A stretch of DNA of 64,000 bases. Source: Gemmatimonadaceae bacterium (GTDB lineage: Bacteria; Gemmatimonadota; Gemmatimonadetes; Gemmatimonadales; Gemmatimonadaceae). The DNA is taken from NCBI GenBank assembly GCA_025362035.1, contig JANYIN010000126.1, positions 1 to 64,000 of the forward strand, read 5' to 3'. Below the pieces are notes generated by a model that saw only the letters and a list, made by a program, of their open reading frames with translations, searched no databases and was not told the DNA's origin. The translations under genes and the position numbers were made by a program. Shown here piece after piece: positions 1-64,000 of the stretch (position 1 is the first letter of the stretch; every line of letters starts with the position of its first letter).

Positions 1-621
1 GACATCGAGACCGGGCGTTTCCGCCTGTTCCGGACGCATGTAGGCCACGGTGCCGACCGTGGCACCGCCTCTCGTCACGAACGGCGAGTCGGTGAGCTGC
101 TGACCAATGGCCTTGGCGATGCCGAAGTCGATGATCTTCGGTTGCGGCGTGCCATCCTGTTCTACGACCAGGATGTTCGACGGCTTGAGATCGCGGTGGA
201 TTACACCCTTTTGATGTGCATGCTGCACCGCGCTGCAGATCGCGACGAACAGTTCCAGTCGCTGCCGCGTCGTGAGACGGCGCGTGTCGCAGTACTCCGT
301 CAAGGGCAGTCCCCGCACCAACTCCATCGCAAAGTACGGTTCGCCGTCGTCGGTCTCGCCCGCATGATACACCTGCGCGATGCCCGGGTGATCCATCAGC
401 GCCAGCGCCTGCCGTTCCGCATCGAACCGCGGAATCACATCGCTCGAGGCAGGCCCGGCGCGCACGATCTTGATGGCGACGCTTCGCCGGACGGCGCCCC
501 GCTCGAGCGCTTCGTAGACGGTCCCCATACCTCCCTCGCCGAGCACGCCGACGAGGTGATATGGACCGATCACATCGTGCGGTGGGACGACGGCAGAGGG
601 GTCGGTGCCTTCACGGTTCAT
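1..621 (-). CDS. Serine/threonine protein kinase, N-terminal part (cut by window edge)
   Basis: Reading leftward from an ATG at 621, 207 codons stay open to the window edge, so only the N-terminal part of a Hanks-type Ser/Thr kinase is present. The glycine-rich loop GEGGMGTVYEA is at about residues 29-39, the ATP-anchoring Lys is K51 in SVAIK, the catalytic loop HRDLKPSN is at 142-149 and DFG is at 165-167. The activation segment leads to GTVAYMRPEQA near 190-200. All catalytic residues visible are intact, so an active kinase is expected. PknB-like kinases phosphorylate protein Ser/Thr; many carry a transmembrane and sensor region after the kinase, which here would lie outside the window. The start is supported because the kinase fold begins about 20 residues in. 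Substrate is unknown. Confidence 0.93.
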   Translation of the reverse strand, partial: MNREGTDPSAVVPPHDVIGPYHLVGVLGEGGMGTVYEALERGAVRRSVAIKIVRAGPASSDVIPRFDAERQALALMDHPGIAQVYHAGETDDGEPYFAMELVRGLPLTEYCDTRRLTTRQRLELFVAICSAVQHAHQKGVIHRDLKPSNILVVEQDGTPQPKIIDFGIAKAIGQQLTDSPFVTRGGATVGTVAYMRPEQAETPGLDV

Positions 622-682
622 GGCGAGGGTCGGAAGAAACACGGTAGGGGCGCACACTCGATGGTGCCGCCGTGCTACGTCG

Positions 683-1144
683 TCACTTGATCATCAGCTC
701 GGGATCGATATTGAACGGAACACTTCCGCCATTGGCCACGGGACAACTGGACATGATGGTGTACGGATACGCGATTCCCTGGACGGGCCCATTCGGAAAT
801 CGTGGTCTTGCCAACACCATGATGCCGCGTTGCCTTATGGCCGCTGACGTATCGATGGTGAATGGAAACGTGTTCGAATTCTTGCCAACGATCGAAAAGG
901 CGACATTTCCGGTGTTGGTCCACGCCACGGAGTCGCCGAGGGCGACGGACTTCCTCAACGCGGACACGACGGCGAGCCCAGCCCCCCCGCTGTAGCAGTT
1001 GATACCGACGTTGATGTTCGCTTGACCGGGCGCGTCAACGGACTCCAACGTCGGCCTGATTAGTGAAGGACCTTTGTAACAAGACGGCGCCAGTATGAGC
1101 AGAGCGGCGAGCCCAAAGACCCTGAGCGGTACTTTTCGCGGCAT
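683..1144 (-). CDS. Hypothetical lipoprotein
   Basis: I recognise no family. From the ATG at 1144 the product is 153 residues and opens with a lipoprotein signal: positive n-region (MPRKVPLR), hydrophobic stretch and a lipobox-like LAPSC with Cys at residue 22, so export and lipid anchoring are likely. The reading frame continues upstream to 1204 but those 20 residues are hydrophilic and would mask the signal, so the internal Met is chosen. The remainder is Gly/Asn/Ser-rich and mostly beta-like, with VAWTNTGNVAFSIVGK, which resembles cupredoxin- or Ig-like surface proteins without metal ligands I can confirm. It sits on the same strand between the M61 peptidase and the kinase gene. Function unknown. 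Confidence 0.6.
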   Translation of the reverse strand: MPRKVPLRVFGLAALLILAPSCYKGPSLIRPTLESVDAPGQANINVGINCYSGGAGLAVVSALRKSVALGDSVAWTNTGNVAFSIVGKNSNTFPFTIDTSAAIRQRGIMVLARPRFPNGPVQGIAYPYTIMSSCPVANGGSVPFNIDPELMIK

Positions 1145-1284
1145 GGTCAGCTCCAACAGTGGGTAGAGGGCAGGGAGCTTGGCACTGTGGGGTTCGTCGC
1201 GCAAGGCAGACGGGTGTCGGCACGGGTCAGCCCCGACGCGATCGCTGGGGAGCTATCTCCCGGCGGTGCGCGCTCCTGATGCCC

Positions 1285-3105
1285 TCAGCGCGGCGCAATC
1301 CAGGCGTCGAGCCGAGACCGCTCGTCAGCACTGGCATCCGAACGCACGGCCAGCGTCCAGGCCCTGAGCGGAGCGACGCCGAGCACCACATCTACCCGCC
1401 GCGACTCGCCGTGGCGGGACACGAGCAGCGTGATCCTCGACGCCGGCGCGTACTGTGAAAGCCGGTCGGCGAGCCCGTTGGTGGCCAACGGAAATCCGTC
1501 AATCGAAACAATCTCGTCGTCCACGTCCAATCCCGAGCCGTACGCCGGCGTGCCGCGGGGCACCTGGGCCACGATCAGCCGGCCCCCGGAGACGCGCGTC
1601 GCAATGCCGAGCCATGGCTGGTCGCGGGGAGCCTCCCGCGCGAACTCGAGGCCATAGAGTGCCAGCATTTCGGTGTAGTCCAACTCCGCCGTGCCGTCCA
1701 CCGCGAGCCGGAAGAACTCGCCGAGGTCGGTGCCGGCAACTTCGCTGGCGACGGCGCGGAACTGCGCCGACGTATATCCGTGGTCGCCGCTGTAGCGATC
1801 ATATGCGAGCCGCATCACATCGTCCAGCGTCTTCACGCCGCGCGTCAGGCGGCGGATTCTCGCGTCGAGCAACAGGGCGACCAGCGAGCCCTTGGTGTAG
1901 TAGCTGATGGAGACGTTCGCCGAGTTCTCGTCCGGACGGTATTGCTTGATCCACGCGTCGTACGAGGCCATCTCGAGCGGCTGGACCAACCGGCCGGGTG
2001 TCGTCTGGAGTGCGCGGATCGCCGCGGAGACGTCCGCCAGCGTTTGTTCGCGCGACGCGAGCCCGCTTCGTCCATTCAGCATCCAGCTGTAATAGTCCGT
2101 GAACCCTTCTGCGACCCACAGATTCTGGGTGTGCACTTCACTCTCGTAGTCGAAGGGACCGAGCTCCACGGGCCGAAGCCGCTTCACGTTCCACGCGTGT
2201 GTGAACTCGTGGGCAACGAGTGACAGCCAATCGTGATATTCGGCTGGCGTTCTCGTACTCCAGCGATCGGCGAACAGTACGGTCGATGCCTTGTGCTCGA
2301 TACCGTCGTAGCTGTCGGTGAGAATGTTGAAGAACACGTAGCGTTCATAGGGCAGGAAGCCCCAAAGCGTCTTCGCGGCGCGCACGATGCGTTCCACGTC
2401 CGCGGCGGAGCGCGCGCCGTTCCATAGGGTCGTGTCGCCGACGTTCACGAGCGCGTGCTTCACGCCATCGACCGCGAATTCGCGGACGCTTGGATTCCCG
2501 GCGAGAATGGGCGAATCGACGAGCATGTCGAAGTTTGCAGCGCGATAGTGATGCGCCTGTCCGTCCACGACCGCCGGAAGCGGCGTGACGGACCGCGCCC
2601 ACTGGGTGGGCAGCTGCAGCAAGACGTCGTGCGGACGACTGATCTTCTCCGCCAGGGTGATGAAAGTGGGCGCGCCGTTCACGAGCGCGTAGCTATCGTC
2701 CACCCAGTCGAGCCGCGCGGCCCGTTCGTGCGCGTAGAGGCGGTAGGTCACGACGACTTCGGAGGCGCCTCCGGTCTGCACGAGCCAGCGATTCTTGCGG
2801 GATTTCTGGATCGAAAGCGCCTGTCCCGCCGCCGTCCGCGCCTGGACCCCCTCCACATTGCGGGCGAACTCACGCACCAGATACGACCCAGGCGTCCACA
2901 CGGCCATCATCAACTCGATGGACGGCTTGCCCGAAGAGGGATAGGTGCCTTCGACCTCGATATAATGGGTGCGCGGTTCGGGAAAGCGCAGCACATACCG
3001 GATGGGAGCGGGTTGCTGCGCGTTCGAACGGGCTGCGACCAGCGCGGTGAGCGTGAGCGTCGCGGCCAGGAGACGCGCGGTCAATACGGGACGAAAGGGT
3101 GCCAT
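1285..3105 (-). CDS. Exported M61-family metallopeptidase with C-terminal PDZ domain
   Basis: A 606-residue protein with an N-terminal signal peptide ending near AARSNAQ (residue 30). The N-terminal half matches the M61 beta-rich domain (TPGSYLVREFARNVEGV about 71-87). The thermolysin-like catalytic domain carries HEFTHAW at 299-305, giving Zn ligands H299 and H303 and catalytic E300, followed by the typical NVKRLRP. Residues of about 490-580 form a PDZ domain (PWLGIATRVSGG, then ASRITLLVSRHG), the usual C-terminal module in this family. M61 enzymes (glycyl aminopeptidase type) cleave N-terminal residues from peptides; a periplasmic site is inferred from the signal. The start ATG at 3105 puts the signal at the N-terminus. 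A same-strand zinc-ribbon gene ends 17 bp upstream, so cotranscription is possible. Confidence 0.93.
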   Translation of the reverse strand: MAPFRPVLTARLLAATLTLTALVAARSNAQQPAPIRYVLRFPEPRTHYIEVEGTYPSSGKPSIELMMAVWTPGSYLVREFARNVEGVQARTAAGQALSIQKSRKNRWLVQTGGASEVVVTYRLYAHERAARLDWVDDSYALVNGAPTFITLAEKISRPHDVLLQLPTQWARSVTPLPAVVDGQAHHYRAANFDMLVDSPILAGNPSVREFAVDGVKHALVNVGDTTLWNGARSAADVERIVRAAKTLWGFLPYERYVFFNILTDSYDGIEHKASTVLFADRWSTRTPAEYHDWLSLVAHEFTHAWNVKRLRPVELGPFDYESEVHTQNLWVAEGFTDYYSWMLNGRSGLASREQTLADVSAAIRALQTTPGRLVQPLEMASYDAWIKQYRPDENSANVSISYYTKGSLVALLLDARIRRLTRGVKTLDDVMRLAYDRYSGDHGYTSAQFRAVASEVAGTDLGEFFRLAVDGTAELDYTEMLALYGLEFAREAPRDQPWLGIATRVSGGRLIVAQVPRGTPAYGSGLDVDDEIVSIDGFPLATNGLADRLSQYAPASRITLLVSRHGESRRVDVVLGVAPLRAWTLAVRSDASADERSRLDAWIAPR

Positions 3106-3121
3106 GGAATCGGGCGTGAGA

Positions 3122-3547
3122 TCAGGTGGCGGTGAACCGCGGAGGCAGGCCCCTCACGGCAACGCCCGTGGGCAGCGGGGGTGTCGGCGGAGCGATCATG
3201 CCGTTGTCCTCGGCGCCCGGAGCGGACACGGGCTGATTGGGCAGGCTGTGCAGCGAGCGAAAGATCTGTGCAGCCAGCAGCGCGCTCACGGCGGCGAAGG
3301 CCGCGCCCGCAATCATGAGCCGCTTCCGCGTCTTCGGGTCGAGCCGCGCGGGCTCCTGGCGAATCGACGGGGGCGCAGTACCGGCCGACACCTTGGGCGT
3401 GCGGGCACGCGGTTCCCGCTTGGACTTCTTCCTCCGCTCAGCGACGATCTTGACCTTACGACCGCACTTTCGGCACTGGATGAGCTTTCCGATGTGCTCG
3501 TCGCTCGCGTGATAGACCTCTTTGCACTTGCAGGTGACCGTGGGCAT
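3122..3547 (-). CDS. Zinc-ribbon protein with one membrane segment
   Basis: From the internal ATG at 3547 this gives 141 residues beginning MPTVTCKCKEVY. A CxC and a CxxC (CKC, then CRKC near residue 27) bracket about 20 residues, forming a zinc-ribbon of the type found at the N-terminus of many small membrane proteins. It is followed by a strongly basic Lys/Arg segment, a Pro-rich stretch, one hydrophobic helix (LMIAGAAFAAVSALLAAQIF, about 83-102) and a Pro-rich tail, so it is a single-pass membrane protein with a cytosolic ribbon. The frame is open upstream to 3730, but the family-like ribbon starts right at this Met. It lies 17 bp upstream of the M61 gene and diverges from the S9 peptidase gene. 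No enzymatic function is suggested. Confidence 0.7.
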   Translation of the reverse strand: MPTVTCKCKEVYHASDEHIGKLIQCRKCGRKVKIVAERRKKSKREPRARTPKVSAGTAPPSIRQEPARLDPKTRKRLMIAGAAFAAVSALLAAQIFRSLHSLPNQPVSAPGAEDNGMIAPPTPPLPTGVAVRGLPPRFTAT

Positions 3548-3741
3548 GGAGGGTCGCAAGCGATGATGGGGAATGAACTCAATTGTGGGACGAGCAGCCC
3601 GCTGCTCTTGATCTTCCAAGCTACCACGCGTAGTACGGAGTATCGACCTCGCGCCGCTGATTCCGGAGATCATAGCGCTCCCAGTCCCCTCACCGCTACA
3701 ACCAGCCAGCATTCTTTTCTGTCGGCGCACCGGAGGATTCC

Positions 3742-5946
3742 ATGAAACGCCTTGCTTTCTCGTTCGCTATCGTCGTCGCGGGGACTCCCGCTATGGCGCA
3801 GTCAGCCCATGTCTATACGTCTGCCGACTACGACCGCGCGTCGAGCCAACTGGCGCCCAGTCTCGCCGGCCTCGTCGTGGGCGGCAGCGTCACCGCCAAC
3901 TGGCTCCCGGACGGTCGATTCTGGTACCGCAACACCACCGCGAATGGCGCGGAGCAAGTCCTCGTGGATCCCGCAACGAAGTCGCGAACGATCTGCGATG
4001 CGACGCGCAGCAATTGTCCTGGAGTGCCGGCCGACACCACTACGCCGAGCGGCGGACGCGGTGGTCGCGCGGGAGGGGCCGGCCGGGGATCCGGACCGGG
4101 CAACGCAGCGCTTTCGCCCGATGGCACGCGCGCCGCGTTCATCAAGGATTGGAACCTCTGGGTACGCGACGTCGCGACGGGGCGAGAGAAGCAACTGACC
4201 ACGGATGGGGCAAAGGATTTCGGTTACGCCACCGACAACGCCGGCTGGGCGGGTAGCGATCGCGCCATTCTGCTGTGGTCGCCCGACTCGAAGAAGATCG
4301 CGACGTCGCAGCAGGACGAACGCCACGTGGGCGACATGTACCTCGTGGAGACCAAGGCCGGTCACCCCAACCTCAAGGAGTGGAAGTATCCGCTCCCCGG
4401 CGACAGCGTCGTGGCAATGTTGCAGCGCGTGATCATCGAAGTGGACGCTGGCCGGGTGATTCGCCTCAAACAGCCGCCCGACTTTCACCGTTCCACGATC
4501 GGCGACAACATCACGATGGCCGACTACAACTGGAGCCCGGATGGTTCCAGGCTGGCATTCGTGTCCACGTCACGAGACCACAAACAGGCCATCTTCAAGG
4601 TGGCCGACGCCACAACAGGTGACGTACGCACGGTGTTCGAGGAGACCGCGCCCACGCACTTCGAATCCCGCACCGGCTGGCGTATGCTCTGGGCGACCAA
4701 TGAAATCGTCTGGTATTCGCAACGCGACGATTGGGGCCAGCTTTACCTCTACGATCTGAACACCGGCCAGCTCAAGAACAGGATCACCAGCGGCCAGGGT
4801 CCGGTCACCCAGATCGCTCGGCTCGACGAGAAGACACGCGTTGTATGGTATGCGGCGAATGGACGCGAGAACGGGCAGGATCCGTACTTCGCGCACTTCT
4901 ACCGCATCGGGCTGGATGGCAAGGGACCGCAGGTGTCCCTCACGCCGGACAACGGCGATCACGCCGTGCAGCTGTCGCCCAACGGACGCTATCTCGTTGA
5001 CACCTACTCCACGGCCGATGTGCCGCCCGCGGTCACACTGCGCGACGCGGACGGCACCATGGTGATGCCGCTCGAAAAGGCCGATGTCTCCAGACTGTTC
5101 GCTACGGGCTGGAAGCCACCTATCCAAATCAAGGCGAAGGCGGCCGACGGAACCACGGATCTCTACGGCATGATGTTCGTGCCCCGCCACCTCGAACCAG
5201 GCAAGAAGTACCCGATCATCAACAACGCGTATCCCGGCCCGCAGAGCGGGAGCGTCGGCGCCCGTGCGTTCGCCATGGCACGCGGCGACAAGCAGGCCCT
5301 CGCGGAGCTCGGCTTCGTCGTCGTGTCCCTCGACGGGCGTGGCACACCGGGCCGCTCCAAGTCATTCCATGATGCGTACTATGGCCGCATGGGTCGCGAC
5401 AACACCGTGCCCGACCAGGTCGCGGCCATGAAGGATCTCGCGAAACAATATCCGTACATCGACATCGACAAAGCAGCGATGTGGGGGCATTCCGGTGGCG
5501 GATTCATCACCGCCGACGCGTTGTTCCGGTTTCCGGACTTCTTCAAGGTCGGCATCGCCGAGTCGGGCAATCACGACCAGCGGGTGTACGAAGACGACTG
5601 GGGCGAGCGCTATCAGGGCCTGCTCGAGAAAACACCGGATGGCAAGGACAGCTACGACATCGAAGCCAATCAGACATTCGCGAAGGACCTGAAGGGGCAC
5701 CTCCTGCTCGCGCACGGCACAATGGACAACAACGTGCCGCCGTACAACACACTGCTCGTGGCCGAGGCGCTCATCAAGGCGAACAAGGACTTCGATCTCC
5801 TGATGCTGCCCAACCAGCCTCATGGCTATGGGAACATGTCGAACTACATGATGCGTCGTCGCTGGGACTATTTCGTGAAATGGCTCGCTGCCGGCGTGCC
5901 GCCCACGGAGTACGAAATCAAGACGATCACGCGTCCAGTTCCCTGA
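3742..5946 (+). CDS. Exported S9-family peptidase, dipeptidyl-peptidase IV-like
   Basis: A 734-residue protein with a signal peptide (cleavage about after PAMAQ, residue 20), an N-terminal DPP-IV-type beta-propeller and a C-terminal prolyl-oligopeptidase alpha/beta-hydrolase domain. The catalytic triad is visible: S584 in GHSGGG, D662 in HGTMDNNVPP and H694 in QPHGYG. DPP-IV enzymes remove Xaa-Pro/Ala dipeptides from peptide N-termini; a periplasmic role in peptide use is inferred. An unusual Gly/Arg/Ala-rich insertion near residues 103-120 follows TTTPSGG and likely forms a loop in the propeller. The ATG at 3742 is preceded by GGAGGA (3732-3737), which fixes the start. The DUF2157 gene follows after 14 bp on the same strand. 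Confidence 0.93.
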   Translation: MKRLAFSFAIVVAGTPAMAQSAHVYTSADYDRASSQLAPSLAGLVVGGSVTANWLPDGRFWYRNTTANGAEQVLVDPATKSRTICDATRSNCPGVPADTTTPSGGRGGRAGGAGRGSGPGNAALSPDGTRAAFIKDWNLWVRDVATGREKQLTTDGAKDFGYATDNAGWAGSDRAILLWSPDSKKIATSQQDERHVGDMYLVETKAGHPNLKEWKYPLPGDSVVAMLQRVIIEVDAGRVIRLKQPPDFHRSTIGDNITMADYNWSPDGSRLAFVSTSRDHKQAIFKVADATTGDVRTVFEETAPTHFESRTGWRMLWATNEIVWYSQRDDWGQLYLYDLNTGQLKNRITSGQGPVTQIARLDEKTRVVWYAANGRENGQDPYFAHFYRIGLDGKGPQVSLTPDNGDHAVQLSPNGRYLVDTYSTADVPPAVTLRDADGTMVMPLEKADVSRLFATGWKPPIQIKAKAADGTTDLYGMMFVPRHLEPGKKYPIINNAYPGPQSGSVGARAFAMARGDKQALAELGFVVVSLDGRGTPGRSKSFHDAYYGRMGRDNTVPDQVAAMKDLAKQYPYIDIDKAAMWGHSGGGFITADALFRFPDFFKVGIAESGNHDQRVYEDDWGERYQGLLEKTPDGKDSYDIEANQTFAKDLKGHLLLAHGTMDNNVPPYNTLLVAEALIKANKDFDLLMLPNQPHGYGNMSNYMMRRRWDYFVKWLAAGVPPTEYEIKTITRPVP

Positions 5947-5960
5947 GTGCCAGCCTGAAC

Positions 5961-7238
5961 GTGGCGAAAGCACCTTCGGATGCTGTCCGCAGGCTGATCG
6001 CCGCTGCCACCGAACGCGGGATCATCAGTGCGCCACAGGGTGTTGCGCTCAGCCAGTTGCAGGCTGAGATGGAGGCTGCGCCCGTTCAAGCGGAAGCGGC
6101 ACGCGGGTTCAACTCCGTCACGGTGGCGTACGCCATCGGCGCCATGCTTGTGGTATTCTCGGCGATCTGGTTTCTCGCGGACAACTGGCACTCGCTCGGT
6201 CCCTGGGGCGTGCTCGCCGTCGCCCTGGTGTACGGCGGTTTTCTCGTGGGCAGCAGCATGTGGTTGGAACTTCATGGCTTCCGGCAGGCGTCGTCGATTG
6301 CGCTCATGCTGGCGGTCACGCTGGTGCCCGTGGCGGCATGGAGCCTCGAGGTCGTCACGGGACTCTGGCCGGCCGGCGTCGAGAACGGCTGGCTCGACGA
6401 CTCGACGCAGTGGATATCGGTGTGCTGGCTGATCGTCGACCTCGTCACGCTGCTGGCCGCGCTGCTGGCGTTCGACTGGCGCCCGGGCGCAGCGTTGACG
6501 ATTCCCCTGGCGGTCATGCTGTGGAGCCTGGGGCTGCACCTGTCGCGTGCCGTAGCCGGCGAGTCCCTGGTGGGTTCGTTCGATCAATGGCTCATGCTGG
6601 CCAATGGACTGCTCGTCTGTGCCGTTGCCGGCGAAATCGACCGCTGGCAGGCGCGGGCTCGAACGCGGGGCAGCCAATGCGTGGGAGACGGCGATCTCGC
6701 TCTCTTCTTCTGGCAAATCGGACTGCTCGCCTTTGCCATCGGCTACATGTCCCTCTGGACGCGTGCGGGGGCCTGGCGCCACCTCATGATCGTGGTGGCC
6801 CTGATTCTCGTCATGTTCTCGCTCCTCCTCAACCGGCGGACGCATCTCGTCTATGGCATGCTGGCACTCTTCGGTTATCTGACGTTCCTCGCGCTGGACG
6901 TCTTCCGACGATACCTCTCGCTGCCTCTCGTCCTTGCTGTATTGGGCATCCTGCTCATTCTGACCACGGTGTGGATCCAGCGACGGTTCCCGCGCCTGGT
7001 GGAGAGAGTGAACGGGGAGCGTGAAGGAGCGCTCCTTCCGCCCCTCGTTACGAGAGGCCCATTCATCCTCACGTTCGCGATCGCGATGCTGTCGATCGTC
7101 GACGTGAAAGAGGACACGCAGAAGCTCGCGTTCGCGCGACAATTGAGGATCATGCAGCTCCACAGCGGCGCTGCGCGCGTACGCTATCCGCGGGCGATCA
7201 CCGTCGGCCGGCCTTTGCCTTCGGCAGGTGTCCATTGA
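5961..7238 (+). CDS. DUF2157-like polytopic membrane protein
   Basis: The chosen start is GTG at 5961, 14 bp after the peptidase stop; it gives 425 residues. The reading frame runs much further upstream but that part lies antiparallel in register to the peptidase coding region and is not real. The N-terminal 45 residues ([19 protein letters not shown]) match the helical segment that opens DUF2157 proteins, followed by about ten hydrophobic helices, for example [20 protein letters not shown] and [10 protein letters not shown]. Role unknown; no catalytic residues can be named. Its last 41 bp overlap the 3' end of the convergent uvrA gene. Confidence 0.72.
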
Positions 7239-10116
7239 GAAATGCACCGGTATGCGAGGCCCGGCACGCCGCAATCTCCTCCGGCGTGCCCGTCGCCACC
7301 ACTTCGCCGCCGGCGTGGCCGCCCTCCGGACCGAGATCGATCACGTGATCGGCGGTCTTGATCACGTCCAGGTGGTGCTCGATGAGCAGGGCCGTATGAC
7401 CGGCGTCCACGAGCCCGTTCAGTGCGGCCAGCAACCGATCGACATCAGCGAGATGCAACCCGGTGGTCGGTTCGTCCAGGATGTACAACGTGTGCCGCGA
7501 TCGTTGAAGCTTGCTCAACTCCGTCGCGATCTTGATGCGCTGAGCCTCGCCACCGGATAGCGTCGTCGCCGATTGCCCGAGCGTCAAATAGCCGAGGCCG
7601 AGGTCGCTCAGCACCTCGATCCTCTTGCCGATGGCCGGCTCGCTCCCAAAAAAGGTGACGCCCTCCTCCACCGACATGTTGAGCACGTCGTCGATGGTTT
7701 TTCCGCGCACGGTCACCTCCAGCGTCTCGGCGTTGAAGCGCGCGCCCTTGCATGCGCCGCACGTGACTTCCACATCGGGCATGAAGTACAGCTGCGTCGT
7801 GATCACGCCTTCGCCTTGGCACTCCTCGCACCGCCCACCCTTGACGTTGAAACTGAATCGGCCCGCCTTATAGCCGCGTTCCACGGACAGGGGCGCCCGC
7901 GTGAACAGTTCCCGGATGTTGTCGTAGAATCCGATATACGTTGCTGGATTCGACCGGCTGTTTCGACCGATGGGTGTCTGGTCGATGTTCACGACCTTGT
8001 GCACGTGCTCCATTCCGTCCACGCCCTCGTGTTGGCCCGGCAGAGTGCGCGTGTCGACGAGGTGCTTCCAGAGCGCCTTGTACAGGATGTCGTTCACGAG
8101 CGTGCTCTTCCCGGATCCCGATGCGCCGGTGATCGCGATTAGCGTGCCCAGCGGAAAGCTGACGTCGATGGACTTGAGGTTGTTCGCACTGGCTCCGCGC
8201 ACGGCCAGGAACTTCCCATTGCCGGCCCGCCGCCGCGCCGGCAGGGCAATCGATCGTTTGCCGGAAAAGAACTGACCGGTGGGCGAACTCTTGCACGCCA
8301 GCACGGCAGCGAGCGTTCCCTGTACGACGATTGTACCGCCGTGAACGCCGGGCCCTGGTCCCATCTCGACGATATGATCCGCAGCGCGAATGGTGTCTTC
8401 GTCGTGCTCGACGACGATGACCGTGTTGCCGATGTCGCGCAGCCTCTTGAGTGTCGCGATCATCTTCTCGTTGTCCTTCGGATGCAGTCCGATGCTCGGT
8501 TCGTCGAGCACATAGAGCATGCCCATGAGACCCGAGCCGATCTGCGTGGAGAGACGAATGCGCTGCGATTCGCCGCCCGACAGCGTGCTCGAGCGTCGGT
8601 TGAAATTGAGGTAGTCGAGACCGATTCCGAGGAGGAGCGTGATACGGCCGCGGATCTCGGCGAGCACCTGCTTTCCCGCGTCGGTGCCGCGCCCCGTCGG
8701 TCGCACGGTGCCGAGGAACTCGAAGAGTTCATCGAAGTGAAGCTGCCCCACGTCGAAGATGGTCTTCCCGTCGACGGTAAAGAGCAACCGCGTCGCGCGG
8801 AGACGCGCTCCGTTGCAGTCCGGACACGTATGCTCGATCATCACCTTGTCCAGCCAGGCTTCCATACCGGAACTGCCCTCACCGCCTTGCCGGTATCGCC
8901 GGTACTGGCGCTCAATCCGGCGTGCTATTCCGTGAAAGCCGACTTCGTGCCGCTCCCAGTCTTCACGCCTGGTTTTTGCGCCCGGCGGGGCGACCGTCTT
9001 CATCTTCTTCCCATCGATCCCATACAGCACCTGATGCCGCACGGTCTCCGGCAACCGGTTCCACGGCGTGTCCAGCGAGAAACCGAGCTCCATGGACACC
9101 GCGTACATGATTCGTCCGTCCCACGTATCGGGGTTGTACTTGAACGCCTCGCGCACGAAGCACCCGCCGATGATGCTGCGCTTCGGATCCGGAACCAGTA
9201 GCTCCGGATGCGTCAACTTGTGCACGCCGAGGCCACCGCACGTGCGACAGGCGCTCTCCGGATTGTTGAAGACGAAGTACTCCGGGCCAATGTCGCCGTA
9301 CACGAAATGATGCGAGGCGCTGCACAGGCCGCGATAGAACCGTTCGGCGTCGGCCTTGCTTGCGCCCTTGAGCACCTGCACCTGGAGCAAGCCATCGCCC
9401 ACGAGCAGAGTGCTGGCAATCCCGGCCTTGATCGCCTTTTCGTGTCGGCGTCCGACGATGAAACGGTCCACGATCGCATCCATGTGGCGGACTTTCGATT
9501 CGTCGAGATTCACCTCGGCCGAGATATCCACCAGCTTGCCGTCGATGATGAGCTGCCGGCAGCCCTTCTTGCGAACGTCGGTGAAGACGAATTCCAACTC
9601 CTCGCCGTATACCTCGAATACCGGTGCGCGGAGCTCGATCTCGGCACCATCCGGCAGCGCGAGTATGGCGTCGAGAATCTGGCTCCGCGTGCGACTGGGC
9701 ACCGATTCTCCGGTGCGCGGGCAGTGCGGGTGCGCGATTGTAGCGTAGAGGAGGTTGAGGTAGCTGGCGATATCCGTCATCGTGCCCACCGTCGAGCGCG
9801 GATTGCTGGCGGTCGTCTTCTGCTCGATCGAGACCACGGGAGAGAGCCCGAACACGAAGTCCACGTCCGGCTTTGCCACCTGCGCGACGAATCGCTTGGC
9901 GTAGCTCGACAGCGATTCCATGTACCGTCGCTGCCCTTCGGCGTAGATGGTGTCGAATGCCAGACTGGACTTTCCGGAGCCTGAGAGTCCCGTGATGACG
10001 ACGAGCCGATCGCGCGGAATCTCGATCGAGATGTTCTTCAGGTTGTGCACGCGCGCGCCCTGCACGGCGATCGTGGTACGCGCGCCGGCGGCGGATGGTC
10101 GTCTCGACGTCTTCAT
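7198..10116 (-). CDS. uvrA: UvrA-family excinuclease ATPase subunit
   Basis: A 972-residue UvrA: two ABC ATPase modules with zinc fingers. The first Walker A GLSGSGKS is at 43-50 and the second GASGSGKST lies in the C-terminal half; ABC signatures LSGGESQRI and LSGGEAQRI are both present, each followed by a YVLDEP/YILDEP Walker B. Zinc-finger cysteines appear as [16 protein letters not shown], and CEECQGEG...CGACKGAR. UvrA recognises bulky DNA damage with UvrB in nucleotide excision repair. Details depart from canonical UvrA (for example [15 protein letters not shown] in the C-terminal zinc module), so it may be a UvrA paralogue rather than the sole housekeeping copy; I cannot decide from the window. 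The ATG at 10116 starts 4 bp after the upstream nucleotidyltransferase stop, which suggests cotranscription. Confidence 0.95.
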
Positions 10117-10120
10117 GGAA

Positions 10121-11059
10121 TCAGAGTGACGACGGAAGCGAATGGTCGAGGTGAAAAAAGGCCAGTTCCTGCACCTCCACGTTGCTCCGCTTGGTGAGCC
10201 GCACGGATGCCGACGCCTTGCCGACGAGTCCTCGATCCGCGAGGTACTCGCACACGGTCGTCACGCCACAGACGTCGAAGTTCCGCTTGAAGTGGTCTTC
10301 GATCTCGGTGCACGAACGCGTCTCTCCGGCCTCACGCAGGTGGTCGAGCACCGGCGCAAACAGCGTGGCGGCGCGCTGCGCGAGGTACTCGTCGATCATC
10401 GCAAGCGCGGCCCGCACCGTCTTCGCGGTCTTCCGGGTGTTGAGCAGATCGGTGTAGATGGCTGCGAAGAGGGGTGGGTTGAGACTGGTCGCCTGCAGAA
10501 GCACTTCACGGTCAGCGACTTGTCGCGCGCCGAGTACCTCGAGCCGTGCCAGCGGGGTGGCGGTATTGAGAATCCAGAGCGCGGTGTACTCCAGGTCTCC
10601 CCTCGTGATCATCCACTTGTGCGCCTTGTACAATGGCGGGAGCACAGCCGCCGCGGCGCGGAAGATCTGGAGCCGGGTGTCGCGCGCGCCGATCTCGTGC
10701 AATCGCGCGAAAAGGCTGCGAATCGTCTCGTCGTGCGTGTAGAGTAGCCGGCCCTTGGCGAGGAACGAGTGCCAGAACGAGTTCCTGATGGAGCCCTCCA
10801 CCGCTGTGCGGAAGCCCGTGCGCTCGATGAGCATCGCGTGAACGTTGACACCGTCGGCGTAGAGAGTGAGCCCTTCTGAGTTCAGCTTCCTGTCATCGGT
10901 GGTCACCAGCACGAGGTCAATGTCGGAGTGTGCCCACACCGTGTCGTACGACAGGCTGCCGCAGAGAATCGCGGCCAGGATGGAGCGGTCCTCCTTCACC
11001 TGTTCGATGAGAGTATCGAGTGCCTTCGTGAACGCCTGATGAACCGCCGGACTGCCCAT
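10121..11059 (-). CDS. MNT-type nucleotidyltransferase domain protein
   Basis: From the ATG at 11059 the product is 312 residues. Its N-terminal domain shows the nucleotidyltransferase motif GS(L)[16 protein letters not shown], with GS followed by the paired Asp residues of DxD (SDIDL), at about residues 34-51. The family transfers nucleotidyl groups (antibiotic, toxin-antitoxin MNT, or other substrates). The rest is largely helical, ending in a winged-helix-like region ([30 protein letters not shown]). The frame remains open upstream to 11128, but those residues are poorly matched and precede the domain; the internal Met is preferred. It is 4 bp upstream of uvrA on the same strand. No HEPN-type partner gene is adjacent, so a toxin-antitoxin role is not supported. 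Substrate unknown. Confidence 0.72.
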
Positions 11060-11180
11060 GCCGGAAGTATGCCGCAGAAGGACGCACGTTGCCACACGTG
11101 CGTTGCTCGATTCTGGTCGTCGCAGCATACTGAACCATCAGGCAGTCCTATACGCATTCCCTGGCGGAACTCGAGACCAC

Positions 11181-12227
11181 ATGGACAAGCATTTCGGCGT
11201 GGCCGTCGGCCGGCCTTCTCTCATGCTCCTCGCTGTCGGCTTCTTCGGCATGGCGCCCAGGGCTGTTGCGCAGACCGTGCATCGACTCCCCGCGACGCCA
11301 TCCACGGTTGCGTACGGGTATTACTGGTCGGAGGCCAAACCCGCCATCCGTGTCAAGTCAGGCGACATCGTGGACGTCGAGACGATGCTCACCAACTCGC
11401 CCGCCGGCCTCGAGCGTATCGGCGTGAGACCGGAAGACATTCCGCAGAACCTGCGCGACATCGTCACCCAGGACACGGGATTGCTGAAAGGACCGGGCGG
11501 TCACATCCTGACCGGTCCTATCTTCGTCGAAGGCGCGGACTCTGGCGACGTCCTCGAAGTGCGTATTCAGTCCATCACGCTGCCGCTTGCCTACGGCTAC
11601 AATGGATGCAGCGGCTTCATGCGGGAGCTCTGTCAGGTACGCGGCAGCACCCTGATCCAGATGGACCGCCAGAGAATGACGGCGGAGGTGGCGCCAGGAA
11701 TCACCGTCCCGTTGCGCCCGTTCTGGGGCTCGATCGGCGTCGCCCCGGCGGCATCACTCGGCCGGGTGAGCAGCAATCCGCCCAGCCGCCATGCCGGCAA
11801 CATCGACAACAAGGAACTCGTCGCGGGCACGACGCTGTACATCCCCGTGTTCGTGAAAGGCGCGCTATTGGAGATCGGTGACGGCCATGCCGCACAGGGG
11901 GACGGGGAGGTCGATCAGACGGCGATCGAAACCGACTTGCGGGGCCGCGTACAGCTCGTCGTGCGCAAGGACATGAAGCTCGACTGGCCGCGCATCGAGA
12001 CGCCCACGCACTGGATCACCATGGGGACCGACACGTCGCTCGTGGTCGCAACGAAGACGGCGGTGGCGGAAATGGTGAAGATGCTCCAGCAGATGAAGGG
12101 CATCACCCAAACGCAGGCGTACCAGGCGTCGTCGATGGCCGCCGACCTCCACATCACCGAACTGGTGGATGGCAACGTCGGCGTACACATGCTCATCGCG
12201 AAGTCGTATCTCTCGCCGATGAAGTAG
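11181..12227 (+). CDS. Exported acetamidase/formamidase-family protein
   Basis: From the ATG at 11181 the protein is 348 residues and has a clear signal peptide (LMLLAVGFFGMAPRAVAQ). The mature part follows the FmdA/AmdA family: GGHILTGPIFVEGADSGDVLEVRI near 105-130 and a Gly/Asp-rich IGDGHAAQGDGEVDQTAIE near 230-250, which carries the conserved His/Glu of the amide-hydrolysing site. Known members release ammonia from formamide or acetamide in the cytosol; the signal peptide suggests a periplasmic version here and its substrate is open. The frame is open back to 11058, overlapping the divergent nucleotidyltransferase start, but that region is not hydrophobic. Its last 35 bp overlap the 3' end of the convergent aminotransferase gene. 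Confidence 0.88.
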   Translation: MDKHFGVAVGRPSLMLLAVGFFGMAPRAVAQTVHRLPATPSTVAYGYYWSEAKPAIRVKSGDIVDVETMLTNSPAGLERIGVRPEDIPQNLRDIVTQDTGLLKGPGGHILTGPIFVEGADSGDVLEVRIQSITLPLAYGYNGCSGFMRELCQVRGSTLIQMDRQRMTAEVAPGITVPLRPFWGSIGVAPAASLGRVSSNPPSRHAGNIDNKELVAGTTLYIPVFVKGALLEIGDGHAAQGDGEVDQTAIETDLRGRVQLVVRKDMKLDWPRIETPTHWITMGTDTSLVVATKTAVAEMVKMLQQMKGITQTQAYQASSMAADLHITELVDGNVGVHMLIAKSYLSPMK

Positions 12228-13398
12228 TACCTGAGTGGACGCGCGCCTCCGCCCGTAAGGCCTCGTCCAGCGCTCCCACGAAGTGCTCCACCGTCGGCAC
12301 CCGCGCGTTGGTTCCCATCACGCCCACGCGCCACACCTTGCCAGCGAGCGCGCCGAGTCCGCCACCCATCTCCACGCCCATGTCCAAGAGACGCGAGCGG
12401 ACGCGTGCCTCATCCACTCCATCAGGCACGCGGACGACGTTGATGGTCGGACACCGGTTCGCCGCCGGCGTGAACAGTGAAAGGCCGAGACCGTCCAATC
12501 CGAGGACCAACGCCAGGTGCGCGGCCTCGTGCCGCGCCCAGCGTACCTCGAGCCCCTCATCGAGGATCAACCGAAGGGCCTCGTGCACCCCGTAGATGTT
12601 TGCCACCGGCGCCGTGTGGTGGAACGCGCGCTTCCTGGTCGCGCCCGTTTCGCCCCAATACTGGAACAGGAGCGCGAGATCGAGATACCAGGTACCGGGT
12701 TTGCTCTTACGCCCTCGAACGGCCGCCATGGCGCGCGGGCCCACGGTGATCGGGCCCATGCCCGGGGGCGCACCGATGCACTTCTGCGTGCACGAACCCG
12801 CTGCATCGATGCCCCACTCGTCGACCTCGATCTGCACGCCGCCCAGTGAGGTCACGCAATCCATCACCACCAGAGCGTCACACCGTCTGGCGACCGCGAC
12901 GACGTCCTGAACGGGCTGCATCGCTCCGGTCGTGGTTTCCGCATGCACAAAGGCCACGACCTTTGCCGGCCGTTCCTTCAACATCCGGTCCAGTGCGTCG
13001 GGATCGACGACCTCGCCGGGCGCCGCTTCGATCGTGCGCACGTCTGCGCCTGATCGACGGGCCAGTTCCGCCAGCCGCTGGCCGAAGTAGCCGTTGACGC
13101 ACACCACCGCGCTGTCGCCGGGCTCGAGGAGATTGAGCATGATGGCTTCCAAACCCGCCGAACCCGTGCCCGAGATCGGCAGGGTGTGGTGGTTCCGCGT
13201 GCGATAGACCTGACGCAGCGCATCCATCGTCTCGTCCATCAGCTGCACGAAGTAGGGATCGAGGTGTCCCACTGGATTCGCGCCCATCGCGGCCAACACC
13301 CGTGGATCCGGATTGCTCGGTCCGGGTCCCATCAGAAGCCGCACGGGGGGATTGAGCGGGGTGCGCGCCGCGCGCACTGAATTGGCTGAGTCAGTCAT
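12193..13398 (-). CDS. Alanine-glyoxylate/serine-pyruvate aminotransferase-family PLP enzyme
   Basis: A 401-residue fold-type I aminotransferase of the class V group (AGT/SPT). Seen residues: MGPGPSNPDPRVL near 23-35, HTLPISGTGSAGLEA at 71-85, the D180 that binds the pyridine nitrogen in VVMDCVTSLGG, and K206 in CTQKCIGAPPGM as the Schiff-base Lys. The family converts serine or alanine with glyoxylate or pyruvate as amino acceptor. The typical motif is SQK(G/C)LG; here the flanking residues are Thr-Gln-Lys, still consistent. No signal peptide, so cytosolic. It is transcribed opposite the acetamidase gene and their 3' ends overlap by 35 bp; upstream it diverges from an exported esterase gene across a 50-bp gap that must hold both promoters. 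Confidence 0.9.
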   Translation of the reverse strand: MTDSANSVRAARTPLNPPVRLLMGPGPSNPDPRVLAAMGANPVGHLDPYFVQLMDETMDALRQVYRTRNHHTLPISGTGSAGLEAIMLNLLEPGDSAVVCVNGYFGQRLAELARRSGADVRTIEAAPGEVVDPDALDRMLKERPAKVVAFVHAETTTGAMQPVQDVVAVARRCDALVVMDCVTSLGGVQIEVDEWGIDAAGSCTQKCIGAPPGMGPITVGPRAMAAVRGRKSKPGTWYLDLALLFQYWGETGATRKRAFHHTAPVANIYGVHEALRLILDEGLEVRWARHEAAHLALVLGLDGLGLSLFTPAANRCPTINVVRVPDGVDEARVRSRLLDMGVEMGGGLGALAGKVWRVGVMGTNARVPTVEHFVGALDEALRAEARVHSGTTSSARDTTSR

Positions 13399-13448
13399 TC
13401 CGAATGATCACCTCTTGCCGTCGTGGGCGGCAAGGATAGCATCAAGCC

Positions 13449-15122
13449 ATGATCATTCAGCCGCGTGCCATCGTCATTGGACTGTCCGCAGTGCTCCTCG
13501 CGGGGCCGGCGCACCCACAGGCCCCACGCCTCGACCGCTCGCGCCTTACGTTCGCGATTTCGATTCCGAAAACCAAGAGCGCAATACCGGTGGATGGGCG
13601 CATCATTCTCGTCGTCTCGAACAACAATCGCCAGGAACCGCGCTTCCAGAACAACGTCTATCGCGCGGACACGCAACTGTCCTTCGGAATCGACGTAAGC
13701 GGATTGCGTCCGGACGTCGATGCAGTCATCGACGGCGCGACCTTCGGGTATCCGCTCAAGAGCATCAACGAGATTCCCGCTGGTGACTACTGGGTCCAGG
13801 CGGTGCTCAACCGCTACGAGACGTTTCACCGCTCCGACGGGCACACCGTCAAGTTGCACATGGATCAGGGCGAAGGGCAGCAGTGGAATCGATCGCCGGG
13901 CAACCTCTACAATGCGCCGGTCAGGGTGCACATCGATCCATCGACGCGTCAGAACGTGCGCATCTCCCTGGACATGGAGATCCCGCCGCTGGGGCAGCCA
14001 AAGGACACGAAGTACATCAAGCACGTACGAATGCAGAGCGCCGCGCTCACGAAGTTCTGGGGACGCCCGATGTTCCTCGGCGCAATCGTGCTGCTGCCCG
14101 AGGGCTACGACGAACATCCCGACGCGCGGTATCCGCTGATGATCAACCACGGCCACTTCACCAGTGATTTCCGTGATTTCAGCGAAACGCCGCCTGCATC
14201 CGGCGATGAACGTGGAGTGGGAGCGTACCAGTTCTACAAGACGTGGACTGGTGCCGGTTTCCCGCGCATGCTGATGGTCATCGTCCAGCACGCCAATCCG
14301 TATTACGACGATTCCTATGCTGTGAACTCGGAGAACGTCGGCCCCTATGGCGACGCCATCAACAAGGAACTGTTGCCGTTCCTCGAGCAGAAATTTCGAG
14401 GAATCGGCCAGGGCTGGGCGCGCGGATTGTACGGCGGATCAACCGGGGGCTGGGAAACGCTCGCGACGCAGATCTTCTATCCCGACGACTACAACGGCGC
14501 GTGGGCCGCGTGCCCCGACGCCGTAGACTTCCGTGAATACGAAGTCATCAACATCTACGACGAGAAGAACGCGTTCTACATCAACAGCGACTGGAAGAAG
14601 ACACCGCACGCGGACGGTCGGAACTACCTCGATCACCTCCTGTCCGTCACTGAGGAGGATGTCCATTGGGAACTGGTGCTCGGCACCAAGGGGCGGTCGG
14701 GCGATCAATGGAACATCTGGCAGGCCGTGTACAGCCCGGTCGGCTCGGACGGCTACCCCGCGCCCATCTGGGATCCCATGACCGGCGTCATCGATCACAA
14801 GGTGGCCGGTCATTGGCGCGAGCACTATGACCTTCGCTACATCCTCGAACGGGACTGGGCGACACTCGGGCCAAAGCTGCGTGGCAAGCTGCACCTCTAC
14901 GTCGGCGACATGGACACCTGGCACCTCAACAACGCCGTGTATCTCATGGAGGACTTCCTGAAGAAGGCACGGAATCCGTCAGCCGATGCCGTGGTGGAGT
15001 ATGGCGACAGGAAGGAGCACTGCTGGAGCGGTCACGACACGGAGTACTGGTTCAGGAGCTTCGAAGCGAGGATCCTTGAGTCTGCTCCAAAGGGGGCAGA
15101 CCTCAAGGGATGGCGGTACTGA
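13449..15122 (+). CDS. Exported alpha/beta-hydrolase esterase (EsterD-like)
   Basis: A 557-residue protein with a signal peptide (IVIGLSAVLLAGPAHPQ). The first ~200 residues form a beta-rich N-terminal domain with extended sequence HTVKLHMDQGEGQQ; the second part is an alpha/beta-hydrolase. The nucleophile appears in LYGGSTGGW, S331. The likely Asp is in YVGDMDTWHLN near 492 and His in EHCWSGH near 518-524. Such putative esterases resemble the esterase D/FrsA-like group used for polymer- or carbohydrate-ester hydrolysis; the substrate is unknown. The Lhr gene begins 17 bp downstream on the same strand, but the two seem functionally unrelated. Starts at the first ATG of the frame. Confidence 0.82.
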   Translation: MIIQPRAIVIGLSAVLLAGPAHPQAPRLDRSRLTFAISIPKTKSAIPVDGRIILVVSNNNRQEPRFQNNVYRADTQLSFGIDVSGLRPDVDAVIDGATFGYPLKSINEIPAGDYWVQAVLNRYETFHRSDGHTVKLHMDQGEGQQWNRSPGNLYNAPVRVHIDPSTRQNVRISLDMEIPPLGQPKDTKYIKHVRMQSAALTKFWGRPMFLGAIVLLPEGYDEHPDARYPLMINHGHFTSDFRDFSETPPASGDERGVGAYQFYKTWTGAGFPRMLMVIVQHANPYYDDSYAVNSENVGPYGDAINKELLPFLEQKFRGIGQGWARGLYGGSTGGWETLATQIFYPDDYNGAWAACPDAVDFREYEVINIYDEKNAFYINSDWKKTPHADGRNYLDHLLSVTEEDVHWELVLGTKGRSGDQWNIWQAVYSPVGSDGYPAPIWDPMTGVIDHKVAGHWREHYDLRYILERDWATLGPKLRGKLHLYVGDMDTWHLNNAVYLMEDFLKKARNPSADAVVEYGDRKEHCWSGHDTEYWFRSFEARILESAPKGADLKGWRY

Positions 15123-15139
15123 AGCCCCGATGAGGCCGC

Positions 15140-18100
15140 ATGGGTACTGACCCACTCGCCGGCTTTCACCCGATCGTTCGGGGCTGGTTCACTGATACGC
15201 TCGGCGAGCCGTCCGCGCCTCAGCGCGCGGGTTGGCCCGCCATTGCGAGCGGCGCGGACACGCTGATTCTCGCCCCAACGGGTACGGGCAAGACCCTCGC
15301 GGCGTTCCTCTGGGAATTGAACGCACTCATCACCGACGGACTCGCGGCGCCGCTTGCCAACGCGGTTCACCTCCTCTACGTCTCGCCGCTCAAGGCACTC
15401 AACAACGACGTGCAGCGGAACCTCGAACTCCCGCTGGCACAGCTCAAGTCACGCTTCGAAGCCGTGGAGTCCACGCCCGCGGGCCGGCAGCGCAGTGCCC
15501 GCTTTCCGGAAATTCGCGTCGCGGTTCGCACTGGCGACACGACCGCCTCCGCGCGCGCCCGCATGCTCCGGAAGACCCCGCACATCCTTATCACCACTCC
15601 GGAATCGCTCCATATCCTCCTGACGAGCGTCCGCGGGCGAACGATGTTCAGCTCGCTGCGCGTAGTGATCATCGATGAGATCCACGCCGTTGCGGGCACC
15701 AAGCGGGGCGTGCACCTGGCACTCACGCTCGAGCGACTTGCCCGCATCGCACCCGATGCGCCACAGCGCATCGGCCTGTCGGCCACGCAGAAGCCGCTCG
15801 ACGAAGTGGCGCGATTCCTGTCGGGATGCACACCGTCGCGCGAGGGCACGGAGGGCGCCTTCCGCCCAGTCACGATCGTCGACTGCGGCCTGGTGAAGCG
15901 AATGGAGACGAGCATCCAATCGCCCATCGACGATCTCGCGCACGTGGACGGCACGATCTGGACGTCGGTCGCGCCACTGGTGCTCGACAGGATCAGGAAC
16001 GCGCGCACGACGCTGGTGTTCGTGAACAATCGCGGACTCGCTGAGAGAATGGCGGCGCGCATCAACGCGCTTGCGGAAGAAGAGATCGCGCTTCCCTACC
16101 ACGGCTCTCTATCGCGCGAACGGAGGTTTCTGCTCGAGGAACGCCTGAAGGCAGGCGAGCTTCGCGCGCTCATCTCGACGAGCTCGCTGGAGCTTGGCAT
16201 CGACGTCGGCTCCGTCGACCTTGTGGTGCAGTTGCAGAGTCCAAAGCGCGTCGCGTCGGCCCTCCAGCGTGTCGGCCGCGCCGGCCATTCGCTCAACGCC
16301 ACGAGCTGCGGCGTGTTCGTGCCCACATTCCGGGACGATGCGCTGGAGCAGATGGCGATCCTCGACGCCATGCGTTCCGGCGACGTGGAACCGACGCGAG
16401 TGGTGCAGAACGCGCTGGACGTCCTCGCGCAGCTCATCGTCGCCATCGTGGCCTCGGAGCCGGAGTGGTCGGCGACCGGATTATTCGACTTCGTGCGGCG
16501 CGCGTATCCCTATCATCTGCTCACGCGCACCGCGTTCGACGAAACCCTCGCCATGCTGTCCGGCAAGTATCCCAGCGACGTCGCCGCCGAACTGGAAGCA
16601 CGAATTTCCTGGGACCGCATCTCCGATCTGCTTACGCCCGCCAGAGCGTCGCGCATGGTCGCGACCATTTCCGGGGGGACGATTCCCGACCGCGGGCTGT
16701 ACGCGGTGAACCTCGCAGACAAGACGCGCCTTGGGGAACTGGACGAGGAGTTTGTGCACGAGTCGCGCGTGGGCGACGTCTTCCAGCTCGGCAGTTCAAC
16801 GTGGCGGATACGGTCCATCGAGCACGATCGCGTGATCGTCATCCCAGCGCCCGGCGCGCCCGCACGCATGCCATTCTGGCACGGCGAGTTCATGGCACGC
16901 TCCAATCATCTGTCGGCGCGCGTCGGGGAGCTGCGACGCACGCTCGACAGCGCGTGCACGCTGAATGACTTATCCGATATTCAGGCGCGGTACCACAGTG
17001 ACGAACCAACCACTCGCTCACTTGCGGAATACGTGCAGGCGCAACGTGCTATCACCGAGATCGTTCCGGACGACACGCATCTGGTGCTGGAGCACTTTCG
17101 CGACGAGGTCGGGTCTATCCGACTCGTGCTCCACGCGCCGTTTGGAGGCCGCGTGAACGCGCCCTGGGGAATGGCTCTTGGGCGCCGTGTACGTGAACGA
17201 CTCGGCGTCGACGTACAGGTGCAGACCACGGACGATGGACTCATGCTGAGACTTCCCAACATGGGCGCGGCGCCGCCACTCGACGCGGTGCGCAACTTGT
17301 CCGTGGAAGAAGCCGACCGGCTGGTGCTGGAGGAGGTGGGTGGCTCGTCGCTCTTCGGCGCGCGCTTTCGCATGAACGCGGCACGTGCGCTGCTGCTTCC
17401 GCGGGGTAATCCCCGCCGGCGCATGCCCCTCTGGCTGCAGCGACTGAAGTCGGCCGATTTGCTGCAGGCCGTCCACGAGTTCCCCTCGTTCCCCATCGTG
17501 GTCGAGACGTATCGAGACGTGCTGCAAGACGCATTCGACATGGCGGCGTTGCGTGACGTGCTCGCCAGAATCGCAAGTGGCGCCATCACGATTCACACTG
17601 TGGAGACGTCGATGCCGTCGCCGTTCGCCGCGTCGCTGCAGTTTGGCTTCGTCATCGACTGGATGTATGGCGACGACGCGCCGCGCGCCGAACAACGCGC
17701 GGCCCTGCTGTCACTCGATCGGTCGTTGCTCGACGAACTGATGGGGGGCGAAGGCGCTGACGACGGCACGCTCGTGGCACTCGAGGAGCTGCTCGCCCGC
17801 CGGCGCGGGACCGCCATTGGCCGCCAGGCCAGGGACGCGGATGAACTCGCGGTGCTGGTCGATCGTGTCGGCGACCTCACTCGTGACGAGCTCGTCGCGC
17901 GCATCGCGCCGTCAACCGAGTGGCGGCGCGGGGATCCGCTCGCGGGCCTACTCGCGAGTGGTCGCCTCGTGGGGGTAGGGATTCCGACCGCGCACGGGCT
18001 CGAGCAGCGATTCATTCTCGTGGATGCCTTCGCGCGATACCTCTCCGCGTTCGGGCCCGCCACAGTCGCAATGGTGCTGGCCGGAGAGTCGCTGGTGCCG

Positions 18101-19813
18101 CGACCGGCGGAGGCGGTCGTTCCCGCCGTTCTGCGTGAGGCAGTGCTGACCGAACGGGCGGCGCGGCGCGAGATTCTTGCGCGTTGGATCGCCTTGGCGG
18201 GTGCCGTGTCCGTGATCGATGCACGCGGGCGCTACGATTTCGACGCTCGATGGATCGAGCGTCGGTTCAACGACTGGGAGCGGGCGCGTGTACTCGTGCG
18301 CGGCGTGTTCGGCGGCAATCGCGGCGTTACACGTTGGTGCTCGGGACGACTGCTCGAGAGAGCGCGCCGCCGGGAACTGGCCGTGGCGCGAAAGCAGATC
18401 GAAGCGGTACCGCTGGACATGTTCCAGCGATTCCTTCAGCGCTGGCAGTATCTCACACCGTCCACGCGGCTGACGGGCACCGATGCCATCACGCGGGCGC
18501 TCGCGCAGATGTACGGTGTGTCGCGGCCGGCAGACGCGTGGGAGCGGGACTACCTACCGTCGCGCGTCGAGCGGTACGAGGCCAGCGCACTCGGCCGGCT
18601 TGCCGCGTCCGGTGCGCTCGTTTGGGCAGCGGAACCGACACGCCAGGTGTCCGGGCCACGGCACGGCGTAGTCGGTGACGCGGCCACCGGACGTGAGGCA
18701 ATTGCGGGGCGACGCGTGCGAATTCGGTTCTTCGAACGCGGCTCCGGGCGGCTGTGGCTCCGAGATCCGGTGGAGGACAGTGCGCTTGGCGACGATGCAC
18801 GCCGAGTACTTGTCCTGATGAAGAATCAAGGGGCGTCTTTCATCGCGGACATCTCGACAGCGACCGGACTCGGAATGCACGCGACGCGCGATGCCCTGCG
18901 CGAGCTGGTCACCATGGGGCTGGCGACCAACGATACCGTGGACGCGCTTCGCGATGTACTACGCTGGAGGCCCGTGCGGCCGGTAAGAGGCGAAAAAGAG
19001 CCCGATCCCACGCGCTGGCTACCGGCGGACTACCAGCCAAGCGAAGGCCGGCCTGTCATTCAGCGGCGCGTAAACCTGCGACGCCTGCCCAAGTGGCGAC
19101 GGCCCGACCGCGAGGAGGGTGGTGGCGGTGGATGGGGCGGTCGCTGGTCGATCGTTCATGCTCCGGGCACGCTGGGACTCGAACGCGACGAACACGAGCT
19201 CGCCGAGCAGGTCGCTCGACAGTGGCTGACGCGTTATGGCATCGTGTCACGGGATTGGTGGATCCGCGAGCGCCCCGCGGTGGGGTGGCGAGAAATTTAC
19301 CACGAGCTCAAGCGACTCGAGTTTCGCGGTGAGGTCTTGCGCGGATACTTCGTATCGGGTTTGGCCGGCGCGCAGTTCGCGTTGCCGGAGGCCGTCGAGA
19401 TGCTGCGTGCTTCAGGCGTAGGCGACGATGCCGCGAGTGTGGTGATGAGCACGACAGATCCCGCCAACGTGTACTCCCTGGCGCGAACACCCGGCATGGT
19501 GTCGGATGCTGTAACCAGGCCGAGGGGGAGCGGGGCGATGTTGGTGACGCTTGCGGGAGGAATCCTCCTTGCGGTCGAACATCGCGGCACCCGTCTCCGC
19601 GTTGCGGGCACGGCAACCGAGGAGCAGGTGCGCGATGCTGCCGCGGCGCTCGCCGCCCGGTTGGTGTCGCGAACCGGGGGCGCGCGTGGCTCCGACGTCC
19701 TCGTGGAATTCATCGACGGCGTGCGTGCCGGCGTGTCTCGTTGGGCGGGTGCGTTTCTCGACGCGGGATATCGGCGCGCGGGGACAGATCTGAGGTACTA
19801 CGCTGGCGTCTGA
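15140..19813 (+). CDS. lhr: Lhr superfamily 2 DNA helicase, full length
   Basis: A 1557-residue protein close in length to E. coli Lhr (about 1538). Helicase motif I is APTGTGKT at 45-52, motif II DEIH at 179-182, motif III LSATQ near 215, and motif VI QRVGRAGH near 374-381, all intact. The DEAD_assoc-type region follows the helicase core. The C-terminal half carries the Lhr-CTD including winged-helix modules of the AlkZ/HTH_42 kind, and a Gly-rich linker REEGGGGGWGGRW near 1322-1334. In other bacteria Lhr is a 3'-5' helicase and its C-terminal module can act as a uracil-DNA glycosylase (established in E. coli), suggesting a DNA-repair role. The ATG follows GAGG (15131-15134). The nearest repair gene, uvrA, is 5 kb away on the other strand. 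Confidence 0.95.
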   Translation: MGTDPLAGFHPIVRGWFTDTLGEPSAPQRAGWPAIASGADTLILAPTGTGKTLAAFLWELNALITDGLAAPLANAVHLLYVSPLKALNNDVQRNLELPLAQLKSRFEAVESTPAGRQRSARFPEIRVAVRTGDTTASARARMLRKTPHILITTPESLHILLTSVRGRTMFSSLRVVIIDEIHAVAGTKRGVHLALTLERLARIAPDAPQRIGLSATQKPLDEVARFLSGCTPSREGTEGAFRPVTIVDCGLVKRMETSIQSPIDDLAHVDGTIWTSVAPLVLDRIRNARTTLVFVNNRGLAERMAARINALAEEEIALPYHGSLSRERRFLLEERLKAGELRALISTSSLELGIDVGSVDLVVQLQSPKRVASALQRVGRAGHSLNATSCGVFVPTFRDDALEQMAILDAMRSGDVEPTRVVQNALDVLAQLIVAIVASEPEWSATGLFDFVRRAYPYHLLTRTAFDETLAMLSGKYPSDVAAELEARISWDRISDLLTPARASRMVATISGGTIPDRGLYAVNLADKTRLGELDEEFVHESRVGDVFQLGSSTWRIRSIEHDRVIVIPAPGAPARMPFWHGEFMARSNHLSARVGELRRTLDSACTLNDLSDIQARYHSDEPTTRSLAEYVQAQRAITEIVPDDTHLVLEHFRDEVGSIRLVLHAPFGGRVNAPWGMALGRRVRERLGVDVQVQTTDDGLMLRLPNMGAAPPLDAVRNLSVEEADRLVLEEVGGSSLFGARFRMNAARALLLPRGNPRRRMPLWLQRLKSADLLQAVHEFPSFPIVVETYRDVLQDAFDMAALRDVLARIASGAITIHTVETSMPSPFAASLQFGFVIDWMYGDDAPRAEQRAALLSLDRSLLDELMGGEGADDGTLVALEELLARRRGTAIGRQARDADELAVLVDRVGDLTRDELVARIAPSTEWRRGDPLAGLLASGRLVGVGIPTAHGLEQRFILVDAFARYLSAFGPATVAMVLAGESLVPRPAEAVVPAVLREAVLTERAARREILARWIALAGAVSVIDARGRYDFDARWIERRFNDWERARVLVRGVFGGNRGVTRWCSGRLLERARRRELAVARKQIEAVPLDMFQRFLQRWQYLTPSTRLTGTDAITRALAQMYGVSRPADAWERDYLPSRVERYEASALGRLAASGALVWAAEPTRQVSGPRHGVVGDAATGREAIAGRRVRIRFFERGSGRLWLRDPVEDSALGDDARRVLVLMKNQGASFIADISTATGLGMHATRDALRELVTMGLATNDTVDALRDVLRWRPVRPVRGEKEPDPTRWLPADYQPSEGRPVIQRRVNLRRLPKWRRPDREEGGGGGWGGRWSIVHAPGTLGLERDEHELAEQVARQWLTRYGIVSRDWWIRERPAVGWREIYHELKRLEFRGEVLRGYFVSGLAGAQFALPEAVEMLRASGVGDDAASVVMSTTDPANVYSLARTPGMVSDAVTRPRGSGAMLVTLAGGILLAVEHRGTRLRVAGTATEEQVRDAAAALAARLVSRTGGARGSDVLVEFIDGVRAGVSRWAGAFLDAGYRRAGTDLRYYAGV

Positions 19814-19970
19814 ATGCCGAGTATTCAGAACGTTGCCGGCCAAGGAACCGCGCGATATTGATTGGCAGGTGAATTCGTCGATTGCCGTCAAATCGTCGTC
19901 AGCATTCGGCATGCAGGGGTCGTCGGTACGTACAAATATCTATTCATGTTCTGCTCTCGAGGAAATTCGC

Positions 19971-20489
19971 ATGCTCCAACCTGCGATGCTATGGCGCTTG
20001 TCAACGCTCGCCGTCGCCACACTATTCATGGCGACACAGCCGCTGTCGGCACAGATCGGGAAGCCGGGCACTGCGGACTCGATCCTGCTTGCCCAGCGGC
20101 GATCGAATGCAGTAAAGATTCTCGCCCCGGCGAGATTTGCGCTCGAGAAGAGGACGGAGCTGGGGCTGAACGCCGGGCAGGTCACCGCGCTCCAGAAGCT
20201 GGCCGTCGCTCTGGACGACTCAGCCGGCGTGCGGCGCTATCGGACCATGAAGCTGATGCAATCGAGAGATCCAGCCAGCTCGGCGACGGCCAAGGCGGCC
20301 GCAAGTTGGGTCGGTCCCATCGACGAGTCTGGCATCACGGGGGACTTTTGCCAGCAGTCGCAGTATCAGGCCGACGCGATGATCGGTCTGGTTCGCGACC
20401 GACACATGGTGGGTGCGGTGCTCACGCCGGCGCAACGCACGCAGTTGGAACAGATCTTTGCCGCCTCCGTGAATCCACCGAGCAGGTAG
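19971..20489 (+). CDS. Small exported protein with LTxxQ-like motifs (Spy/CpxP-like)
   Basis: From the ATG at 19971, preceded by GAGGAAA (19959-19965), the product is 172 residues. It has a signal peptide ending about PLSAQ (residue 25). The mature part is predicted helical and carries two LTxxQ-type motifs: LNAGQVTALQKL near 63-74 and LTPAQRTQLEQIF near 152-164. These motifs mark the Spy/CpxP family of periplasmic ATP-independent chaperones, but similarity here is limited, so assignment is tentative. The frame is open back to 19833 but those residues lack hydrophobicity. It follows the Lhr gene by 157 bp. The start of the next hydrolase gene lies 46 bp downstream. Confidence 0.6.
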   Translation: MLQPAMLWRLSTLAVATLFMATQPLSAQIGKPGTADSILLAQRRSNAVKILAPARFALEKRTELGLNAGQVTALQKLAVALDDSAGVRRYRTMKLMQSRDPASSATAKAAASWVGPIDESGITGDFCQQSQYQADAMIGLVRDRHMVGAVLTPAQRTQLEQIFAASVNPPSR

Positions 20490-20535
20490 ATTGCAGCGTT
20501 CGCCACGAAATGACCCGCGCCTCGCGAGGAGGCTC

Positions 20536-21528
20536 ATGTTGAAGATCTGTTCCCGCATTCGGGCGTCTCGGCTGGCCCTGGGCACTCCACTAGCGATATG
20601 TGCCTTGCTCCTTGCTACGCCGTCGGCACTCGCCGCTCAACGGGGCGGCGCGCGTGAAGGCTTCGTGATCACGTCAGATTCTGTCCGCCTCCATTACAAG
20701 ATTGCGGGTGAGGGGAGTGACACGCTCATCGCCATTCATGGCGGTCCTGGTGTGGATCTGGAGAGCATCCTGGGCGACTTCGCGCCCCTGACCGCTCACC
20801 ATGTCGTCATCTATTACGACCAGCGCGGTACGGGCGGCTCCACGCTACCGCGCGACACAACGAGGCTGACGGCGGCGCAGCAGATCATTGATCTGGATGT
20901 CGTCCGGTCGCACTTCGGGCTTGTTCGTATGACGCTGGTGGCGCATTCGTACGGTCCTTTGCTCGCGGCGACGTACGCGATCGCGCACCCTGACAGGGTC
21001 CGCCGGATGGTGTTCTTCGGGCCGGTGCCACCGAGGCGCGGGAATTTCTGGACCCGGTTCGGGCAGAGCTTTGCGGTGCGAGTCGATTCGGCGTCCCGGC
21101 GGCGCATGAGCGACGCGAGCCGCCGTATGAACGATCCGACCCAGGATCAACGGCGTGGGTGCAGGGACTACTGGGTCGAGGCAGTGCGTCCCCGTCTTGC
21201 GGAGCCGGACCGAACCAGTTCGATGATCCTCTCCGACTTCTGCGCGGCGAGCCCGGCGGCGATCGTCTATGGACTGACGAAGACCAACCCCATGGTAATG
21301 GGATCGTATGGGGACTGGGACATTCGTGCTGCGCTGAAGCAGGTGACCGCGGCCACGCTCGTCGTGCACGGAGAGCAGGAATCGATTCCGATGGATCTCG
21401 TGGAAGAATGGGTGACATCCCTGCCGAATGCCCGCCTGGTGAAGGTACCGAGAGCGGCGCATTTCACGTATGTGGAGCGGCCGGAGCTAGTCTGGCCGCT
21501 CGTGGAGGCGTTTCTTGCGGAGAAGTAG
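20536..21528 (+). CDS. Exported alpha/beta hydrolase, proline-iminopeptidase-like
   Basis: From the ATG at 20536 with GAGGAGG immediately upstream (20526-20532), giving 330 residues. A signal peptide (LALGTPLAICALLLATPSALA) precedes an alpha/beta-hydrolase fold. IAIHGGPG near 66-73 is the oxyanion motif typical of the S33 proline iminopeptidase group; the nucleophile lies in VAHSYGPL with S138. The later Asp is probably in TLVVHGEQESIPMDL and the His is in RAAHFTYVERPEL near 310. S33 members remove N-terminal Pro or hydrolyse other substrates; a periplasmic site is inferred from the signal. It sits on the plus strand just ahead of the potassium island, separated by 196 bp holding a candidate KdpE box. 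Confidence 0.85.
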   Translation: MLKICSRIRASRLALGTPLAICALLLATPSALAAQRGGAREGFVITSDSVRLHYKIAGEGSDTLIAIHGGPGVDLESILGDFAPLTAHHVVIYYDQRGTGGSTLPRDTTRLTAAQQIIDLDVVRSHFGLVRMTLVAHSYGPLLAATYAIAHPDRVRRMVFFGPVPPRRGNFWTRFGQSFAVRVDSASRRRMSDASRRMNDPTQDQRRGCRDYWVEAVRPRLAEPDRTSSMILSDFCAASPAAIVYGLTKTNPMVMGSYGDWDIRAALKQVTAATLVVHGEQESIPMDLVEEWVTSLPNARLVKVPRAAHFTYVERPELVWPLVEAFLAEK

Positions 21529-21570
21529 CCGCGTCTCCCGGCGTATTTGGTGGTGGGTGCCGGCGCGTCC

Positions 21571-21586
21571 TTATGAAATCTTTATG
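21571..21586 (+). promoter_or_regulatory. Candidate KdpE operator upstream of kimA
   Basis: Sequence TTATGAAATCTTTATG: two TTATG half-sites separated so that their starts are exactly 11 bp apart, the one-helical-turn direct repeat typical of OmpR/PhoB-family regulators. It is one of three very similar sites in this window, all ahead of potassium-related genes (see 26318 and 27690), and starts 154 bp before the kimA ATG. Binding by the neighbouring KdpE is an inference. The first half-site is identical in the site at 27690. Confidence 0.55.
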
Positions 21587-21724
21587 GGCTCATTCCGGGG
21601 GAATCGTTCCGTCCCAATTCCCGGGATGATAACGTAAGCTGCTGTAAACGATCGACCTGCAGTTCGCGCTCCAACGGGGTGTCGCCCGGACCGATCCGGT
21701 AGCACTCCGAACTCTTCGGGCATC

Positions 21725-23695
21725 ATGTCGTCCACTTATAGCCGGCTCAAACATGTCGTGTTCGGTCGACCGCTCCCAAGTGAGCGGCTTGAACACGAAC
21801 GCCTCAACAAAAAAACAGCGCTCGCCGTTCTGTCGTCAGATGCGATCTCGTCAGTAGCCTACGCCACTGATCAGATCCTTTTTGTTTTGGGCGGGGCGAT
21901 CGGTATGGCCGCCGTGAGTTACGTGCTCCCGATCTCTGCGGTCATCGTTGGACTGCTCGTGCTGGTCGGCTTGTCGTACCGGCAGACCGTCTTCGCGTAT
22001 CCCAACGGCGGCGGTTCGTACACGGTGGCGAAGGAGAATCTCGGCGAGATGCCGGGACTCATCGCGGGCGCGGCCCTCTTGACCGACTACATACTTACCG
22101 TCGCCGTGTCGATTTCCGGCGGCGTGGCCGCGATCACGTCGGCGTATCCGGGGCTCGCGCCGCATACGGTGGGGATCTGCTCGCTCTCGATCATCCTGCT
22201 TGCCACCGTGAATCTTCGCGGCGTGCGGGAGTCAGGGGCGGCGTTCTCGGTGCCAACGTACGCCTTCATCGTGATGATGCTGGTACTGCTCGGCGTTGGC
22301 GCATATCGCTATTCGTCTGGACACGAGCTTGTTCAGCTCACGGCGGCGCTGAAGGTGGATCCCAGCCTGGCGCACAAGCACGCGGGGATGTCTCCCATCA
22401 CGGGCTTTGCGCTGGTGTATCTCCTGCTCCGCGGCTTTGCCGAGGGTTGCGCCGCAATGACGGGGACGGAGGCGATCTCGAACGGCGTGATGGCGTTCAA
22501 GGCCCCGGCCCAGAAAAACGCAGCGACCACCCTGGGCTGGATGGTCGCGATTCTCGCCGCCTTCTTCCTCGGCGTGTCGTTTCTGGCGCAGCACTACCAG
22601 GTGATGCCGACGACCAGCGAGACGGTGCTGTCGATCCTGGGACATCACGTCTTCGGCGGCGGCCCCCTGTATTACGCGTTGCAATACACGACATTTGCGG
22701 TCTTGGTGCTCGCGGCGAACACGGCATTCGCCGACTTTCCCCGTCTCGCCGGCATCCTTGCCAACGATCGCTTCATGCCGCGGCAGCTGGCCGCGCGTGG
22801 CGACCGCCTGGCCTTCTCCAACGGCATCATCGCACTGGCGGCCGTGGCGCTTCTGCTGGTGTGGATGTTCAAAGGAGACACGAATGCGCTGGTGCCGCTC
22901 TATGCCATTGGTGTATTCGTCTGCTTCACACTTTCGCAGGCGGGCATGGTCGTCCACTGGCAGACGACGCGTGATGCGGGCTGGGTGTGGAAGGCATGGC
23001 TCAACGGCATAGGCGCCATCGCGACCGGCCTCGTATCGGTCATTCAACTCGTGACGAAATTCACGACCGGTGGCTGGATCATCGCGGCGATCATCCCGCT
23101 CATTATCATCGTGCTGCGGAAGATTCACAAACACTACACCGAATTTGCCGAAGAGATCAAGTTCTCGGGGCAGAGTCCGATCAATCCGCTGCATCATACG
23201 GTGATCGTGCCGGTGAACGGCATCACCAAGGCCACGAGCGGAGCCTTGGTCTACGCGACGACGATCTCGGATGAGGTAATTGCGGTCTATATCGAAGTGG
23301 ACAAGCGCGACACGCAACGGATGATGGAGGAGTGGGATGCATGGGACATCGGTGTCCCGCTGGAGGTCGTTCCCTCGCCGTACCGATCGATCCTGAAGCC
23401 GCTCGTGGAATTCGTCGAAAACCTGCGCATGGTAACGCCCGGCGAGTTGGTGACGATCGTCGTTCCGGAAATCGTGCCGAAGAAGTGGTGGGAGCATCTC
23501 CTGCACAACAAGACGGCCCTGTACATCCGGACGGCCTTCCTTTTCAAGCCGAACGTCGTGGTGACGGCGATCCCCTATCTCGTCGGACATGCGTATCGCC
23601 TGCGGGAATGGATGGAGCACGATCAATACATTGAGGAAGACATCGACGCAGAGGCCGCGGAACGAAAAGGGGGGGATTCCTCGTCGGCGGCGTGA
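21725..23695 (+). CDS. kimA: KimA-type APC-superfamily potassium transporter
   Basis: A 656-residue protein that closely follows Bacillus subtilis KimA (YdaO, 607 residues): LNKKTALAVLSSDAISSVAYATDQ at 28-50, YPNGGGSYTVAKENLGEMPGLIAG, LTDYILTVAVSISGG, NLRGVRESGA, and the KimA C-terminal cytoplasmic domain HNKTALYIRTAFLFKPNVVVTAIPY. D39 and Y46 correspond to D36 and Y43 of KimA, which are needed for transport. KimA is a high-affinity, proton-motive-force-driven K+ importer. About 12 hydrophobic helices are visible in residues 30-480, then a soluble tail. The assignment gains weight from the adjacent kdp genes. Upstream lies a candidate KdpE operator; kdpE starts 87 bp after the stop. I found no c-di-AMP riboswitch in the leader by eye. 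Confidence 0.92.
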   Translation: MSSTYSRLKHVVFGRPLPSERLEHERLNKKTALAVLSSDAISSVAYATDQILFVLGGAIGMAAVSYVLPISAVIVGLLVLVGLSYRQTVFAYPNGGGSYTVAKENLGEMPGLIAGAALLTDYILTVAVSISGGVAAITSAYPGLAPHTVGICSLSIILLATVNLRGVRESGAAFSVPTYAFIVMMLVLLGVGAYRYSSGHELVQLTAALKVDPSLAHKHAGMSPITGFALVYLLLRGFAEGCAAMTGTEAISNGVMAFKAPAQKNAATTLGWMVAILAAFFLGVSFLAQHYQVMPTTSETVLSILGHHVFGGGPLYYALQYTTFAVLVLAANTAFADFPRLAGILANDRFMPRQLAARGDRLAFSNGIIALAAVALLLVWMFKGDTNALVPLYAIGVFVCFTLSQAGMVVHWQTTRDAGWVWKAWLNGIGAIATGLVSVIQLVTKFTTGGWIIAAIIPLIIIVLRKIHKHYTEFAEEIKFSGQSPINPLHHTVIVPVNGITKATSGALVYATTISDEVIAVYIEVDKRDTQRMMEEWDAWDIGVPLEVVPSPYRSILKPLVEFVENLRMVTPGELVTIVVPEIVPKKWWEHLLHNKTALYIRTAFLFKPNVVVTAIPYLVGHAYRLREWMEHDQYIEEDIDAEAAERKGGDSSSAA

Positions 23696-23782
23696 GCGTA
23701 CGTGGTGCATTCGCGTCCGCGGATAACGGAATGAACGGCGCGTTCTCGCCGACACGGATCCGCTGAACTCTTGACCTTCAGC

Positions 23783-24505
23783 ATGGCCAACACGTCCCGC
23801 GAGCAGCCGCTGCCCGACGTCATTCTCATCATCGACGATGAGCCGCAAATCAGGCGCGTGGTGCGCAATAGCCTGGTGGACGTAGCCAAGCGAGTGTCGG
23901 AAGCGGGCAGTGCCGCGGATGGCATCGACGCGGCGGCGGCGGAGCAGCCGGCGCTCATCATCCTGGATCTCGGATTGCCCGACCGCGATGGACTCGAGGT
24001 CTGTCGGGATCTGCGCAGCTTCACCTCGGTTCCAATCATCGTGTTGTCGGCGCGGCACTCCGATCGGGAGAAGGAACGGCTGCTCGATGCCGGCGCGGAC
24101 GATTACGTCACGAAGCCGTTCAGTACGGTGGAACTCAAGGCACGCGTGCGCGCGCAGCTGCGGCGCGCCATGGCGCGTTCATCGGGTGACCGCCACGACT
24201 CGATCGTGGTGGTGGACGGCCTGGTCATCGACTTGGTCGGCCGGACTGTCAAGCGCGCAGGCGTTGAGGTGCATCTGACGCCGACGGAGTGGAATCTGCT
24301 GCGGGTGTTCATCGCGCACGACGGTCAGACGCTCACGCACGCACAGTTGTTCACCGCCGTCTGGGGATCCGCAGCAGGCGATGCGCAGCAGTACCTCAGG
24401 GTCTACATCGGACAGCTGCGCCGGAAACTCGAGGTCGACCCGGTGCGGCCGCGACTCATCCGTACAGAGCCCGCGGTGGGATATCGATTCGAGCTCGGCG
24501 AGTAG
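23783..24505 (+). CDS. kdpE: KdpE, response regulator of potassium uptake genes
   Basis: A 240-residue OmpR-class response regulator. The receiver domain shows the acidic pocket DDE at 18-20, phospho-acceptor D62 in LDLGLPDRDG, S89 and the invariant K111 in TKPF. The DNA-binding winged helix contains LTPTEWNLLRVFIAHDGQTLTHAQLFTAVWG and ends YIGQLRRKLEVDPVRPRLIRTEPAVGYRFELGE, closely matching KdpE from other bacteria. KdpE activates high-affinity K+ uptake genes when phosphorylated. A TTG at 23771 could add four residues; the ATG is preferred. Its sensor-kinase gene starts 6 bp downstream. Direct repeats upstream of three transcription units are its probable binding sites. Confidence 0.93.
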   Translation: MANTSREQPLPDVILIIDDEPQIRRVVRNSLVDVAKRVSEAGSAADGIDAAAAEQPALIILDLGLPDRDGLEVCRDLRSFTSVPIIVLSARHSDREKERLLDAGADDYVTKPFSTVELKARVRAQLRRAMARSSGDRHDSIVVVDGLVIDLVGRTVKRAGVEVHLTPTEWNLLRVFIAHDGQTLTHAQLFTAVWGSAAGDAQQYLRVYIGQLRRKLEVDPVRPRLIRTEPAVGYRFELGE

Positions 24506-24511
24506 CCTACT

Positions 24512-26092
24512 GTGACGATCATGCGCCGCCCGCTGGTCCAGTGGGTGATCTGGTTCAGCGTTCTGGCGCTCGTAGGCGCGCTGATGCTGATGGTTCGCGG
24601 TCGCCTCGATAAGGCGCATGTCGCCCTCGCGTTTCTCCTCATCGTGCTCGGCGGGAGCTCGGCCGGAGGGAGAGCGCTCGGCATATCACTGGCGGGCGTC
24701 GCGTTCTTCGGGTTCGACTGGTTCTTTCTCCCGCCGTACAGCACGCTTGTGATCAACAATCCGCTCGACTGGCTGGTGCTGATCGCCTTTCTCGTCACGG
24801 GCATCGTGGCGGCGCAGCTGCTCGAGTCGCAGCGGCAGGAAGCCGAAATCGCGCGTCAACGCGCCGACGAGATCGATCAGCTGGCGACACTTGGCGCGGA
24901 GACCCTAAATGCACCCCGCGCGGTGGACGCGCTCGACGCGATCGCGAACGTAATTCGGCAGGCCATGGGCACCGATCGGTGCGAAATTTTCATGCGGAAC
25001 GCTGGCGCATCGCTCCGACTCGCGGGCCGTTCGCCAGGCATCCCCCGCCAGGAGGATCATACCGGCCTGCTCATGTACACGGTGGAGCACGCGGAAGCGG
25101 CAGCCGAGCGGAACGATGGTACGCTGACACTGATCGGCGACGCCTTCAGCGCGACACGGGCTCACTTTCCGATGCCGCTGCCGCTCACCGACCTCCGGGC
25201 ACTCGGCATTCCGTTGAATGTCCGCGAGCGGATTGTTGGCGCATTGCGTCTTTCGTCGCCTCAGTCGTTCAGTCTCTCCAACGATCAGCGGCGCGTCTTG
25301 AGCGCGCTCTCGTACTACGCGGCGCTCGGCGCCGAGCGCGTGCGGCTCGCCGAAGCCGAAGAGGAAGCGGAGTCGTTGCGCCGAGCGGACCGATTGAAGG
25401 ACGCCCTACTCGCCACGGTGTCCCACGACCTGCGTACACCGCTCACGGCAATCAAGGGGATTGCGCACGAAGTGCTGCACGGAGGCGACCGGGATCGCGC
25501 CCTCATTATCGAAGAAGAGGTGGATCGGCTGAACCACCTTGTCGGCGATCTGCTCGAGCTGTCGCAGCTCAATGCTGGCAGTCTTCGCATGACGATGGCG
25601 CTCAATACCGCGGATGACGTCGTCGGCGCCGCGCTGGAGCGTGTGGAAGCCGCGCACGGTACCGGTCGCGTACAGGTGCTCATCGCGAACGACGGTAGCA
25701 TCCTGGTGGGACAGTTCGATTTCGCGCATACGATGCGCACGTTGACGAACCTGCTCGAAAACGCGCTCAAGTATTCGCCTCCGGGCCTGCCCGTCATGGT
25801 GCGCGCGTGGCGCGAGGGTGATCGTCTGCGCTTCGCCGTGGAGGACATGGGAGCGGGCGTCCCACAAGCAGACGAAGCGAGAATCTTTGAACCATTCTTT
25901 CGGGGCAGCGGGATACCCGACGGCGTCCGAGGCACCGGGCTCGGGCTTTCGATCGCGCGACAACTCGCGGAAGCGCAGGGCGGTCGGCTTACCTACACGC
26001 CACGCGAGGGCGGTGGTAGCCGCTTTCTGCTAGAGTTGCTCGCGGGCGCGCCGCCATCGGAGCCCGACGAAATCGACGGCTTGGAATCCTGA
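24512..26092 (+). CDS. KdpD-type membrane histidine kinase lacking the KdpD sensor domain (DUF4118-GAF-HisKA-HATPase)
   Basis: A 526-residue sensor kinase starting at GTG 24512 or ATG 24521. The N-terminus holds four membrane helices in the DUF4118 arrangement (about 8-28, 35-47, 54-70, 86-104) that is typical of KdpD. A GAF-like domain follows (about 125-275) and a HisKA domain with H305 in VSHDLRTPLTAIKGI. The HATPase is complete: N-box NLLENALKYS at 413-422, VEDMGAGVP at 443-451 and GTGLGLSIA at 474-482. Unlike E. coli KdpD (894 residues) it lacks the ATP-binding/USP N-terminal region, which is encoded separately at 36323-37525. It most likely phosphorylates the adjacent KdpE. Tandem start overlap of a tiny ORF at the 3' end is described separately. 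Confidence 0.92.
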   Translation: MTIMRRPLVQWVIWFSVLALVGALMLMVRGRLDKAHVALAFLLIVLGGSSAGGRALGISLAGVAFFGFDWFFLPPYSTLVINNPLDWLVLIAFLVTGIVAAQLLESQRQEAEIARQRADEIDQLATLGAETLNAPRAVDALDAIANVIRQAMGTDRCEIFMRNAGASLRLAGRSPGIPRQEDHTGLLMYTVEHAEAAAERNDGTLTLIGDAFSATRAHFPMPLPLTDLRALGIPLNVRERIVGALRLSSPQSFSLSNDQRRVLSALSYYAALGAERVRLAEAEEEAESLRRADRLKDALLATVSHDLRTPLTAIKGIAHEVLHGGDRDRALIIEEEVDRLNHLVGDLLELSQLNAGSLRMTMALNTADDVVGAALERVEAAHGTGRVQVLIANDGSILVGQFDFAHTMRTLTNLLENALKYSPPGLPVMVRAWREGDRLRFAVEDMGAGVPQADEARIFEPFFRGSGIPDGVRGTGLGLSIARQLAEAQGGRLTYTPREGGGSRFLLELLAGAPPSEPDEIDGLES

Positions 26093-26175
26093 TGAACACG
26101 GCGAGCACGCTCGTCATACTCTTTTGCATCTCCACCACGGTTGCGATCGGCGTTGCATGGCTCCGAATGCCCTAA
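26092..26175 (+). CDS. Candidate 27-residue membrane peptide
   Basis: Its ATG overlaps the kinase stop (TGATG), a hallmark of translational coupling. It encodes 27 residues: a hydrophilic start, one hydrophobic segment of about 18 residues (STLVILFCISTTVAIGVAW) and an Arg near the end, the form of a single-pass small membrane protein. No homolog is recognised. Similar short hydrophobic peptides, such as KdpF, accompany potassium pumps, so a role with the kinase or a pump is possible but speculative. A chance ORF of this length is also possible; composition and overlap are the only support. Confidence 0.4.
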   Translation: MNTASTLVILFCISTTVAIGVAWLRMP

Positions 26176-26317
26176 ACGGTCGCGTCGGTCGTGGTGGGGG
26201 CGCGATGCCCTCTCTGCTTCGCGGTCTTCACATCCGTGCGGAAGTGGGGCTGACGGATCCTCCAGCCACGACGCCAACCTAGGGCAGACGGCGCGCCGCG
26301 CAGGCGGTCGCGGACTT

Positions 26318-26333
26318 TTACGAAAGTCTTATC
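26318..26333 (+). promoter_or_regulatory. Candidate KdpE operator upstream of the first porin gene
   Basis: Sequence TTACGAAAGTCTTATC, with the two half-sites starting 11 bp apart and a spacer beginning AAA as in the other two sites. It is the most divergent of the three. The rest of the gap between the small ORF and the porin start (26176-26453) shows no other clear signal. The porin ATG is 121 bp downstream of the site. Confidence 0.5.
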
Positions 26334-26453
26334 GCAATGGCTCGATCACTTGTACGGCTCTTGTGTCCTGGTCGATACCATTGTTTACACCTGGCTCATC
26401 CCCTGCCCGGCACCGCTCGTTCCGCTCCACTCCACATATGCGAGGAAACGGAC

Positions 26454-27620
26454 ATGAAGCTTTCCGGCACGCGAGGCGCGACGTGGCGAGAACTCACAGG
26501 AGCGATCGTCTTGGTGCTCGTCAGCCTGGTGTCGAGGGCAGGCGCCCAGGCAGCAGACAGCGCCGCCAAGACGACATCCGGTACATCGGCTGACACGCTC
26601 CCACAACGCACCTTCGGCGGCTTCGTCGATACCTACTACGCCTGGGACTTCAATCGTCCCCACAACTTCGATCGTGCATACACGACACAGCCGGCGCGAC
26701 ACGCCGAGTTCAACGTCAACCTCGCGTACGTCGAGACGAAGTGGTCGGGTCCGCGCTACCGGGGGCGGCTCGCGCTGCAATGGGGAACCTCAGTTCAAAC
26801 CAACTACGCAGGCGAACCGAAGCTTGGCAGCGTGAGCGGACCGAACGTGAGCCAGTTCATCCAGGAAGCGACCGTCGGGTATCAGCTGGGTCCAACCGTG
26901 TGGCTCGACGGCGGCATATTCCTCTCGCACCTCGGGCTCGAAGGCTGGATCTCTCGCGACAACCTCTCGTATACGCGATCACTCGTCGCGGATTTCTCCC
27001 CATACTACGAGGCCGGCGCGAAACTGACGTGGACTCCCTCATCGAGACTCACCGCGACGTTCTGCCTGCTCAATGGATGGCAGGACGTCTCCAACTACAA
27101 CACGCCGCCCGCGACGGGCGTTCGAATCGACTATACGCCGAGCCCCACCGTCACGCTCACCTATGACAACTTCATCGGCAACGCGACCGCGGACAGCGTC
27201 CCCGTTCACCTGCGTGTCTATCACGACGTGATCGCGCAGTACTCACCGAACGCGCAATGGCAATTTGCCGCGAACTATTCGCTGGGCTCGCAGAGCCGAA
27301 GTACGGCGTCGGGTGGGACGGCGAGTTGGTGGGGCATCACGACATTCGCGAAGTATCACGCCACACCACGGCTCGCCTTCGTCGCACGTGCGGAAGAGTA
27401 CTCTGACCCGAGCCAGATCATCGTCGTGACTGGTGTCCCAGCGAGCTTCCAGACCACGGGCGCATCGATCGGCACGGACGTCAGCTTCGTCGGCCCGATG
27501 GTGTGGCGCACCGAGCTGCGCGCGTGGCGCTCGACAAATGCAATCTGGCCGTCGAACGTCTCGGGTCAATACAGCGCGAACAATACACTCGCCGTCACGT
27601 CGCTGTCGGTAACCTTCTAA
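26454..27620 (+). CDS. Outer-membrane beta-barrel porin (BBP2/OmpL-like), first copy
   Basis: A 388-residue protein from the ATG at 26454, preceded by GAGGAA (26442-26447). It has a signal peptide (IVLVLVSLVSRAGAQ, cleavage about residue 25). The barrel opens with FGGFVDTYYAWDFNRPHNFDRAY and contains the BBP2-type alternating strands RGRLALQWGT and GPTVWLDGGIFLSHLGLEGW. It ends in AVTSLSVTF, a terminal Phe expected of Bam-inserted outer-membrane proteins. The frame is open upstream to 26337 but lacks export features there. It lies between the kdpED pair and the kdp operon and has its own candidate operator, so an outer-membrane route for K+ under low K+ is inferred. A paralogue is inside the kdp operon at 32473. 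Confidence 0.85.
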   Translation: MKLSGTRGATWRELTGAIVLVLVSLVSRAGAQAADSAAKTTSGTSADTLPQRTFGGFVDTYYAWDFNRPHNFDRAYTTQPARHAEFNVNLAYVETKWSGPRYRGRLALQWGTSVQTNYAGEPKLGSVSGPNVSQFIQEATVGYQLGPTVWLDGGIFLSHLGLEGWISRDNLSYTRSLVADFSPYYEAGAKLTWTPSSRLTATFCLLNGWQDVSNYNTPPATGVRIDYTPSPTVTLTYDNFIGNATADSVPVHLRVYHDVIAQYSPNAQWQFAANYSLGSQSRSTASGGTASWWGITTFAKYHATPRLAFVARAEEYSDPSQIIVVTGVPASFQTTGASIGTDVSFVGPMVWRTELRAWRSTNAIWPSNVSGQYSANNTLAVTSLSVTF

Positions 27621-27634
27621 GAATCACGAGACGG

Positions 27635-27687
27635 CCGGACACCACGACGGCAGCAGGGGCGCGCGGAAGCGCGGGCACGGTGTCCGG
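27635..27687 (+). terminator. Hairpin after the first porin gene, possible terminator
   Basis: CCGGACACC (27635-27643) pairs perfectly with GGTGTCCGG (27679-27687). The 35-nt interior is GC-rich and can form a second small stem (GCGC...GCGC). There is no U-tract, so it is a weak intrinsic terminator or an attenuating structure. It starts 15 bp after the porin stop and ends 2 bp before the operator at 27690. Confidence 0.4.
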
Positions 27688-27689
27688 AC

Positions 27690-27705
27690 TTATGAAACTC
27701 TTGTG
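27690..27705 (+). promoter_or_regulatory. Candidate KdpE operator of the kdp operon
   Basis: Sequence TTATGAAACTCTTGTG: half-sites TTATG and TTGTG start exactly 11 bp apart. The first half-site and the AAA spacer are identical to the site ahead of kimA. The first gene of the operon starts 145 bp downstream. No -10 box could be placed with confidence. Confidence 0.55.
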
Positions 27706-27849
27706 CGGCCGTCCGCGATCCCCCATGCGACCCTTACGACCCTCGAGTTAATCTCGTAGCGATCGCAGGCGGATTGCCCACCGCCGTCGCGGCGCTGTTC
27801 CGCCAGATAGCGCGCCGCACCGCGGGTAACACGTTCCCGGAGGCGCACC

Positions 27850-27981
27850 ATGTTGTTCGATATCCTCTATCTCGCTGGTACCGTTGCGTTCTTCGCGCTC
27901 ATGCAGGCGTACGTCGCGAGCTGCGACCGCCTGGGGCGCTCGAACGACGGCAATGCCGACGGAACAGGGCCACGGCCATGA
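27850..27981 (+). CDS. 43-residue membrane peptide leading the kdp operon
   Basis: ATG at 27850 is preceded by a good ribosome-binding site, GGAGG (27839-27843), and the stop overlaps the kdpF start as ATGA. The peptide has one hydrophobic helix ([20 protein letters not shown], residues 2-21) followed by ASCDRLGR and a hydrophilic Gly/Asn/Asp tail. Tiny hydrophobic ORFs directly ahead of kdpF occur in other kdp operons, as far as I recall, but they have no established role. The strong Shine-Dalgarno sequence and coupling make this a real gene and the likely entry point of ribosomes into the operon. Confidence 0.75.
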
Positions 27982-28067
27982 ACGTGGAGACGGTCATCGC
28001 CGTGATCGTATCGGTCGCGGTGCTTCTGTACCTCATTTACACCCTTCTCCGTCCGGAGAAGTTCTAA
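27978..28067 (+). CDS. kdpF: KdpF, small subunit of the potassium-transporting ATPase
   Basis: A 29-residue peptide starting at ATG 27978, which overlaps the preceding stop (ATGA), and ending in TAA overlapping the kdpA start (TAATG). It is one hydrophobic helix finishing in YTLLRPEKF; the R-P-E-K-F ending is the diagnostic KdpF signature. KdpF stabilises the KdpABC complex in the inner membrane. Double overlap on both sides indicates strict translational coupling in the operon. Confidence 0.9.
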
Positions 28068-29782
28068 TGACGGCCAATGGCTGGCTCCAGATTCTTTTCT
28101 TCAGTTTGGCCATCTTCGCTGTGGCAAAGCCGCTTGGTCTCTATCTCGTGGCGGTCTACGACGGTCGCGTGCGATGGCTCGGTCCGATCGAACGCGGAGT
28201 GTATGCACTCTCTGACGTGGATCCTGACGAGGATCAGCACTGGACGCGCTATGCGGGCTCGATGCTGCTGTTCAGTCTCGCGACGATGCTGCTCACCTAC
28301 GCGGTATTGCGGCTGCAACATCTGCTGCCGCTGAATCCGCAGCATCTCCCGGCAGTCACGGACCGCCAGTCGTTCGAGACGGCGGCCTCCTTCACCACGA
28401 ACACCAACTGGCAGTCGTATTCGGGCGAGTCGACGATGTCGTACTTCTCGCAAATGACGCAGCTCGCGTATCACAACTTCGTGTCGGCCGCTGTCGGCAT
28501 GGGCATCGCGGTCGCGTTCGTGCGTGGACTGGCACGCCAATCCGCCGGGAAGCTCGGCAACTTCTGGGCAGATCTCGTGCGCGGGACGCTGTACGTCCTG
28601 TTGCCGCTCTCACTCGTGTTTTCCCTGGTGCTCGTGCATCAGGGCGTGATCCAGAATTTCACGCCGTATCTGAACCTCACCACGCTCGAAGGCGCGAAGC
28701 AGACGCTGGCCATGGGCCCCGTCGCCAGCCAGGAAGCGATCAAGCAACTCGGAACAAATGGTGGCGGCTTCTTCAATGCGAACAGCGCGCACCCATTCGA
28801 GAATCCCACGCCCTGGAGCAACTTCTGGGCGATGTTCCTCATCTTCGCCATTCCGTCCGGTCTCGTGTGGATGTTTGGCAGGATGATTGGCAACCGGAGA
28901 CACGGCTGGGCCGTGTGGGCGGCGATGTTTCTCCTGTTCTTCAGCGGAGTGTCCACCGTCTACTGGGCTGAAGCTCGGGGCAATCCGATTCACGCTACGG
29001 CCGGCGTCAACATGCTCGCCAGTGCGACGCAACCGGGCGGCAACATGGAAGGCAAGGAGGTGCGCTTCGGCATCGTCAACTCCGCCTTGTTCGCCACGAT
29101 CACGACCGATGCGTCGTGCGGCGCCGTGAACGCGATGCACGATTCATTCACGCCACTTGGTGGTCTCGTTCCGTTGCTCAACATTCAACTCGGTGAGGTC
29201 ATCTTTGGAGGCGTAGGCGCCGGCCTCTACGGCATGCTCGCGATGATCGTGCTGACGGTGTTCATCGCGGGCCTGATGGTCGGACGCACCCCCGAGTACC
29301 TGGGCAAGAAGATTCAGGCGCGCGAAATCCAGATGGTCATGCTTTTCGCCCTGCTGTCGTCATTGATCATTCTGGGCATGACGGCCCTCTCGGTCATTCT
29401 TCCCGCGGGACTCGCTGAATTGAACAACAGCGGGCCGCACGGGTTCTCCGAAATCCTCTATGCGTTCAGCTCAGCCTTCGGCAACAACGGCAGCGCGTTC
29501 GGGGGACTGACAGGTACGACCTACTACTACAACACGATGCTTGCGGTCACGATGCTCTTCGGCCGCTTCGGGCTGATCGTCCCGGTGCTCGCACTCGCTG
29601 GCTTCATGGCGGAGAAGAAAATCGTGCCGGAGTCGATCGGCACGTTCCCGGTGACGGGTCCGCTCTTCGTGCTGCTTCTCATCGGAGTGATCCTGATCGT
29701 GGGCGCGCTCACCTTCTTCCCGGCGCTCGCCCTTGGGCCGATCGTCGAGCACTTCCTGATGGATGCCGGGAGGCTCTTCTAA
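28067..29782 (+). CDS. kdpA: KdpA1, potassium-selective subunit of Kdp-ATPase
   Basis: A 571-residue SKT-family channel-like protein with about ten membrane helices. The ATG at 28067 overlaps the kdpF stop. All four selectivity-filter segments resemble E. coli KdpA: filter [15 protein letters not shown] (TNTN at 111-114, Q116 kept), filter [22 protein letters not shown], filter [21 protein letters not shown] and filter [16 protein letters not shown]. The GRFG segment preceding the last helices is present. KdpA binds K+ and passes it to KdpB in the pump. It follows kdpF and is separated from kdpB by one base. This is the conventional, filter-complete KdpA, in contrast to the second copy at 34617. 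Confidence 0.97.
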
Positions 29783-29783
29783 C

Positions 29784-31856
29784 GTGGCAACGCAGAGACG
29801 ACCCCTGTTCGATCCGCCCATCGTTCGGCGCGCATCGCGCGATGCATTCGCGAAGCTCGGCCCACGGCACATGGTGCGAAACCCGGTGATGTTCGTCGTG
29901 CTCATCGGCAGCATTCTCACTACGCTCGTACTGTTCCGCGATGTGGCCATCGGCAGAGGCGACATCGGATTCACGCTGCAGATCGCGGTGTGGCTGTGGG
30001 TCACCGTCATCTTCGCGAATTTCGCCGAGGCAATGGCGGAAGGACGCGGCAAGGCGCAGGCGGACACGCTCCGCAAGGCCCGCACGGAAACGACCGCCAA
30101 GCGTCTCGTCTCATCCGACGACTTGAAGAACACGCAAGTCGTTGCCGCACCGGATCTTCGCCGAGGCGATCTGGTGCTGTGTCTGCCGGGTGACGTAATT
30201 CCCAGCGACGGCGAGGTCGTGGAAGGGGTCGCGTCGGTGGACGAGTCGGCGATTACCGGTGAGTCCGCGCCCGTGGTGCGCGAGAGCGGCGGCGATCGCT
30301 CCGCGGTCACCGGTGGCACGAAGGTACTGTCGGATCACCTCGTGATCGAGATCAAGGCGAACCCCGGCGAAACGTTTCTCGATCGCATGATTGCGCTCGT
30401 GGAAGGCGCGTCGCGTCAGAAGACGCCCAACGAAATTGCATTGACGATTCTGTTGTCCGGGCTGACGATCATCTTTCTGCTCGCCGTCGTCACACTGCAG
30501 CCATTTGCCATCTATAGTGGCGCGCCGGTGGCGATCCCTGTGCTGATCGCCCTACTCGTGTGTCTGATTCCCACCACGATTGGCGGCTTGCTCTCTGCAA
30601 TCGGCATTGCCGGCATGGATCGCATGATCCAGCAGAATGTCATCGCGATGAGTGGTCGCGCCGTGGAGGCGGCGGGCGACGTCAATACGTTACTGCTCGA
30701 CAAAACGGGAACGATCACGTTGGGCAACCGTCAGGCCGCCGAGTTCATTCCGGTGGCCGCAGGCGATATCAAGGATCTCGCTGATCTGGCGCAGCTCTCG
30801 TCGCTGCCGGACGAGACGCCGGAAGGCCGGAGCATCGTGGTGCTCGCGAAAGAGAAGTTCGGCCTGCGCGGCCGCGATGTCGGCAGCACGGCTGACCATC
30901 GCCAGGGAATGGAATTCGTACCGTTCAGCGCGATGACGCGGATGAGCGGAGTGAACGACGGCGCGCACCAAGTACGAAAAGGCGCCGCGGATGCGGTAGT
31001 GAAGTGGGTGCGCGAGCATGGTGGAACGATACCGGCGGATCTCGATGCAGCCGTGTCTCGTGTCGCCAGCGAGGGGGGCACGCCACTCGTGGTGGCCGAG
31101 CGAACCAACGGCCCGGCACATGTCGTCGGTGTGATCTACCTCAAGGACATCGTGAAGGGCGGCATGCGCGAACGATTCGACCGGCTGCGCGCCATGGGCA
31201 TTCGCACGGTCATGATCACCGGCGACAATCCGCTCACCGCGGCGGCCATCGCGCAGGAAGCTGGCGTGGATGACTTCCTGGCCGAGGCGACACCAGAAGA
31301 CAAGATGGCGCTCATCAAGCGGGAACAGAGCGGCGGCAAGCTCGTGGCGATGACCGGCGACGGCACCAACGACGCGCCGGCCTTGGCGCAGGCCGATGTC
31401 GGCGTGGCGATGAATACCGGCACGCAGGCGGCGAAGGAGGCGGGCAACATGATCGACCTCGACTCCAATCCGACGAAGCTCATCGAGGTGGTGGAGATCG
31501 GGAAGCAGCTGCTCATGACGCGCGGCTCGCTCACGACGTTCTCGATTGCGAACGACGTGGCGAAATACTTCGCCATCATACCCGCGATGTTCGTGGCCAC
31601 GTACCCGCCGCTCCAGGCACTCAACGTCATGCGGCTCCACTCGTCGCAGTCGGCGATCCTGGCGAGCGTGATCTTCAATGCGCTCATCATCATTGCGCTC
31701 ATTCCGCTGGCACTGCGCGGTGTCAAATACCGCCCCGCGCCCGCCGGCGTGATTCTGCGGCGCAATCTCTTCGTGTACGGGTTCGGCGGCCTCGTGGCGC
31801 CCTTCGTGGGCATCAAGGCGATCGACATGCTGCTCGTACTCGTCCATCTCGCGTGA
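29784..31856 (+). CDS. kdpB: KdpB, ATPase subunit of the potassium pump (only copy in the window)
   Basis: A 690-residue P-type ATPase from GTG 29784, one base after the kdpA stop; GGGAGG at 29768-29773 is a matching ribosome-binding site. An in-frame ATG at 29763 would put that site inside the gene and is disfavoured. The phosphorylated Asp is D306 in DKTGT (E. coli D307). TGES at 158-161 contains S161, which corresponds to Ser162, the residue whose phosphorylation inhibits E. coli KdpB at high K+. The hinge motif is [21 protein letters not shown]. With KdpA and KdpC it couples ATP hydrolysis to K+ import at the inner membrane. No second kdpB exists in the window although kdpA and kdpC are each present twice. 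Confidence 0.97.
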
Positions 31857-31864
31857 GGGCGGAC

Positions 31865-32476
31865 ATGATGCGGAAGCAGGTTCGGCCAGCCATCGTGATG
31901 ACGCTGTTGCTGTGTATTATCACAGGCTTCATCTATCCGGGCGTCGTGACTGGCCTGGCGCAACTCGTATTCAGCCGGCAGGCCAACGGCTCGCTGGTGG
32001 AAGTCAACGGCAGGGTGGTTGGTAGCGCGCTCATCGGGCAGACGTTCATGCAGCCGTACTACTTCCATTCGCGACCGTCGGCTGCGGGCTCCGGCTATGA
32101 CGCTACGGCGTCCGGCGGCACCAACAAAGGGCCGACGGATCGCAAGCTCGCCGATACGCTTGTCGCGCAGGCGATCGACAGCGCTGTGAAGATCGACCAC
32201 GTCACCAAGGGGCAGATCCCCGGGGACATGGTGACGTCATCCGCATCCGGGCTCGATCCGCACATCTCGCCCGAAAACGCGCATCAGCAGGTGCCACGGG
32301 TGGCCACGTCGCGCCGTGTTACCGTCGAGGTGATTCAAGCACTGGTGGACGCGCACACCGAAACGCGGCAGTTCGGTTTCTTCGGGGAACCACGCGTGAA
32401 CGTGCTGCTCCTCAACATCGCGCTCGACAGCGCCTTCAGTCGTATCGACCCAACACGGAAAGGGAGTGCAAAATGA
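31865..32476 (+). CDS. kdpC: KdpC1, subunit of Kdp-ATPase
   Basis: The ATG at 31865 follows the kdpB stop by 8 bp; a GTG at 31853 overlapping that stop is possible. The product is 203 residues: one N-terminal membrane helix (IVMTLLLCIITGFIYPGVVTG) and a soluble domain with GQTFMQPYYFHSRPSAAGSGY, ASGGTNKGPTDRKL, ASGLDPHISPENA and RVNVLLLNIALDSAF. KdpC is a single-span subunit that holds KdpA and KdpB together and aids ATP binding. The SGGTNKGPTDRKL type differs from the SGGSNLGSTNPVL type in KdpC2. The porin ATG overlaps its stop (ATGA). Confidence 0.95.
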   Translation: MMRKQVRPAIVMTLLLCIITGFIYPGVVTGLAQLVFSRQANGSLVEVNGRVVGSALIGQTFMQPYYFHSRPSAAGSGYDATASGGTNKGPTDRKLADTLVAQAIDSAVKIDHVTKGQIPGDMVTSSASGLDPHISPENAHQQVPRVATSRRVTVEVIQALVDAHTETRQFGFFGEPRVNVLLLNIALDSAFSRIDPTRKGSAK

Positions 32477-33906
32477 GACCGCAGCCCGCAGTCGGGGCGC
32501 TTGCCGCCGGACTACTGCTTTTCTCGAGTGAGACAGCATACGCGCAGACATCGTCCGAGGTGCTGCCGCCTTCGACATCGACCCCGGTGACTGGAAGTGC
32601 GTTCATGCCGATCACACTCACGCCGAGACCGGACAGCGCCAGACCGAAGCCGGACCCGTTCGCATTCGGCGACTTCACGTGGGTCAACGGAAACGCTCGC
32701 ACCAAAGACTCTCCGCTCGGCACGGCTAATTTCACTGGAGAATTCCGCGCCGATATCAGCTACATCGGCTCGTTCAATCATCCGTCGGATCACACGCTCG
32801 TGGGAACCTCAGAGAGTGGACGGACGAGTGAAATTCAGGTCCAGCAGCTCGGTGTCGGTGGAGATTTCCACTATGGGCAGGCGCGAGGGCGACTGATGAC
32901 GCAGTTTGGCCTGTATTCCACGATGACGCCGCGCAACGACGCGAGTCCCGGACGCGGACAATGGAACCTTGCCGACGCGTACCGCTATCTGTCAGAAGCT
33001 TATGGCGGGCGGCACTGGAATGCGATGAACGGCATCAACCTCGACGCCGGCATCTTCATGTCGTACGTAGGGCTGTTCAGCTACTACAACTTTGACAACT
33101 GGGCGTATCAGCCCTCGTACGTGTCGTCCAACACGCCGTGGTTCTTCAATGGACTCCGCCTTCAGGTGTTCACGAGCGACCACCTGAAAATCGAGCCTTG
33201 GCTGGTCAACGGCTGGCAGTCGTATGGCATGTTCAACGAAGCGCCTGGCCTTGGCCTCCAGGTCCTCTGGCGTCCGACGGGCAGTCTGTCGATGTTGTCG
33301 AACTCGTACTACGGGCACGACTGGCTCGGCATTCCCGACCGCATGCGCGTGCACAGTGATAACAGCATCGAGTACAAATACTTCGACCAGCCACGAGGGG
33401 CGTACGACAAGGGCGCATTCTCCCTGACCGTCGATCTCGGATGCGAGTCGGGTGGTGGCGTCAGCTGCAGCAACGGAACCGACGCGAGTCCATCACAGAA
33501 CTTTCTGGGATTCATGCTCTACAACAGGAGCTGGTTCAACAACGACGTGTTCGGCTTGACACTCGGCGGCGGGGCCATGACCAATCCCGGACGCTATCTC
33601 GTCCTCCTGCCGCCGATCAACGGCGCAACAGCCACCTCGGGGACGCCGTACTTCACGGAGAATCCGGGCGATCAGTTCAAGGCGTGGGATTCATCGATCA
33701 CCTTCGACTATATGCCCGACCAGTTCACGACATTCCGGTTCGAGCTGAACCATCGCGAAGCGAACGTGCCCTATTTTTCCGGACCAGGCGGTGTGACCCC
33801 TCCGCTCGGTAACACTGGGCCGTTGGGATCCCTCGTGCCGAACTTCACGCCGGATCTGCGCAAGACCGAGACACGACTCAACCTGTCGTTGCTGGTGAAG
33901 ATGTAA
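32473..33906 (+). CDS. Outer-membrane beta-barrel porin (BBP2-like) inside the kdp operon
   Basis: A 477-residue protein starting at an ATG that overlaps the kdpC1 stop (ATGA), so it is translated from the kdp transcript. A signal peptide (LAAGLLLFSSETAYAQ) is followed by a short Pro-rich linker and a barrel: FTWVNGNARTKDSPLGTANFTGEFRAD opens it, aromatic-rich strands GIFMSYVGLFSYYNFDNWAY follow, and the protein ends in NLSLLVKM. The architecture parallels that of the other porin (26454) but with a longer N-terminus and loops such as CESGGGVSCSNG. I infer an outer-membrane entry route for K+ dedicated to the pump; no transport assay is implied. It is followed 6 bp later by kdpC2. Confidence 0.85.
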   Translation: MRPQPAVGALAAGLLLFSSETAYAQTSSEVLPPSTSTPVTGSAFMPITLTPRPDSARPKPDPFAFGDFTWVNGNARTKDSPLGTANFTGEFRADISYIGSFNHPSDHTLVGTSESGRTSEIQVQQLGVGGDFHYGQARGRLMTQFGLYSTMTPRNDASPGRGQWNLADAYRYLSEAYGGRHWNAMNGINLDAGIFMSYVGLFSYYNFDNWAYQPSYVSSNTPWFFNGLRLQVFTSDHLKIEPWLVNGWQSYGMFNEAPGLGLQVLWRPTGSLSMLSNSYYGHDWLGIPDRMRVHSDNSIEYKYFDQPRGAYDKGAFSLTVDLGCESGGGVSCSNGTDASPSQNFLGFMLYNRSWFNNDVFGLTLGGGAMTNPGRYLVLLPPINGATATSGTPYFTENPGDQFKAWDSSITFDYMPDQFTTFRFELNHREANVPYFSGPGGVTPPLGNTGPLGSLVPNFTPDLRKTETRLNLSLLVKM

Positions 33907-33912
33907 ACGCCG

Positions 33913-34620
33913 ATGCCGCGCCGTGATGCATCAGGGAGCGAATCGAACGTTGGTCGGGACGCGGCACTCGACACCCAGTGGCGCTCAGGCGCGCTGGTGG
34001 CGCTTCGGTTGACGGTTCTGCTCGTGCTCGTGTGCGGTGTGGGCTATCCGGCGTTGCTATATGGCGCGGCACGACTGGCGTTTCCGAGTCAGGCGGAAGG
34101 GAGCTTGCTGCACGATCAGTGCGGGCGCGTCATCGGGTCTCTGCTCATCGGGCAGTTGTTCGAGGCGCCGCAGTATTTTCACGGTCGTCCGAGCGCGGTC
34201 GCCTACAACGCCGGCAGCTCGGGCGGCTCGAATCTTGGATCCACAAACCCAGTGCTCGCGGATTCACTCGCGGCTCGCGCCATCGCGTTTCGTGAGGCGA
34301 ACGCGCTTGCCCGGGATCGGTCGCTCCCGCCGGATGTCGTCACGGCGAGCGGAAGCGGCATCGACCCCCATGTCTCTCCCGAAATGGCGAACCTCCAGGC
34401 GACTCGGGTACGGCGCGCACGCACGCGCGACCGCGGCGTGTCATTCAGCGCGGAGCAGTTGCAGGAACTCATTGCGGCGCACACGCTGACGCGACAAGCC
34501 GGCATTCTTGGCCAGCCTCGCGTGAACGTACTCGAACTGAATCTTGCGCTCGACTCGCTCGACTCGAACGCACCGATCCACTTCGGTTGTGTTCCAGCAG
34601 CAACTGGCGCGCAAAGGTGA
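33913..34620 (+). CDS. kdpC: KdpC2, second KdpC subunit
   Basis: A 235-residue KdpC-family protein. After a 30-residue polar N-terminal extension comes a membrane helix (LRLTVLLVLVCGVGYPALLYGAA), then QAEGSLL, IGSLLIGQLFEAPQYFHGRPSA, SGGSNLGSTNPVLAD, TASGSGIDPHVSPEMA and RVNVLELNLALDSLD. All are typical KdpC features and they resemble E. coli KdpC (SGGSNLAVSNPEL) more than KdpC1 does. It has no adjacent KdpB. It starts 6 bp after the porin stop, and its own stop overlaps the GTG of kdpA2 (GTGA). A regulatory or alternative-subunit role is speculative. Confidence 0.93.
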   Translation: MPRRDASGSESNVGRDAALDTQWRSGALVALRLTVLLVLVCGVGYPALLYGAARLAFPSQAEGSLLHDQCGRVIGSLLIGQLFEAPQYFHGRPSAVAYNAGSSGGSNLGSTNPVLADSLAARAIAFREANALARDRSLPPDVVTASGSGIDPHVSPEMANLQATRVRRARTRDRGVSFSAEQLQELIAAHTLTRQAGILGQPRVNVLELNLALDSLDSNAPIHFGCVPAATGAQR

Positions 34621-36326
34621 CGAGCTCCGGCGCGCTGCAATATGCGCTCTTTCTCGGCGCCGTCACGGCGCTGGTGCGACCCTTGGGAGCGTACCACGCC
34701 CGCGTCTTTGCCGGCGAGCACACGTGGTTCGATCCGGTGTTTCTGCCGCTGGAACGTGGAATTCACCGGATCGCAGGCATCGATGCGCGCCGGCAAATGT
34801 CGTGGCGCAGCTATGCCGGTGCGTTCGTATCGTTCGGTGGCGTCGGGACGCTGCTGCTTTACGTGATTCTCCGCGTGCAGGTGTGGCTACCGCTCGCGGC
34901 AAACGTTGCAGGCATCACCACTCCGATGACGCCCGACCTCGCGGCCAATACTGCGATCAGTTTCGCGACGACCGCGACGTGGCAGGCATATAGCGGCGAA
35001 ACGACGATGACCTACCTTTCGCAGCTCGTAGGTCTCACGGCGCAGAACTTTATTGCGGCGGCCGCCGGACTGGCCGTGGGTATCGCGTTCATCCGCGGCC
35101 TTGCCAACGAACGATCGAATTCCCTCGGCAATTTCTGGGTCGACGTGGTACGCGCGCTCGTTTGGGTGCTCCTTCCCATGTCGATCATCGGGGGACTGGT
35201 GCTCATCTGGCAAGGTGTGCCGATGACCATCGCCCCGTATCTCGTCGTGACCACGCTCGAAGGCAGCGCGCAGACAATTGCCGCCGGGCCAGTCGCGGCA
35301 CTCGAGTTCATCAAGCAGCTTGGCACTAACGGGGGAGGCTTCTTCAACGCCAATGGCGCACATCCCTTCGAAACCCCCTCGCCCCTGGCCAACCTGCTCG
35401 AACTGCTCGCCATCGCCGTGCTCCCCGCCTCGCTTCCGTACACCTTCGGGCGCATGACCAGACGCGCCCGAGATGGTTGGGTGCTGTACTGCGTGATGGT
35501 CGCATTGTGCATCGGTGCTATTGTCGTCGCGCATCGAGCGGAGCAGCGCGGCACGCCGGCGCTCATGCACGCTACGGGAGCCGCAACTGCACCCAACCTC
35601 GAGGGGAAGGAAGTGCGATTCGGCATTGGCGGTTCCGTGCTGGCGGCGGTGGCTACGTCAATTGGCGCCACGGGCTCGACCAACGCGATGCATGACAGTT
35701 TTACTCCGCTCGGCGGGGCCGTGCCGTTCGCGAACATGCTTCTCGGCGAGATCGCCTTTGGCGGGCTCGGAACAGGATTGATCAGCATTGTACTCGTGGC
35801 GATGCTCGCGCTGTTCATAACAGGCCTGATGATTGGCCGGACGCCGGAGTACCTTCGCAAGGTGATCGGTCCGCCAGAACTGAAGTTGATGATGTGGTAC
35901 CTGCTCGCGGCGCCTGCAGTCGTGCTCGTGTTGACCGCCGCCGCCGTCGCCGTGCCTGCTGGACTGGCGGGGCTGAAATGGAACGGCGGAATGCACGGCT
36001 TCACCGAGATCTTCTTCGCGTACGCGAGCGCGTTCGGGAATAACGGGCAGAGCTTCGCCGGACAGAGCGCGAACACTCCTTTCTGCAACGTCACCACGGC
36101 CATCGCGATGATGGCCGGTCGATTCGGCCTTGTCATCCCCGCGCTGGCGCTCGCAGGACAGCTCGGCTCCGCGCGCACACGAGTCCACGAAGGTGCGGTG
36201 CCGACCGCCACCATGCTGTTTGGGGGTATCGTCCTCGCGACCGCCATCGTGATGGGCGCGCTCACGTACCTTCCTGCCTTCGCGTTGGGGCCGGTTTCGG
36301 AACACCTGTCCATGAGGGGGCGATGA
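34617..36326 (+). CDS. kdpA: KdpA2, second, filter-divergent KdpA
   Basis: A 569-residue KdpA-family membrane protein from GTG 34617, which overlaps the kdpC2 stop (GTGA) and sits where family proteins begin (ALFLGAVTALVRPLG). A TTG at 34587 would add unmatched residues. Filter I reads ATTATWQAYSGET: both Asn of TNTN are replaced (residues 117-121), while WQ and YSGE remain. Filter II is [20 protein letters not shown], filter [21 protein letters not shown] (SCGAV becomes ATGST), filter IV ASAFGNNGQSFAGQ. The AGRFG motif is intact. The core fold and most glycine residues are intact, so it may still bind a cation but with altered selectivity. There is no cognate kdpB next to it. Its stop overlaps the KdpD-N start (ATGA). 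Confidence 0.95.
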   Translation: MTSSGALQYALFLGAVTALVRPLGAYHARVFAGEHTWFDPVFLPLERGIHRIAGIDARRQMSWRSYAGAFVSFGGVGTLLLYVILRVQVWLPLAANVAGITTPMTPDLAANTAISFATTATWQAYSGETTMTYLSQLVGLTAQNFIAAAAGLAVGIAFIRGLANERSNSLGNFWVDVVRALVWVLLPMSIIGGLVLIWQGVPMTIAPYLVVTTLEGSAQTIAAGPVAALEFIKQLGTNGGGFFNANGAHPFETPSPLANLLELLAIAVLPASLPYTFGRMTRRARDGWVLYCVMVALCIGAIVVAHRAEQRGTPALMHATGAATAPNLEGKEVRFGIGGSVLAAVATSIGATGSTNAMHDSFTPLGGAVPFANMLLGEIAFGGLGTGLISIVLVAMLALFITGLMIGRTPEYLRKVIGPPELKLMMWYLLAAPAVVLVLTAAAVAVPAGLAGLKWNGGMHGFTEIFFAYASAFGNNGQSFAGQSANTPFCNVTTAIAMMAGRFGLVIPALALAGQLGSARTRVHEGAVPTATMLFGGIVLATAIVMGALTYLPAFALGPVSEHLSMRGR

Positions 36327-37525
36327 GCGACGACCACGCTCCACAACCGCCGGAGCGCCGCGCTGCACAGCGTGAGACCCCGGATTTCCTCCAGTTGGTG
36401 CGTCAGCGGGAGCGTGGCAAGCTCAAACTGTACGTAGGTTCCGCCGCTGGTACCGGCAAGAGCTACCGGATGCTTGAGGAAGCCCATGATTTGCGGCGGC
36501 GCAACGTCGACGTCATCGTGGCATTCATCGAGACGCACGGCCGATCGGAGACGCAGGCGCAAGTGCGTGACCTGGAGATCGTGCCCCGCCAAAAAATTGA
36601 ATACCGCGGGGTGACGCTCGAAGAAATGGATGTGGACGCCATCGTCGCGCGGCGCCCGAACGTGTCCGTCGTCGACGAGCTTGCGCACAGCAATGTCCCC
36701 GGCGCGCGACACCGAAAGCGGTGGGAAGACGTGATGGAGTTGCTCGATGAGGGGATCAACGTCATTTCCGCCCTCAACGTGCAGCACATCGAGTCGCTGA
36801 ACGACGTCGTCGCGTCCACGCTGGGCGTCACCGTGCGTGAGACCGTGCCCGATTGGGTGGTGGCGACAGCCGACCAGGTCGTCAATCTGGACATCTCGGC
36901 GGAAGACCTGCGACAGCGCCTGCGAGAGGGGAAGATCTACTCGCCGGACAAGATTGACCGAGCGCTGAAAAACTTCTTCACCGACGAGAATCTCACCACG
37001 CTGCGCGAACTCGCGTTGCGGGAAGTCGCGGGTGCGGTAGACCGATCGCGCGAAGAGATCGTACGCCGGGAAACCGGCGACGTGCCGGCAGCGCCACGCA
37101 CGATGGAGCGCGTGCTCGTCGCGATGTCGAGCAATCCTCCCTATACGGCAGCCTTGCTGCGCAAGGCAAGTCGGATCGCCGGGCGTCTCAACACGGACTG
37201 GTTCTGCGTCTACGTACAGACCGTCGGCGAGCGCGCCGATCGAATCGATAGCACCGTGCAGCGAAAGCTCGTGGATAACATCCAGCTCGCGCAGACGATG
37301 GGTGCGGAGGTCGTGAAGCTCGAAGGCGAGGAGGTTGCCGACGTGATCTGTCGGTTTGCGATCAAGAAAGGCGTCACACTCCTGATCGTCGGCCAGAGCA
37401 AACGCTCGCGGTTGCACCAATTCTTCAAGGGATCGGTGGTGGATCAACTCGTGAACAACAGCGCCGGGCTCGACGTGCTCGTCGTGTCGTTCGACGCGCA
37501 AAAGCCGGCCGGAGGGCGACCATGA
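36323..37525 (+). CDS. kdpD: Stand-alone KdpD N-terminal sensor protein (ATP-binding plus USP domains)
   Basis: A 400-residue protein equal to the N-terminal soluble part of KdpD. Walker A is GSAAGTGKS at 39-47 and the Walker B region is VVDELAHSNVPG at 116-127; the KdpD pattern ETHGRSETQAQ and ALNVQHIESLND are present. A universal-stress-protein domain follows (about 250-390: RVLVAMSSNPPYTAAL... LLIVGQSKRSR). There are no membrane helices and no kinase domain. In E. coli these two regions modulate KdpD kinase activity, and short KdpD proteins are known in some cyanobacteria, so this is likely a diffusible regulator of the kinase at 24512. It overlaps kdpA2 and the next gene by ATGA junctions. 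Confidence 0.93.
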   Translation: MSDDHAPQPPERRAAQRETPDFLQLVRQRERGKLKLYVGSAAGTGKSYRMLEEAHDLRRRNVDVIVAFIETHGRSETQAQVRDLEIVPRQKIEYRGVTLEEMDVDAIVARRPNVSVVDELAHSNVPGARHRKRWEDVMELLDEGINVISALNVQHIESLNDVVASTLGVTVRETVPDWVVATADQVVNLDISAEDLRQRLREGKIYSPDKIDRALKNFFTDENLTTLRELALREVAGAVDRSREEIVRRETGDVPAAPRTMERVLVAMSSNPPYTAALLRKASRIAGRLNTDWFCVYVQTVGERADRIDSTVQRKLVDNIQLAQTMGAEVVKLEGEEVADVICRFAIKKGVTLLIVGQSKRSRLHQFFKGSVVDQLVNNSAGLDVLVVSFDAQKPAGGRP

Positions 37526-38532
37526 GAATCAGCCATCGGCTCTATTTGACGGTTACGCCGGCGATCCTGGGCGTCTTTCTGCTGGCCGGGTTGGCCTATT
37601 GGGGCCAGTACGCCCGTTCCGCGCCCGTCATGGTAGTCGTGCTGGGAGCGGTGGCAGTCGTCGCGTCGCTCGTGATGACGTGGTCCAACGCGCGCTATGT
37701 GGCGCGCCGCATCGAACGACTGGCAGGAACGGCGGCGTCTACGAGCGCGCCAATTGCGCCGCCCGATACTGAAATCACACCTAGCTCAGCCGACACATCT
37801 GAGCCGCCGGACGAAATCGACCAGATCGAACGCGCCGTCGACCGGCTCAGCAACGCCATCGAGCTTGCCGAAACGAGTCGCTTGAGTCGCGACCAGCAGT
37901 ATGAGCGCCGCGTGCACGATTACGCGCTCCTGCTCGCATCCATCGCCGACGTGTCCGCAAAACGATTGGAGGAGGTGCGCCTGCCGCTGCACATTCTGCT
38001 GGAGAATCACTTCGGGGATCTCAACGAGAATCAGGAGGAGATGCTGGGCGCCGCAAGAACCGCAGCGGAAGCCGCCGACGCGGACATGCTGAGTCTCCGT
38101 CAGATTGCCGCCATCGACCTCGGCGAGAAGCCCATGCGGTACGACCGCATGAAGCCGGCGGAGATCATCGACGCGTTGCGGGCGTTGTTGCTCGCGACCG
38201 CCGGAGACGCCGGTGTCACGCTGGAATTCGACATCGAACCCGTGTTGCCGGCCATTCACGGTGACCGAGTGCGCTTGCAGGAGGCGTTCGCTACGCTGCT
38301 CAAGGAATGCATCCGTGCCGCACGACGTGATTCTCGGATCCGAGTAAGCGTTGCCAGGGCGGGTCACCTGATTCGGTTCATGGTTCGCGGCGCGGGTGCA
38401 ATAACGCCGACCGTACGCTGGGCTGCCGGTATTCGGGTCATGCAGGCGCATAGCGGCACGGTCGAACGACTGCCGGATGGCTTGTCCATTGAATTGCCCT
38501 CGGACACCGCATCGCGTGTCGGGCCGATGTGA
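37522..38532 (+). CDS. Histidine-kinase-like membrane protein lacking the phospho-acceptor His and ATP-binding boxes
   Basis: A 336-residue protein whose ATG overlaps the KdpD-N stop. Two membrane helices (about 8-27 and 34-53) are followed by a Pro/Thr/Ser-rich linker and a helical hairpin around 145-205 laid out like HisKA, but the H-D-L-R-T-P-L position reads EEVRLPL (E150, E151), so no phospho-acceptor His. The C-terminal part (about 215-335) resembles a HATPase fold but lacks the N-box (the NLLxNA region reads LLKECIRAA) and the G-boxes. It is therefore probably a pseudo-kinase. It may tune the KdpD/KdpE pathway or pass conformation to the regulator encoded next. A 208-bp gap separates it from that gene. 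Confidence 0.65.
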   Translation: MRISHRLYLTVTPAILGVFLLAGLAYWGQYARSAPVMVVVLGAVAVVASLVMTWSNARYVARRIERLAGTAASTSAPIAPPDTEITPSSADTSEPPDEIDQIERAVDRLSNAIELAETSRLSRDQQYERRVHDYALLLASIADVSAKRLEEVRLPLHILLENHFGDLNENQEEMLGAARTAAEAADADMLSLRQIAAIDLGEKPMRYDRMKPAEIIDALRALLLATAGDAGVTLEFDIEPVLPAIHGDRVRLQEAFATLLKECIRAARRDSRIRVSVARAGHLIRFMVRGAGAITPTVRWAAGIRVMQAHSGTVERLPDGLSIELPSDTASRVGPM

Positions 38533-38740
38533 ACGCAGACGTGAGCAGCATCGCCTGAGTCTCGCGGTTCGGCCGTGGACGCTGGTGTGAGGCAAAGTGC
38601 CCCACCTTCGTGGCAGAACTTTCAACGCAGCTCCGCTGCCGATGGTGTGACGTTGCGCCGCGCGGGCCATTCCCTTACCATCGTTGCCCCGAGGCCAGCA
38701 CAAGAATCAAACGATCCCCTACCTCGTTTACGCGGAGCCT

Positions 38741-39451
38741 ATGGATGTACGAAGCACACCGACGGCGAGTGTCGCTGTAGTTTCCGAAGACGGGGCGTTG
38801 ATCGAACGCGTCGCTGGTATTCTTGGCGACGAGAGCACGGAGGTGGTTGGGCACCACGTGCGTGCGACCTCAGCCAAAGACGCGTTCAAGCTCGATCGTC
38901 CCGACATCGTCGTGTTCGATCGCGCGATTCCCGGAGACATCTGTTGCCGCATTCGTCATCTCCGTCGGCGTTGGCCAACCATCGAGGTCATCGTCGTGAA
39001 CGTCCTCGATGAAGAGGACGCCGCGCGCATGCTCGATACGGGTGCTGATGACGCGATTCTCGCCAGTTCGTCCCTGCTCATCCCGCGCCTAAATGCCCAT
39101 GCCAGGCGTGTGCGGACGGTGAATGCCGGAAGCCGGATTGCCGTGGGCGACATCGTCTTCGACCGGGAGTCGCGTCGCGTTTGGTGTGCCGGACGCGAAG
39201 TGGACATGACACCCCGCGAGGTCGCAATGCTCGATTGCATGTTCTGGCACGCGTCACGGCCGGTGAGCGTAACCACACTCGCTGACTTCGTGTGGGGTGA
39301 CGCGGACGAGACCGACCGGCGGAGCGCCGTAGAGGTCTACATCGGCTATGTCCGCAGGAAGCTCGCATCCAGCCGATCAGTCGTGATCCGCACCGTGCGT
39401 CAGGTGGGGTACCAGTTCGTGTCGCGGCAACAAGGCGACGGCCAGAAGTGA
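38741..39451 (+). CDS. OmpR-family response regulator with an atypical receiver
   Basis: A 236-residue protein from the ATG at 38741. The C-terminal winged helix is well formed (TPREVAMLDCMFWHASRPVSVTTLADFVWG, YIGYVRRKLA, RTVRQVGYQFV). The receiver keeps an acidic pair (E16, D17) and D60 in VVFDRAIPGD, but the conserved Lys of the KPF motif is replaced by the SSS of ILASSS, and the usual Thr/Ser is Asn-like (VIVVNVL). Such receivers often act without phosphorylation. The frame is open upstream to 38684 but the Met is chosen for domain alignment. It is the last regulator of the potassium island; no target site is known. Confidence 0.82.
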   Translation: MDVRSTPTASVAVVSEDGALIERVAGILGDESTEVVGHHVRATSAKDAFKLDRPDIVVFDRAIPGDICCRIRHLRRRWPTIEVIVVNVLDEEDAARMLDTGADDAILASSSLLIPRLNAHARRVRTVNAGSRIAVGDIVFDRESRRVWCAGREVDMTPREVAMLDCMFWHASRPVSVTTLADFVWGDADETDRRSAVEVYIGYVRRKLASSRSVVIRTVRQVGYQFVSRQQGDGQK

Positions 39452-39460
39452 CGGAATGGC

Positions 39461-41017
39461 ATGAGCGCAAGTTGGGCGGAGACAACACTACCTCCTCCCC
39501 GCGAGCCGCCCATGTATTCCTGCGTTGTTCGTGCCCGTGTACAACTCGCTTTCGACCGCGTCGCTAGACGGCTCCTCCTGCTTTCCGCGCTGGCTTCGGT
39601 CGCGGCTCGGCCCGTCGAGTCACAACTGGTGACACCGAAGACCGTCCCGGTATTTCAGGACGAGCAGTTCGCGCTCTACCCGTCCAGTCGTCCCGGGCTC
39701 GGCGGCGCCTACATCGCGCTCGACGATACCCTCGCCGACCCATTCGTGAACCCGGCGAAGGCCCTGCGGCTGCGCGGTTTGGCGATTACCACCGCGCCGT
39801 ACTCCCACGGCATCTCGGGTAGTCGCGGCGGGGGACGCACGTTGCCGCTCGGGGTCCTCGCGGGCTCCGGAACGTGGGCTGTTGCGGTTCTGGCCGCCAT
39901 GCAGGAACTCGATCGCGCCGGCCCGATCTGGAATAGACCCACGAGTGAACGCACGGCAAGCAACCAGTACGTCAGCGGGTCACTCGCGCGGCGCGTGGCA
40001 CCGGGCGTGTCGGTTGGCGTCAGCGGCTTTCATGCCGATCTTGCGGCCGTGGACGGAGTGGATCTCCTCTATGCGGGGAGTGACCGCATCGACCAGAGCG
40101 GCTCCCTGACCGACGTCCGACTCGGCGCAACAAAGGAATGGGAGCCCGGCCATGTACTCGAACTTCTCGTCTTGAGAAACACGACGAACATGCGACATGA
40201 CGTCCACTATACCACGTATAGTTGGGAGCCGGTGTCCCACACCTCGACGATGATGCAGCGCCAGGACACAAACCTCGACCAGACGAACATCTGGGGCGCA
40301 CACACCCAATACGTGCGACCCGTTGGTGCGGAGGGCTGGCGGATTGGCGCGCTGGCGACCGTGAACCGCCTCGATCATCCAAAGATTCCGAACTACACGT
40401 TGCAGAATCTCCCGCGAGACCCGGGAGCGACGACCGCATTCAACTGGGGCATGGGCGCGGCGCGCTCGACTCCCGAATTCACCTTTGCGGTGGACGTCAT
40501 CCTCGAGCCGATGGTGTCCGACACATATGCGGATGCAGCGACGAACGTGACGCGGACGAATGGCAGCGTCATTGCGGCGGGTGACAAGACCGTAGAGAAC
40601 CACTTCCGGTTCCACAACAGCAAGGCGCGAATCGGTATCGGACGCATGTGGGGCGCCGATACCGCTTCGCACGGGTCGTTTGCGGCCGATTTCAGCCTCG
40701 CCGCGTACTCCATTTCATACGACCTCCTTCAGACGAACAACATCACTGGCGCAGCGCGAAGCCAGCACGAGAACTGGGTCGAGTCAGGACCCACGATCGG
40801 CATCCGGTATCGCTCGAGGGACTTCGAACTGTCGTACGCTTTCAGAACGAGCTGCGGAACGGGCGGCTGCGATTTCCTGTCGCACGGAGATTTCGTGGTG
40901 GTGACAGCGCCAGCGGAAAGCACCGGCGGCATCATCGCCGCGCCAAGCTCTCCGCTTTTCCTGCAAAGCGGGAGCGAGACGAGTCACCACTTCATGATAT
41001 CGGTGCCCATTCGATAG
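39461..41017 (+). CDS. Putative outer-membrane beta-barrel protein
   Basis: A 518-residue frame whose better start is the ATG at 39512, placing the signal peptide (LLLLSALASVAARPVESQ) at the N-terminus; the first ATG (39461) lies 9 bp after the regulator stop. The mature protein is strand-rich: PGLGGAYIALDDTLADPFVNPAKALRL is a loop-then-strand pattern seen in FadL/PorV-type barrels, and aromatic-anchored strands recur to the end (HHFMISVPIR). No family is certain. Two Cys (CGTGGC) lie near the C-terminus. It may belong to the potassium island transcript because of the short gap, but nothing in its sequence ties it to K+. It converges with susD, separated by 21 bp. Confidence 0.6.
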   Translation: MSASWAETTLPPPREPPMYSCVVRARVQLAFDRVARRLLLLSALASVAARPVESQLVTPKTVPVFQDEQFALYPSSRPGLGGAYIALDDTLADPFVNPAKALRLRGLAITTAPYSHGISGSRGGGRTLPLGVLAGSGTWAVAVLAAMQELDRAGPIWNRPTSERTASNQYVSGSLARRVAPGVSVGVSGFHADLAAVDGVDLLYAGSDRIDQSGSLTDVRLGATKEWEPGHVLELLVLRNTTNMRHDVHYTTYSWEPVSHTSTMMQRQDTNLDQTNIWGAHTQYVRPVGAEGWRIGALATVNRLDHPKIPNYTLQNLPRDPGATTAFNWGMGAARSTPEFTFAVDVILEPMVSDTYADAATNVTRTNGSVIAAGDKTVENHFRFHNSKARIGIGRMWGADTASHGSFAADFSLAAYSISYDLLQTNNITGAARSQHENWVESGPTIGIRYRSRDFELSYAFRTSCGTGGCDFLSHGDFVVVTAPAESTGGIIAAPSSPLFLQSGSETSHHFMISVPIR

Positions 41018-41038
41018 AGCCGCTCCTATGAATCGCGA

Positions 41039-42466
41039 TTACGCCTTTCGATCGATACATGCCGTGAAATTCGGATTGCCAACTTGCTCATCCGTTGTGA
41101 CGGGCAGGTTGACGTCCGTTCCGAACACACCGCCCTTGAAGTGTGGTCCCACGGGAAACGTATCCGAGCCATCCGGCGCACGACCGTAATCGCGAATCAA
41201 CCGTCGCAGGTTGCCAAGCCGGTGGCCGCGGCCGAATTGCCAGAATGCCATCTCCCGAAACAGCAGATTGACTCGACCACTGGTCGTTCCAGGATCGGCC
41301 AATGGTGGCATGATCGGCGTTGTAAGCCCGGGGTGTGGGGAGCTGGGCGGAGTGATCTGCACCGGGCTCCCCCGCAGTGCATTGAGGATGGTCATCATCC
41401 CGGCGGGGTTTCCAGCCTGCAGAGCAGCTTCTGCCTCGATCAAGCGGGCATCGAGGCCATGCGTGACAGCCACCGGTGAGGTCTGCCCCCAGAGACTGTC
41501 CACCTGAATGACGAACGTGTTGCCATCCTGCGCCTTCACGTTCGTCGATCCACTGAGCTTGTAGTGCGCTGGCACGCGAGGATCGAACGCCGAGTAGAAG
41601 GGAATCGCATTCCTGACGAAGATGGTGCGCCCATTCCCCTGCAGGCTGTCGCTCACCGAGTACCGGTTCTGGCTGGCGGCCTGATCCCAGAGCGTGTTGA
41701 TGCCACCCGTGAGCGAAGCGGTGGCATCATATCGAAAACCGGTAGGAATGCCAGCCACCAGCGCCGCAGCGGCTGGCGCGTTGGCCAGACCGGTCCCGAG
41801 CAACGCGCGCGCCTTTGCGATGCGCGCCGCCCGGTTGATGGTGATGCTTGCTGCATCCGTCTGTGATGCGGTAAGCGAAATAGCGGTGTCGAGCGATGAC
41901 GAGGCCACGCCAAAAACGGCACTCACTGGGAGAGGCTGTCCGAATATCGGCGCGTTGCCGGTGCCGTCGCTCAACGGTATACCGTTGCAGAAATCCGACG
42001 CGAGTTGCAACTCGGCGAAGCCGCGAGCGAAATACATTTCCGCGACATCGGCCACTGGTGAGGGCTTGTACAGAGTCAGCAGCGTGATCGCCTGGTTGGC
42101 GTCCGTGCGAACGCGGTACAACGCGCGCAATTGGGCGTTGACGCTGCCGTTGTTCAATTGAATGGAGCGCTGGTCCGTCTCGTCGTTCTGGACGAATGTC
42201 GAACTGCTCACCCATTCGTCGGCCAGAAGACCGCCGAACATCCAGGTGCTCTCGCCATCCGCCGTGGCGCTGCGCAGCCGCGAGAGGGCGCCGTTGCGCA
42301 CGGCCGTTGCCCCGCCCGCGGACTGCACTGAGGAGGGATCGATGATGGTGGGATTGGGCGCGTCCAGCAAGTTCGTCTTGACGGTGTCGCACGCAGCCGT
42401 CGCGGCGGCGGTGCTCAGCGCAAGCGTCATCGCGACAGCCCGGCCACTCCGTAGGGAATATCTCAT
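41039..42466 (-). CDS. SusD/RagB-family outer-membrane lipoprotein
   Basis: A 475-residue protein with a lipoprotein signal: SGRAVAMTLALSTAAATAAC (Cys about residue 26). It then follows the SusD/RagB helical TPR-like architecture: YRVRTDANQAITLL, YFARGFAELQLASDFCNGIPL and LLFREMAFWQFGRGHRLGNLRRL, the last two being family hallmarks. SusD proteins cap SusC TonB-dependent transporters and bind glycans or other nutrients at the cell surface. The gene lies 20 bp downstream of susC on the same strand, so it is an operon pair. There are no polysaccharide-degrading genes nearby, so substrate is unknown. Confidence 0.88.
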   Translation of the reverse strand: MRYSLRSGRAVAMTLALSTAAATAACDTVKTNLLDAPNPTIIDPSSVQSAGGATAVRNGALSRLRSATADGESTWMFGGLLADEWVSSSTFVQNDETDQRSIQLNNGSVNAQLRALYRVRTDANQAITLLTLYKPSPVADVAEMYFARGFAELQLASDFCNGIPLSDGTGNAPIFGQPLPVSAVFGVASSSLDTAISLTASQTDAASITINRAARIAKARALLGTGLANAPAAAALVAGIPTGFRYDATASLTGGINTLWDQAASQNRYSVSDSLQGNGRTIFVRNAIPFYSAFDPRVPAHYKLSGSTNVKAQDGNTFVIQVDSLWGQTSPVAVTHGLDARLIEAEAALQAGNPAGMMTILNALRGSPVQITPPSSPHPGLTTPIMPPLADPGTTSGRVNLLFREMAFWQFGRGHRLGNLRRLIRDYGRAPDGSDTFPVGPHFKGGVFGTDVNLPVTTDEQVGNPNFTACIDRKA

Positions 42467-42486
42467 GTCAGTGGGTGGTCGAAGGG

Positions 42487-45400
42487 TCAGAAGCCGAGGT
42501 TGAGGCGGAACTGGAAGATCGTCGGCGCCGCGAAGGTCTGGAATTCGTTCGGCACGTCGCCGCCAGAAGTCGACGTGTAGTCGCTCTCGGGATCGCTACC
42601 GCGGTAGTTGGTCCACTTCTTCAGGTTGCGCGCCATGAACACCAGGCTGGCTGTGCGCACGCCTGCACGCGCGAGCATCTGGTCGGGAAGCTGCAGCGTG
42701 GCCGAGAACTCCCGCCACTTCACGAAGGCACCAGGTTGCATGTAGCCATCGAGCGTCTTCTCGGGCGCGTAGATCGCCGCGACGACCATGGCCTGCTCCT
42801 GGAACGACGCGGCAGGATTGAACAGGCCGTTGCAGTTCGGTCGCGTGCACCGGATGCGCTCCGTGTTGTTGTAGTACTTGTTTCCTCCGCGCCAATCGAA
42901 AAGACTCGTGATGCGCAACTTGTGCCGGAACAGGTCGATGCCGGGCGTGAAGGTCGTCAGATACGGCGGTTCCGCGTACCCTCGGAAGGTCCCGATGCCA
43001 ATGATGCTGTGCCTCGGCTTGCCCGTAATCGGATCCGCACTGTTATCGAACAGCGTGTCCGACTGGATCGTGACCTCATCCACGGTCAGGATGCCGTCGC
43101 CGTTCTTGTCGTTCCACCCGACGATCGGTCGCGTCCAGATACCGCCAATCGGGTAGCCGGCAACGATCCAGTTGGTCACGCCGATCTGCGGCGGCGTGGA
43201 GCCCAGGCTCACCACCTTGTTGGCGTTGATCGACGTACTGAAATGGAAATCGACGGAGATGTTCTTCGTATCGAGCACCTGCCCGCCCAGCGATACTTCC
43301 AGGCCGGCGTTCTTCACGGAACCCAGGTTGGAACGTTGGCTGGTGGCTCCCGATCCGAGCGACGGCGCGATGATGGCGCCGATGAGCGCGTCGTGCGTGA
43401 GCTTTGAGTAGTAGGTGACGTCAAACTGGAGCCGGTCACCGAACAACCGCGAGTCGAACCCGCCCTCCCACTCAACCGAGCGCTCAGGCCTCAGGCTGTC
43501 GTTTCCGATCGCCTGAAATACCTCGATTGGCGCGTCGGTGTTCTTGATGCTGGCCGACCCGGCGCTGAATGTCCTCAACGCGTCGGTGGGGCCAGGCTGC
43601 ACCCCGGACGCGCCGTTCGCGACCCGCAGGCGCAGGTTGTTCACGACCCGATTCTTCGGGAAGAAGCCCTCGTCGGAGATCACCCAGGACAGGCTTCCCT
43701 TCGGATAATAGACGCGCTGGAAGTTGGTGCCAAACGCGCTGTTCTGGTCGGAGCGAATGGCGGCCGTGAGGAACAATCGATCGCGGATGGCGGCGGCCTC
43801 CTCGATGAACATGCCCCATGTCTTCTGGAGCGTGTAGGACTCCGACACGCTGGGGGTCGCGCCGGCAGCCGACGTCGTGGCGCCCGGCGGCAGTGTCGTC
43901 CCACCCGCGAAATTCTGATCCTGGCGGAAATTATTGTACTGCGTGCCGACCGTCGTCTTCAGATTCAGCCAGGAGTAGCGAGCCGGGTTGTAGTTGGCGG
44001 TGGCGCCCAGATCCGCTGAGAGATTCGTGATGTTGGTTCGGCCGTTGAACGCCTGTCCGTCGCGGTACGTGGCTGACAGCGGCCAGCCTTCCCCGTTCAT
44101 ATGCAGCCGATTGTCGACGCGATCCGTGAGGTCGGTGCCAAAGTTGGCGCGTGTCTGCAGCCAGCTGGATGGGCGCCAGTTGAAGTTCGAACTCAGAATC
44201 ATGCGGTTGACGTTCTGCTGCAGCTTTTCCTGCCAGATGAGGCCCGGCGTGCCGGCGCGGTATCCAACGAGCGAATCGGTCAGCCCGTTCACCACGCCGT
44301 TATTGCGATAGCCCGGGCCGCCGAACGCCTGCGAGCCGATGCCGACGGTGTTGTTCGACTCGTTGCTGGTTAGCGCCTCAACCGTGTTGTATCCCACGCT
44401 CAACGATGCATCAAATTGGGGCGTGACCTGAGCCGCGATGTTGGCGCGAAAGCTGTTCAGGAGACGGCTGTTCGGACGCTTCTGCCACGGGTGGACAGCG
44501 ATGCCGAGTGAATCGAATCGGTGTTGCTCGTACTGGTCGAGCCTGAAGACACCGGTCTCGTCGTCACGCGTGCCGGACATGAAGTACCGGACGACGTCCG
44601 TGCCGCCCGATACTTGCGCGCCCTGAGCGTTGCGGTACCCGTACCCGAGCGGCGTGACGTTCGGATCGCGGATGGGGCTGAAGACGCGGAGGCTGTCATA
44701 TCCCTTCGTCCCGTCGCTTTTCGTGCAGGTGCCGAGCGAGACCATCACCAGCGTACACTGTCCCGACAGGATGAGCGGCTTACCGGCCAGGCTCGTGCCC
44801 GCCAGGGTGTAGTTCGACGAATACCAGTTGCGATCGTCGAGGATGCCTCCCTCGGCGTACGTCGTCCATTTCGCCTGTCCGGTTCTGCCCTTCTTGGTGG
44901 TGATGACAACGACCCCGTTCGCGGCGTCGGTGCCGTACAATGTCGCTGCCGACGGGCCCTTGACGATCTCGACATCTTCGATGTCCTCGGGGTTGATGTC
45001 GCCGAGGCGGCTGAAATCGTTCCCTCCGTTTCCAAACGAAGTTGAGCCGTTGTTGGCGCTCATCCGCGTGCCATCGATGATGAAGATCGGCTCATTGGAC
45101 AGGCTCAGGCTGCTGATGCCGCGCACCCGGATGCGCTGACCGGAACCGGTTTGTGTACCGGCTTGGACCATGACGCCCGGGACGCGAGCCGCGAGAACGT
45201 CCGACAACGATCTGACCAGCGAGCCTTCCGTGAGCGCCGAAACCGACACATTCTCGATCGCGTTTCCGAGCTCCACACGCCGTTGTTCTCCGGTCGCCGT
45301 CGTCACGACCTCATTGAGCTGCACCACCGATGTGGAGAGGGCGAAGTTCAACGTAGCCGTCTGGCCATCGAGGATTCGCACCGTCCTCTTCTGCTCGACA

Positions 45401-45657
45401 TAGCCGACACGGATCACGCGGATGTCCGCGCTACCCGCCGGCACGCGACGAAGCGTGAACTTCCCGTCGGGCGCGGTGACGGTGAAGAGACTCGTGCCAA
45501 TCACCAGCACTCGAGCCTCCTGGAGCGGCGTGCCAGTACCGTCGGCCGTCACCGTCCCGGTGAGCGTTCCCTGGGCCGCTGCAAGAGCGGGAATCATGAT
45601 CGACAGCGTTGGACCGAACAGGCGCATGACGATTCCGTGCGGCGTCAGCCATTTCAT
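42487..45657 (-). CDS. SusC/RagA-family TonB-dependent outer-membrane transporter
   Basis: From the internal ATG at 45657 the protein is 1056 residues; upstream codons to 45696 precede the signal. Order of regions: signal peptide (TLSIMIPALAAAQ), a carboxypeptidase-regulatory-like beta domain (GTLTGTVTADGTGTPLQEARVLV), the plug with VVQLNEVVTTATGEQRR and a run of GIRVRGISSLSLSNEPIFIIDGTRMS type, and a long barrel ending in FAAPTIFQFRLNLGF with a C-terminal Phe. These are SusC hallmarks. Together with SusD it imports oligomers using energy from TonB. The only clue to the substrate is genomic context, which is silent. Divergent from the amidase gene across 231 bp containing a hairpin in the susC leader. 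Confidence 0.93.
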   Translation of the reverse strand: MKWLTPHGIVMRLFGPTLSIMIPALAAAQGTLTGTVTADGTGTPLQEARVLVIGTSLFTVTAPDGKFTLRRVPAGSADIRVIRVGYVEQKRTVRILDGQTATLNFALSTSVVQLNEVVTTATGEQRRVELGNAIENVSVSALTEGSLVRSLSDVLAARVPGVMVQAGTQTGSGQRIRVRGISSLSLSNEPIFIIDGTRMSANNGSTSFGNGGNDFSRLGDINPEDIEDVEIVKGPSAATLYGTDAANGVVVITTKKGRTGQAKWTTYAEGGILDDRNWYSSNYTLAGTSLAGKPLILSGQCTLVMVSLGTCTKSDGTKGYDSLRVFSPIRDPNVTPLGYGYRNAQGAQVSGGTDVVRYFMSGTRDDETGVFRLDQYEQHRFDSLGIAVHPWQKRPNSRLLNSFRANIAAQVTPQFDASLSVGYNTVEALTSNESNNTVGIGSQAFGGPGYRNNGVVNGLTDSLVGYRAGTPGLIWQEKLQQNVNRMILSSNFNWRPSSWLQTRANFGTDLTDRVDNRLHMNGEGWPLSATYRDGQAFNGRTNITNLSADLGATANYNPARYSWLNLKTTVGTQYNNFRQDQNFAGGTTLPPGATTSAAGATPSVSESYTLQKTWGMFIEEAAAIRDRLFLTAAIRSDQNSAFGTNFQRVYYPKGSLSWVISDEGFFPKNRVVNNLRLRVANGASGVQPGPTDALRTFSAGSASIKNTDAPIEVFQAIGNDSLRPERSVEWEGGFDSRLFGDRLQFDVTYYSKLTHDALIGAIIAPSLGSGATSQRSNLGSVKNAGLEVSLGGQVLDTKNISVDFHFSTSINANKVVSLGSTPPQIGVTNWIVAGYPIGGIWTRPIVGWNDKNGDGILTVDEVTIQSDTLFDNSADPITGKPRHSIIGIGTFRGYAEPPYLTTFTPGIDLFRHKLRITSLFDWRGGNKYYNNTERIRCTRPNCNGLFNPAASFQEQAMVVAAIYAPEKTLDGYMQPGAFVKWREFSATLQLPDQMLARAGVRTASLVFMARNLKKWTNYRGSDPESDYTSTSGGDVPNEFQTFAAPTIFQFRLNLGF

Positions 45658-45729
45658 CGAATGTGTCTCTCCAAAGTGGGGTAGGAGGTAGAGCAACCAG
45701 TCAGATCTCGTGTCTACGCGAAGAACAGG

Positions 45730-45773
45730 GCGCGCGTCCTCTGCCGAGACTCGCGTGAAGCGGAGGCGCGCGC
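45730..45773 (-). other. Imperfect hairpin in the susC leader region
   Basis: GCGCGCG-T-CCTC at 45730-45741 pairs with GAGGCGCGCGC at 45763-45773: 11 base pairs with one bulged T and a 21-nt loop. It lies 73-116 nt upstream of the susC ATG and 116 nt or more upstream of the amidase start. It could be a 5'-UTR structure; no U-tract follows in either direction. Confidence 0.35.
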
Positions 45774-45888
45774 GAGAGGTCCTTCATTCCACCGACCCGA
45801 TGGTACACCCCTGCGTCACCCGGCGCGGAGAGTACTTGAGATGTGGTGGCGGAAGCGGTAAGACTAACACACTCTCACCAAACACTTC

Positions 45889-47454
45889 GTGACCTATCGC
45901 CGTTCCCGCGCGCTCTGCGCGCTGATCCTCGTGCCAGCGTGCGCTGGAGGGCAAACCCCTGCGGAGCGCCGACCGTCGTTCGACGTCACGGAGACGACGA
46001 TCGCCGATATTCACGCCGCCCTGCGCGCCGGCACGCTCACGTGCCGAGCGCTGGTCAATGCATACCTGCAACGAATAGCGGCGTTCGACCGGAACGGCCC
46101 GGCGATCAATTCGCTCATTCTCGTGAACGGCGCGGCACTCACCGTCGCGGATTCGCTCGACAGACGGATGATGACGGGAGGTCTCGTTGGGCCGCTCCAC
46201 TGCATTCCCGTTATCGTGAAGGACAACTTCGAGACGAACGATCTCCAGACCACCGCCGGCTCCCTCGCGCTCCAGGGGATGGTTCCCAGGCAGGACGCTT
46301 TCATGGTCCACCGGATTCGCGACGCTGGAGCCATCGTGCTGGCGAAGGCCAACATGGCGGAGTTCGCGTTCACGCCGTACGAAACAGTCAGCTCGATCCT
46401 GCCGGGATATACGAAGAACCCGTACGCACTCGACCGGGTGACCGCGGGCTCGAGCGGTGGCACGGCCGCCGCGGTTGCGGCGAGCCTCGGCGAGGTGGGA
46501 CTCGGTACTGACACAGGAAATTCGATTCGCGGGCCATCAGCCCATCAGGCGCTGGTGGGCATCCGGTCCACGATGGGACTCACCAGCCGGGACGGCATCG
46601 CGCCGCTCAACCTCGCATCGGATATCGCCGGCCCGATAGCGCGGACTGTCTCGGACGCGGTCGCGGTGTTCCAGGTGGTGGCAGGCGAGGACGCCGGCGA
46701 CTCGGTTACGGCGCGCTCGCGTGGCCACCGCCCAGCGGACTTCGCCACCGCGCTCCGCCGTGAGGCGCTCAAGGGTGCTCGCATCGGGGTCCTGCATCAG
46801 GCGTACGACCGGGATACAACGGATCCAGAGGTCGTGCGCGTGTTCAATACGGCTCTGGACGATATGCGACGCCAGGGCGCGACCATCGTGGATCCAGTCG
46901 CGGTTGCCGGCCTTGAACAGCGCATGCGGACAGCCGGCGGATGCAACCCGTTCAAGTGGGAGATCAATGACTGGCTCGCGCGCCAGGGCGATCGCGCGCC
47001 CGTGCATACGCTCGCCGAGGTGATCGCGTCTCGGCGCTTTCACCCGAGCATCCAGATGCGGCTCGAAACGGCGCAAATGGATACCATGCCGCCTTCACGC
47101 AATCCCGGTTGCGCCAGCCGCGACCAGTTTCGCGCCTGGCTGCGAACAGGCGTCACCGCCGTGATGGACTCGCTCGCGCTCGATGCGCTCGTGTATCCCA
47201 CATGGAGCAATCCGCCCCGTCTTATCGGTGACCTCAACACGCCGCACGGTGACAACAGCCAGCTTTTCTCGCCCAGCACCGGCTTCCCCGCCATCACTGT
47301 TCCGATGGGCTATACGCGGGGACAGCTGCCGGCAGGACTCCAGATGCTCGGCCGCGCGTGGTCGGAGCCCACACTGATCGGTTTTGCGTATTCATACGAA
47401 CAGGCCACGCAACACCGCCATCCGCCCGCATCGACGCCGCCCCTCAGGCAATGA
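45889..47454 (+). CDS. Exported amidase-signature hydrolase
   Basis: A 521-residue protein starting at GTG 45889, with a short hydrophobic N-terminus ALCALILVPACAGG that is either a signal peptide or a lipoprotein signal (Cys18). The amidase signature fold follows: catalytic Lys K111 in VIVKDNFET, cis-Ser S188 in TAGSSGGTAAA and the nucleophile S212 in GTDTGNSIRGPSA. The usual GG before SIR is GN here, but the Ser-Ser-Lys triad is complete. The family hydrolyses amides of various kinds (from acylamides to glutaminyl-tRNA subunit GatA); the export signal argues against GatA. It is divergent from susC. Confidence 0.87.
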   Translation: MTYRRSRALCALILVPACAGGQTPAERRPSFDVTETTIADIHAALRAGTLTCRALVNAYLQRIAAFDRNGPAINSLILVNGAALTVADSLDRRMMTGGLVGPLHCIPVIVKDNFETNDLQTTAGSLALQGMVPRQDAFMVHRIRDAGAIVLAKANMAEFAFTPYETVSSILPGYTKNPYALDRVTAGSSGGTAAAVAASLGEVGLGTDTGNSIRGPSAHQALVGIRSTMGLTSRDGIAPLNLASDIAGPIARTVSDAVAVFQVVAGEDAGDSVTARSRGHRPADFATALRREALKGARIGVLHQAYDRDTTDPEVVRVFNTALDDMRRQGATIVDPVAVAGLEQRMRTAGGCNPFKWEINDWLARQGDRAPVHTLAEVIASRRFHPSIQMRLETAQMDTMPPSRNPGCASRDQFRAWLRTGVTAVMDSLALDALVYPTWSNPPRLIGDLNTPHGDNSQLFSPSTGFPAITVPMGYTRGQLPAGLQMLGRAWSEPTLIGFAYSYEQATQHRHPPASTPPLRQ

Positions 47455-47675
47455 GAGTCATGTGCGCTGGTGGTCTGCCGCCTGCGCCGCCCAACGGACC
47501 CCGAACGCCAGCACGTGCGCGGGACGACGACGGGGATGCGTTCGCTGCAGTGATCGCGGACGTTTAACCCGGCGGAGTGGCTCACTCCGCGCCGATGACA
47601 ACAACGGCATCGCCGCATATTTTCCACGTGCAGTTCGCGGTTCCAGTCACGATTTTTCGTCCCGGCATTCCATCA

Positions 47676-48767
47676 ATGCGTCCGAAGGAACTCATTATCA
47701 AGGCGGCCAAGGCTGTCGGTGCGCTATCGCTGGTTCGCGACAGCCGCTGGCGCCATGAACGCTTGATGATTCTCTGCTATCACGGCGTGGCGGTCGACGA
47801 CGAACACGAATGGTCGCCGACCCTGTATATCTCACAGGACCAGCTTCGCCGAAGGCTCAATGCACTGCGGCAGGGTGGCTACAACGTCCTGTCCTTGAAC
47901 GAAGGCACGCGCCGATTGTACGACGGCACGCTGCCGCCGCGAAGTGTCGCACTCACGTTCGACGACGGTGCGGTGGACTTCGAGCGTCGCGCACTGCCGC
48001 TGTTGCGAGAATTCGACATGCCGGCCACGGTCTACCTCACCACGTACTACTGCCAGAAGCGGTTGCCGGTGATCAACACGATGACCCGCTACGTACTCTG
48101 GAAGGGCCGAAAGAGCGGCGTCGACATCGCGCCCCTGCTGGGCACGTCGGGGCCGCTGCGCAACGAAGACGCCGGGGCACAATTCAAGGCGTTCGAAGCC
48201 TTTGTGGCGCACACACGGGCGCTGGAGATGGACGCCGATGACAAGGATGCCCTCCTCGGTCGCGTGGCAGAGCGAGTCGGTGTGGACTACGCGGCGATCA
48301 AATCCAGAGAGCTGCTGTACATCATGGCGCCCGAGTCAGTGCGCAACCTTCCGCGCGATCTCATCGACGTGCAGCTCCACACGCATCGGCATCGCACGCC
48401 GCGCGACCGGTATCTTTTCCAGAGGGACGTCCGCGACAACATCGCGGTCATTCGGGAACTGTGCGGCGCGGACACAACGCTCGAACAGTTCTGCTATCCG
48501 AGCGGCGACTACGATGGGGATTTCTTTCCGTGGCTCCGCGAATGCGGTGTACAATACTCCACCACTTGTCTGCCGGGATTGGCGCACAGAGGTGCCGATC
48601 CCATGTTGCTGCCGAGACTGGTCGATACGATGAACATTTCCGACTTGACGTTCGAAGCGTGGCTCACCGGCTTCGCCGAGTTGCTTCCGCGTCGACGTGA
48701 GTTCCGGATCGACACGGATCGTCTCGCGCCGACGCAGGGTCCGATGCCCGGGGCAAGGAACATCTAG
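47676..48767 (+). CDS. Polysaccharide deacetylase-family protein (NodB homology)
   Basis: A 363-residue protein from ATG 47676; the frame opens at 47577 but the first 33 residues are not conserved-looking. The NodB domain shows LCYHGV (near 32), TFDDGAVDFERRALPLL (near 92, the Asp-Asp pair), then a metal-binding HTHRHRTP (near 231, HxxxH type) and a late YPSGDYD. The family removes N- or O-acetyl groups from glycans using a divalent metal. There is no clear signal peptide; a hydrophobic N-terminal stretch is lacking, so the location is undecided. Converges with the isochorismatase gene 72 bp later. Confidence 0.85.
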   Translation: MRPKELIIKAAKAVGALSLVRDSRWRHERLMILCYHGVAVDDEHEWSPTLYISQDQLRRRLNALRQGGYNVLSLNEGTRRLYDGTLPPRSVALTFDDGAVDFERRALPLLREFDMPATVYLTTYYCQKRLPVINTMTRYVLWKGRKSGVDIAPLLGTSGPLRNEDAGAQFKAFEAFVAHTRALEMDADDKDALLGRVAERVGVDYAAIKSRELLYIMAPESVRNLPRDLIDVQLHTHRHRTPRDRYLFQRDVRDNIAVIRELCGADTTLEQFCYPSGDYDGDFFPWLRECGVQYSTTCLPGLAHRGADPMLLPRLVDTMNISDLTFEAWLTGFAELLPRRREFRIDTDRLAPTQGPMPGARNI

Positions 48768-48839
48768 GCGCGTTCTGGTCGAATTGTCCAGTGGTGCATT
48801 CATCGGCACCGCGGATGCCGGGCTCCCAGCCAACTCACC

Positions 48840-49421
48840 CTATCCTATCGCGGCAAGGATGTCGCGCGTTGAGCGAACCCGCCCGATGGAGGGAAAGAAG
48901 TGGGTGACAGCATGGGTGTGCAGCACCTCGGCGCGCGCCGTCATGGCGTCCTCCGCAAACACCAGGCTGAACCCCTGTTCGTGCGCCGCGCGTGCCGTGC
49001 CCTCGACGCCCAGATTGGTGGCGATGCCACCGAGCACGATCGTGCGGAGGCCGCGGCGCCGGAGGTGAACCGCGAGGTCCGTACAATAGAACGCGTTGGG
49101 CTGATGCTTCACCACGCAGACGTCGCTCGGCTGCCGATCCAGCTCCGCCACGAGTGTCGCGAAATCAGCCGGGTACGCCATTGCCGGGCGCGGCCTGTCC
49201 GCCGGCGCGTTCGGGAAGAGCTCACCATTCGGTCCCGGATCTACGCTGACGAGCACGACCAGAGCACTCCGCGCGCGGAATGCTGCCGCGAGCGCCGCGC
49301 CATTCGCAACGACCGACTCAGCGGTGTGTGGCAGTTTGTCGCCCGCGACAATTCCGTGCTGAAGATCGATCAGGACCAGCGCGGATGTCGTCGGGTCGAT
49401 GGAGAAGTCGGTCATCGTCAT
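48840..49421 (-). CDS. Isochorismatase-fold hydrolase
   Basis: A 193-residue protein from ATG 49421; an upstream GTG at 49436 is possible. It shows ALVLIDLQHG with the catalytic Asp, a VVKHQPNAFYCTDL Lys region, and GGIATNLGVEGTARAAHEQGFSLVFAEDAM. The family's nucleophile Cys, normally at the position between ATN and VE(S/G)TA, is replaced by Gly (NLGVEGT); EntB-type isochorismatases also have Gly here, so an isochorismatase-like, Cys-independent chemistry is likely rather than an amidase. Its start lies 18 bp after the HAD gene stop, so they may form an operon. Confidence 0.85.
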   Translation of the reverse strand: MTMTDFSIDPTTSALVLIDLQHGIVAGDKLPHTAESVVANGAALAAAFRARSALVVLVSVDPGPNGELFPNAPADRPRPAMAYPADFATLVAELDRQPSDVCVVKHQPNAFYCTDLAVHLRRRGLRTIVLGGIATNLGVEGTARAAHEQGFSLVFAEDAMTARAEVLHTHAVTHFFPSIGRVRSTRDILAAIG

Positions 49422-49439
49422 GTCCGAGTATGACACGGA

Positions 49440-50234
49440 CTACAGGTTCATCGCGAGCGTGATTGCATCCACGACACCGTCGTGCTCCACGTCCCCGACC
49501 GTGTAACGCGCGACGGCGAGCGCCTCGGGTTCGCCATTTCCCATCGCCACCGCGACCCCGGCGACGCGTAACGCGGACACGTCGTTCGCGCCGTCGCCGA
49601 CCATCATTACCCGATCGAGTGAAATGTCGTACGCACTCGCAATGACGCCGATTGCCAGCGCCTTGTCCACTCCGATGACTGTCATGTTCACGAACGTCGT
49701 GTCCGGCATGACGGGAGACGATGACGGGAGCATCATGATCCCGTCCACATGGTCCGCCACAATGGCATCGACGTCGTGATGCGCCGCGAGCCACTGCGCG
49801 CGAACGATCGGTTCGGTGAGCGACTCCAGGCGGCGCGTCCGGAACGGCACACCAAGAAGGTCCGCGTGGCGCCGTGTTTGGTCCGTGTCGACTTCGACTG
49901 CGTAGTCAGCATCGGAGTAGAGTTCGAGGCTGCGTCCCGTTCGCCGCGCCTTGGCAATCAACTGGGCGACGATCGACGGGCTGATGACTCGGGATCGGGT
50001 GTCTCCGTCTCCCATGTGCATCACGCTCGCGCCATTCTGGAATGCGTGCCATCCCTTTTCGTCAAGCCGTTCCGCCAACTGCCGGGTCACACCGAAGCCC
50101 GGCCGACCGGAACAGAGGGCAAGCCGTACGCCGTGTCGGCGCGCCAGCGCAGCGGCGTTCCAGACGTCCTCCGACACACGGCCGGACCTGCCGACCAGCG
50201 TGCCGTCGACGTCCACACAAATCAACTGGATCAT
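49440..50234 (-). CDS. Cof-type HAD-superfamily phosphatase
   Basis: A 264-residue protein with the HAD motifs in order: DVDGTL (residues 8-13, nucleophile Asp8), SGRP motif II near 43, a Lys in VDKALAIG near 200 and the motif IV GDGANDV near 221. The length and C2-type cap between motifs II and III fit the Cof/IIB group, which dephosphorylate sugar or nucleotide phosphates. No signal peptide; cytosolic. It lies upstream of the isochorismatase gene on the same strand with a small gap and downstream of a hypothetical gene. The start is the first ATG in frame, and it is well placed before the DxD motif. Confidence 0.9.
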   Translation of the reverse strand: MIQLICVDVDGTLVGRSGRVSEDVWNAAALARRHGVRLALCSGRPGFGVTRQLAERLDEKGWHAFQNGASVMHMGDGDTRSRVISPSIVAQLIAKARRTGRSLELYSDADYAVEVDTDQTRRHADLLGVPFRTRRLESLTEPIVRAQWLAAHHDVDAIVADHVDGIMMLPSSSPVMPDTTFVNMTVIGVDKALAIGVIASAYDISLDRVMMVGDGANDVSALRVAGVAVAMGNGEPEALAVARYTVGDVEHDGVVDAITLAMNL

Positions 50235-50261
50235 TGATGCATTCTAACGGTCCGCGTCGCC

Positions 50262-51470
50262 TTACCGCGGCCGGCGCCGCGCTGTGATCAGCACCGCGAT
50301 CTCGTCCGGTCGCGGATTCACGAAATCCAAGCGAATGCGCCCATCCGGCGTTGTGCTCACGGCCGCGGGAATGGCGCTGTTGGTGAGCATCCATCCCTCC
50401 GGAAGAATCACCACATTCGCCGGCCGGCCAAAACTTCGATCCCACACGAGCTCGTCGCCGACCGTCCCGTAACGGGCTGTATCCGTGTACGTCTCGTACA
50501 TGCGCAAGCGAGTTGACGTGCCGGGCACTACCACGGGAAAACTGAATACGACCACTTCCGTCTGTGGGGTAACGTCCTTCACATCGAGCTTGGCGCGCGT
50601 GATCGCGTCACCTGTGAGCGTCTCGTGTGCCAGCTCATCGCCCGTGTCCAGGTTTCGCGCGCGAGGATTCGAGACGGTACTCCCGGCGCGGACGATGTTC
50701 ACGTACGTGGCCGTGCCGGGCCGAGACTCGGTGTAATCGTGATAGAGATCGAACGTGCCGGTTTCCGGTTGACGCAGCGAATACACGATCTTTCGGTCTT
50801 GATGCGCGCGCTCGTCCAAACGGTTGCGAACGGTCGATCGTGAGGCCGCCACATCGCGCGCCGGCACAGCGCGCAATGTCACCGCCGCCTCGGAAGGGGT
50901 TTCATTCCAGAAACTGACGCCCACGCGGCCGTCCGCCTCCTGTAACACCTGCGATGGAAAGCTCGATGACACGAGCTCGTACCCTTTCGGCAGCACGACC
51001 GCATTGCGCTTGATCCCCAAGGGCCGAGTGAAGACGATGGTGTCTCCGCGCACGAAATAGCTGAGTGGGTCTTCATATGTCTTGAGGATCAGCAGACGCG
51101 CCTCGCCGTCGTGTGTGGGCACGGGGCGGTTGAGCCTGACGCGGATGTACGTCTGCGACGTATCGGTGTTACGCACTCCGCCCGCTCGTGCCTCGACGGC
51201 GCCGACGACATCGAACGAAAGCGGCTTCCCGGTAGCCCGATCCGCGACGCTTTCGTCCGACGCGATGCTGCCCTTGCGAATGGGATTGAAGTAGTAGATC
51301 GCGCCAGAGGTCGTGGCCGTCACCTCGTATGAGATCCGGAACTTCGCGGAGCCCGGTGCGAGCAGCTCGTAGCGTGTATAGGCGTCTGCTTCAGTCTGAC
51401 GCAACGTGGATTGGGCGGCGAGAGGTGGCACGGCCGCGGCGAAAACGAAACCAGCAATCGAGAGGCGCAT
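50262..51470 (-). CDS. Hypothetical exported protein
   Basis: From the ATG at 51470 the protein is 402 residues. It starts with a signal peptide (MRLSIAGFVFAAAVPPLAAQ, cleavage about residue 20). The mature part looks beta-rich, with two recurring modules: FRISYEVTATTSGAIYYFNPIRKGS... and IVYSLRQPETGTFDLYHDYTESRPGTATYVNIVRAG.... The two halves share the pattern of an opening FRISY/YDLYHDY-like strand and a later LPxGxxLxxSxxPxxV segment, suggesting an internal duplication. I recognise no family and infer no activity. The 5' end diverges from the Tat-exported aminotransferase gene. Confidence 0.65.
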   Translation of the reverse strand: MRLSIAGFVFAAAVPPLAAQSTLRQTEADAYTRYELLAPGSAKFRISYEVTATTSGAIYYFNPIRKGSIASDESVADRATGKPLSFDVVGAVEARAGGVRNTDTSQTYIRVRLNRPVPTHDGEARLLILKTYEDPLSYFVRGDTIVFTRPLGIKRNAVVLPKGYELVSSSFPSQVLQEADGRVGVSFWNETPSEAAVTLRAVPARDVAASRSTVRNRLDERAHQDRKIVYSLRQPETGTFDLYHDYTESRPGTATYVNIVRAGSTVSNPRARNLDTGDELAHETLTGDAITRAKLDVKDVTPQTEVVVFSFPVVVPGTSTRLRMYETYTDTARYGTVGDELVWDRSFGRPANVVILPEGWMLTNSAIPAAVSTTPDGRIRLDFVNPRPDEIAVLITARRRPR

Positions 51471-51549
51471 GCGACGAAGATAGCCTCTCTGGCGTGGCGC
51501 GCCACAGACGGTATGTTCGGTGAACTCAAATGTCCCTCGGGAGGCCATC

Positions 51550-52701
51550 GTGTCGTACTCTCGCCGCAGCTTCTTTCAAATCGCGGGCGCAGGTGCCGTT
51601 GGATCGATCTTCGTGCCGCTCGTTTCCGGTCGCGGGCTCGAGGCCCTGACGCTTGGCGGTCGGCACGGCGATGATGAAAGGACGCTTGTGCCCGGCGCCA
51701 TTCGACTGAACAGCAACGAGAATCCGAATGGACCGGGCAAGGCGGCCTTCGACGGCATCAGTGCCGCGTTTGGCGAGGCCAATCGGTATCCGCGTGCGTC
51801 GGAGGCGAGTCTTCGGTCGGCGATTGGCGAAGCCTTTCACCTGACGCCAGCACACGTGCAACTCGGTTGCGGTTCGACCGACATTCTGCGCGCGAGCGTA
51901 TACGCGTACACCGGGCCCGATCGGCCGCTTGTTGTGGCGTCTCCGACCTTCGAGAGCCCCGGTAATGACGCCAAACGAATCGGCACGCCGGTGCGCGAAG
52001 TCCCTGTGACAGGAGACCTCAGGCTGGATCTCGACGCGATGGCTGCTGCGGCGCACGGCGCGGGACTGGTGTACCTGTGCAATCCAAACAATCCGACGTC
52101 CACCGTACACGGCAGCGAGCCTGTGCGACAGTTCGTGGCGCGAGTGTCGAAGGAGTCTCCCGCGACGACGATATTGATCGACGAGGCGTACCACGAGTAC
52201 GTCGATGATCCTGCCTACGCAACGGCGGTTCCGCTGGCGACGGAAGGCCCGCGCGTGATCGTCGCGCGGACCTTTTCAAAGGTGTACGGCCTGGCGGGAA
52301 TGCGCGTCGGCTATGCGCTCGCGCAGCCTGGGACCATCCAGGCGATCGGGGCGTACACGCTGCCAAACGCGCTGAACGAGCTGGGCCTGTGCGGCGCTAT
52401 GGCCGCGCTCACCGCGACGGCACACGTCGAGCAGCAGCGCATGCTGAATCGCGCGGCCCGGGCATTCACGGTCAAGGCACTCGCCGACGCAGGATTCCCC
52501 GCCGCCGACACACAGGCCAATTTTCTGATGGTGAACCTTCGGCGCGACGCGCAGCCATTCCGCGAGGCGTGCAAGCGCGACGGCGTGCTGGTGGGTCGGC
52601 CGTTTCCGCCACTCGGGACGTACTGCCGCATTTCAATCGGCACCATGGACGAGATGCGGCAGGGCGTAGAAGTGTTCAAGCGGGCATTGGCGACGGCGTA
52701 G
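51550..52701 (+). CDS. Tat-exported HisC-like PLP aminotransferase
   Basis: From GTG 51550 with GGGAGG at 51539-51544, giving 383 residues. The N-terminus has a twin-Arg signal, SYSRRSFFQIAGAGAVG, followed by an A-rich h-region, so Tat export of a folded, cofactor-bearing enzyme is inferred. The enzyme is fold-type I, close to histidinol-phosphate aminotransferases: NSNENPNGPG, CNPNNPTSTVHG, a DEAYHEYVDD Asp region and the PLP Lys in VARTFSKVYGLAGMRVGYA. Its periplasmic substrate is unknown; amino acid or peptide-derived amines are plausible. Divergent upstream neighbour is a hypothetical exported protein; downstream it converges with the M1 peptidase. Confidence 0.85.
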   Translation: MSYSRRSFFQIAGAGAVGSIFVPLVSGRGLEALTLGGRHGDDERTLVPGAIRLNSNENPNGPGKAAFDGISAAFGEANRYPRASEASLRSAIGEAFHLTPAHVQLGCGSTDILRASVYAYTGPDRPLVVASPTFESPGNDAKRIGTPVREVPVTGDLRLDLDAMAAAAHGAGLVYLCNPNNPTSTVHGSEPVRQFVARVSKESPATTILIDEAYHEYVDDPAYATAVPLATEGPRVIVARTFSKVYGLAGMRVGYALAQPGTIQAIGAYTLPNALNELGLCGAMAALTATAHVEQQRMLNRAARAFTVKALADAGFPAADTQANFLMVNLRRDAQPFREACKRDGVLVGRPFPPLGTYCRISIGTMDEMRQGVEVFKRALATA

Positions 52702-52784
52702 CCACCAGGTTCAACGAACACACCAGGTTCGGCGCGAATTCACGTTCCTCGACTGGATTGACGTTACTATTGTAGTTGTATACG

Positions 52785-54698
52785 CTATCGTCGTTCCCAC
52801 GCGTTGTTCGTGCGGTTGTAGTCGGGTAAGACTCGCCGGGGATCTACCTCGACTTTCCGCACGCGCTTCGCGGTGGGCACGTGATAGACGAAGACCTTGC
52901 CAAGGTTCCACATTTCCACGGGCAGTCTCACGGTGTCGGAGAGGCCGTCATCGTAGGTGATGCGTAACTCGGCGGGCATGGTCATCGTGCCACGGTTCGA
53001 GAGATGGATGACCGCGTGGCCCGCGCTGTCTGTGGTCACGGAATCCACCGCCTGATCGAGACGGGCGGTGGTGAATACCCAGTCGCGCCAGAACCAGTCG
53101 AGATCCATGCCAGACGCATCGCGCATCAGGCGGAAGAAATCCGCCGGCGTCGGATGCTTGAACGCCCACGTACGGATGTAATCGCGGAACGCGGCATCGA
53201 AACGCTCTTCCCCGAGCACTTCGAAGCGAAGCGTCTGGAGCATGAGTGCCGGCTTCTCATAACCCACCCACATGAGGTCGCGCACCTCGGTGGGATTCGT
53301 GATGAGCGGCTGTTCCTGTCCGGGCTTCGTGTGCTCCGCGGCCAGATGCAGCGGATTCACTTCGATGGTGTCACCGTACGGCGTACCCTTGAAGTATTCC
53401 GCCGCGTTGTGAAGATCGATGAATGTGTTGAAGCCCTCGTCCATCCACGGATATAGGCGCTCGTTGGATCCCACGATCATCGGAAACCACTCGTGGCCGA
53501 ACTCGTGTGCCAGATCCCACTGCTGCGTCTCGCGTGACGAGTTGTTGGGCACGAAGGTGAGCATCGGGTACTCCATGCCCTGCACGGGCCCTTCGACCGT
53601 GGTAGCGTGAGAATAGGGGTACGGATACCACTGATCGCTGAAGTATTTGATCGCGCCGCGCGCCATCCGGTGGGCTTCCGGCCACTTGTCCGCCGACGGC
53701 CGATACAACGTCTCGATCAGGATGCCATTGACGTTGCTCGCCTCCCAGATCCAGTTGGGTGCGGCGGCCCAGGCAAAGTCGCGCACGTTGGCGGCGGTGA
53801 AGTGCCACGTGAAGGGGTGGTGTCCCGGTCGCGTCCACCTCGGATCACCTGCTTGCTCCCGCGGGATGATCGACACCGCACTGTCCGTCGTATGAGCGAG
53901 CGCGAGGAGCTTCTGCTCCGCGACGGTGAGCACGACGGTCGGATTCCTGAGTTCGCCGGTCGCCGCGACGATGTAGCTGGCTGGCACCGTCAGCTCGACG
54001 TCGAAATTGCCGTATTCCAGGTAGAACTCACCCGCGCCGATATAGGGCTCGTGATTCCAGCCGCGCACGTCGTCGTAGACGACCATCCGCGGATACCATT
54101 GTGCCATCTCGACCAGCGCCCCGTCGCGACCCATGCGTCCCACGCCCTGTTCGGGTACGGTGAAGTGCCAGGTGAACTCCAGTTCCACTGTGGCGCCCGG
54201 TGCAAGTGGCTTCGGGAGATCGACACGCATGGTGGTGCCATAGTTGGTGCGCTTCGCGTCGACGCCGTTGACCTTCGCAGACTCCATCGTCGGACGTCCG
54301 GTGAACCCGCCGCACGAGAAGTCGAAGCTGATGTCGCCGAACACGAGAGGCGGCTGGTTCAGGACGTTCGTGATACTGTTTGGCGCGCAGATGTTCTGTT
54401 CCACGAACAGCCACAGGTACGGCAGCGCGTCGGGAGAGCGATTGCTGTAGCGAATCGTCTCGTGTCCACGAAGCTCATTCTTGGACGAATCCAGCGACGC
54501 CGTGATGCGGTAGTCCACCCGCTGCTGCCAATAGCGCGGCCCCGGGCGGCCAGCCCCGGTGCGCTGTTCGTTGGGCGCGGGAAGGTCGAGGCGCCGGAAG
54601 GGCGAACTGTCCGCCACCGACGCGGACTGCGCACGGAGCGCAGGCCTGCAGGCGAAGAAGGCGAGACATCCGACGAACACGCGGTAACGGGCTTGCAT
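52785..54698 (-). CDS. Exported M1-family metallopeptidase
   Basis: A 637-residue protein from ATG 54698 (a GTG at 54707 would add three residues), with a signal peptide (VFVGCLAFFACRPALRAQ). A gluzincin M1 arrangement follows: the substrate-recognition segment GMEYP at 374-378 (in the GAMEN position), HEFGHEW with H398, E399 and H402 as zinc ligand/catalytic residues, and E421 in WMDEGFNTF as the third ligand, 18 residues after the second His. M1 enzymes are aminopeptidases. The end of the gene has an immunoglobulin-like C-terminal region. Its start diverges from the DinB-fold gene over 138 bp. Confidence 0.9.
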   Translation of the reverse strand: MQARYRVFVGCLAFFACRPALRAQSASVADSSPFRRLDLPAPNEQRTGAGRPGPRYWQQRVDYRITASLDSSKNELRGHETIRYSNRSPDALPYLWLFVEQNICAPNSITNVLNQPPLVFGDISFDFSCGGFTGRPTMESAKVNGVDAKRTNYGTTMRVDLPKPLAPGATVELEFTWHFTVPEQGVGRMGRDGALVEMAQWYPRMVVYDDVRGWNHEPYIGAGEFYLEYGNFDVELTVPASYIVAATGELRNPTVVLTVAEQKLLALAHTTDSAVSIIPREQAGDPRWTRPGHHPFTWHFTAANVRDFAWAAAPNWIWEASNVNGILIETLYRPSADKWPEAHRMARGAIKYFSDQWYPYPYSHATTVEGPVQGMEYPMLTFVPNNSSRETQQWDLAHEFGHEWFPMIVGSNERLYPWMDEGFNTFIDLHNAAEYFKGTPYGDTIEVNPLHLAAEHTKPGQEQPLITNPTEVRDLMWVGYEKPALMLQTLRFEVLGEERFDAAFRDYIRTWAFKHPTPADFFRLMRDASGMDLDWFWRDWVFTTARLDQAVDSVTTDSAGHAVIHLSNRGTMTMPAELRITYDDGLSDTVRLPVEMWNLGKVFVYHVPTAKRVRKVEVDPRRVLPDYNRTNNAWERR

Positions 54699-54836
54699 GC
54701 GATGCACGAATCGAAGGGGGTGAGAACATCGGGTATAACGATCTTGCCGTCGTCGATAAATGGTGCGACGAGCGCCCTGGCGCCAGCAGCCCGACCGCTG
54801 CGTATTTCACACTCACCCCTTTTCCGGAGTCTGCTC

Positions 54837-55421
54837 GTGTCTCGTCACCTCTCCAACGCTCACATGCGCTCCTTCATGCCCGTGATCCTGGCAGTCTCCT
54901 TCGCCGCTCCATCGCACCTCGCGCGGGCCCAGGATGCGCTCGACGCCAAATCCGTCGCACACCTGCGGACTCAGTATGCGAACGATCTCGACACCGTGCA
55001 CGTGAAGATCCTCGCTCTTGCCAACGCGATTCCGGCGGAGAAATACACCTGGCGCCCAGCGCCCGGCGTGCGCTCGATTTCGGAAGTGCTGATGCACTGT
55101 GCCGGCGAGTGGTACTACTACGTGCCCGGCTCGGTCGGCAAGAAACCGCCGGCCGATTTCGGCGTCCCCAAGGAAGCCCTTCCGAAGCTCGAAAAGACGA
55201 CGGCCAAGGCCGACGTCATCGCCCAGCTCAACAAGTCGTGGGCGCACTCGAAGACCGAGCTGGCGGCCGCTGATCCCACGACGCTCACGGGAAAGTACAA
55301 GCCGTGGGGAATCACGTTCGACCAGGCAGCGTTCAGCATGTCGGGGGACATGCACGAACACCTCGGACAGTTGATCACGTATGCGCGCTCCATCGGCGTC
55401 AAACCGCCATGGAGCAAGTAA
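54837..55421 (+). CDS. Exported DinB-fold protein
   Basis: From GTG 54837, preceded by CCGGAG (54824-54829), the product is 194 residues; a later ATG at 54864 is an alternative. A signal peptide ends near PSHLARAQ (residue 32 of the GTG form). The rest is a four-helix DinB-like bundle with H in LMHCAGEWYYY and a pair of His in MHEHLGQLITYARS, the metal-ligand pattern of DinB/YfiT proteins. Many are metal-dependent with thiol-transfer or unknown activity. It sits ahead of a shared terminator with the convergent amidohydrolase. Confidence 0.82.
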   Translation: MSRHLSNAHMRSFMPVILAVSFAAPSHLARAQDALDAKSVAHLRTQYANDLDTVHVKILALANAIPAEKYTWRPAPGVRSISEVLMHCAGEWYYYVPGSVGKKPPADFGVPKEALPKLEKTTAKADVIAQLNKSWAHSKTELAAADPTTLTGKYKPWGITFDQAAFSMSGDMHEHLGQLITYARSIGVKPPWSK

Positions 55422-55441
55422 CGGCCACTGCCAACGATCGC

Positions 55442-55479
55442 GCCGACACTGGGCCGTTTGCCCGTGCTCCAGTGTCGGC
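55442..55479. terminator. Candidate bidirectional terminator between convergent genes
   Basis: GCCGACACTGG (55442-55452) pairs perfectly with CCAGTGTCGGC (55469-55479); the loop is 16 nt. The hairpin lies 20 bp after the DinB-fold gene and 32 bp after the convergent amidohydrolase stop, so it can serve both strands. No U-tract is visible on either side. Confidence 0.5.
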
Positions 55480-55511
55480 CCACCCGGTCGCGTGCGGCGT
55501 GGTCTGGTCTC

Positions 55512-58500
55512 CTACCGGATCCCCGCTCCAACGACCGGCGCCGAATAGCTCCACGGCTGCACTGCCAACTTCTTCTGCCGCGGATAGATCTCGTCCAGCG
55601 TATTTCCGTCGAACAGCCGTCCATTCACCATCACCATCGAGATGGAATTGCTGTTCCTGATATTCATCAGAGGATCGCGATCGAGCACCAGCAGATCCGC
55701 CATCTTGCCGACCTCCAGCGAACCGATGTCCTGGGAGAGCCCGATGGCCTCCGCGCCGACGATGGTTGCGGCCCGCAAGGCATCATGCGTGGAGAGTCCG
55801 CCGCTCTGCAGCAGCCACAGCTCCCAGTGCATACCCAGACCCTGCAACTGCCCGTGACTGCCCACGCCGATCCGTCCACCAGCGGCGACTGTCTTCGCGA
55901 TGTCCTGCGCGTGCTGCCACATGGCGTACTCCTCCTTCACGGCAAACCCGGCGGGTCCGGGCGCGTTGCCGACGCCCCGTCGACGAATCTTCGTGTCGAA
56001 GTCCACGGGATGCGTGAAGTGGCGCAGCTTGGCGTCCCCGAGCAGATCCTCGGTCTGATAGAACCATCCCTCGCCGAAGGGTCCGCCATATTCCACGATG
56101 AGCGTAGGTGTATTCGTCACGCCGGTCGCCTTGTACCACTGGAACACGTCGTCGTACTTCGGCGTGATGGGCAGGGTATGTTCGATGCCGGGATAGCCAT
56201 CGATGCCGTGCGTCATGTTGAGCTTGAAGTCCAGTCCTCCCTCTGTCGTGGGCATGATGCCAAGCTCCTTGGCAGCCATGATAATCCACTGACGCTGCTG
56301 CCGATTGCCGCTCAAGTACATCTTGAGCGTTTTCGTATCGTAGTACTTCGCGTAGCGCGACAGGATTTGACGCGCATGATCGAGATCGCGCACGGGTTCG
56401 CCCGCAAAGACGCCGGGCCCGGTCGTGTAGATGCGCGGGCCCACCATGTCGGCGGTGACCACGCGATCGCCGTACGTGAGAAAATCCGTCGTGGCCGTCT
56501 GCGGATCACGCGTCGTGGTCGTGCCGTACGCCAGCGTGGTGAGGTACTGCCATGTCTGCGTGTTGTGGATCTGCGGCGTGAGCCACTGGGGGTGATAGTG
56601 AACATCCACCATGCCGGGCATGATGACTTTGCCGCTCACGTCGATCACCTTTGCGTCCGTCGGAATCGTGACGCTGCCGCGCGGCCCGATCGCGACGATG
56701 CGATTGTCGTGCACCACGATGTCTGCGTTCTCGATGATCTCATGATCCTTCATCGTAATCGTCTTTGCTCCGCGAAATACGGCGCTCCCCCGCGGCGTGT
56801 CACGCGTTGCGGCCACGTTGATGCGCGTTTCAGCCGGCTTGTAGCCGGGCGTGACCGGTTTCCTGCCTCCCGTCGTGTCCTTCGCCAGCGAGTCGGCACG
56901 CGCGAGGCTGTCCTTCTTCGCGGGATCGAGGCGCAACGTTGCCTTGAGCCGTGCGTCGGCCTTCAGTGAATCGTCCACGGCCTTTCCACGATCCAGATCG
57001 TACGTCCATAGCGCGTTGCCGAGGGACCACATGACTCTCTTGCCGTCGCTGCTCCAAGTGGGAAACTCACCCCCGATCTCATTCAGCTTCTTTACTGGCA
57101 CCGGCGCGCTTGCAGGGTCGGCGACGGACACCGTGGGAGGGATCGCACCAGCCTCGGGAATCGTGACGGTGTAGAGGTCCATGCCCACGACGGCCAGTGC
57201 CTTGTCGCCCTTGGGCGCCATGAGCACGAGCGAGGCTGGCGGCGGCTGCGGCGGAGTGGGCTCCGTGGGGTCGAGGGTGGATGGGAGGTCGATGTCGAGG
57301 GGCCGCGCCGCGCGGCCTCCGATCCAGTGCCTGCCCACCGCCGCGTCGAGTCCCGCGTCCAGAGTCATCGGCGATCCACCCGCGCCAGGAGGCAGCGGGC
57401 CAGTCACTTTCAGATGCGTCTTGAGATCTGTGCCGTCCCAGCGAAACGACACGAGGCCGTCGCGCCCGTACGCATAGATGCGATCGGGATTCGAGGCGAA
57501 GTGGGGATTCCCCATGCCGCTGGTGGGCATGATGACGGTGACGGGGCCCCCAGCCGCCGGCGTCCACACGAACTCCGCGGCGACCGGACCAAAGAATGCG
57601 GCACCGGCCTCCTGCATTTCGCGCGACGCGGCGCGAACCGCGACTACCCGATCGCCGGTCGGTGACCACGCGAGGTCCGCATACAGTCCGCCTGAGGTGA
57701 GCAGCCTGATACTCCATGCGTTTCGGTTGTCCAGGGTGGCGCGCATCACCTGTCCCCCCTTCGCATCCGACCAGGTGACGTAGGCCAGCGATCGGGAATC
57801 CGGTGACCACGCCGGACCGAACTCACCGATGTCGCTCCTGCTCACGCGCTGCGGCGTGCCGCTCGGGAGGTCGACGACATACAGGCGGTCCATCGACGAG
57901 AAGGCGAGCTTGCTGCCGTCCGGCGAGAGCGCAATGTCACGGATCTGCTTTGCGGTAAACGACGACCCGGTGTCCACGCGGTACGCGAACTTCACTTCAG
58001 GTCCCATCTCCAGCTTGACCTCGGCCTCGAACGGGATTTTCGCGGGCGCGCTCCGGTCCACCGGCACGCGCCAGATCTCACCGCCGTAGGAGATGATGAT
58101 CGCCTTCGAGTCGGGAGTGAACGAATAGCCCGGATACGCGTCCATGGGGGCGCGTGATTCCGTTTCGTCCCGCTGCACGGGATAGGCGAGCCAGTCCTCC
58201 TCTTGCGTTTCGAGGTTGCGTAAGCGGATACCCGTCTTCGTCTCGAAACGCGCGGCGTACGCGAGGTATTTGCCGTCCTTCGACAAGGCGGGCCGAAACG
58301 CTGAACCGAAGCGCGTCGACATCTGCGAGGTGCGCCCTGTCTCGCGATCCCAGAGGTAGAGCTGATATTGCGGACCGACGGCATTGTACTGCCAGTCGCC
58401 AGTGCGAGCCGCGTACCAGACATATCGCTGATCCTTGCCGTACGCCGCACCGAGTTGCTTGAGAGCCGGGGCCAGCGCTGGCGTTGCCGTGAGGGGGACG

Positions 58501-59018
58501 CCTTTGCCGCCGTCCACGTTGAACATCCACAACTTTGCCGTCCCGAACAAACCGCCGGAACGCGAGGCGACGACGTATTCACCGTCCGGCGTCCACGTCG
58601 GCGACACATACATGTTTGTGTTTCCGGTGGTGAGCGCAGTGGTGTCGGTGCCGTCCGCGTTCATCAGCCAGAGGTTCTCGCCGCCCGATCGATCGGAGAC
58701 GAACACGATCTTCGTGCCATCCGGCGAATAGCGTGGCTGAGCGTCGTATGCCATCCCATGCGTGAGCGCCGTTGCCTTCCCGCCGGCGATCGGCATCGTG
58801 TAGAGATCGCCGAGCAGGTCGAAGACAATCGTCTTGCCATCCGGCGAGACATCGAGAGAGATCCACGTGCCCTTCGTGGTCGTGAAGGTGTGGGTCCGTG
58901 CGGTCTTGAGCGGCAGGCCGGTGGCGGGAGGAGTCGCGGGCCCACCTTGGCCGTGCGCCGTGAACGAGGCAGGCGCGAACAGCGCCAGCGCGAGCGGGAC
59001 GAAAAGGCGTCGAAACAT
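55512..59018 (-). CDS. Exported fusion of TolB-type beta-propeller and amidohydrolase
   Basis: A 1168-residue protein with a signal peptide (LALALFAPASFTAHGQ). Residues from about 40 to 720 contain PD40/TolB-like propeller repeats, each with a pattern like SPDGTKIVFVSDRSGGENLWLMN. A linker (TPGYKPAETRINVAATRD, about 735-750) leads to an amidohydrolase domain that starts FRGAKTITMKDHEIIENADIVV. The metal-binding DVHYHPQ (HxH) is present, followed by the ending GSLEVGKMADLLVLDRDPL. The family includes imidazolonepropionase-like and dipeptidase-like amidohydrolases. The substrate is unknown. Upstream, on the same strand, nothing is within 500 bp; downstream it ends near the terminator. Confidence 0.9.
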   Translation of the reverse strand: MFRRLFVPLALALFAPASFTAHGQGGPATPPATGLPLKTARTHTFTTTKGTWISLDVSPDGKTIVFDLLGDLYTMPIAGGKATALTHGMAYDAQPRYSPDGTKIVFVSDRSGGENLWLMNADGTDTTALTTGNTNMYVSPTWTPDGEYVVASRSGGLFGTAKLWMFNVDGGKGVPLTATPALAPALKQLGAAYGKDQRYVWYAARTGDWQYNAVGPQYQLYLWDRETGRTSQMSTRFGSAFRPALSKDGKYLAYAARFETKTGIRLRNLETQEEDWLAYPVQRDETESRAPMDAYPGYSFTPDSKAIIISYGGEIWRVPVDRSAPAKIPFEAEVKLEMGPEVKFAYRVDTGSSFTAKQIRDIALSPDGSKLAFSSMDRLYVVDLPSGTPQRVSRSDIGEFGPAWSPDSRSLAYVTWSDAKGGQVMRATLDNRNAWSIRLLTSGGLYADLAWSPTGDRVVAVRAASREMQEAGAAFFGPVAAEFVWTPAAGGPVTVIMPTSGMGNPHFASNPDRIYAYGRDGLVSFRWDGTDLKTHLKVTGPLPPGAGGSPMTLDAGLDAAVGRHWIGGRAARPLDIDLPSTLDPTEPTPPQPPPASLVLMAPKGDKALAVVGMDLYTVTIPEAGAIPPTVSVADPASAPVPVKKLNEIGGEFPTWSSDGKRVMWSLGNALWTYDLDRGKAVDDSLKADARLKATLRLDPAKKDSLARADSLAKDTTGGRKPVTPGYKPAETRINVAATRDTPRGSAVFRGAKTITMKDHEIIENADIVVHDNRIVAIGPRGSVTIPTDAKVIDVSGKVIMPGMVDVHYHPQWLTPQIHNTQTWQYLTTLAYGTTTTRDPQTATTDFLTYGDRVVTADMVGPRIYTTGPGVFAGEPVRDLDHARQILSRYAKYYDTKTLKMYLSGNRQQRQWIIMAAKELGIMPTTEGGLDFKLNMTHGIDGYPGIEHTLPITPKYDDVFQWYKATGVTNTPTLIVEYGGPFGEGWFYQTEDLLGDAKLRHFTHPVDFDTKIRRRGVGNAPGPAGFAVKEEYAMWQHAQDIAKTVAAGGRIGVGSHGQLQGLGMHWELWLLQSGGLSTHDALRAATIVGAEAIGLSQDIGSLEVGKMADLLVLDRDPLMNIRNSNSISMVMVNGRLFDGNTLDEIYPRQKKLAVQPWSYSAPVVGAGIR

Positions 59019-59080
59019 AGGTTGATTCGATCGAAGGGGGGAGGAACCAACGAATCCGGGCGCGGCGGGCCCAGGAAAAG

Positions 59081-59938
59081 CTACTGAATTCTTGCGATCC
59101 CGTTACCCGGCAACGGAAACCGAACGAACACGTCTGGATCATGGCCCGGCACGATTAGCCGGAGTGTTGTCGCCAGCACGCCCATCCGATCCTGGGCCCG
59201 CAGATTCGACTCCGCGTCCAGTGTCTGCGCTATCGGCGTGCGTTTCGCGAGGTTCTCATACAGGTACGCGTTATCCGATGCTAGAACGATCGTGCTCCCA
59301 GCGGTGCGCACCCCGACGTACTGTGAGGCGAACGTGTGCTTCCCGCCAGTGTAGACGGTGACACCCGACATGATCTCCTGGGCATCGCCATCCACCAGCC
59401 GCACTCGGCCCGCGCGATCGAGGCCGAACAGCATTGCTGCATCCAGTGAATCCACCGCGCGATCGATCGGGCGGCCGAGGTCACCGATGTGATGCGCGTA
59501 TTCCGCGCGCTGAATCCAGATTCGCGCCTTCGGAAAAAGATCGACGCCGTCCATGTGATCCCAATGGACATGCGAGACAATGATGTCGGTGATATCTCCG
59601 GGCGTGAGGCCGAGCGCACGCACGGCGTCAGATGGCTTCCGGTAGTCAGCTGGCGTCCAGCGCGTCATGAACTTGTCGCGATAAAAGCCCGCGTCCGCCA
59701 ACACGATGGTACCGTCGGAGCGCTTGATCAGCCAGAAGGTCAGCGCGACGTCCATGCGCCGCGCGGTGTCTGCGCCCGCCACGAGCGATGCGACGGGAAA
59801 GTTGCGGAGCGTGCCGTAGCGGATGGCATAGACGTCGGTGTTGAGAACAGGCATCGCGGCGCGTGGGGTGGGCGCGTGCGCACACGCCGCGAGCAGCACG
59901 ACCGCGGTAGCGAGCACCGCGCCGAGCGCGCGCACCAC
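59081..59938 (-). CDS. Metallo-beta-lactamase-fold lipoprotein (AHL-lactonase-like)
   Basis: Start GTG 59938 gives 285 residues and a lipoprotein signal LGAVLATAVVLLAAC with Cys at 19; the frame is open to 59986 but would overlap the previous gene. The fold motif SHVHWDHMDG (HxHxDH) is intact, plus a late DNAYL Asp and a near-terminal VPGHDPD His. This layout resembles N-acyl-homoserine lactonases of the MBL superfamily, but substrate cannot be assigned by sequence alone; the export suggests periplasmic or surface activity. It follows the stop of a same-strand lipoprotein gene by 5 bp. Confidence 0.82.
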   Translation of the reverse strand: MVRALGAVLATAVVLLAACAHAPTPRAAMPVLNTDVYAIRYGTLRNFPVASLVAGADTARRMDVALTFWLIKRSDGTIVLADAGFYRDKFMTRWTPADYRKPSDAVRALGLTPGDITDIIVSHVHWDHMDGVDLFPKARIWIQRAEYAHHIGDLGRPIDRAVDSLDAAMLFGLDRAGRVRLVDGDAQEIMSGVTVYTGGKHTFASQYVGVRTAGSTIVLASDNAYLYENLAKRTPIAQTLDAESNLRAQDRMGVLATTLRLIVPGHDPDVFVRFPLPGNGIARIQ

Positions 59939-59943
59939 GGGTA

Positions 59944-60732
59944 CTAGCCGCACGTCGAAGTGCCCGTCGACAGGTCGATGGTGCATTGCTGCGCCAGTCC
60001 TCCGATGGTCACGATTGCGGCAACCTTACTGGTGCCGTTGAACGTCAAGGTCACATGCATCGTGATTGCGGGGCTTTTCGCGCCATCCAACGACGTGAGA
60101 TCCTCGGTAATCGTTCCGGAGAGCGGCCACGTATTACCGCCCGATATCGATGGGGGCAGCACGAGATTCGACATCGACATCGACATCGTCACGTCGAACG
60201 AGGTCGGTGGCGTGGGCGGAACGGAAGTTGTCATGACGGTCATGTGCGTCGTCATTGCTCCGTTGAGCACATGGGTGCTCGTCAGGAGGCCGCTCAACGT
60301 CATGTCCAGCTGCTGGTCAATCGTCAGCGTGGACATCCCCGTCGGTGATGGCGTGCCCGCGATGGTGGACTTGAGGTGTACGGCAGCCGTGGCGTTCGCG
60401 TCGAACTGCGACTGCGGCTTGCCGGAGGCGTCGAGCAACGTGAATGACTGGGTGATGGTCAGACCGTTCGAGGTCGTCGCGGGACACGCAAAGCTCTGCA
60501 ATGTCGCGCTATAGACGCAATTGCTGGCGACGGGCCCGCCGATGGAGAGCGCCCGCGACTTGTCGCCAACTGACGACGCGGCCGACATCCACGGCAGCGA
60601 CATCTCGCTGAGGACCTGGCTCAGCGTCGTGGTCCGCTGCGTCGACGGCCCGACGGGTGAATCAGACGAGCACGCCCCCACCAGCACCGTGAGCGCGAGC
60701 ATGGTGGCGACGGCGGTTCGACGAGTGGACAT
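59944..60732 (-). CDS. Hypothetical lipoprotein
   Basis: From ATG 60732 the product is 262 residues; codons upstream to 60819 lack a signal. It begins MSTRRTAVATMLALTVLVGACSSDSP, with Cys at about residue 21 giving a standard lipobox. The mature protein is Thr/Ser/Met-rich and beta-like (TMSMSMSNLVLPPSIS) with two Cys pairs (NCVYSATLQSFAC; QCTIDLSTGTSTC). No family recognised. The MBL-fold lipoprotein gene follows by 5 bp on the same strand, so they are probably cotranscribed. Confidence 0.62.
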   Translation of the reverse strand: MSTRRTAVATMLALTVLVGACSSDSPVGPSTQRTTTLSQVLSEMSLPWMSAASSVGDKSRALSIGGPVASNCVYSATLQSFACPATTSNGLTITQSFTLLDASGKPQSQFDANATAAVHLKSTIAGTPSPTGMSTLTIDQQLDMTLSGLLTSTHVLNGAMTTHMTVMTTSVPPTPPTSFDVTMSMSMSNLVLPPSISGGNTWPLSGTITEDLTSLDGAKSPAITMHVTLTFNGTSKVAAIVTIGGLAQQCTIDLSTGTSTCG

Positions 60733-60830
60733 GGTAGCACCTCTTGGGCGAGGACGTTCGGTTAGTATACCGTCCGCCCGTGCCCGCGACAGGCAGACGT
60801 CAACCGCGGCACCCCACACGGTCCAGCAAT

Positions 60831-60852
60831 CGCGAGCGGGCCGCCGCTCACG
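60831..60852 (-). terminator. Hairpin directly after the barrel-protein stop
   Basis: CGCGAGCGG (60831-60839) and CCGCTCACG (60844-60852) form a 9-pair stem, one pair being a wobble, with a GCCG tetraloop, placed immediately after the TAG of the following gene (60853). It can terminate minus-strand transcription. A U-tract is lacking. Confidence 0.4.
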
Positions 60853-61770
60853 CTACCACCGGTAGACGAACGCCACGTACGGCACTACGACGGACGAGGC
60901 GGTCGATCCGAAGCCCGCGACATCGACGGCGATGTGTTCGCTCATGAACCGAAAGCCTCCGGAAAACAGCGCGCCCGTATCGCGACCTGTGCTGAAATAA
61001 TTCTCCGACACCAGCGCGAAGCTCTTCGACACCCGGGTCACGCCGCCAACCATCAGCAGCGCCGTGGAGGACGCTGTTCCTCGAGAGAATCCAAAACCGG
61101 CACCCGCGGTCAAATTATTGTCTTCACCGCCAAACGTCGCCACGCCGTAGCCGATGCCCACGGGACTCACGTCGGACAACCATTTCGCGCCGGCCACGAG
61201 CGCTCCGACCGCTACGTTCACGTTCGGACTCGCGTAGACCCCGACTTTCGGCGTGAGGTAGTAGAGTTGTTGGTCGAGCGCCACGCCAGGGAATGCGGAA
61301 GCGCCGAGGCCAACGCTGAGCCGGTCGTTGAGACCCGACTGGAAGCTGGGGAAGAAGACGTAAGCATCCGAAAAGTAGTTCTCCCCGCCGCGCAGCATCC
61401 GTCCAGTGGGCGCGAAGAACAATCGCGTGCGGCTCGGATCCTCCGGCCAGTACTCGCCGTCGTGCAGGGCCGTGCCGCTGACGGAACGCACCGATCGAAT
61501 GGCGGACCGCGGTATCATCGTCTCGCCCACGGCCGACGTGAACCGCACGGTGGTAGACGTCACTTCCAGCACGCGCCCGAGCAGCATGGAACCATCGCGC
61601 AGCACGAGCTGCACGACGCGGTCAGCCGCTGTGGGAGCGAGATTGGCCGTTGCGGTCGTGTCCTGTGCGCGCGCCGTCGCCGCGCCGAACAGGAGGGCAG
61701 CGACCCGCAGCATGCAGCTATGACGCGTTAGCGAGACAAGACGCCGGGTGTTGCTCAGGACCTGCGTCAC
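60853..61770 (-). CDS. Putative outer-membrane beta-barrel protein with an N-terminal beta-domain
   Basis: From GTG 61770, with the ribosome-binding sequence GGAGGT 6 bp upstream (61776-61781), 305 residues result; upstream codons to 61866 lack this support. A signal peptide (MLRVAALLFGAATARAQ portion) precedes a short beta-rich region (VVQLVLRDGSMLLGRVLEVTSTTVRFTSAVGE, like a small SH3-like domain) and then glycine- and aromatic-rich strands ending in VVVPYVAFVYRW with a C-terminal aromatic residue. No family is assigned. It precedes the PBP2 gene on the same strand by 114 bp downstream of it. Confidence 0.6.
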   Translation of the reverse strand: MTQVLSNTRRLVSLTRHSCMLRVAALLFGAATARAQDTTATANLAPTAADRVVQLVLRDGSMLLGRVLEVTSTTVRFTSAVGETMIPRSAIRSVRSVSGTALHDGEYWPEDPSRTRLFFAPTGRMLRGGENYFSDAYVFFPSFQSGLNDRLSVGLGASAFPGVALDQQLYYLTPKVGVYASPNVNVAVGALVAGAKWLSDVSPVGIGYGVATFGGEDNNLTAGAGFGFSRGTASSTALLMVGGVTRVSKSFALVSENYFSTGRDTGALFSGGFRFMSEHIAVDVAGFGSTASSVVVPYVAFVYRW

Positions 61771-61884
61771 GAAATACCTCCGAGAATGAGCGCGAGGAAG
61801 CTGACTGATCTTGTTGTGCCTACACGCAGGAACCAGAAGCGGCAGACGTACCCGACATTTGCGCACCCCTCGTGACCGCTCCGC

Positions 61885-63720
61885 TCAATTTACGACCGCC
61901 GACACGGGCTTCACGTGCAGGTACGATTCGATGATCTTCGATGCGAGCTGCGCCGTGATCGCCCCATGGAAGGGCACGTATTCGAGCATCACGGCAACCA
62001 CGATTTTCGGATCGTCCACCGGCGCGAAGCCCACGAACCAGGCGTGGTTCAGTTCCTTGCCATCGCGGCCGAACTTTCCGGTCTGCGCCGTGCCCGTCTT
62101 TCCGGCCAGGGTGACGCCCTGGATCTTCGCGCCTGCAGCCGTTCCCGACTGCACCACGTTCGCGAGCGCGGCACGAAGCTGCGCGAGCTGATCCGGAGGC
62201 AGCGTGAAGATGCGCTTCCGTTCGGGCGCGTGCCTGATGAGCATGGGTCGCGCCGCTGTTCCGTCGGTCGCCAGCGCGGTGTAGAAGCGCGCCATGTTCA
62301 GGACGGTCTGCGAGTTCTCTCCCTGACCGATGGCGAGATTCAGCACCACCGACGGCGTCCATCCACGCGCCCCGTACTGCCGGTTGAAGTAATCGATGGT
62401 TTCGGGCCAGAGGGGACGGTGCTCTTCGGGCAGGTCGATTCCCGCCTTCTCCCGAAATCCGAGCAATACCCCTCCAGCGAGCAGGCGCGACAGGCCGAGC
62501 TTCAATCCAAGCTGGTAAAAATAGACGTCGCACGACTGCGCGATCGCACCGGCCAGCGAAAGGTCGCCGTGCTTGCCATCGCAGCGAAAGTACCGCGACC
62601 CGTACTGCATGCCGCCCGTGCACGGGAGCGGCATGTGATCGTTCATGGTGACGACATGATTCTCCAACGCCACCACCGCGGTGGCGAGCTTGAACGTGGA
62701 GCCGGGGGGGTACTGGCCCTGGAGCGCCTTGTTGTACAACGGCCGGCGCGGATTGGTGAGCAGCGAATCCCAGTACTGCGCCGGAATTCCCCCCACGAAG
62801 CGATTCGCGTCCCAGCTCGGCGCGCTGTACAGGGCGAGGACCTCGCCCGTTTTCGGATCCATGGCGACGGCGCCGCCCTGCAGCGTGTCTCCGAACAACG
62901 CCGCCGTCGCGCGCTGAAGCGCCATGTCGATGTTCGTATAGAGCGGGGGAGCAGCCACCGCGGACAGGTCGGGGCGTGCCCCGCCGTTCTTCACGATGCG
63001 ACCACGCGCGTCCACTTCCACGAACTGGCTACCCTCTTTCCCTCGCAGCTGCGCCTCATACTGCTTCTCGAGTCCCTGTTTCCCGATCTGCTGTCCAGCC
63101 TTGTAGTCCGCGTTCTGCGAACGCGCCAGCTCGCCTTCGTTGATTTCACCCGCGAATCCTGCGAACGACGCCACGAGCGGTCCATCGGGATAGAACCGGC
63201 GCGGGGCGCTCTGGATAATGAGCCCGGGGAACTGCGTGCGATGCTCCTCGAGCACGCTCACCACGTCGAAGCTCGCGTCAGGAAGAATCACGGTCGGGCG
63301 GGCGGGCGCGCGACGGAAGCGCCGCACGGATTGGTCGATCATCGCGGGCGTGACGGTGATGGTACCGCTCAGCCGCTCGAGCATGGCGCGCAACGAGTCT
63401 TCGCGAAGCCCGAGCACCGACACGGAATATCCGGTCACGTTGTCCGCGATCACCTTGCCGTTGCGGTCATAGATCAGGCCGCGCGGCGCGGGGAGTGGCA
63501 GCTCGCGAAGGCGGTTCGTCTCGGACTGCAGGGCGTAACGCTGATGCATCAACACCTGGCTGCGAAAAAAGCCGGCCAGCAGCACGAACAGCGCCCCGCC
63601 AATGATGATGTTGGCGACCTGCGCGCGCTGAATGATTTCGTTGGAACGGACTTTCATCTGGAGAGGCGACGGCAAGGCATGATGAAAGATAGCCGCGTGC
63701 AGCGCCCGACTCGTCTGCAT
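61885..63720 (-). CDS. mrdA: Penicillin-binding protein 2 (peptidoglycan transpeptidase)
   Basis: A 611-residue class B penicillin-binding protein. From ATG 63720, with GAGGA 4 bp before it, one membrane helix (ANIIIGGALFVLLAGFF) follows; an alternative ATG at 63657 lacks a ribosome-binding site. The dimerisation/pedestal domain includes APRGLIYDRNGKVIADN. The transpeptidase has S341 in PPGSTFKLATA (SxxK), the SCD motif in IAQSCDVYFYQLG and KTGT at 541-544 in LAGKTGTAQTG. PBP2 cross-links peptidoglycan for cell elongation, normally with RodA and MreB; no rodA or mre genes are in the window. Diverges from the VOC gene with 52 bp between. Confidence 0.95.
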   Translation of the reverse strand: MQTSRALHAAIFHHALPSPLQMKVRSNEIIQRAQVANIIIGGALFVLLAGFFRSQVLMHQRYALQSETNRLRELPLPAPRGLIYDRNGKVIADNVTGYSVSVLGLREDSLRAMLERLSGTITVTPAMIDQSVRRFRRAPARPTVILPDASFDVVSVLEEHRTQFPGLIIQSAPRRFYPDGPLVASFAGFAGEINEGELARSQNADYKAGQQIGKQGLEKQYEAQLRGKEGSQFVEVDARGRIVKNGGARPDLSAVAAPPLYTNIDMALQRATAALFGDTLQGGAVAMDPKTGEVLALYSAPSWDANRFVGGIPAQYWDSLLTNPRRPLYNKALQGQYPPGSTFKLATAVVALENHVVTMNDHMPLPCTGGMQYGSRYFRCDGKHGDLSLAGAIAQSCDVYFYQLGLKLGLSRLLAGGVLLGFREKAGIDLPEEHRPLWPETIDYFNRQYGARGWTPSVVLNLAIGQGENSQTVLNMARFYTALATDGTAARPMLIRHAPERKRIFTLPPDQLAQLRAALANVVQSGTAAGAKIQGVTLAGKTGTAQTGKFGRDGKELNHAWFVGFAPVDDPKIVVAVMLEYVPFHGAITAQLASKIIESYLHVKPVSAVVN

Positions 63721-63772
63721 ATCATCCTCACAGCCGATGGACTGGAATGGGACCCGGACCGAGGAGGACAAG

Positions 63773-64000
63773 GTGCTCCGCTTCTGTAACGTCGTGGCAT
63801 TCGTGCCGACGCTCGATGCGCAACGAGCGAAGGCGTTTTACGCCGACGTGCTGGGACTGCGATTGGTGAGCGACGACGAGTTCGCACTCGTTTTCGATGC
63901 GGGCGGGACGACGCTGCGCGTCGTCCGCGTGAACGAATTGACTCCAGCGCGGTTCACCGTGCTCGGCTGGCAGGTGGAAAACATCGAGGAGATGGTGGCC
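63773..64000 (+). CDS. VOC-superfamily (glyoxalase/bleomycin-resistance-like) protein, N-terminal part
   Basis: From GTG 63773, with GAGGAGG at 63761-63767 and 5 bp spacing, 76 residues are open to the window edge. VAFVPTLDAQRAKAFYADVLGLRLVSDDEF is the classic first strand-helix-strand of the vicinal-oxygen-chelate fold, and VFDAGGTTLRVVRV follows. The protein is probably a lyase/dioxygenase or antibiotic-resistance-like member; the family cannot be narrowed. Truncated by the window end. Confidence 0.85.
   Translation, partial: MLRFCNVVAFVPTLDAQRAKAFYADVLGLRLVSDDEFALVFDAGGTTLRVVRVNELTPARFTVLGWQVENIEEMVA

Follow-up and report, generated by a model that had tools for sequence, protein, structure and literature searches.

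KdpE is generally presented as regulating one target only, the kdpFABC operon. In the window analysed here, a whole stretch of 64 kb from a Gemmatimonadaceae bacterium, three direct repeats with an 11-bp period precede genes of different kinds, and a kdpE-like gene lies between the first two of them. A preliminary description of this DNA proposed that KdpE binds all three repeats, uniting K+ transporters of different energy types and the porins in one regulon. The locus raises the question of whether the repeats are real elements and, if so, which regulator would read them.

Three direct repeats in the window

The repeats described at 21571, 26318 and 27690 were all found in place. As 17-mers consisting of a 6-bp half-site, a 5-bp spacer and a second 6-bp half-site (box A), they start one base earlier, at 21570 (CTTATGAAATCTTTATG), 26317 (TTTACGAAAGTCTTATC) and 27689 (CTTATGAAACTCTTGTG). 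The half-site starts are exactly 11 bp apart and the spacer begins with AAA at each site, as had been claimed, and the sites do precede the named genes, lying 155 bp ahead of kimA, 137 bp ahead of the likely porin start codon and 378 bp ahead of kdpA. Two direct 6-bp half-sites separated by 5 bp are the arrangement of E. coli-type KdpE promoters. The AAA itself was rejected as a component of the signal; it is a habit of this genus and is not required elsewhere. The features of the window, including a second direct repeat (box B) and the putative -10 elements, are the following.

21570..21586, + strand: box A of the kimA promoter, CTTATG-AAATC-TTTATG; A score 25.9; conserved in the congeners G004, G007 and G001 and in G018
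21603..21619, + strand: box B position of the kimA promoter, degenerate; 6/12 half-site positions; clear box B in the congeners G004 and G007
21630..21635, + strand: putative -10 of kimA, TAACGT; 60 bp from the start of box A
21725..23695, + strand: kimA, APC-type K+ transporter; PDB 6s3k (KimA), E 1.9e-148, residues 5-618
23783..24505, + strand: kdpE, OmpR/PhoB-type response regulator; E. coli KdpE 4kny, E 1.7e-60; equivalents of R193, R200 and T215 present
24512..26092, + strand: histidine kinase DUF4118-GAF-HisKA-HATPase, KdpD C-terminal type
26317..26333, + strand: box A of the porin promoter, TTTACG-AAAGT-CTTATC; found with the relatives-only matrix
26349..26365, + strand: box B of the porin promoter, CTTGTA-CGGCT-CTTGTG; start 32 bp downstream of the start of box A; 12/12 half-site positions
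26376..26381, + strand: putative -10 of the porin 1 gene, TACCAT; 59 bp from the start of box A
26454..27620, + strand: BBP2-family outer-membrane porin 1; PF07642, E 7.6e-73
27689..27705, + strand: box A of the kdp promoter, CTTATG-AAACT-CTTGTG; found with the relatives-only matrix; conserved in relatives
27722..27738, + strand: box B of the kdp promoter, CCCATG-CGACC-CTTACG; start 33 bp downstream of the start of box A; 10/12 half-site positions
27749..27754, + strand: putative -10 of the kdp operon, TAATCT; 60 bp from the start of box A
27978..32476, + strand: kdpFABC (kdpF 27978-28067, kdpA 28067-29782, kdpB 29763-31856, kdpC 31853-32476)
32473..33906, + strand: BBP2-family porin 2, a member of the operon, its start overlapping the end of kdpC; PF07642, E 4.3e-38; found at the corresponding position of the kdp operon in relatives

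The assignment of KimA is based on similarity over the full length to the solved structure, and those of kdpA, kdpB and kdpC on matches above cut-off to TIGR00680, TIGR01497 and TIGR00681, while kdpF was assigned by reading. For porin 1 the ATG at 26454 is preferred, because a longer reading frame from 26337 would begin within the promoter. Porin 2 has no site of its own and is tied in through its membership of the kdp operon. It is followed by a second kdpC-kdpA pair (window 33913-36326) with no second kdpB; KdpA2 shows 46% identity and retains the pore-loop motifs GTNGGG, NAMHDS and FGNNG, so it may share KdpB. KdpD is split: a KdpD-N/USP protein (36323-37525; best model KdpD_non_kinase, below cut-off) belongs to the kdp operon, and the kinase half with DUF4118 and GAF domains stands beside kdpE. 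The same split arrangement is also present in relatives.

The 4.64-Mb genome contains four exact copies of the pattern YTTAYGAAANNYTTRTS, and the window sites account for three of these; 59 other genomes contain two copies, one of them (in G004) 97 bp ahead of a kimA orthologue. As this pattern was derived from the sites themselves, a separate, independent test was made, in which both strands of the window were scanned with a matrix trained on 41 sites of relatives, with all sites of the genome itself excluded. At a combined score for both boxes (A+B) above 18, this matrix returned exactly the three reported sites, and the chance rate in a first-order Markov simulation was 1.83 per 4.64 Mb, or about 0.025 per 64 kb. 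Many equally good matches elsewhere in the genome would have pointed the other way; outside the window the only exact match is at C120:10667, with neither box B nor, by reading, a phased -10. At two mismatches the pattern is about as frequent in this genome as its reversed control, and for this reason a loose match is no evidence by itself. The three repeats with an 11-bp period are genuine and not a product of chance. The match at C120:10667 (near an ABC permease/SusC-type gene pair) and those at C103:16218 (ahead of a TonB gene) and C188:5583 (near an efflux locus) all have a strong box A and no box B; they were rejected as regulon members and are regarded as chance or unproven.

Promoter layout with two boxes

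The preliminary description was right about the repeat and incomplete about the unit to which it belongs, since a second direct repeat downstream was overlooked. The layout is box A, then box B starting 32-33 bp further on, then 10 bp, and then a -10 element of the form TAnnnT, which lies 59-60 bp from the start of box A at all three window promoters. If this hexamer is taken as -12 to -7, box A would extend from about -71 to -55 and box B from about -39 to -23 relative to the putative starts; judged by the distance to the predicted -10, the centre of box A is thus near -60, within the E. coli footprint (-72 to -50).

The same spacing emerges from the promoters of relatives. Distances between pairs of YTTRYG half-sites have their highest peaks at exactly 11 and 32 bp, followed by 21 and 43 bp, and do so solely on the coding strand; the kdpA promoters gave 13 pairs at 11 bp (shuffle mean 1.7) and 15 at 32 bp (shuffle mean 1.4), and the reverse strand had at most one pair at any distance. 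These peaks indicate four half-sites at 0, 11, 32 and 43, that is, two direct-repeat dimers. When box A alone was used for selection in Gemmatimonadota, box B at offset 32 reached 8.66/12, compared with an all-offset mean of 4.98 (sd 0.80). In a separate count, TAnnnT stands exactly 10 bp past box B in 25 of 37 promoters, whereas no offset gave more than 3 in shuffles. Of the two boxes B is the weaker one, and at the window kimA a recognisable box B has been lost. No description of box B was found in the freely accessible literature searched.

At pho-box promoters, PhoB carries out class II activation from direct repeats that take the place of the -35 element. The direct repeats found here likewise lie about 10 bp upstream of the -10, in the -35 place, and may work in a similar way. 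We consider it highly probable, judging from the sequence, that each of the three repeats (box A) is bound by a KdpE dimer, that the promoters to which they belong, those of kimA, porin 1 and kdp (with porin 2), are activated by KdpE, and that dimers at boxes A and B activate RNA polymerase. This reading builds on what is seen directly in the sequence, geometry, conservation, -10 phasing and genome-wide specificity. In the proposed course of events, K+ limitation would be the signal on which the kinase phosphorylates KdpE, and binding would depend on this phosphorylation. One KdpE dimer would anchor at box A (half-sites YTTRYG, 11 bp apart), and a second, cooperating with it, would occupy box B three helical turns further on, on the same face, where a -35 element would otherwise be. 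From there it would contact sigma-70/RNA polymerase in the manner of PhoB at pho boxes, and the outcome would be activation rather than repression. As the window kimA has no recognisable box B, its response may be weaker or may need box A alone.

The element in relatives and its predicted targets

The comparison with relatives that had been suggested was carried out on their kimA and kdpA loci, by means of an alignment-free EM model with leave-one-out scoring against shuffles. Sites are conserved ahead of K+ genes: on the coding strand, 27/30 kdpA and 12/29 kimA promoters scored above the best of all shuffles (maximum 15.6), so that position before kdpFABC and conservation there, which characterise the E. 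coli type of site, are found at 27/30 kdpA loci of the order. At 17/29 kimA promoters no site was detected, and several of those kimA genes lie inside a kdp operon. Kinship within the order inflates such counts; the regularities of spacing, strand and -10 recur in another phylum.

In the gene maps of relatives, the neighbours of the kdpE-kinase pair are kdp, kimA, kup or porin genes, and the two-box element stands ahead of these. The kup loci offer the clearest natural comparison. The element is present at 4/30 kup loci (G005, G023, G074 and G088), all beside kdpE or its kinase, and 25 of the 26 kup loci that lack it adjoin neither gene (one-tailed Fisher about 2e-4, calculated by hand). Porins with an element of their own occur in five genomes, namely the present one, G001, G018, G077 and G105, the last belonging to another family of the order; in other relatives the porin lies within the kdp operon, like porin 2 of the window. 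The idea that transporters of different energy types are combined therefore seems, at the level of sequence, to reach further than was claimed, as the predicted targets found across the order include kdp, which encodes a P-type ATPase, as well as kimA, kup and porin genes.

In a search of 119 genomes with the four-half-site pattern, 10 matches had no more than one mismatch, and every one of them lies at a kdp, kimA, kup, porin or kdpE locus; when two mismatches were allowed, 18 of the 23 matches do. Within the present genome this pattern matches, with up to two mismatches, solely at the porin promoter (26317). The reversed pattern gave 25 matches at that threshold against these 23, and since the control is so similar the genome-wide case rests on the location of the matches, not on their number. 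Small proteins of about 120-167 aa encoded near kdpE or kimA start just past a KdpE-type element at four loci (L099 5513-6107, L114 7944-8429, L111 7709-8136 and L121 11150-11523), and they are possible new members of the regulon; a Pfam search with those of L099 and L114 gave no match.

The predicted regulator and known KdpE systems

The E. coli KdpE site is TTTATA-N5-TTTACA with a footprint from -72 to -50, and its binding needs R193, R200 and T215 (PMC3264566). The window protein at 23783-24505 combines a receiver domain with a winged helix, and the equivalents of all three residues, counted along the alignment to 4kny, are kept. Among 93 models KdpE matched best, with 234 bits against the 325 bits of the NCBIfam KdpE equivalog NF007820, a cut-off set for close E. 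coli-type proteins; as it is not reached, the regulator is called KdpE-like on the basis of best match, residues and context. The conserved DNA-contact residues support the predicted KdpE regulon well. The proposal of such a regulon is upheld as a prediction from sequence, in which three independent lines, half-site geometry, promoter position and contact residues, agree with E. coli KdpE. Another OmpR-type regulator of the window, RR2 (38684-39451; receiver domain weak, below the Pfam cut-off), was rejected as binder of the sites, having E in place of the R193 equivalent. In G076 (100% complete) a solitary kimA at C12:57754 carries boxes A and B without a phased -10, and a search for a KdpE homologue above 40% identity in this genome found none; the element is perhaps a relic, or else a site of another regulator.

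The layout is also found in Proteobacteria. A half-site model built from Gemmatimonadota and trained without E. coli gave as its top hit in 400 bp the footprinted E. coli KdpE site (21.7; null maximum 13.2). In the kdpFABC promoter of E. coli MG1655 a box B-like TTTGCG-AAATC-TTTGCA lies 32 bp downstream, followed by 10 bp and TACCCT. Across 13 proteobacterial kdp promoters from 13 genera, with box A chosen from the published motif alone, box B at offset 32 scored 9.54/12 against a mean of 5.39 (sd 1.07), and TAnnnT occurs at +59 in 9/13. Enterobacter, Klebsiella, Raoultella, Duffyella, Moraxella, Ideonella, Variovorax and Mycetohabitans share the layout, and Providencia, Proteus and Arsenophonus have a weaker form. 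It is clear in gamma- and betaproteobacteria and partial in alphaproteobacteria, where only A and B2 are present; at most of the Acidobacteria loci examined it is not clear. In the alphaproteobacterial kdp promoters L230, L206, L225 and L238, A and B2 are kept and B1 is replaced by CTCGAACC, and several alphaproteobacterial kdp loci show an inverted repeat CGAACC-TTTATG-CGGTTCG around B2.

Three other explanations have to be weighed against these data. The sites might be bound by a KdpE paralogue (C144:14898 in the present genome, 55% identical) or by both regulators, so that the regulon would not be governed solely by the KdpE encoded between the sites. This would fit G004, in which the kimA promoter is intact and the only KdpE-like protein is the paralogue (C2, 52% identity), with a recognition helix alike; the helix of the paralogue (YLRVHLTNLRRKIE...ITE) keeps R193, R200 and T215. 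We nevertheless regard it as unlikely, since the sites follow the window-type kdpE-kinase pair, which is a neighbour of 4/4 kup sites and of the majority of those at kimA, porin genes and kdp, and no high-scoring site adjoins the paralogue locus of this genome (L112). It is similarly doubtful that only box A is a KdpE site and box B a poor -35 region resembling a half-site by chance. The weakness of box B, its loss at the window kimA and the E. coli footprint, reported only over -72 to -50 (PMC3264566), speak for it. On the other hand, box B is found in two phyla at offset 32-33 with both its half-sites, again spaced 11 bp, and a -35 hexamer at a 17-bp spacer would sit between B1 and B2, where conservation is low.

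A chance likeness of T-rich promoter DNA without any common regulator is extremely improbable. The T-rich half-sites are indeed short, and matches with at most two mismatches in the genome are about as frequent as those of the reversed control, but out-of-sample recovery, strand and spacing specificity, the phased -10 and the location of the matches in 119 genomes contradict it. If a KdpE box stands ahead of mechanistically different K+ importers and of porins, one sensor would set the whole route of K+ entry, and transporters could be swapped between species while the switch stays. The BBP2 porins gain a testable role in K+ uptake, and box B in E. coli offers a direct way to test how KdpE activates RNA polymerase.

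The KdpE box is the known part of this system; what is new is a regulon of wider scope, together with a second box that seems to be general. It is likely that KdpE promoters in general, that of E. coli kdpFABC included, have two dimer sites, of which the downstream one takes over the place of the -35 as at PhoB promoters, and that in Gemmatimonadota this arrangement came to serve kimA, kup and a family of porins as well, so that the KdpE regulon there would span K+ entry through both the outer and the inner membrane. Like the PhoB pho boxes, the elements are 11-bp-period direct repeats ending about 10 bp ahead of the -10 with no good -35; they differ in the half-site (YTTRYG here, TGTCA in pho boxes) and in the extra upstream dimer three turns away. 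With E. coli kdpFABC (Sugiura 1992; Narayanan 2012; PMC3264566) they share the 6-5-6 direct repeat, the 11-bp period, the T-T opening of each half-site and the same -10 distance, whereas the Gemmatimonadota half-sites end in G instead of A and tolerate C at the first position. The regulon of E. coli KdpE is essentially kdpFABC alone (PMC7657598), and the kimA and porin promoters would be added to it here. The KdpE proteins of C. acetobutylicum, S. aureus and M. smegmatis belong to the same regulator family and have the same target operon (PMC5401905). The M. smegmatis site (CCGTAAAGAAACCATCAAGGCC) lacks such a repeat, while that of C. acetobutylicum is reported to be similar to the E. coli site (PMC5401905).
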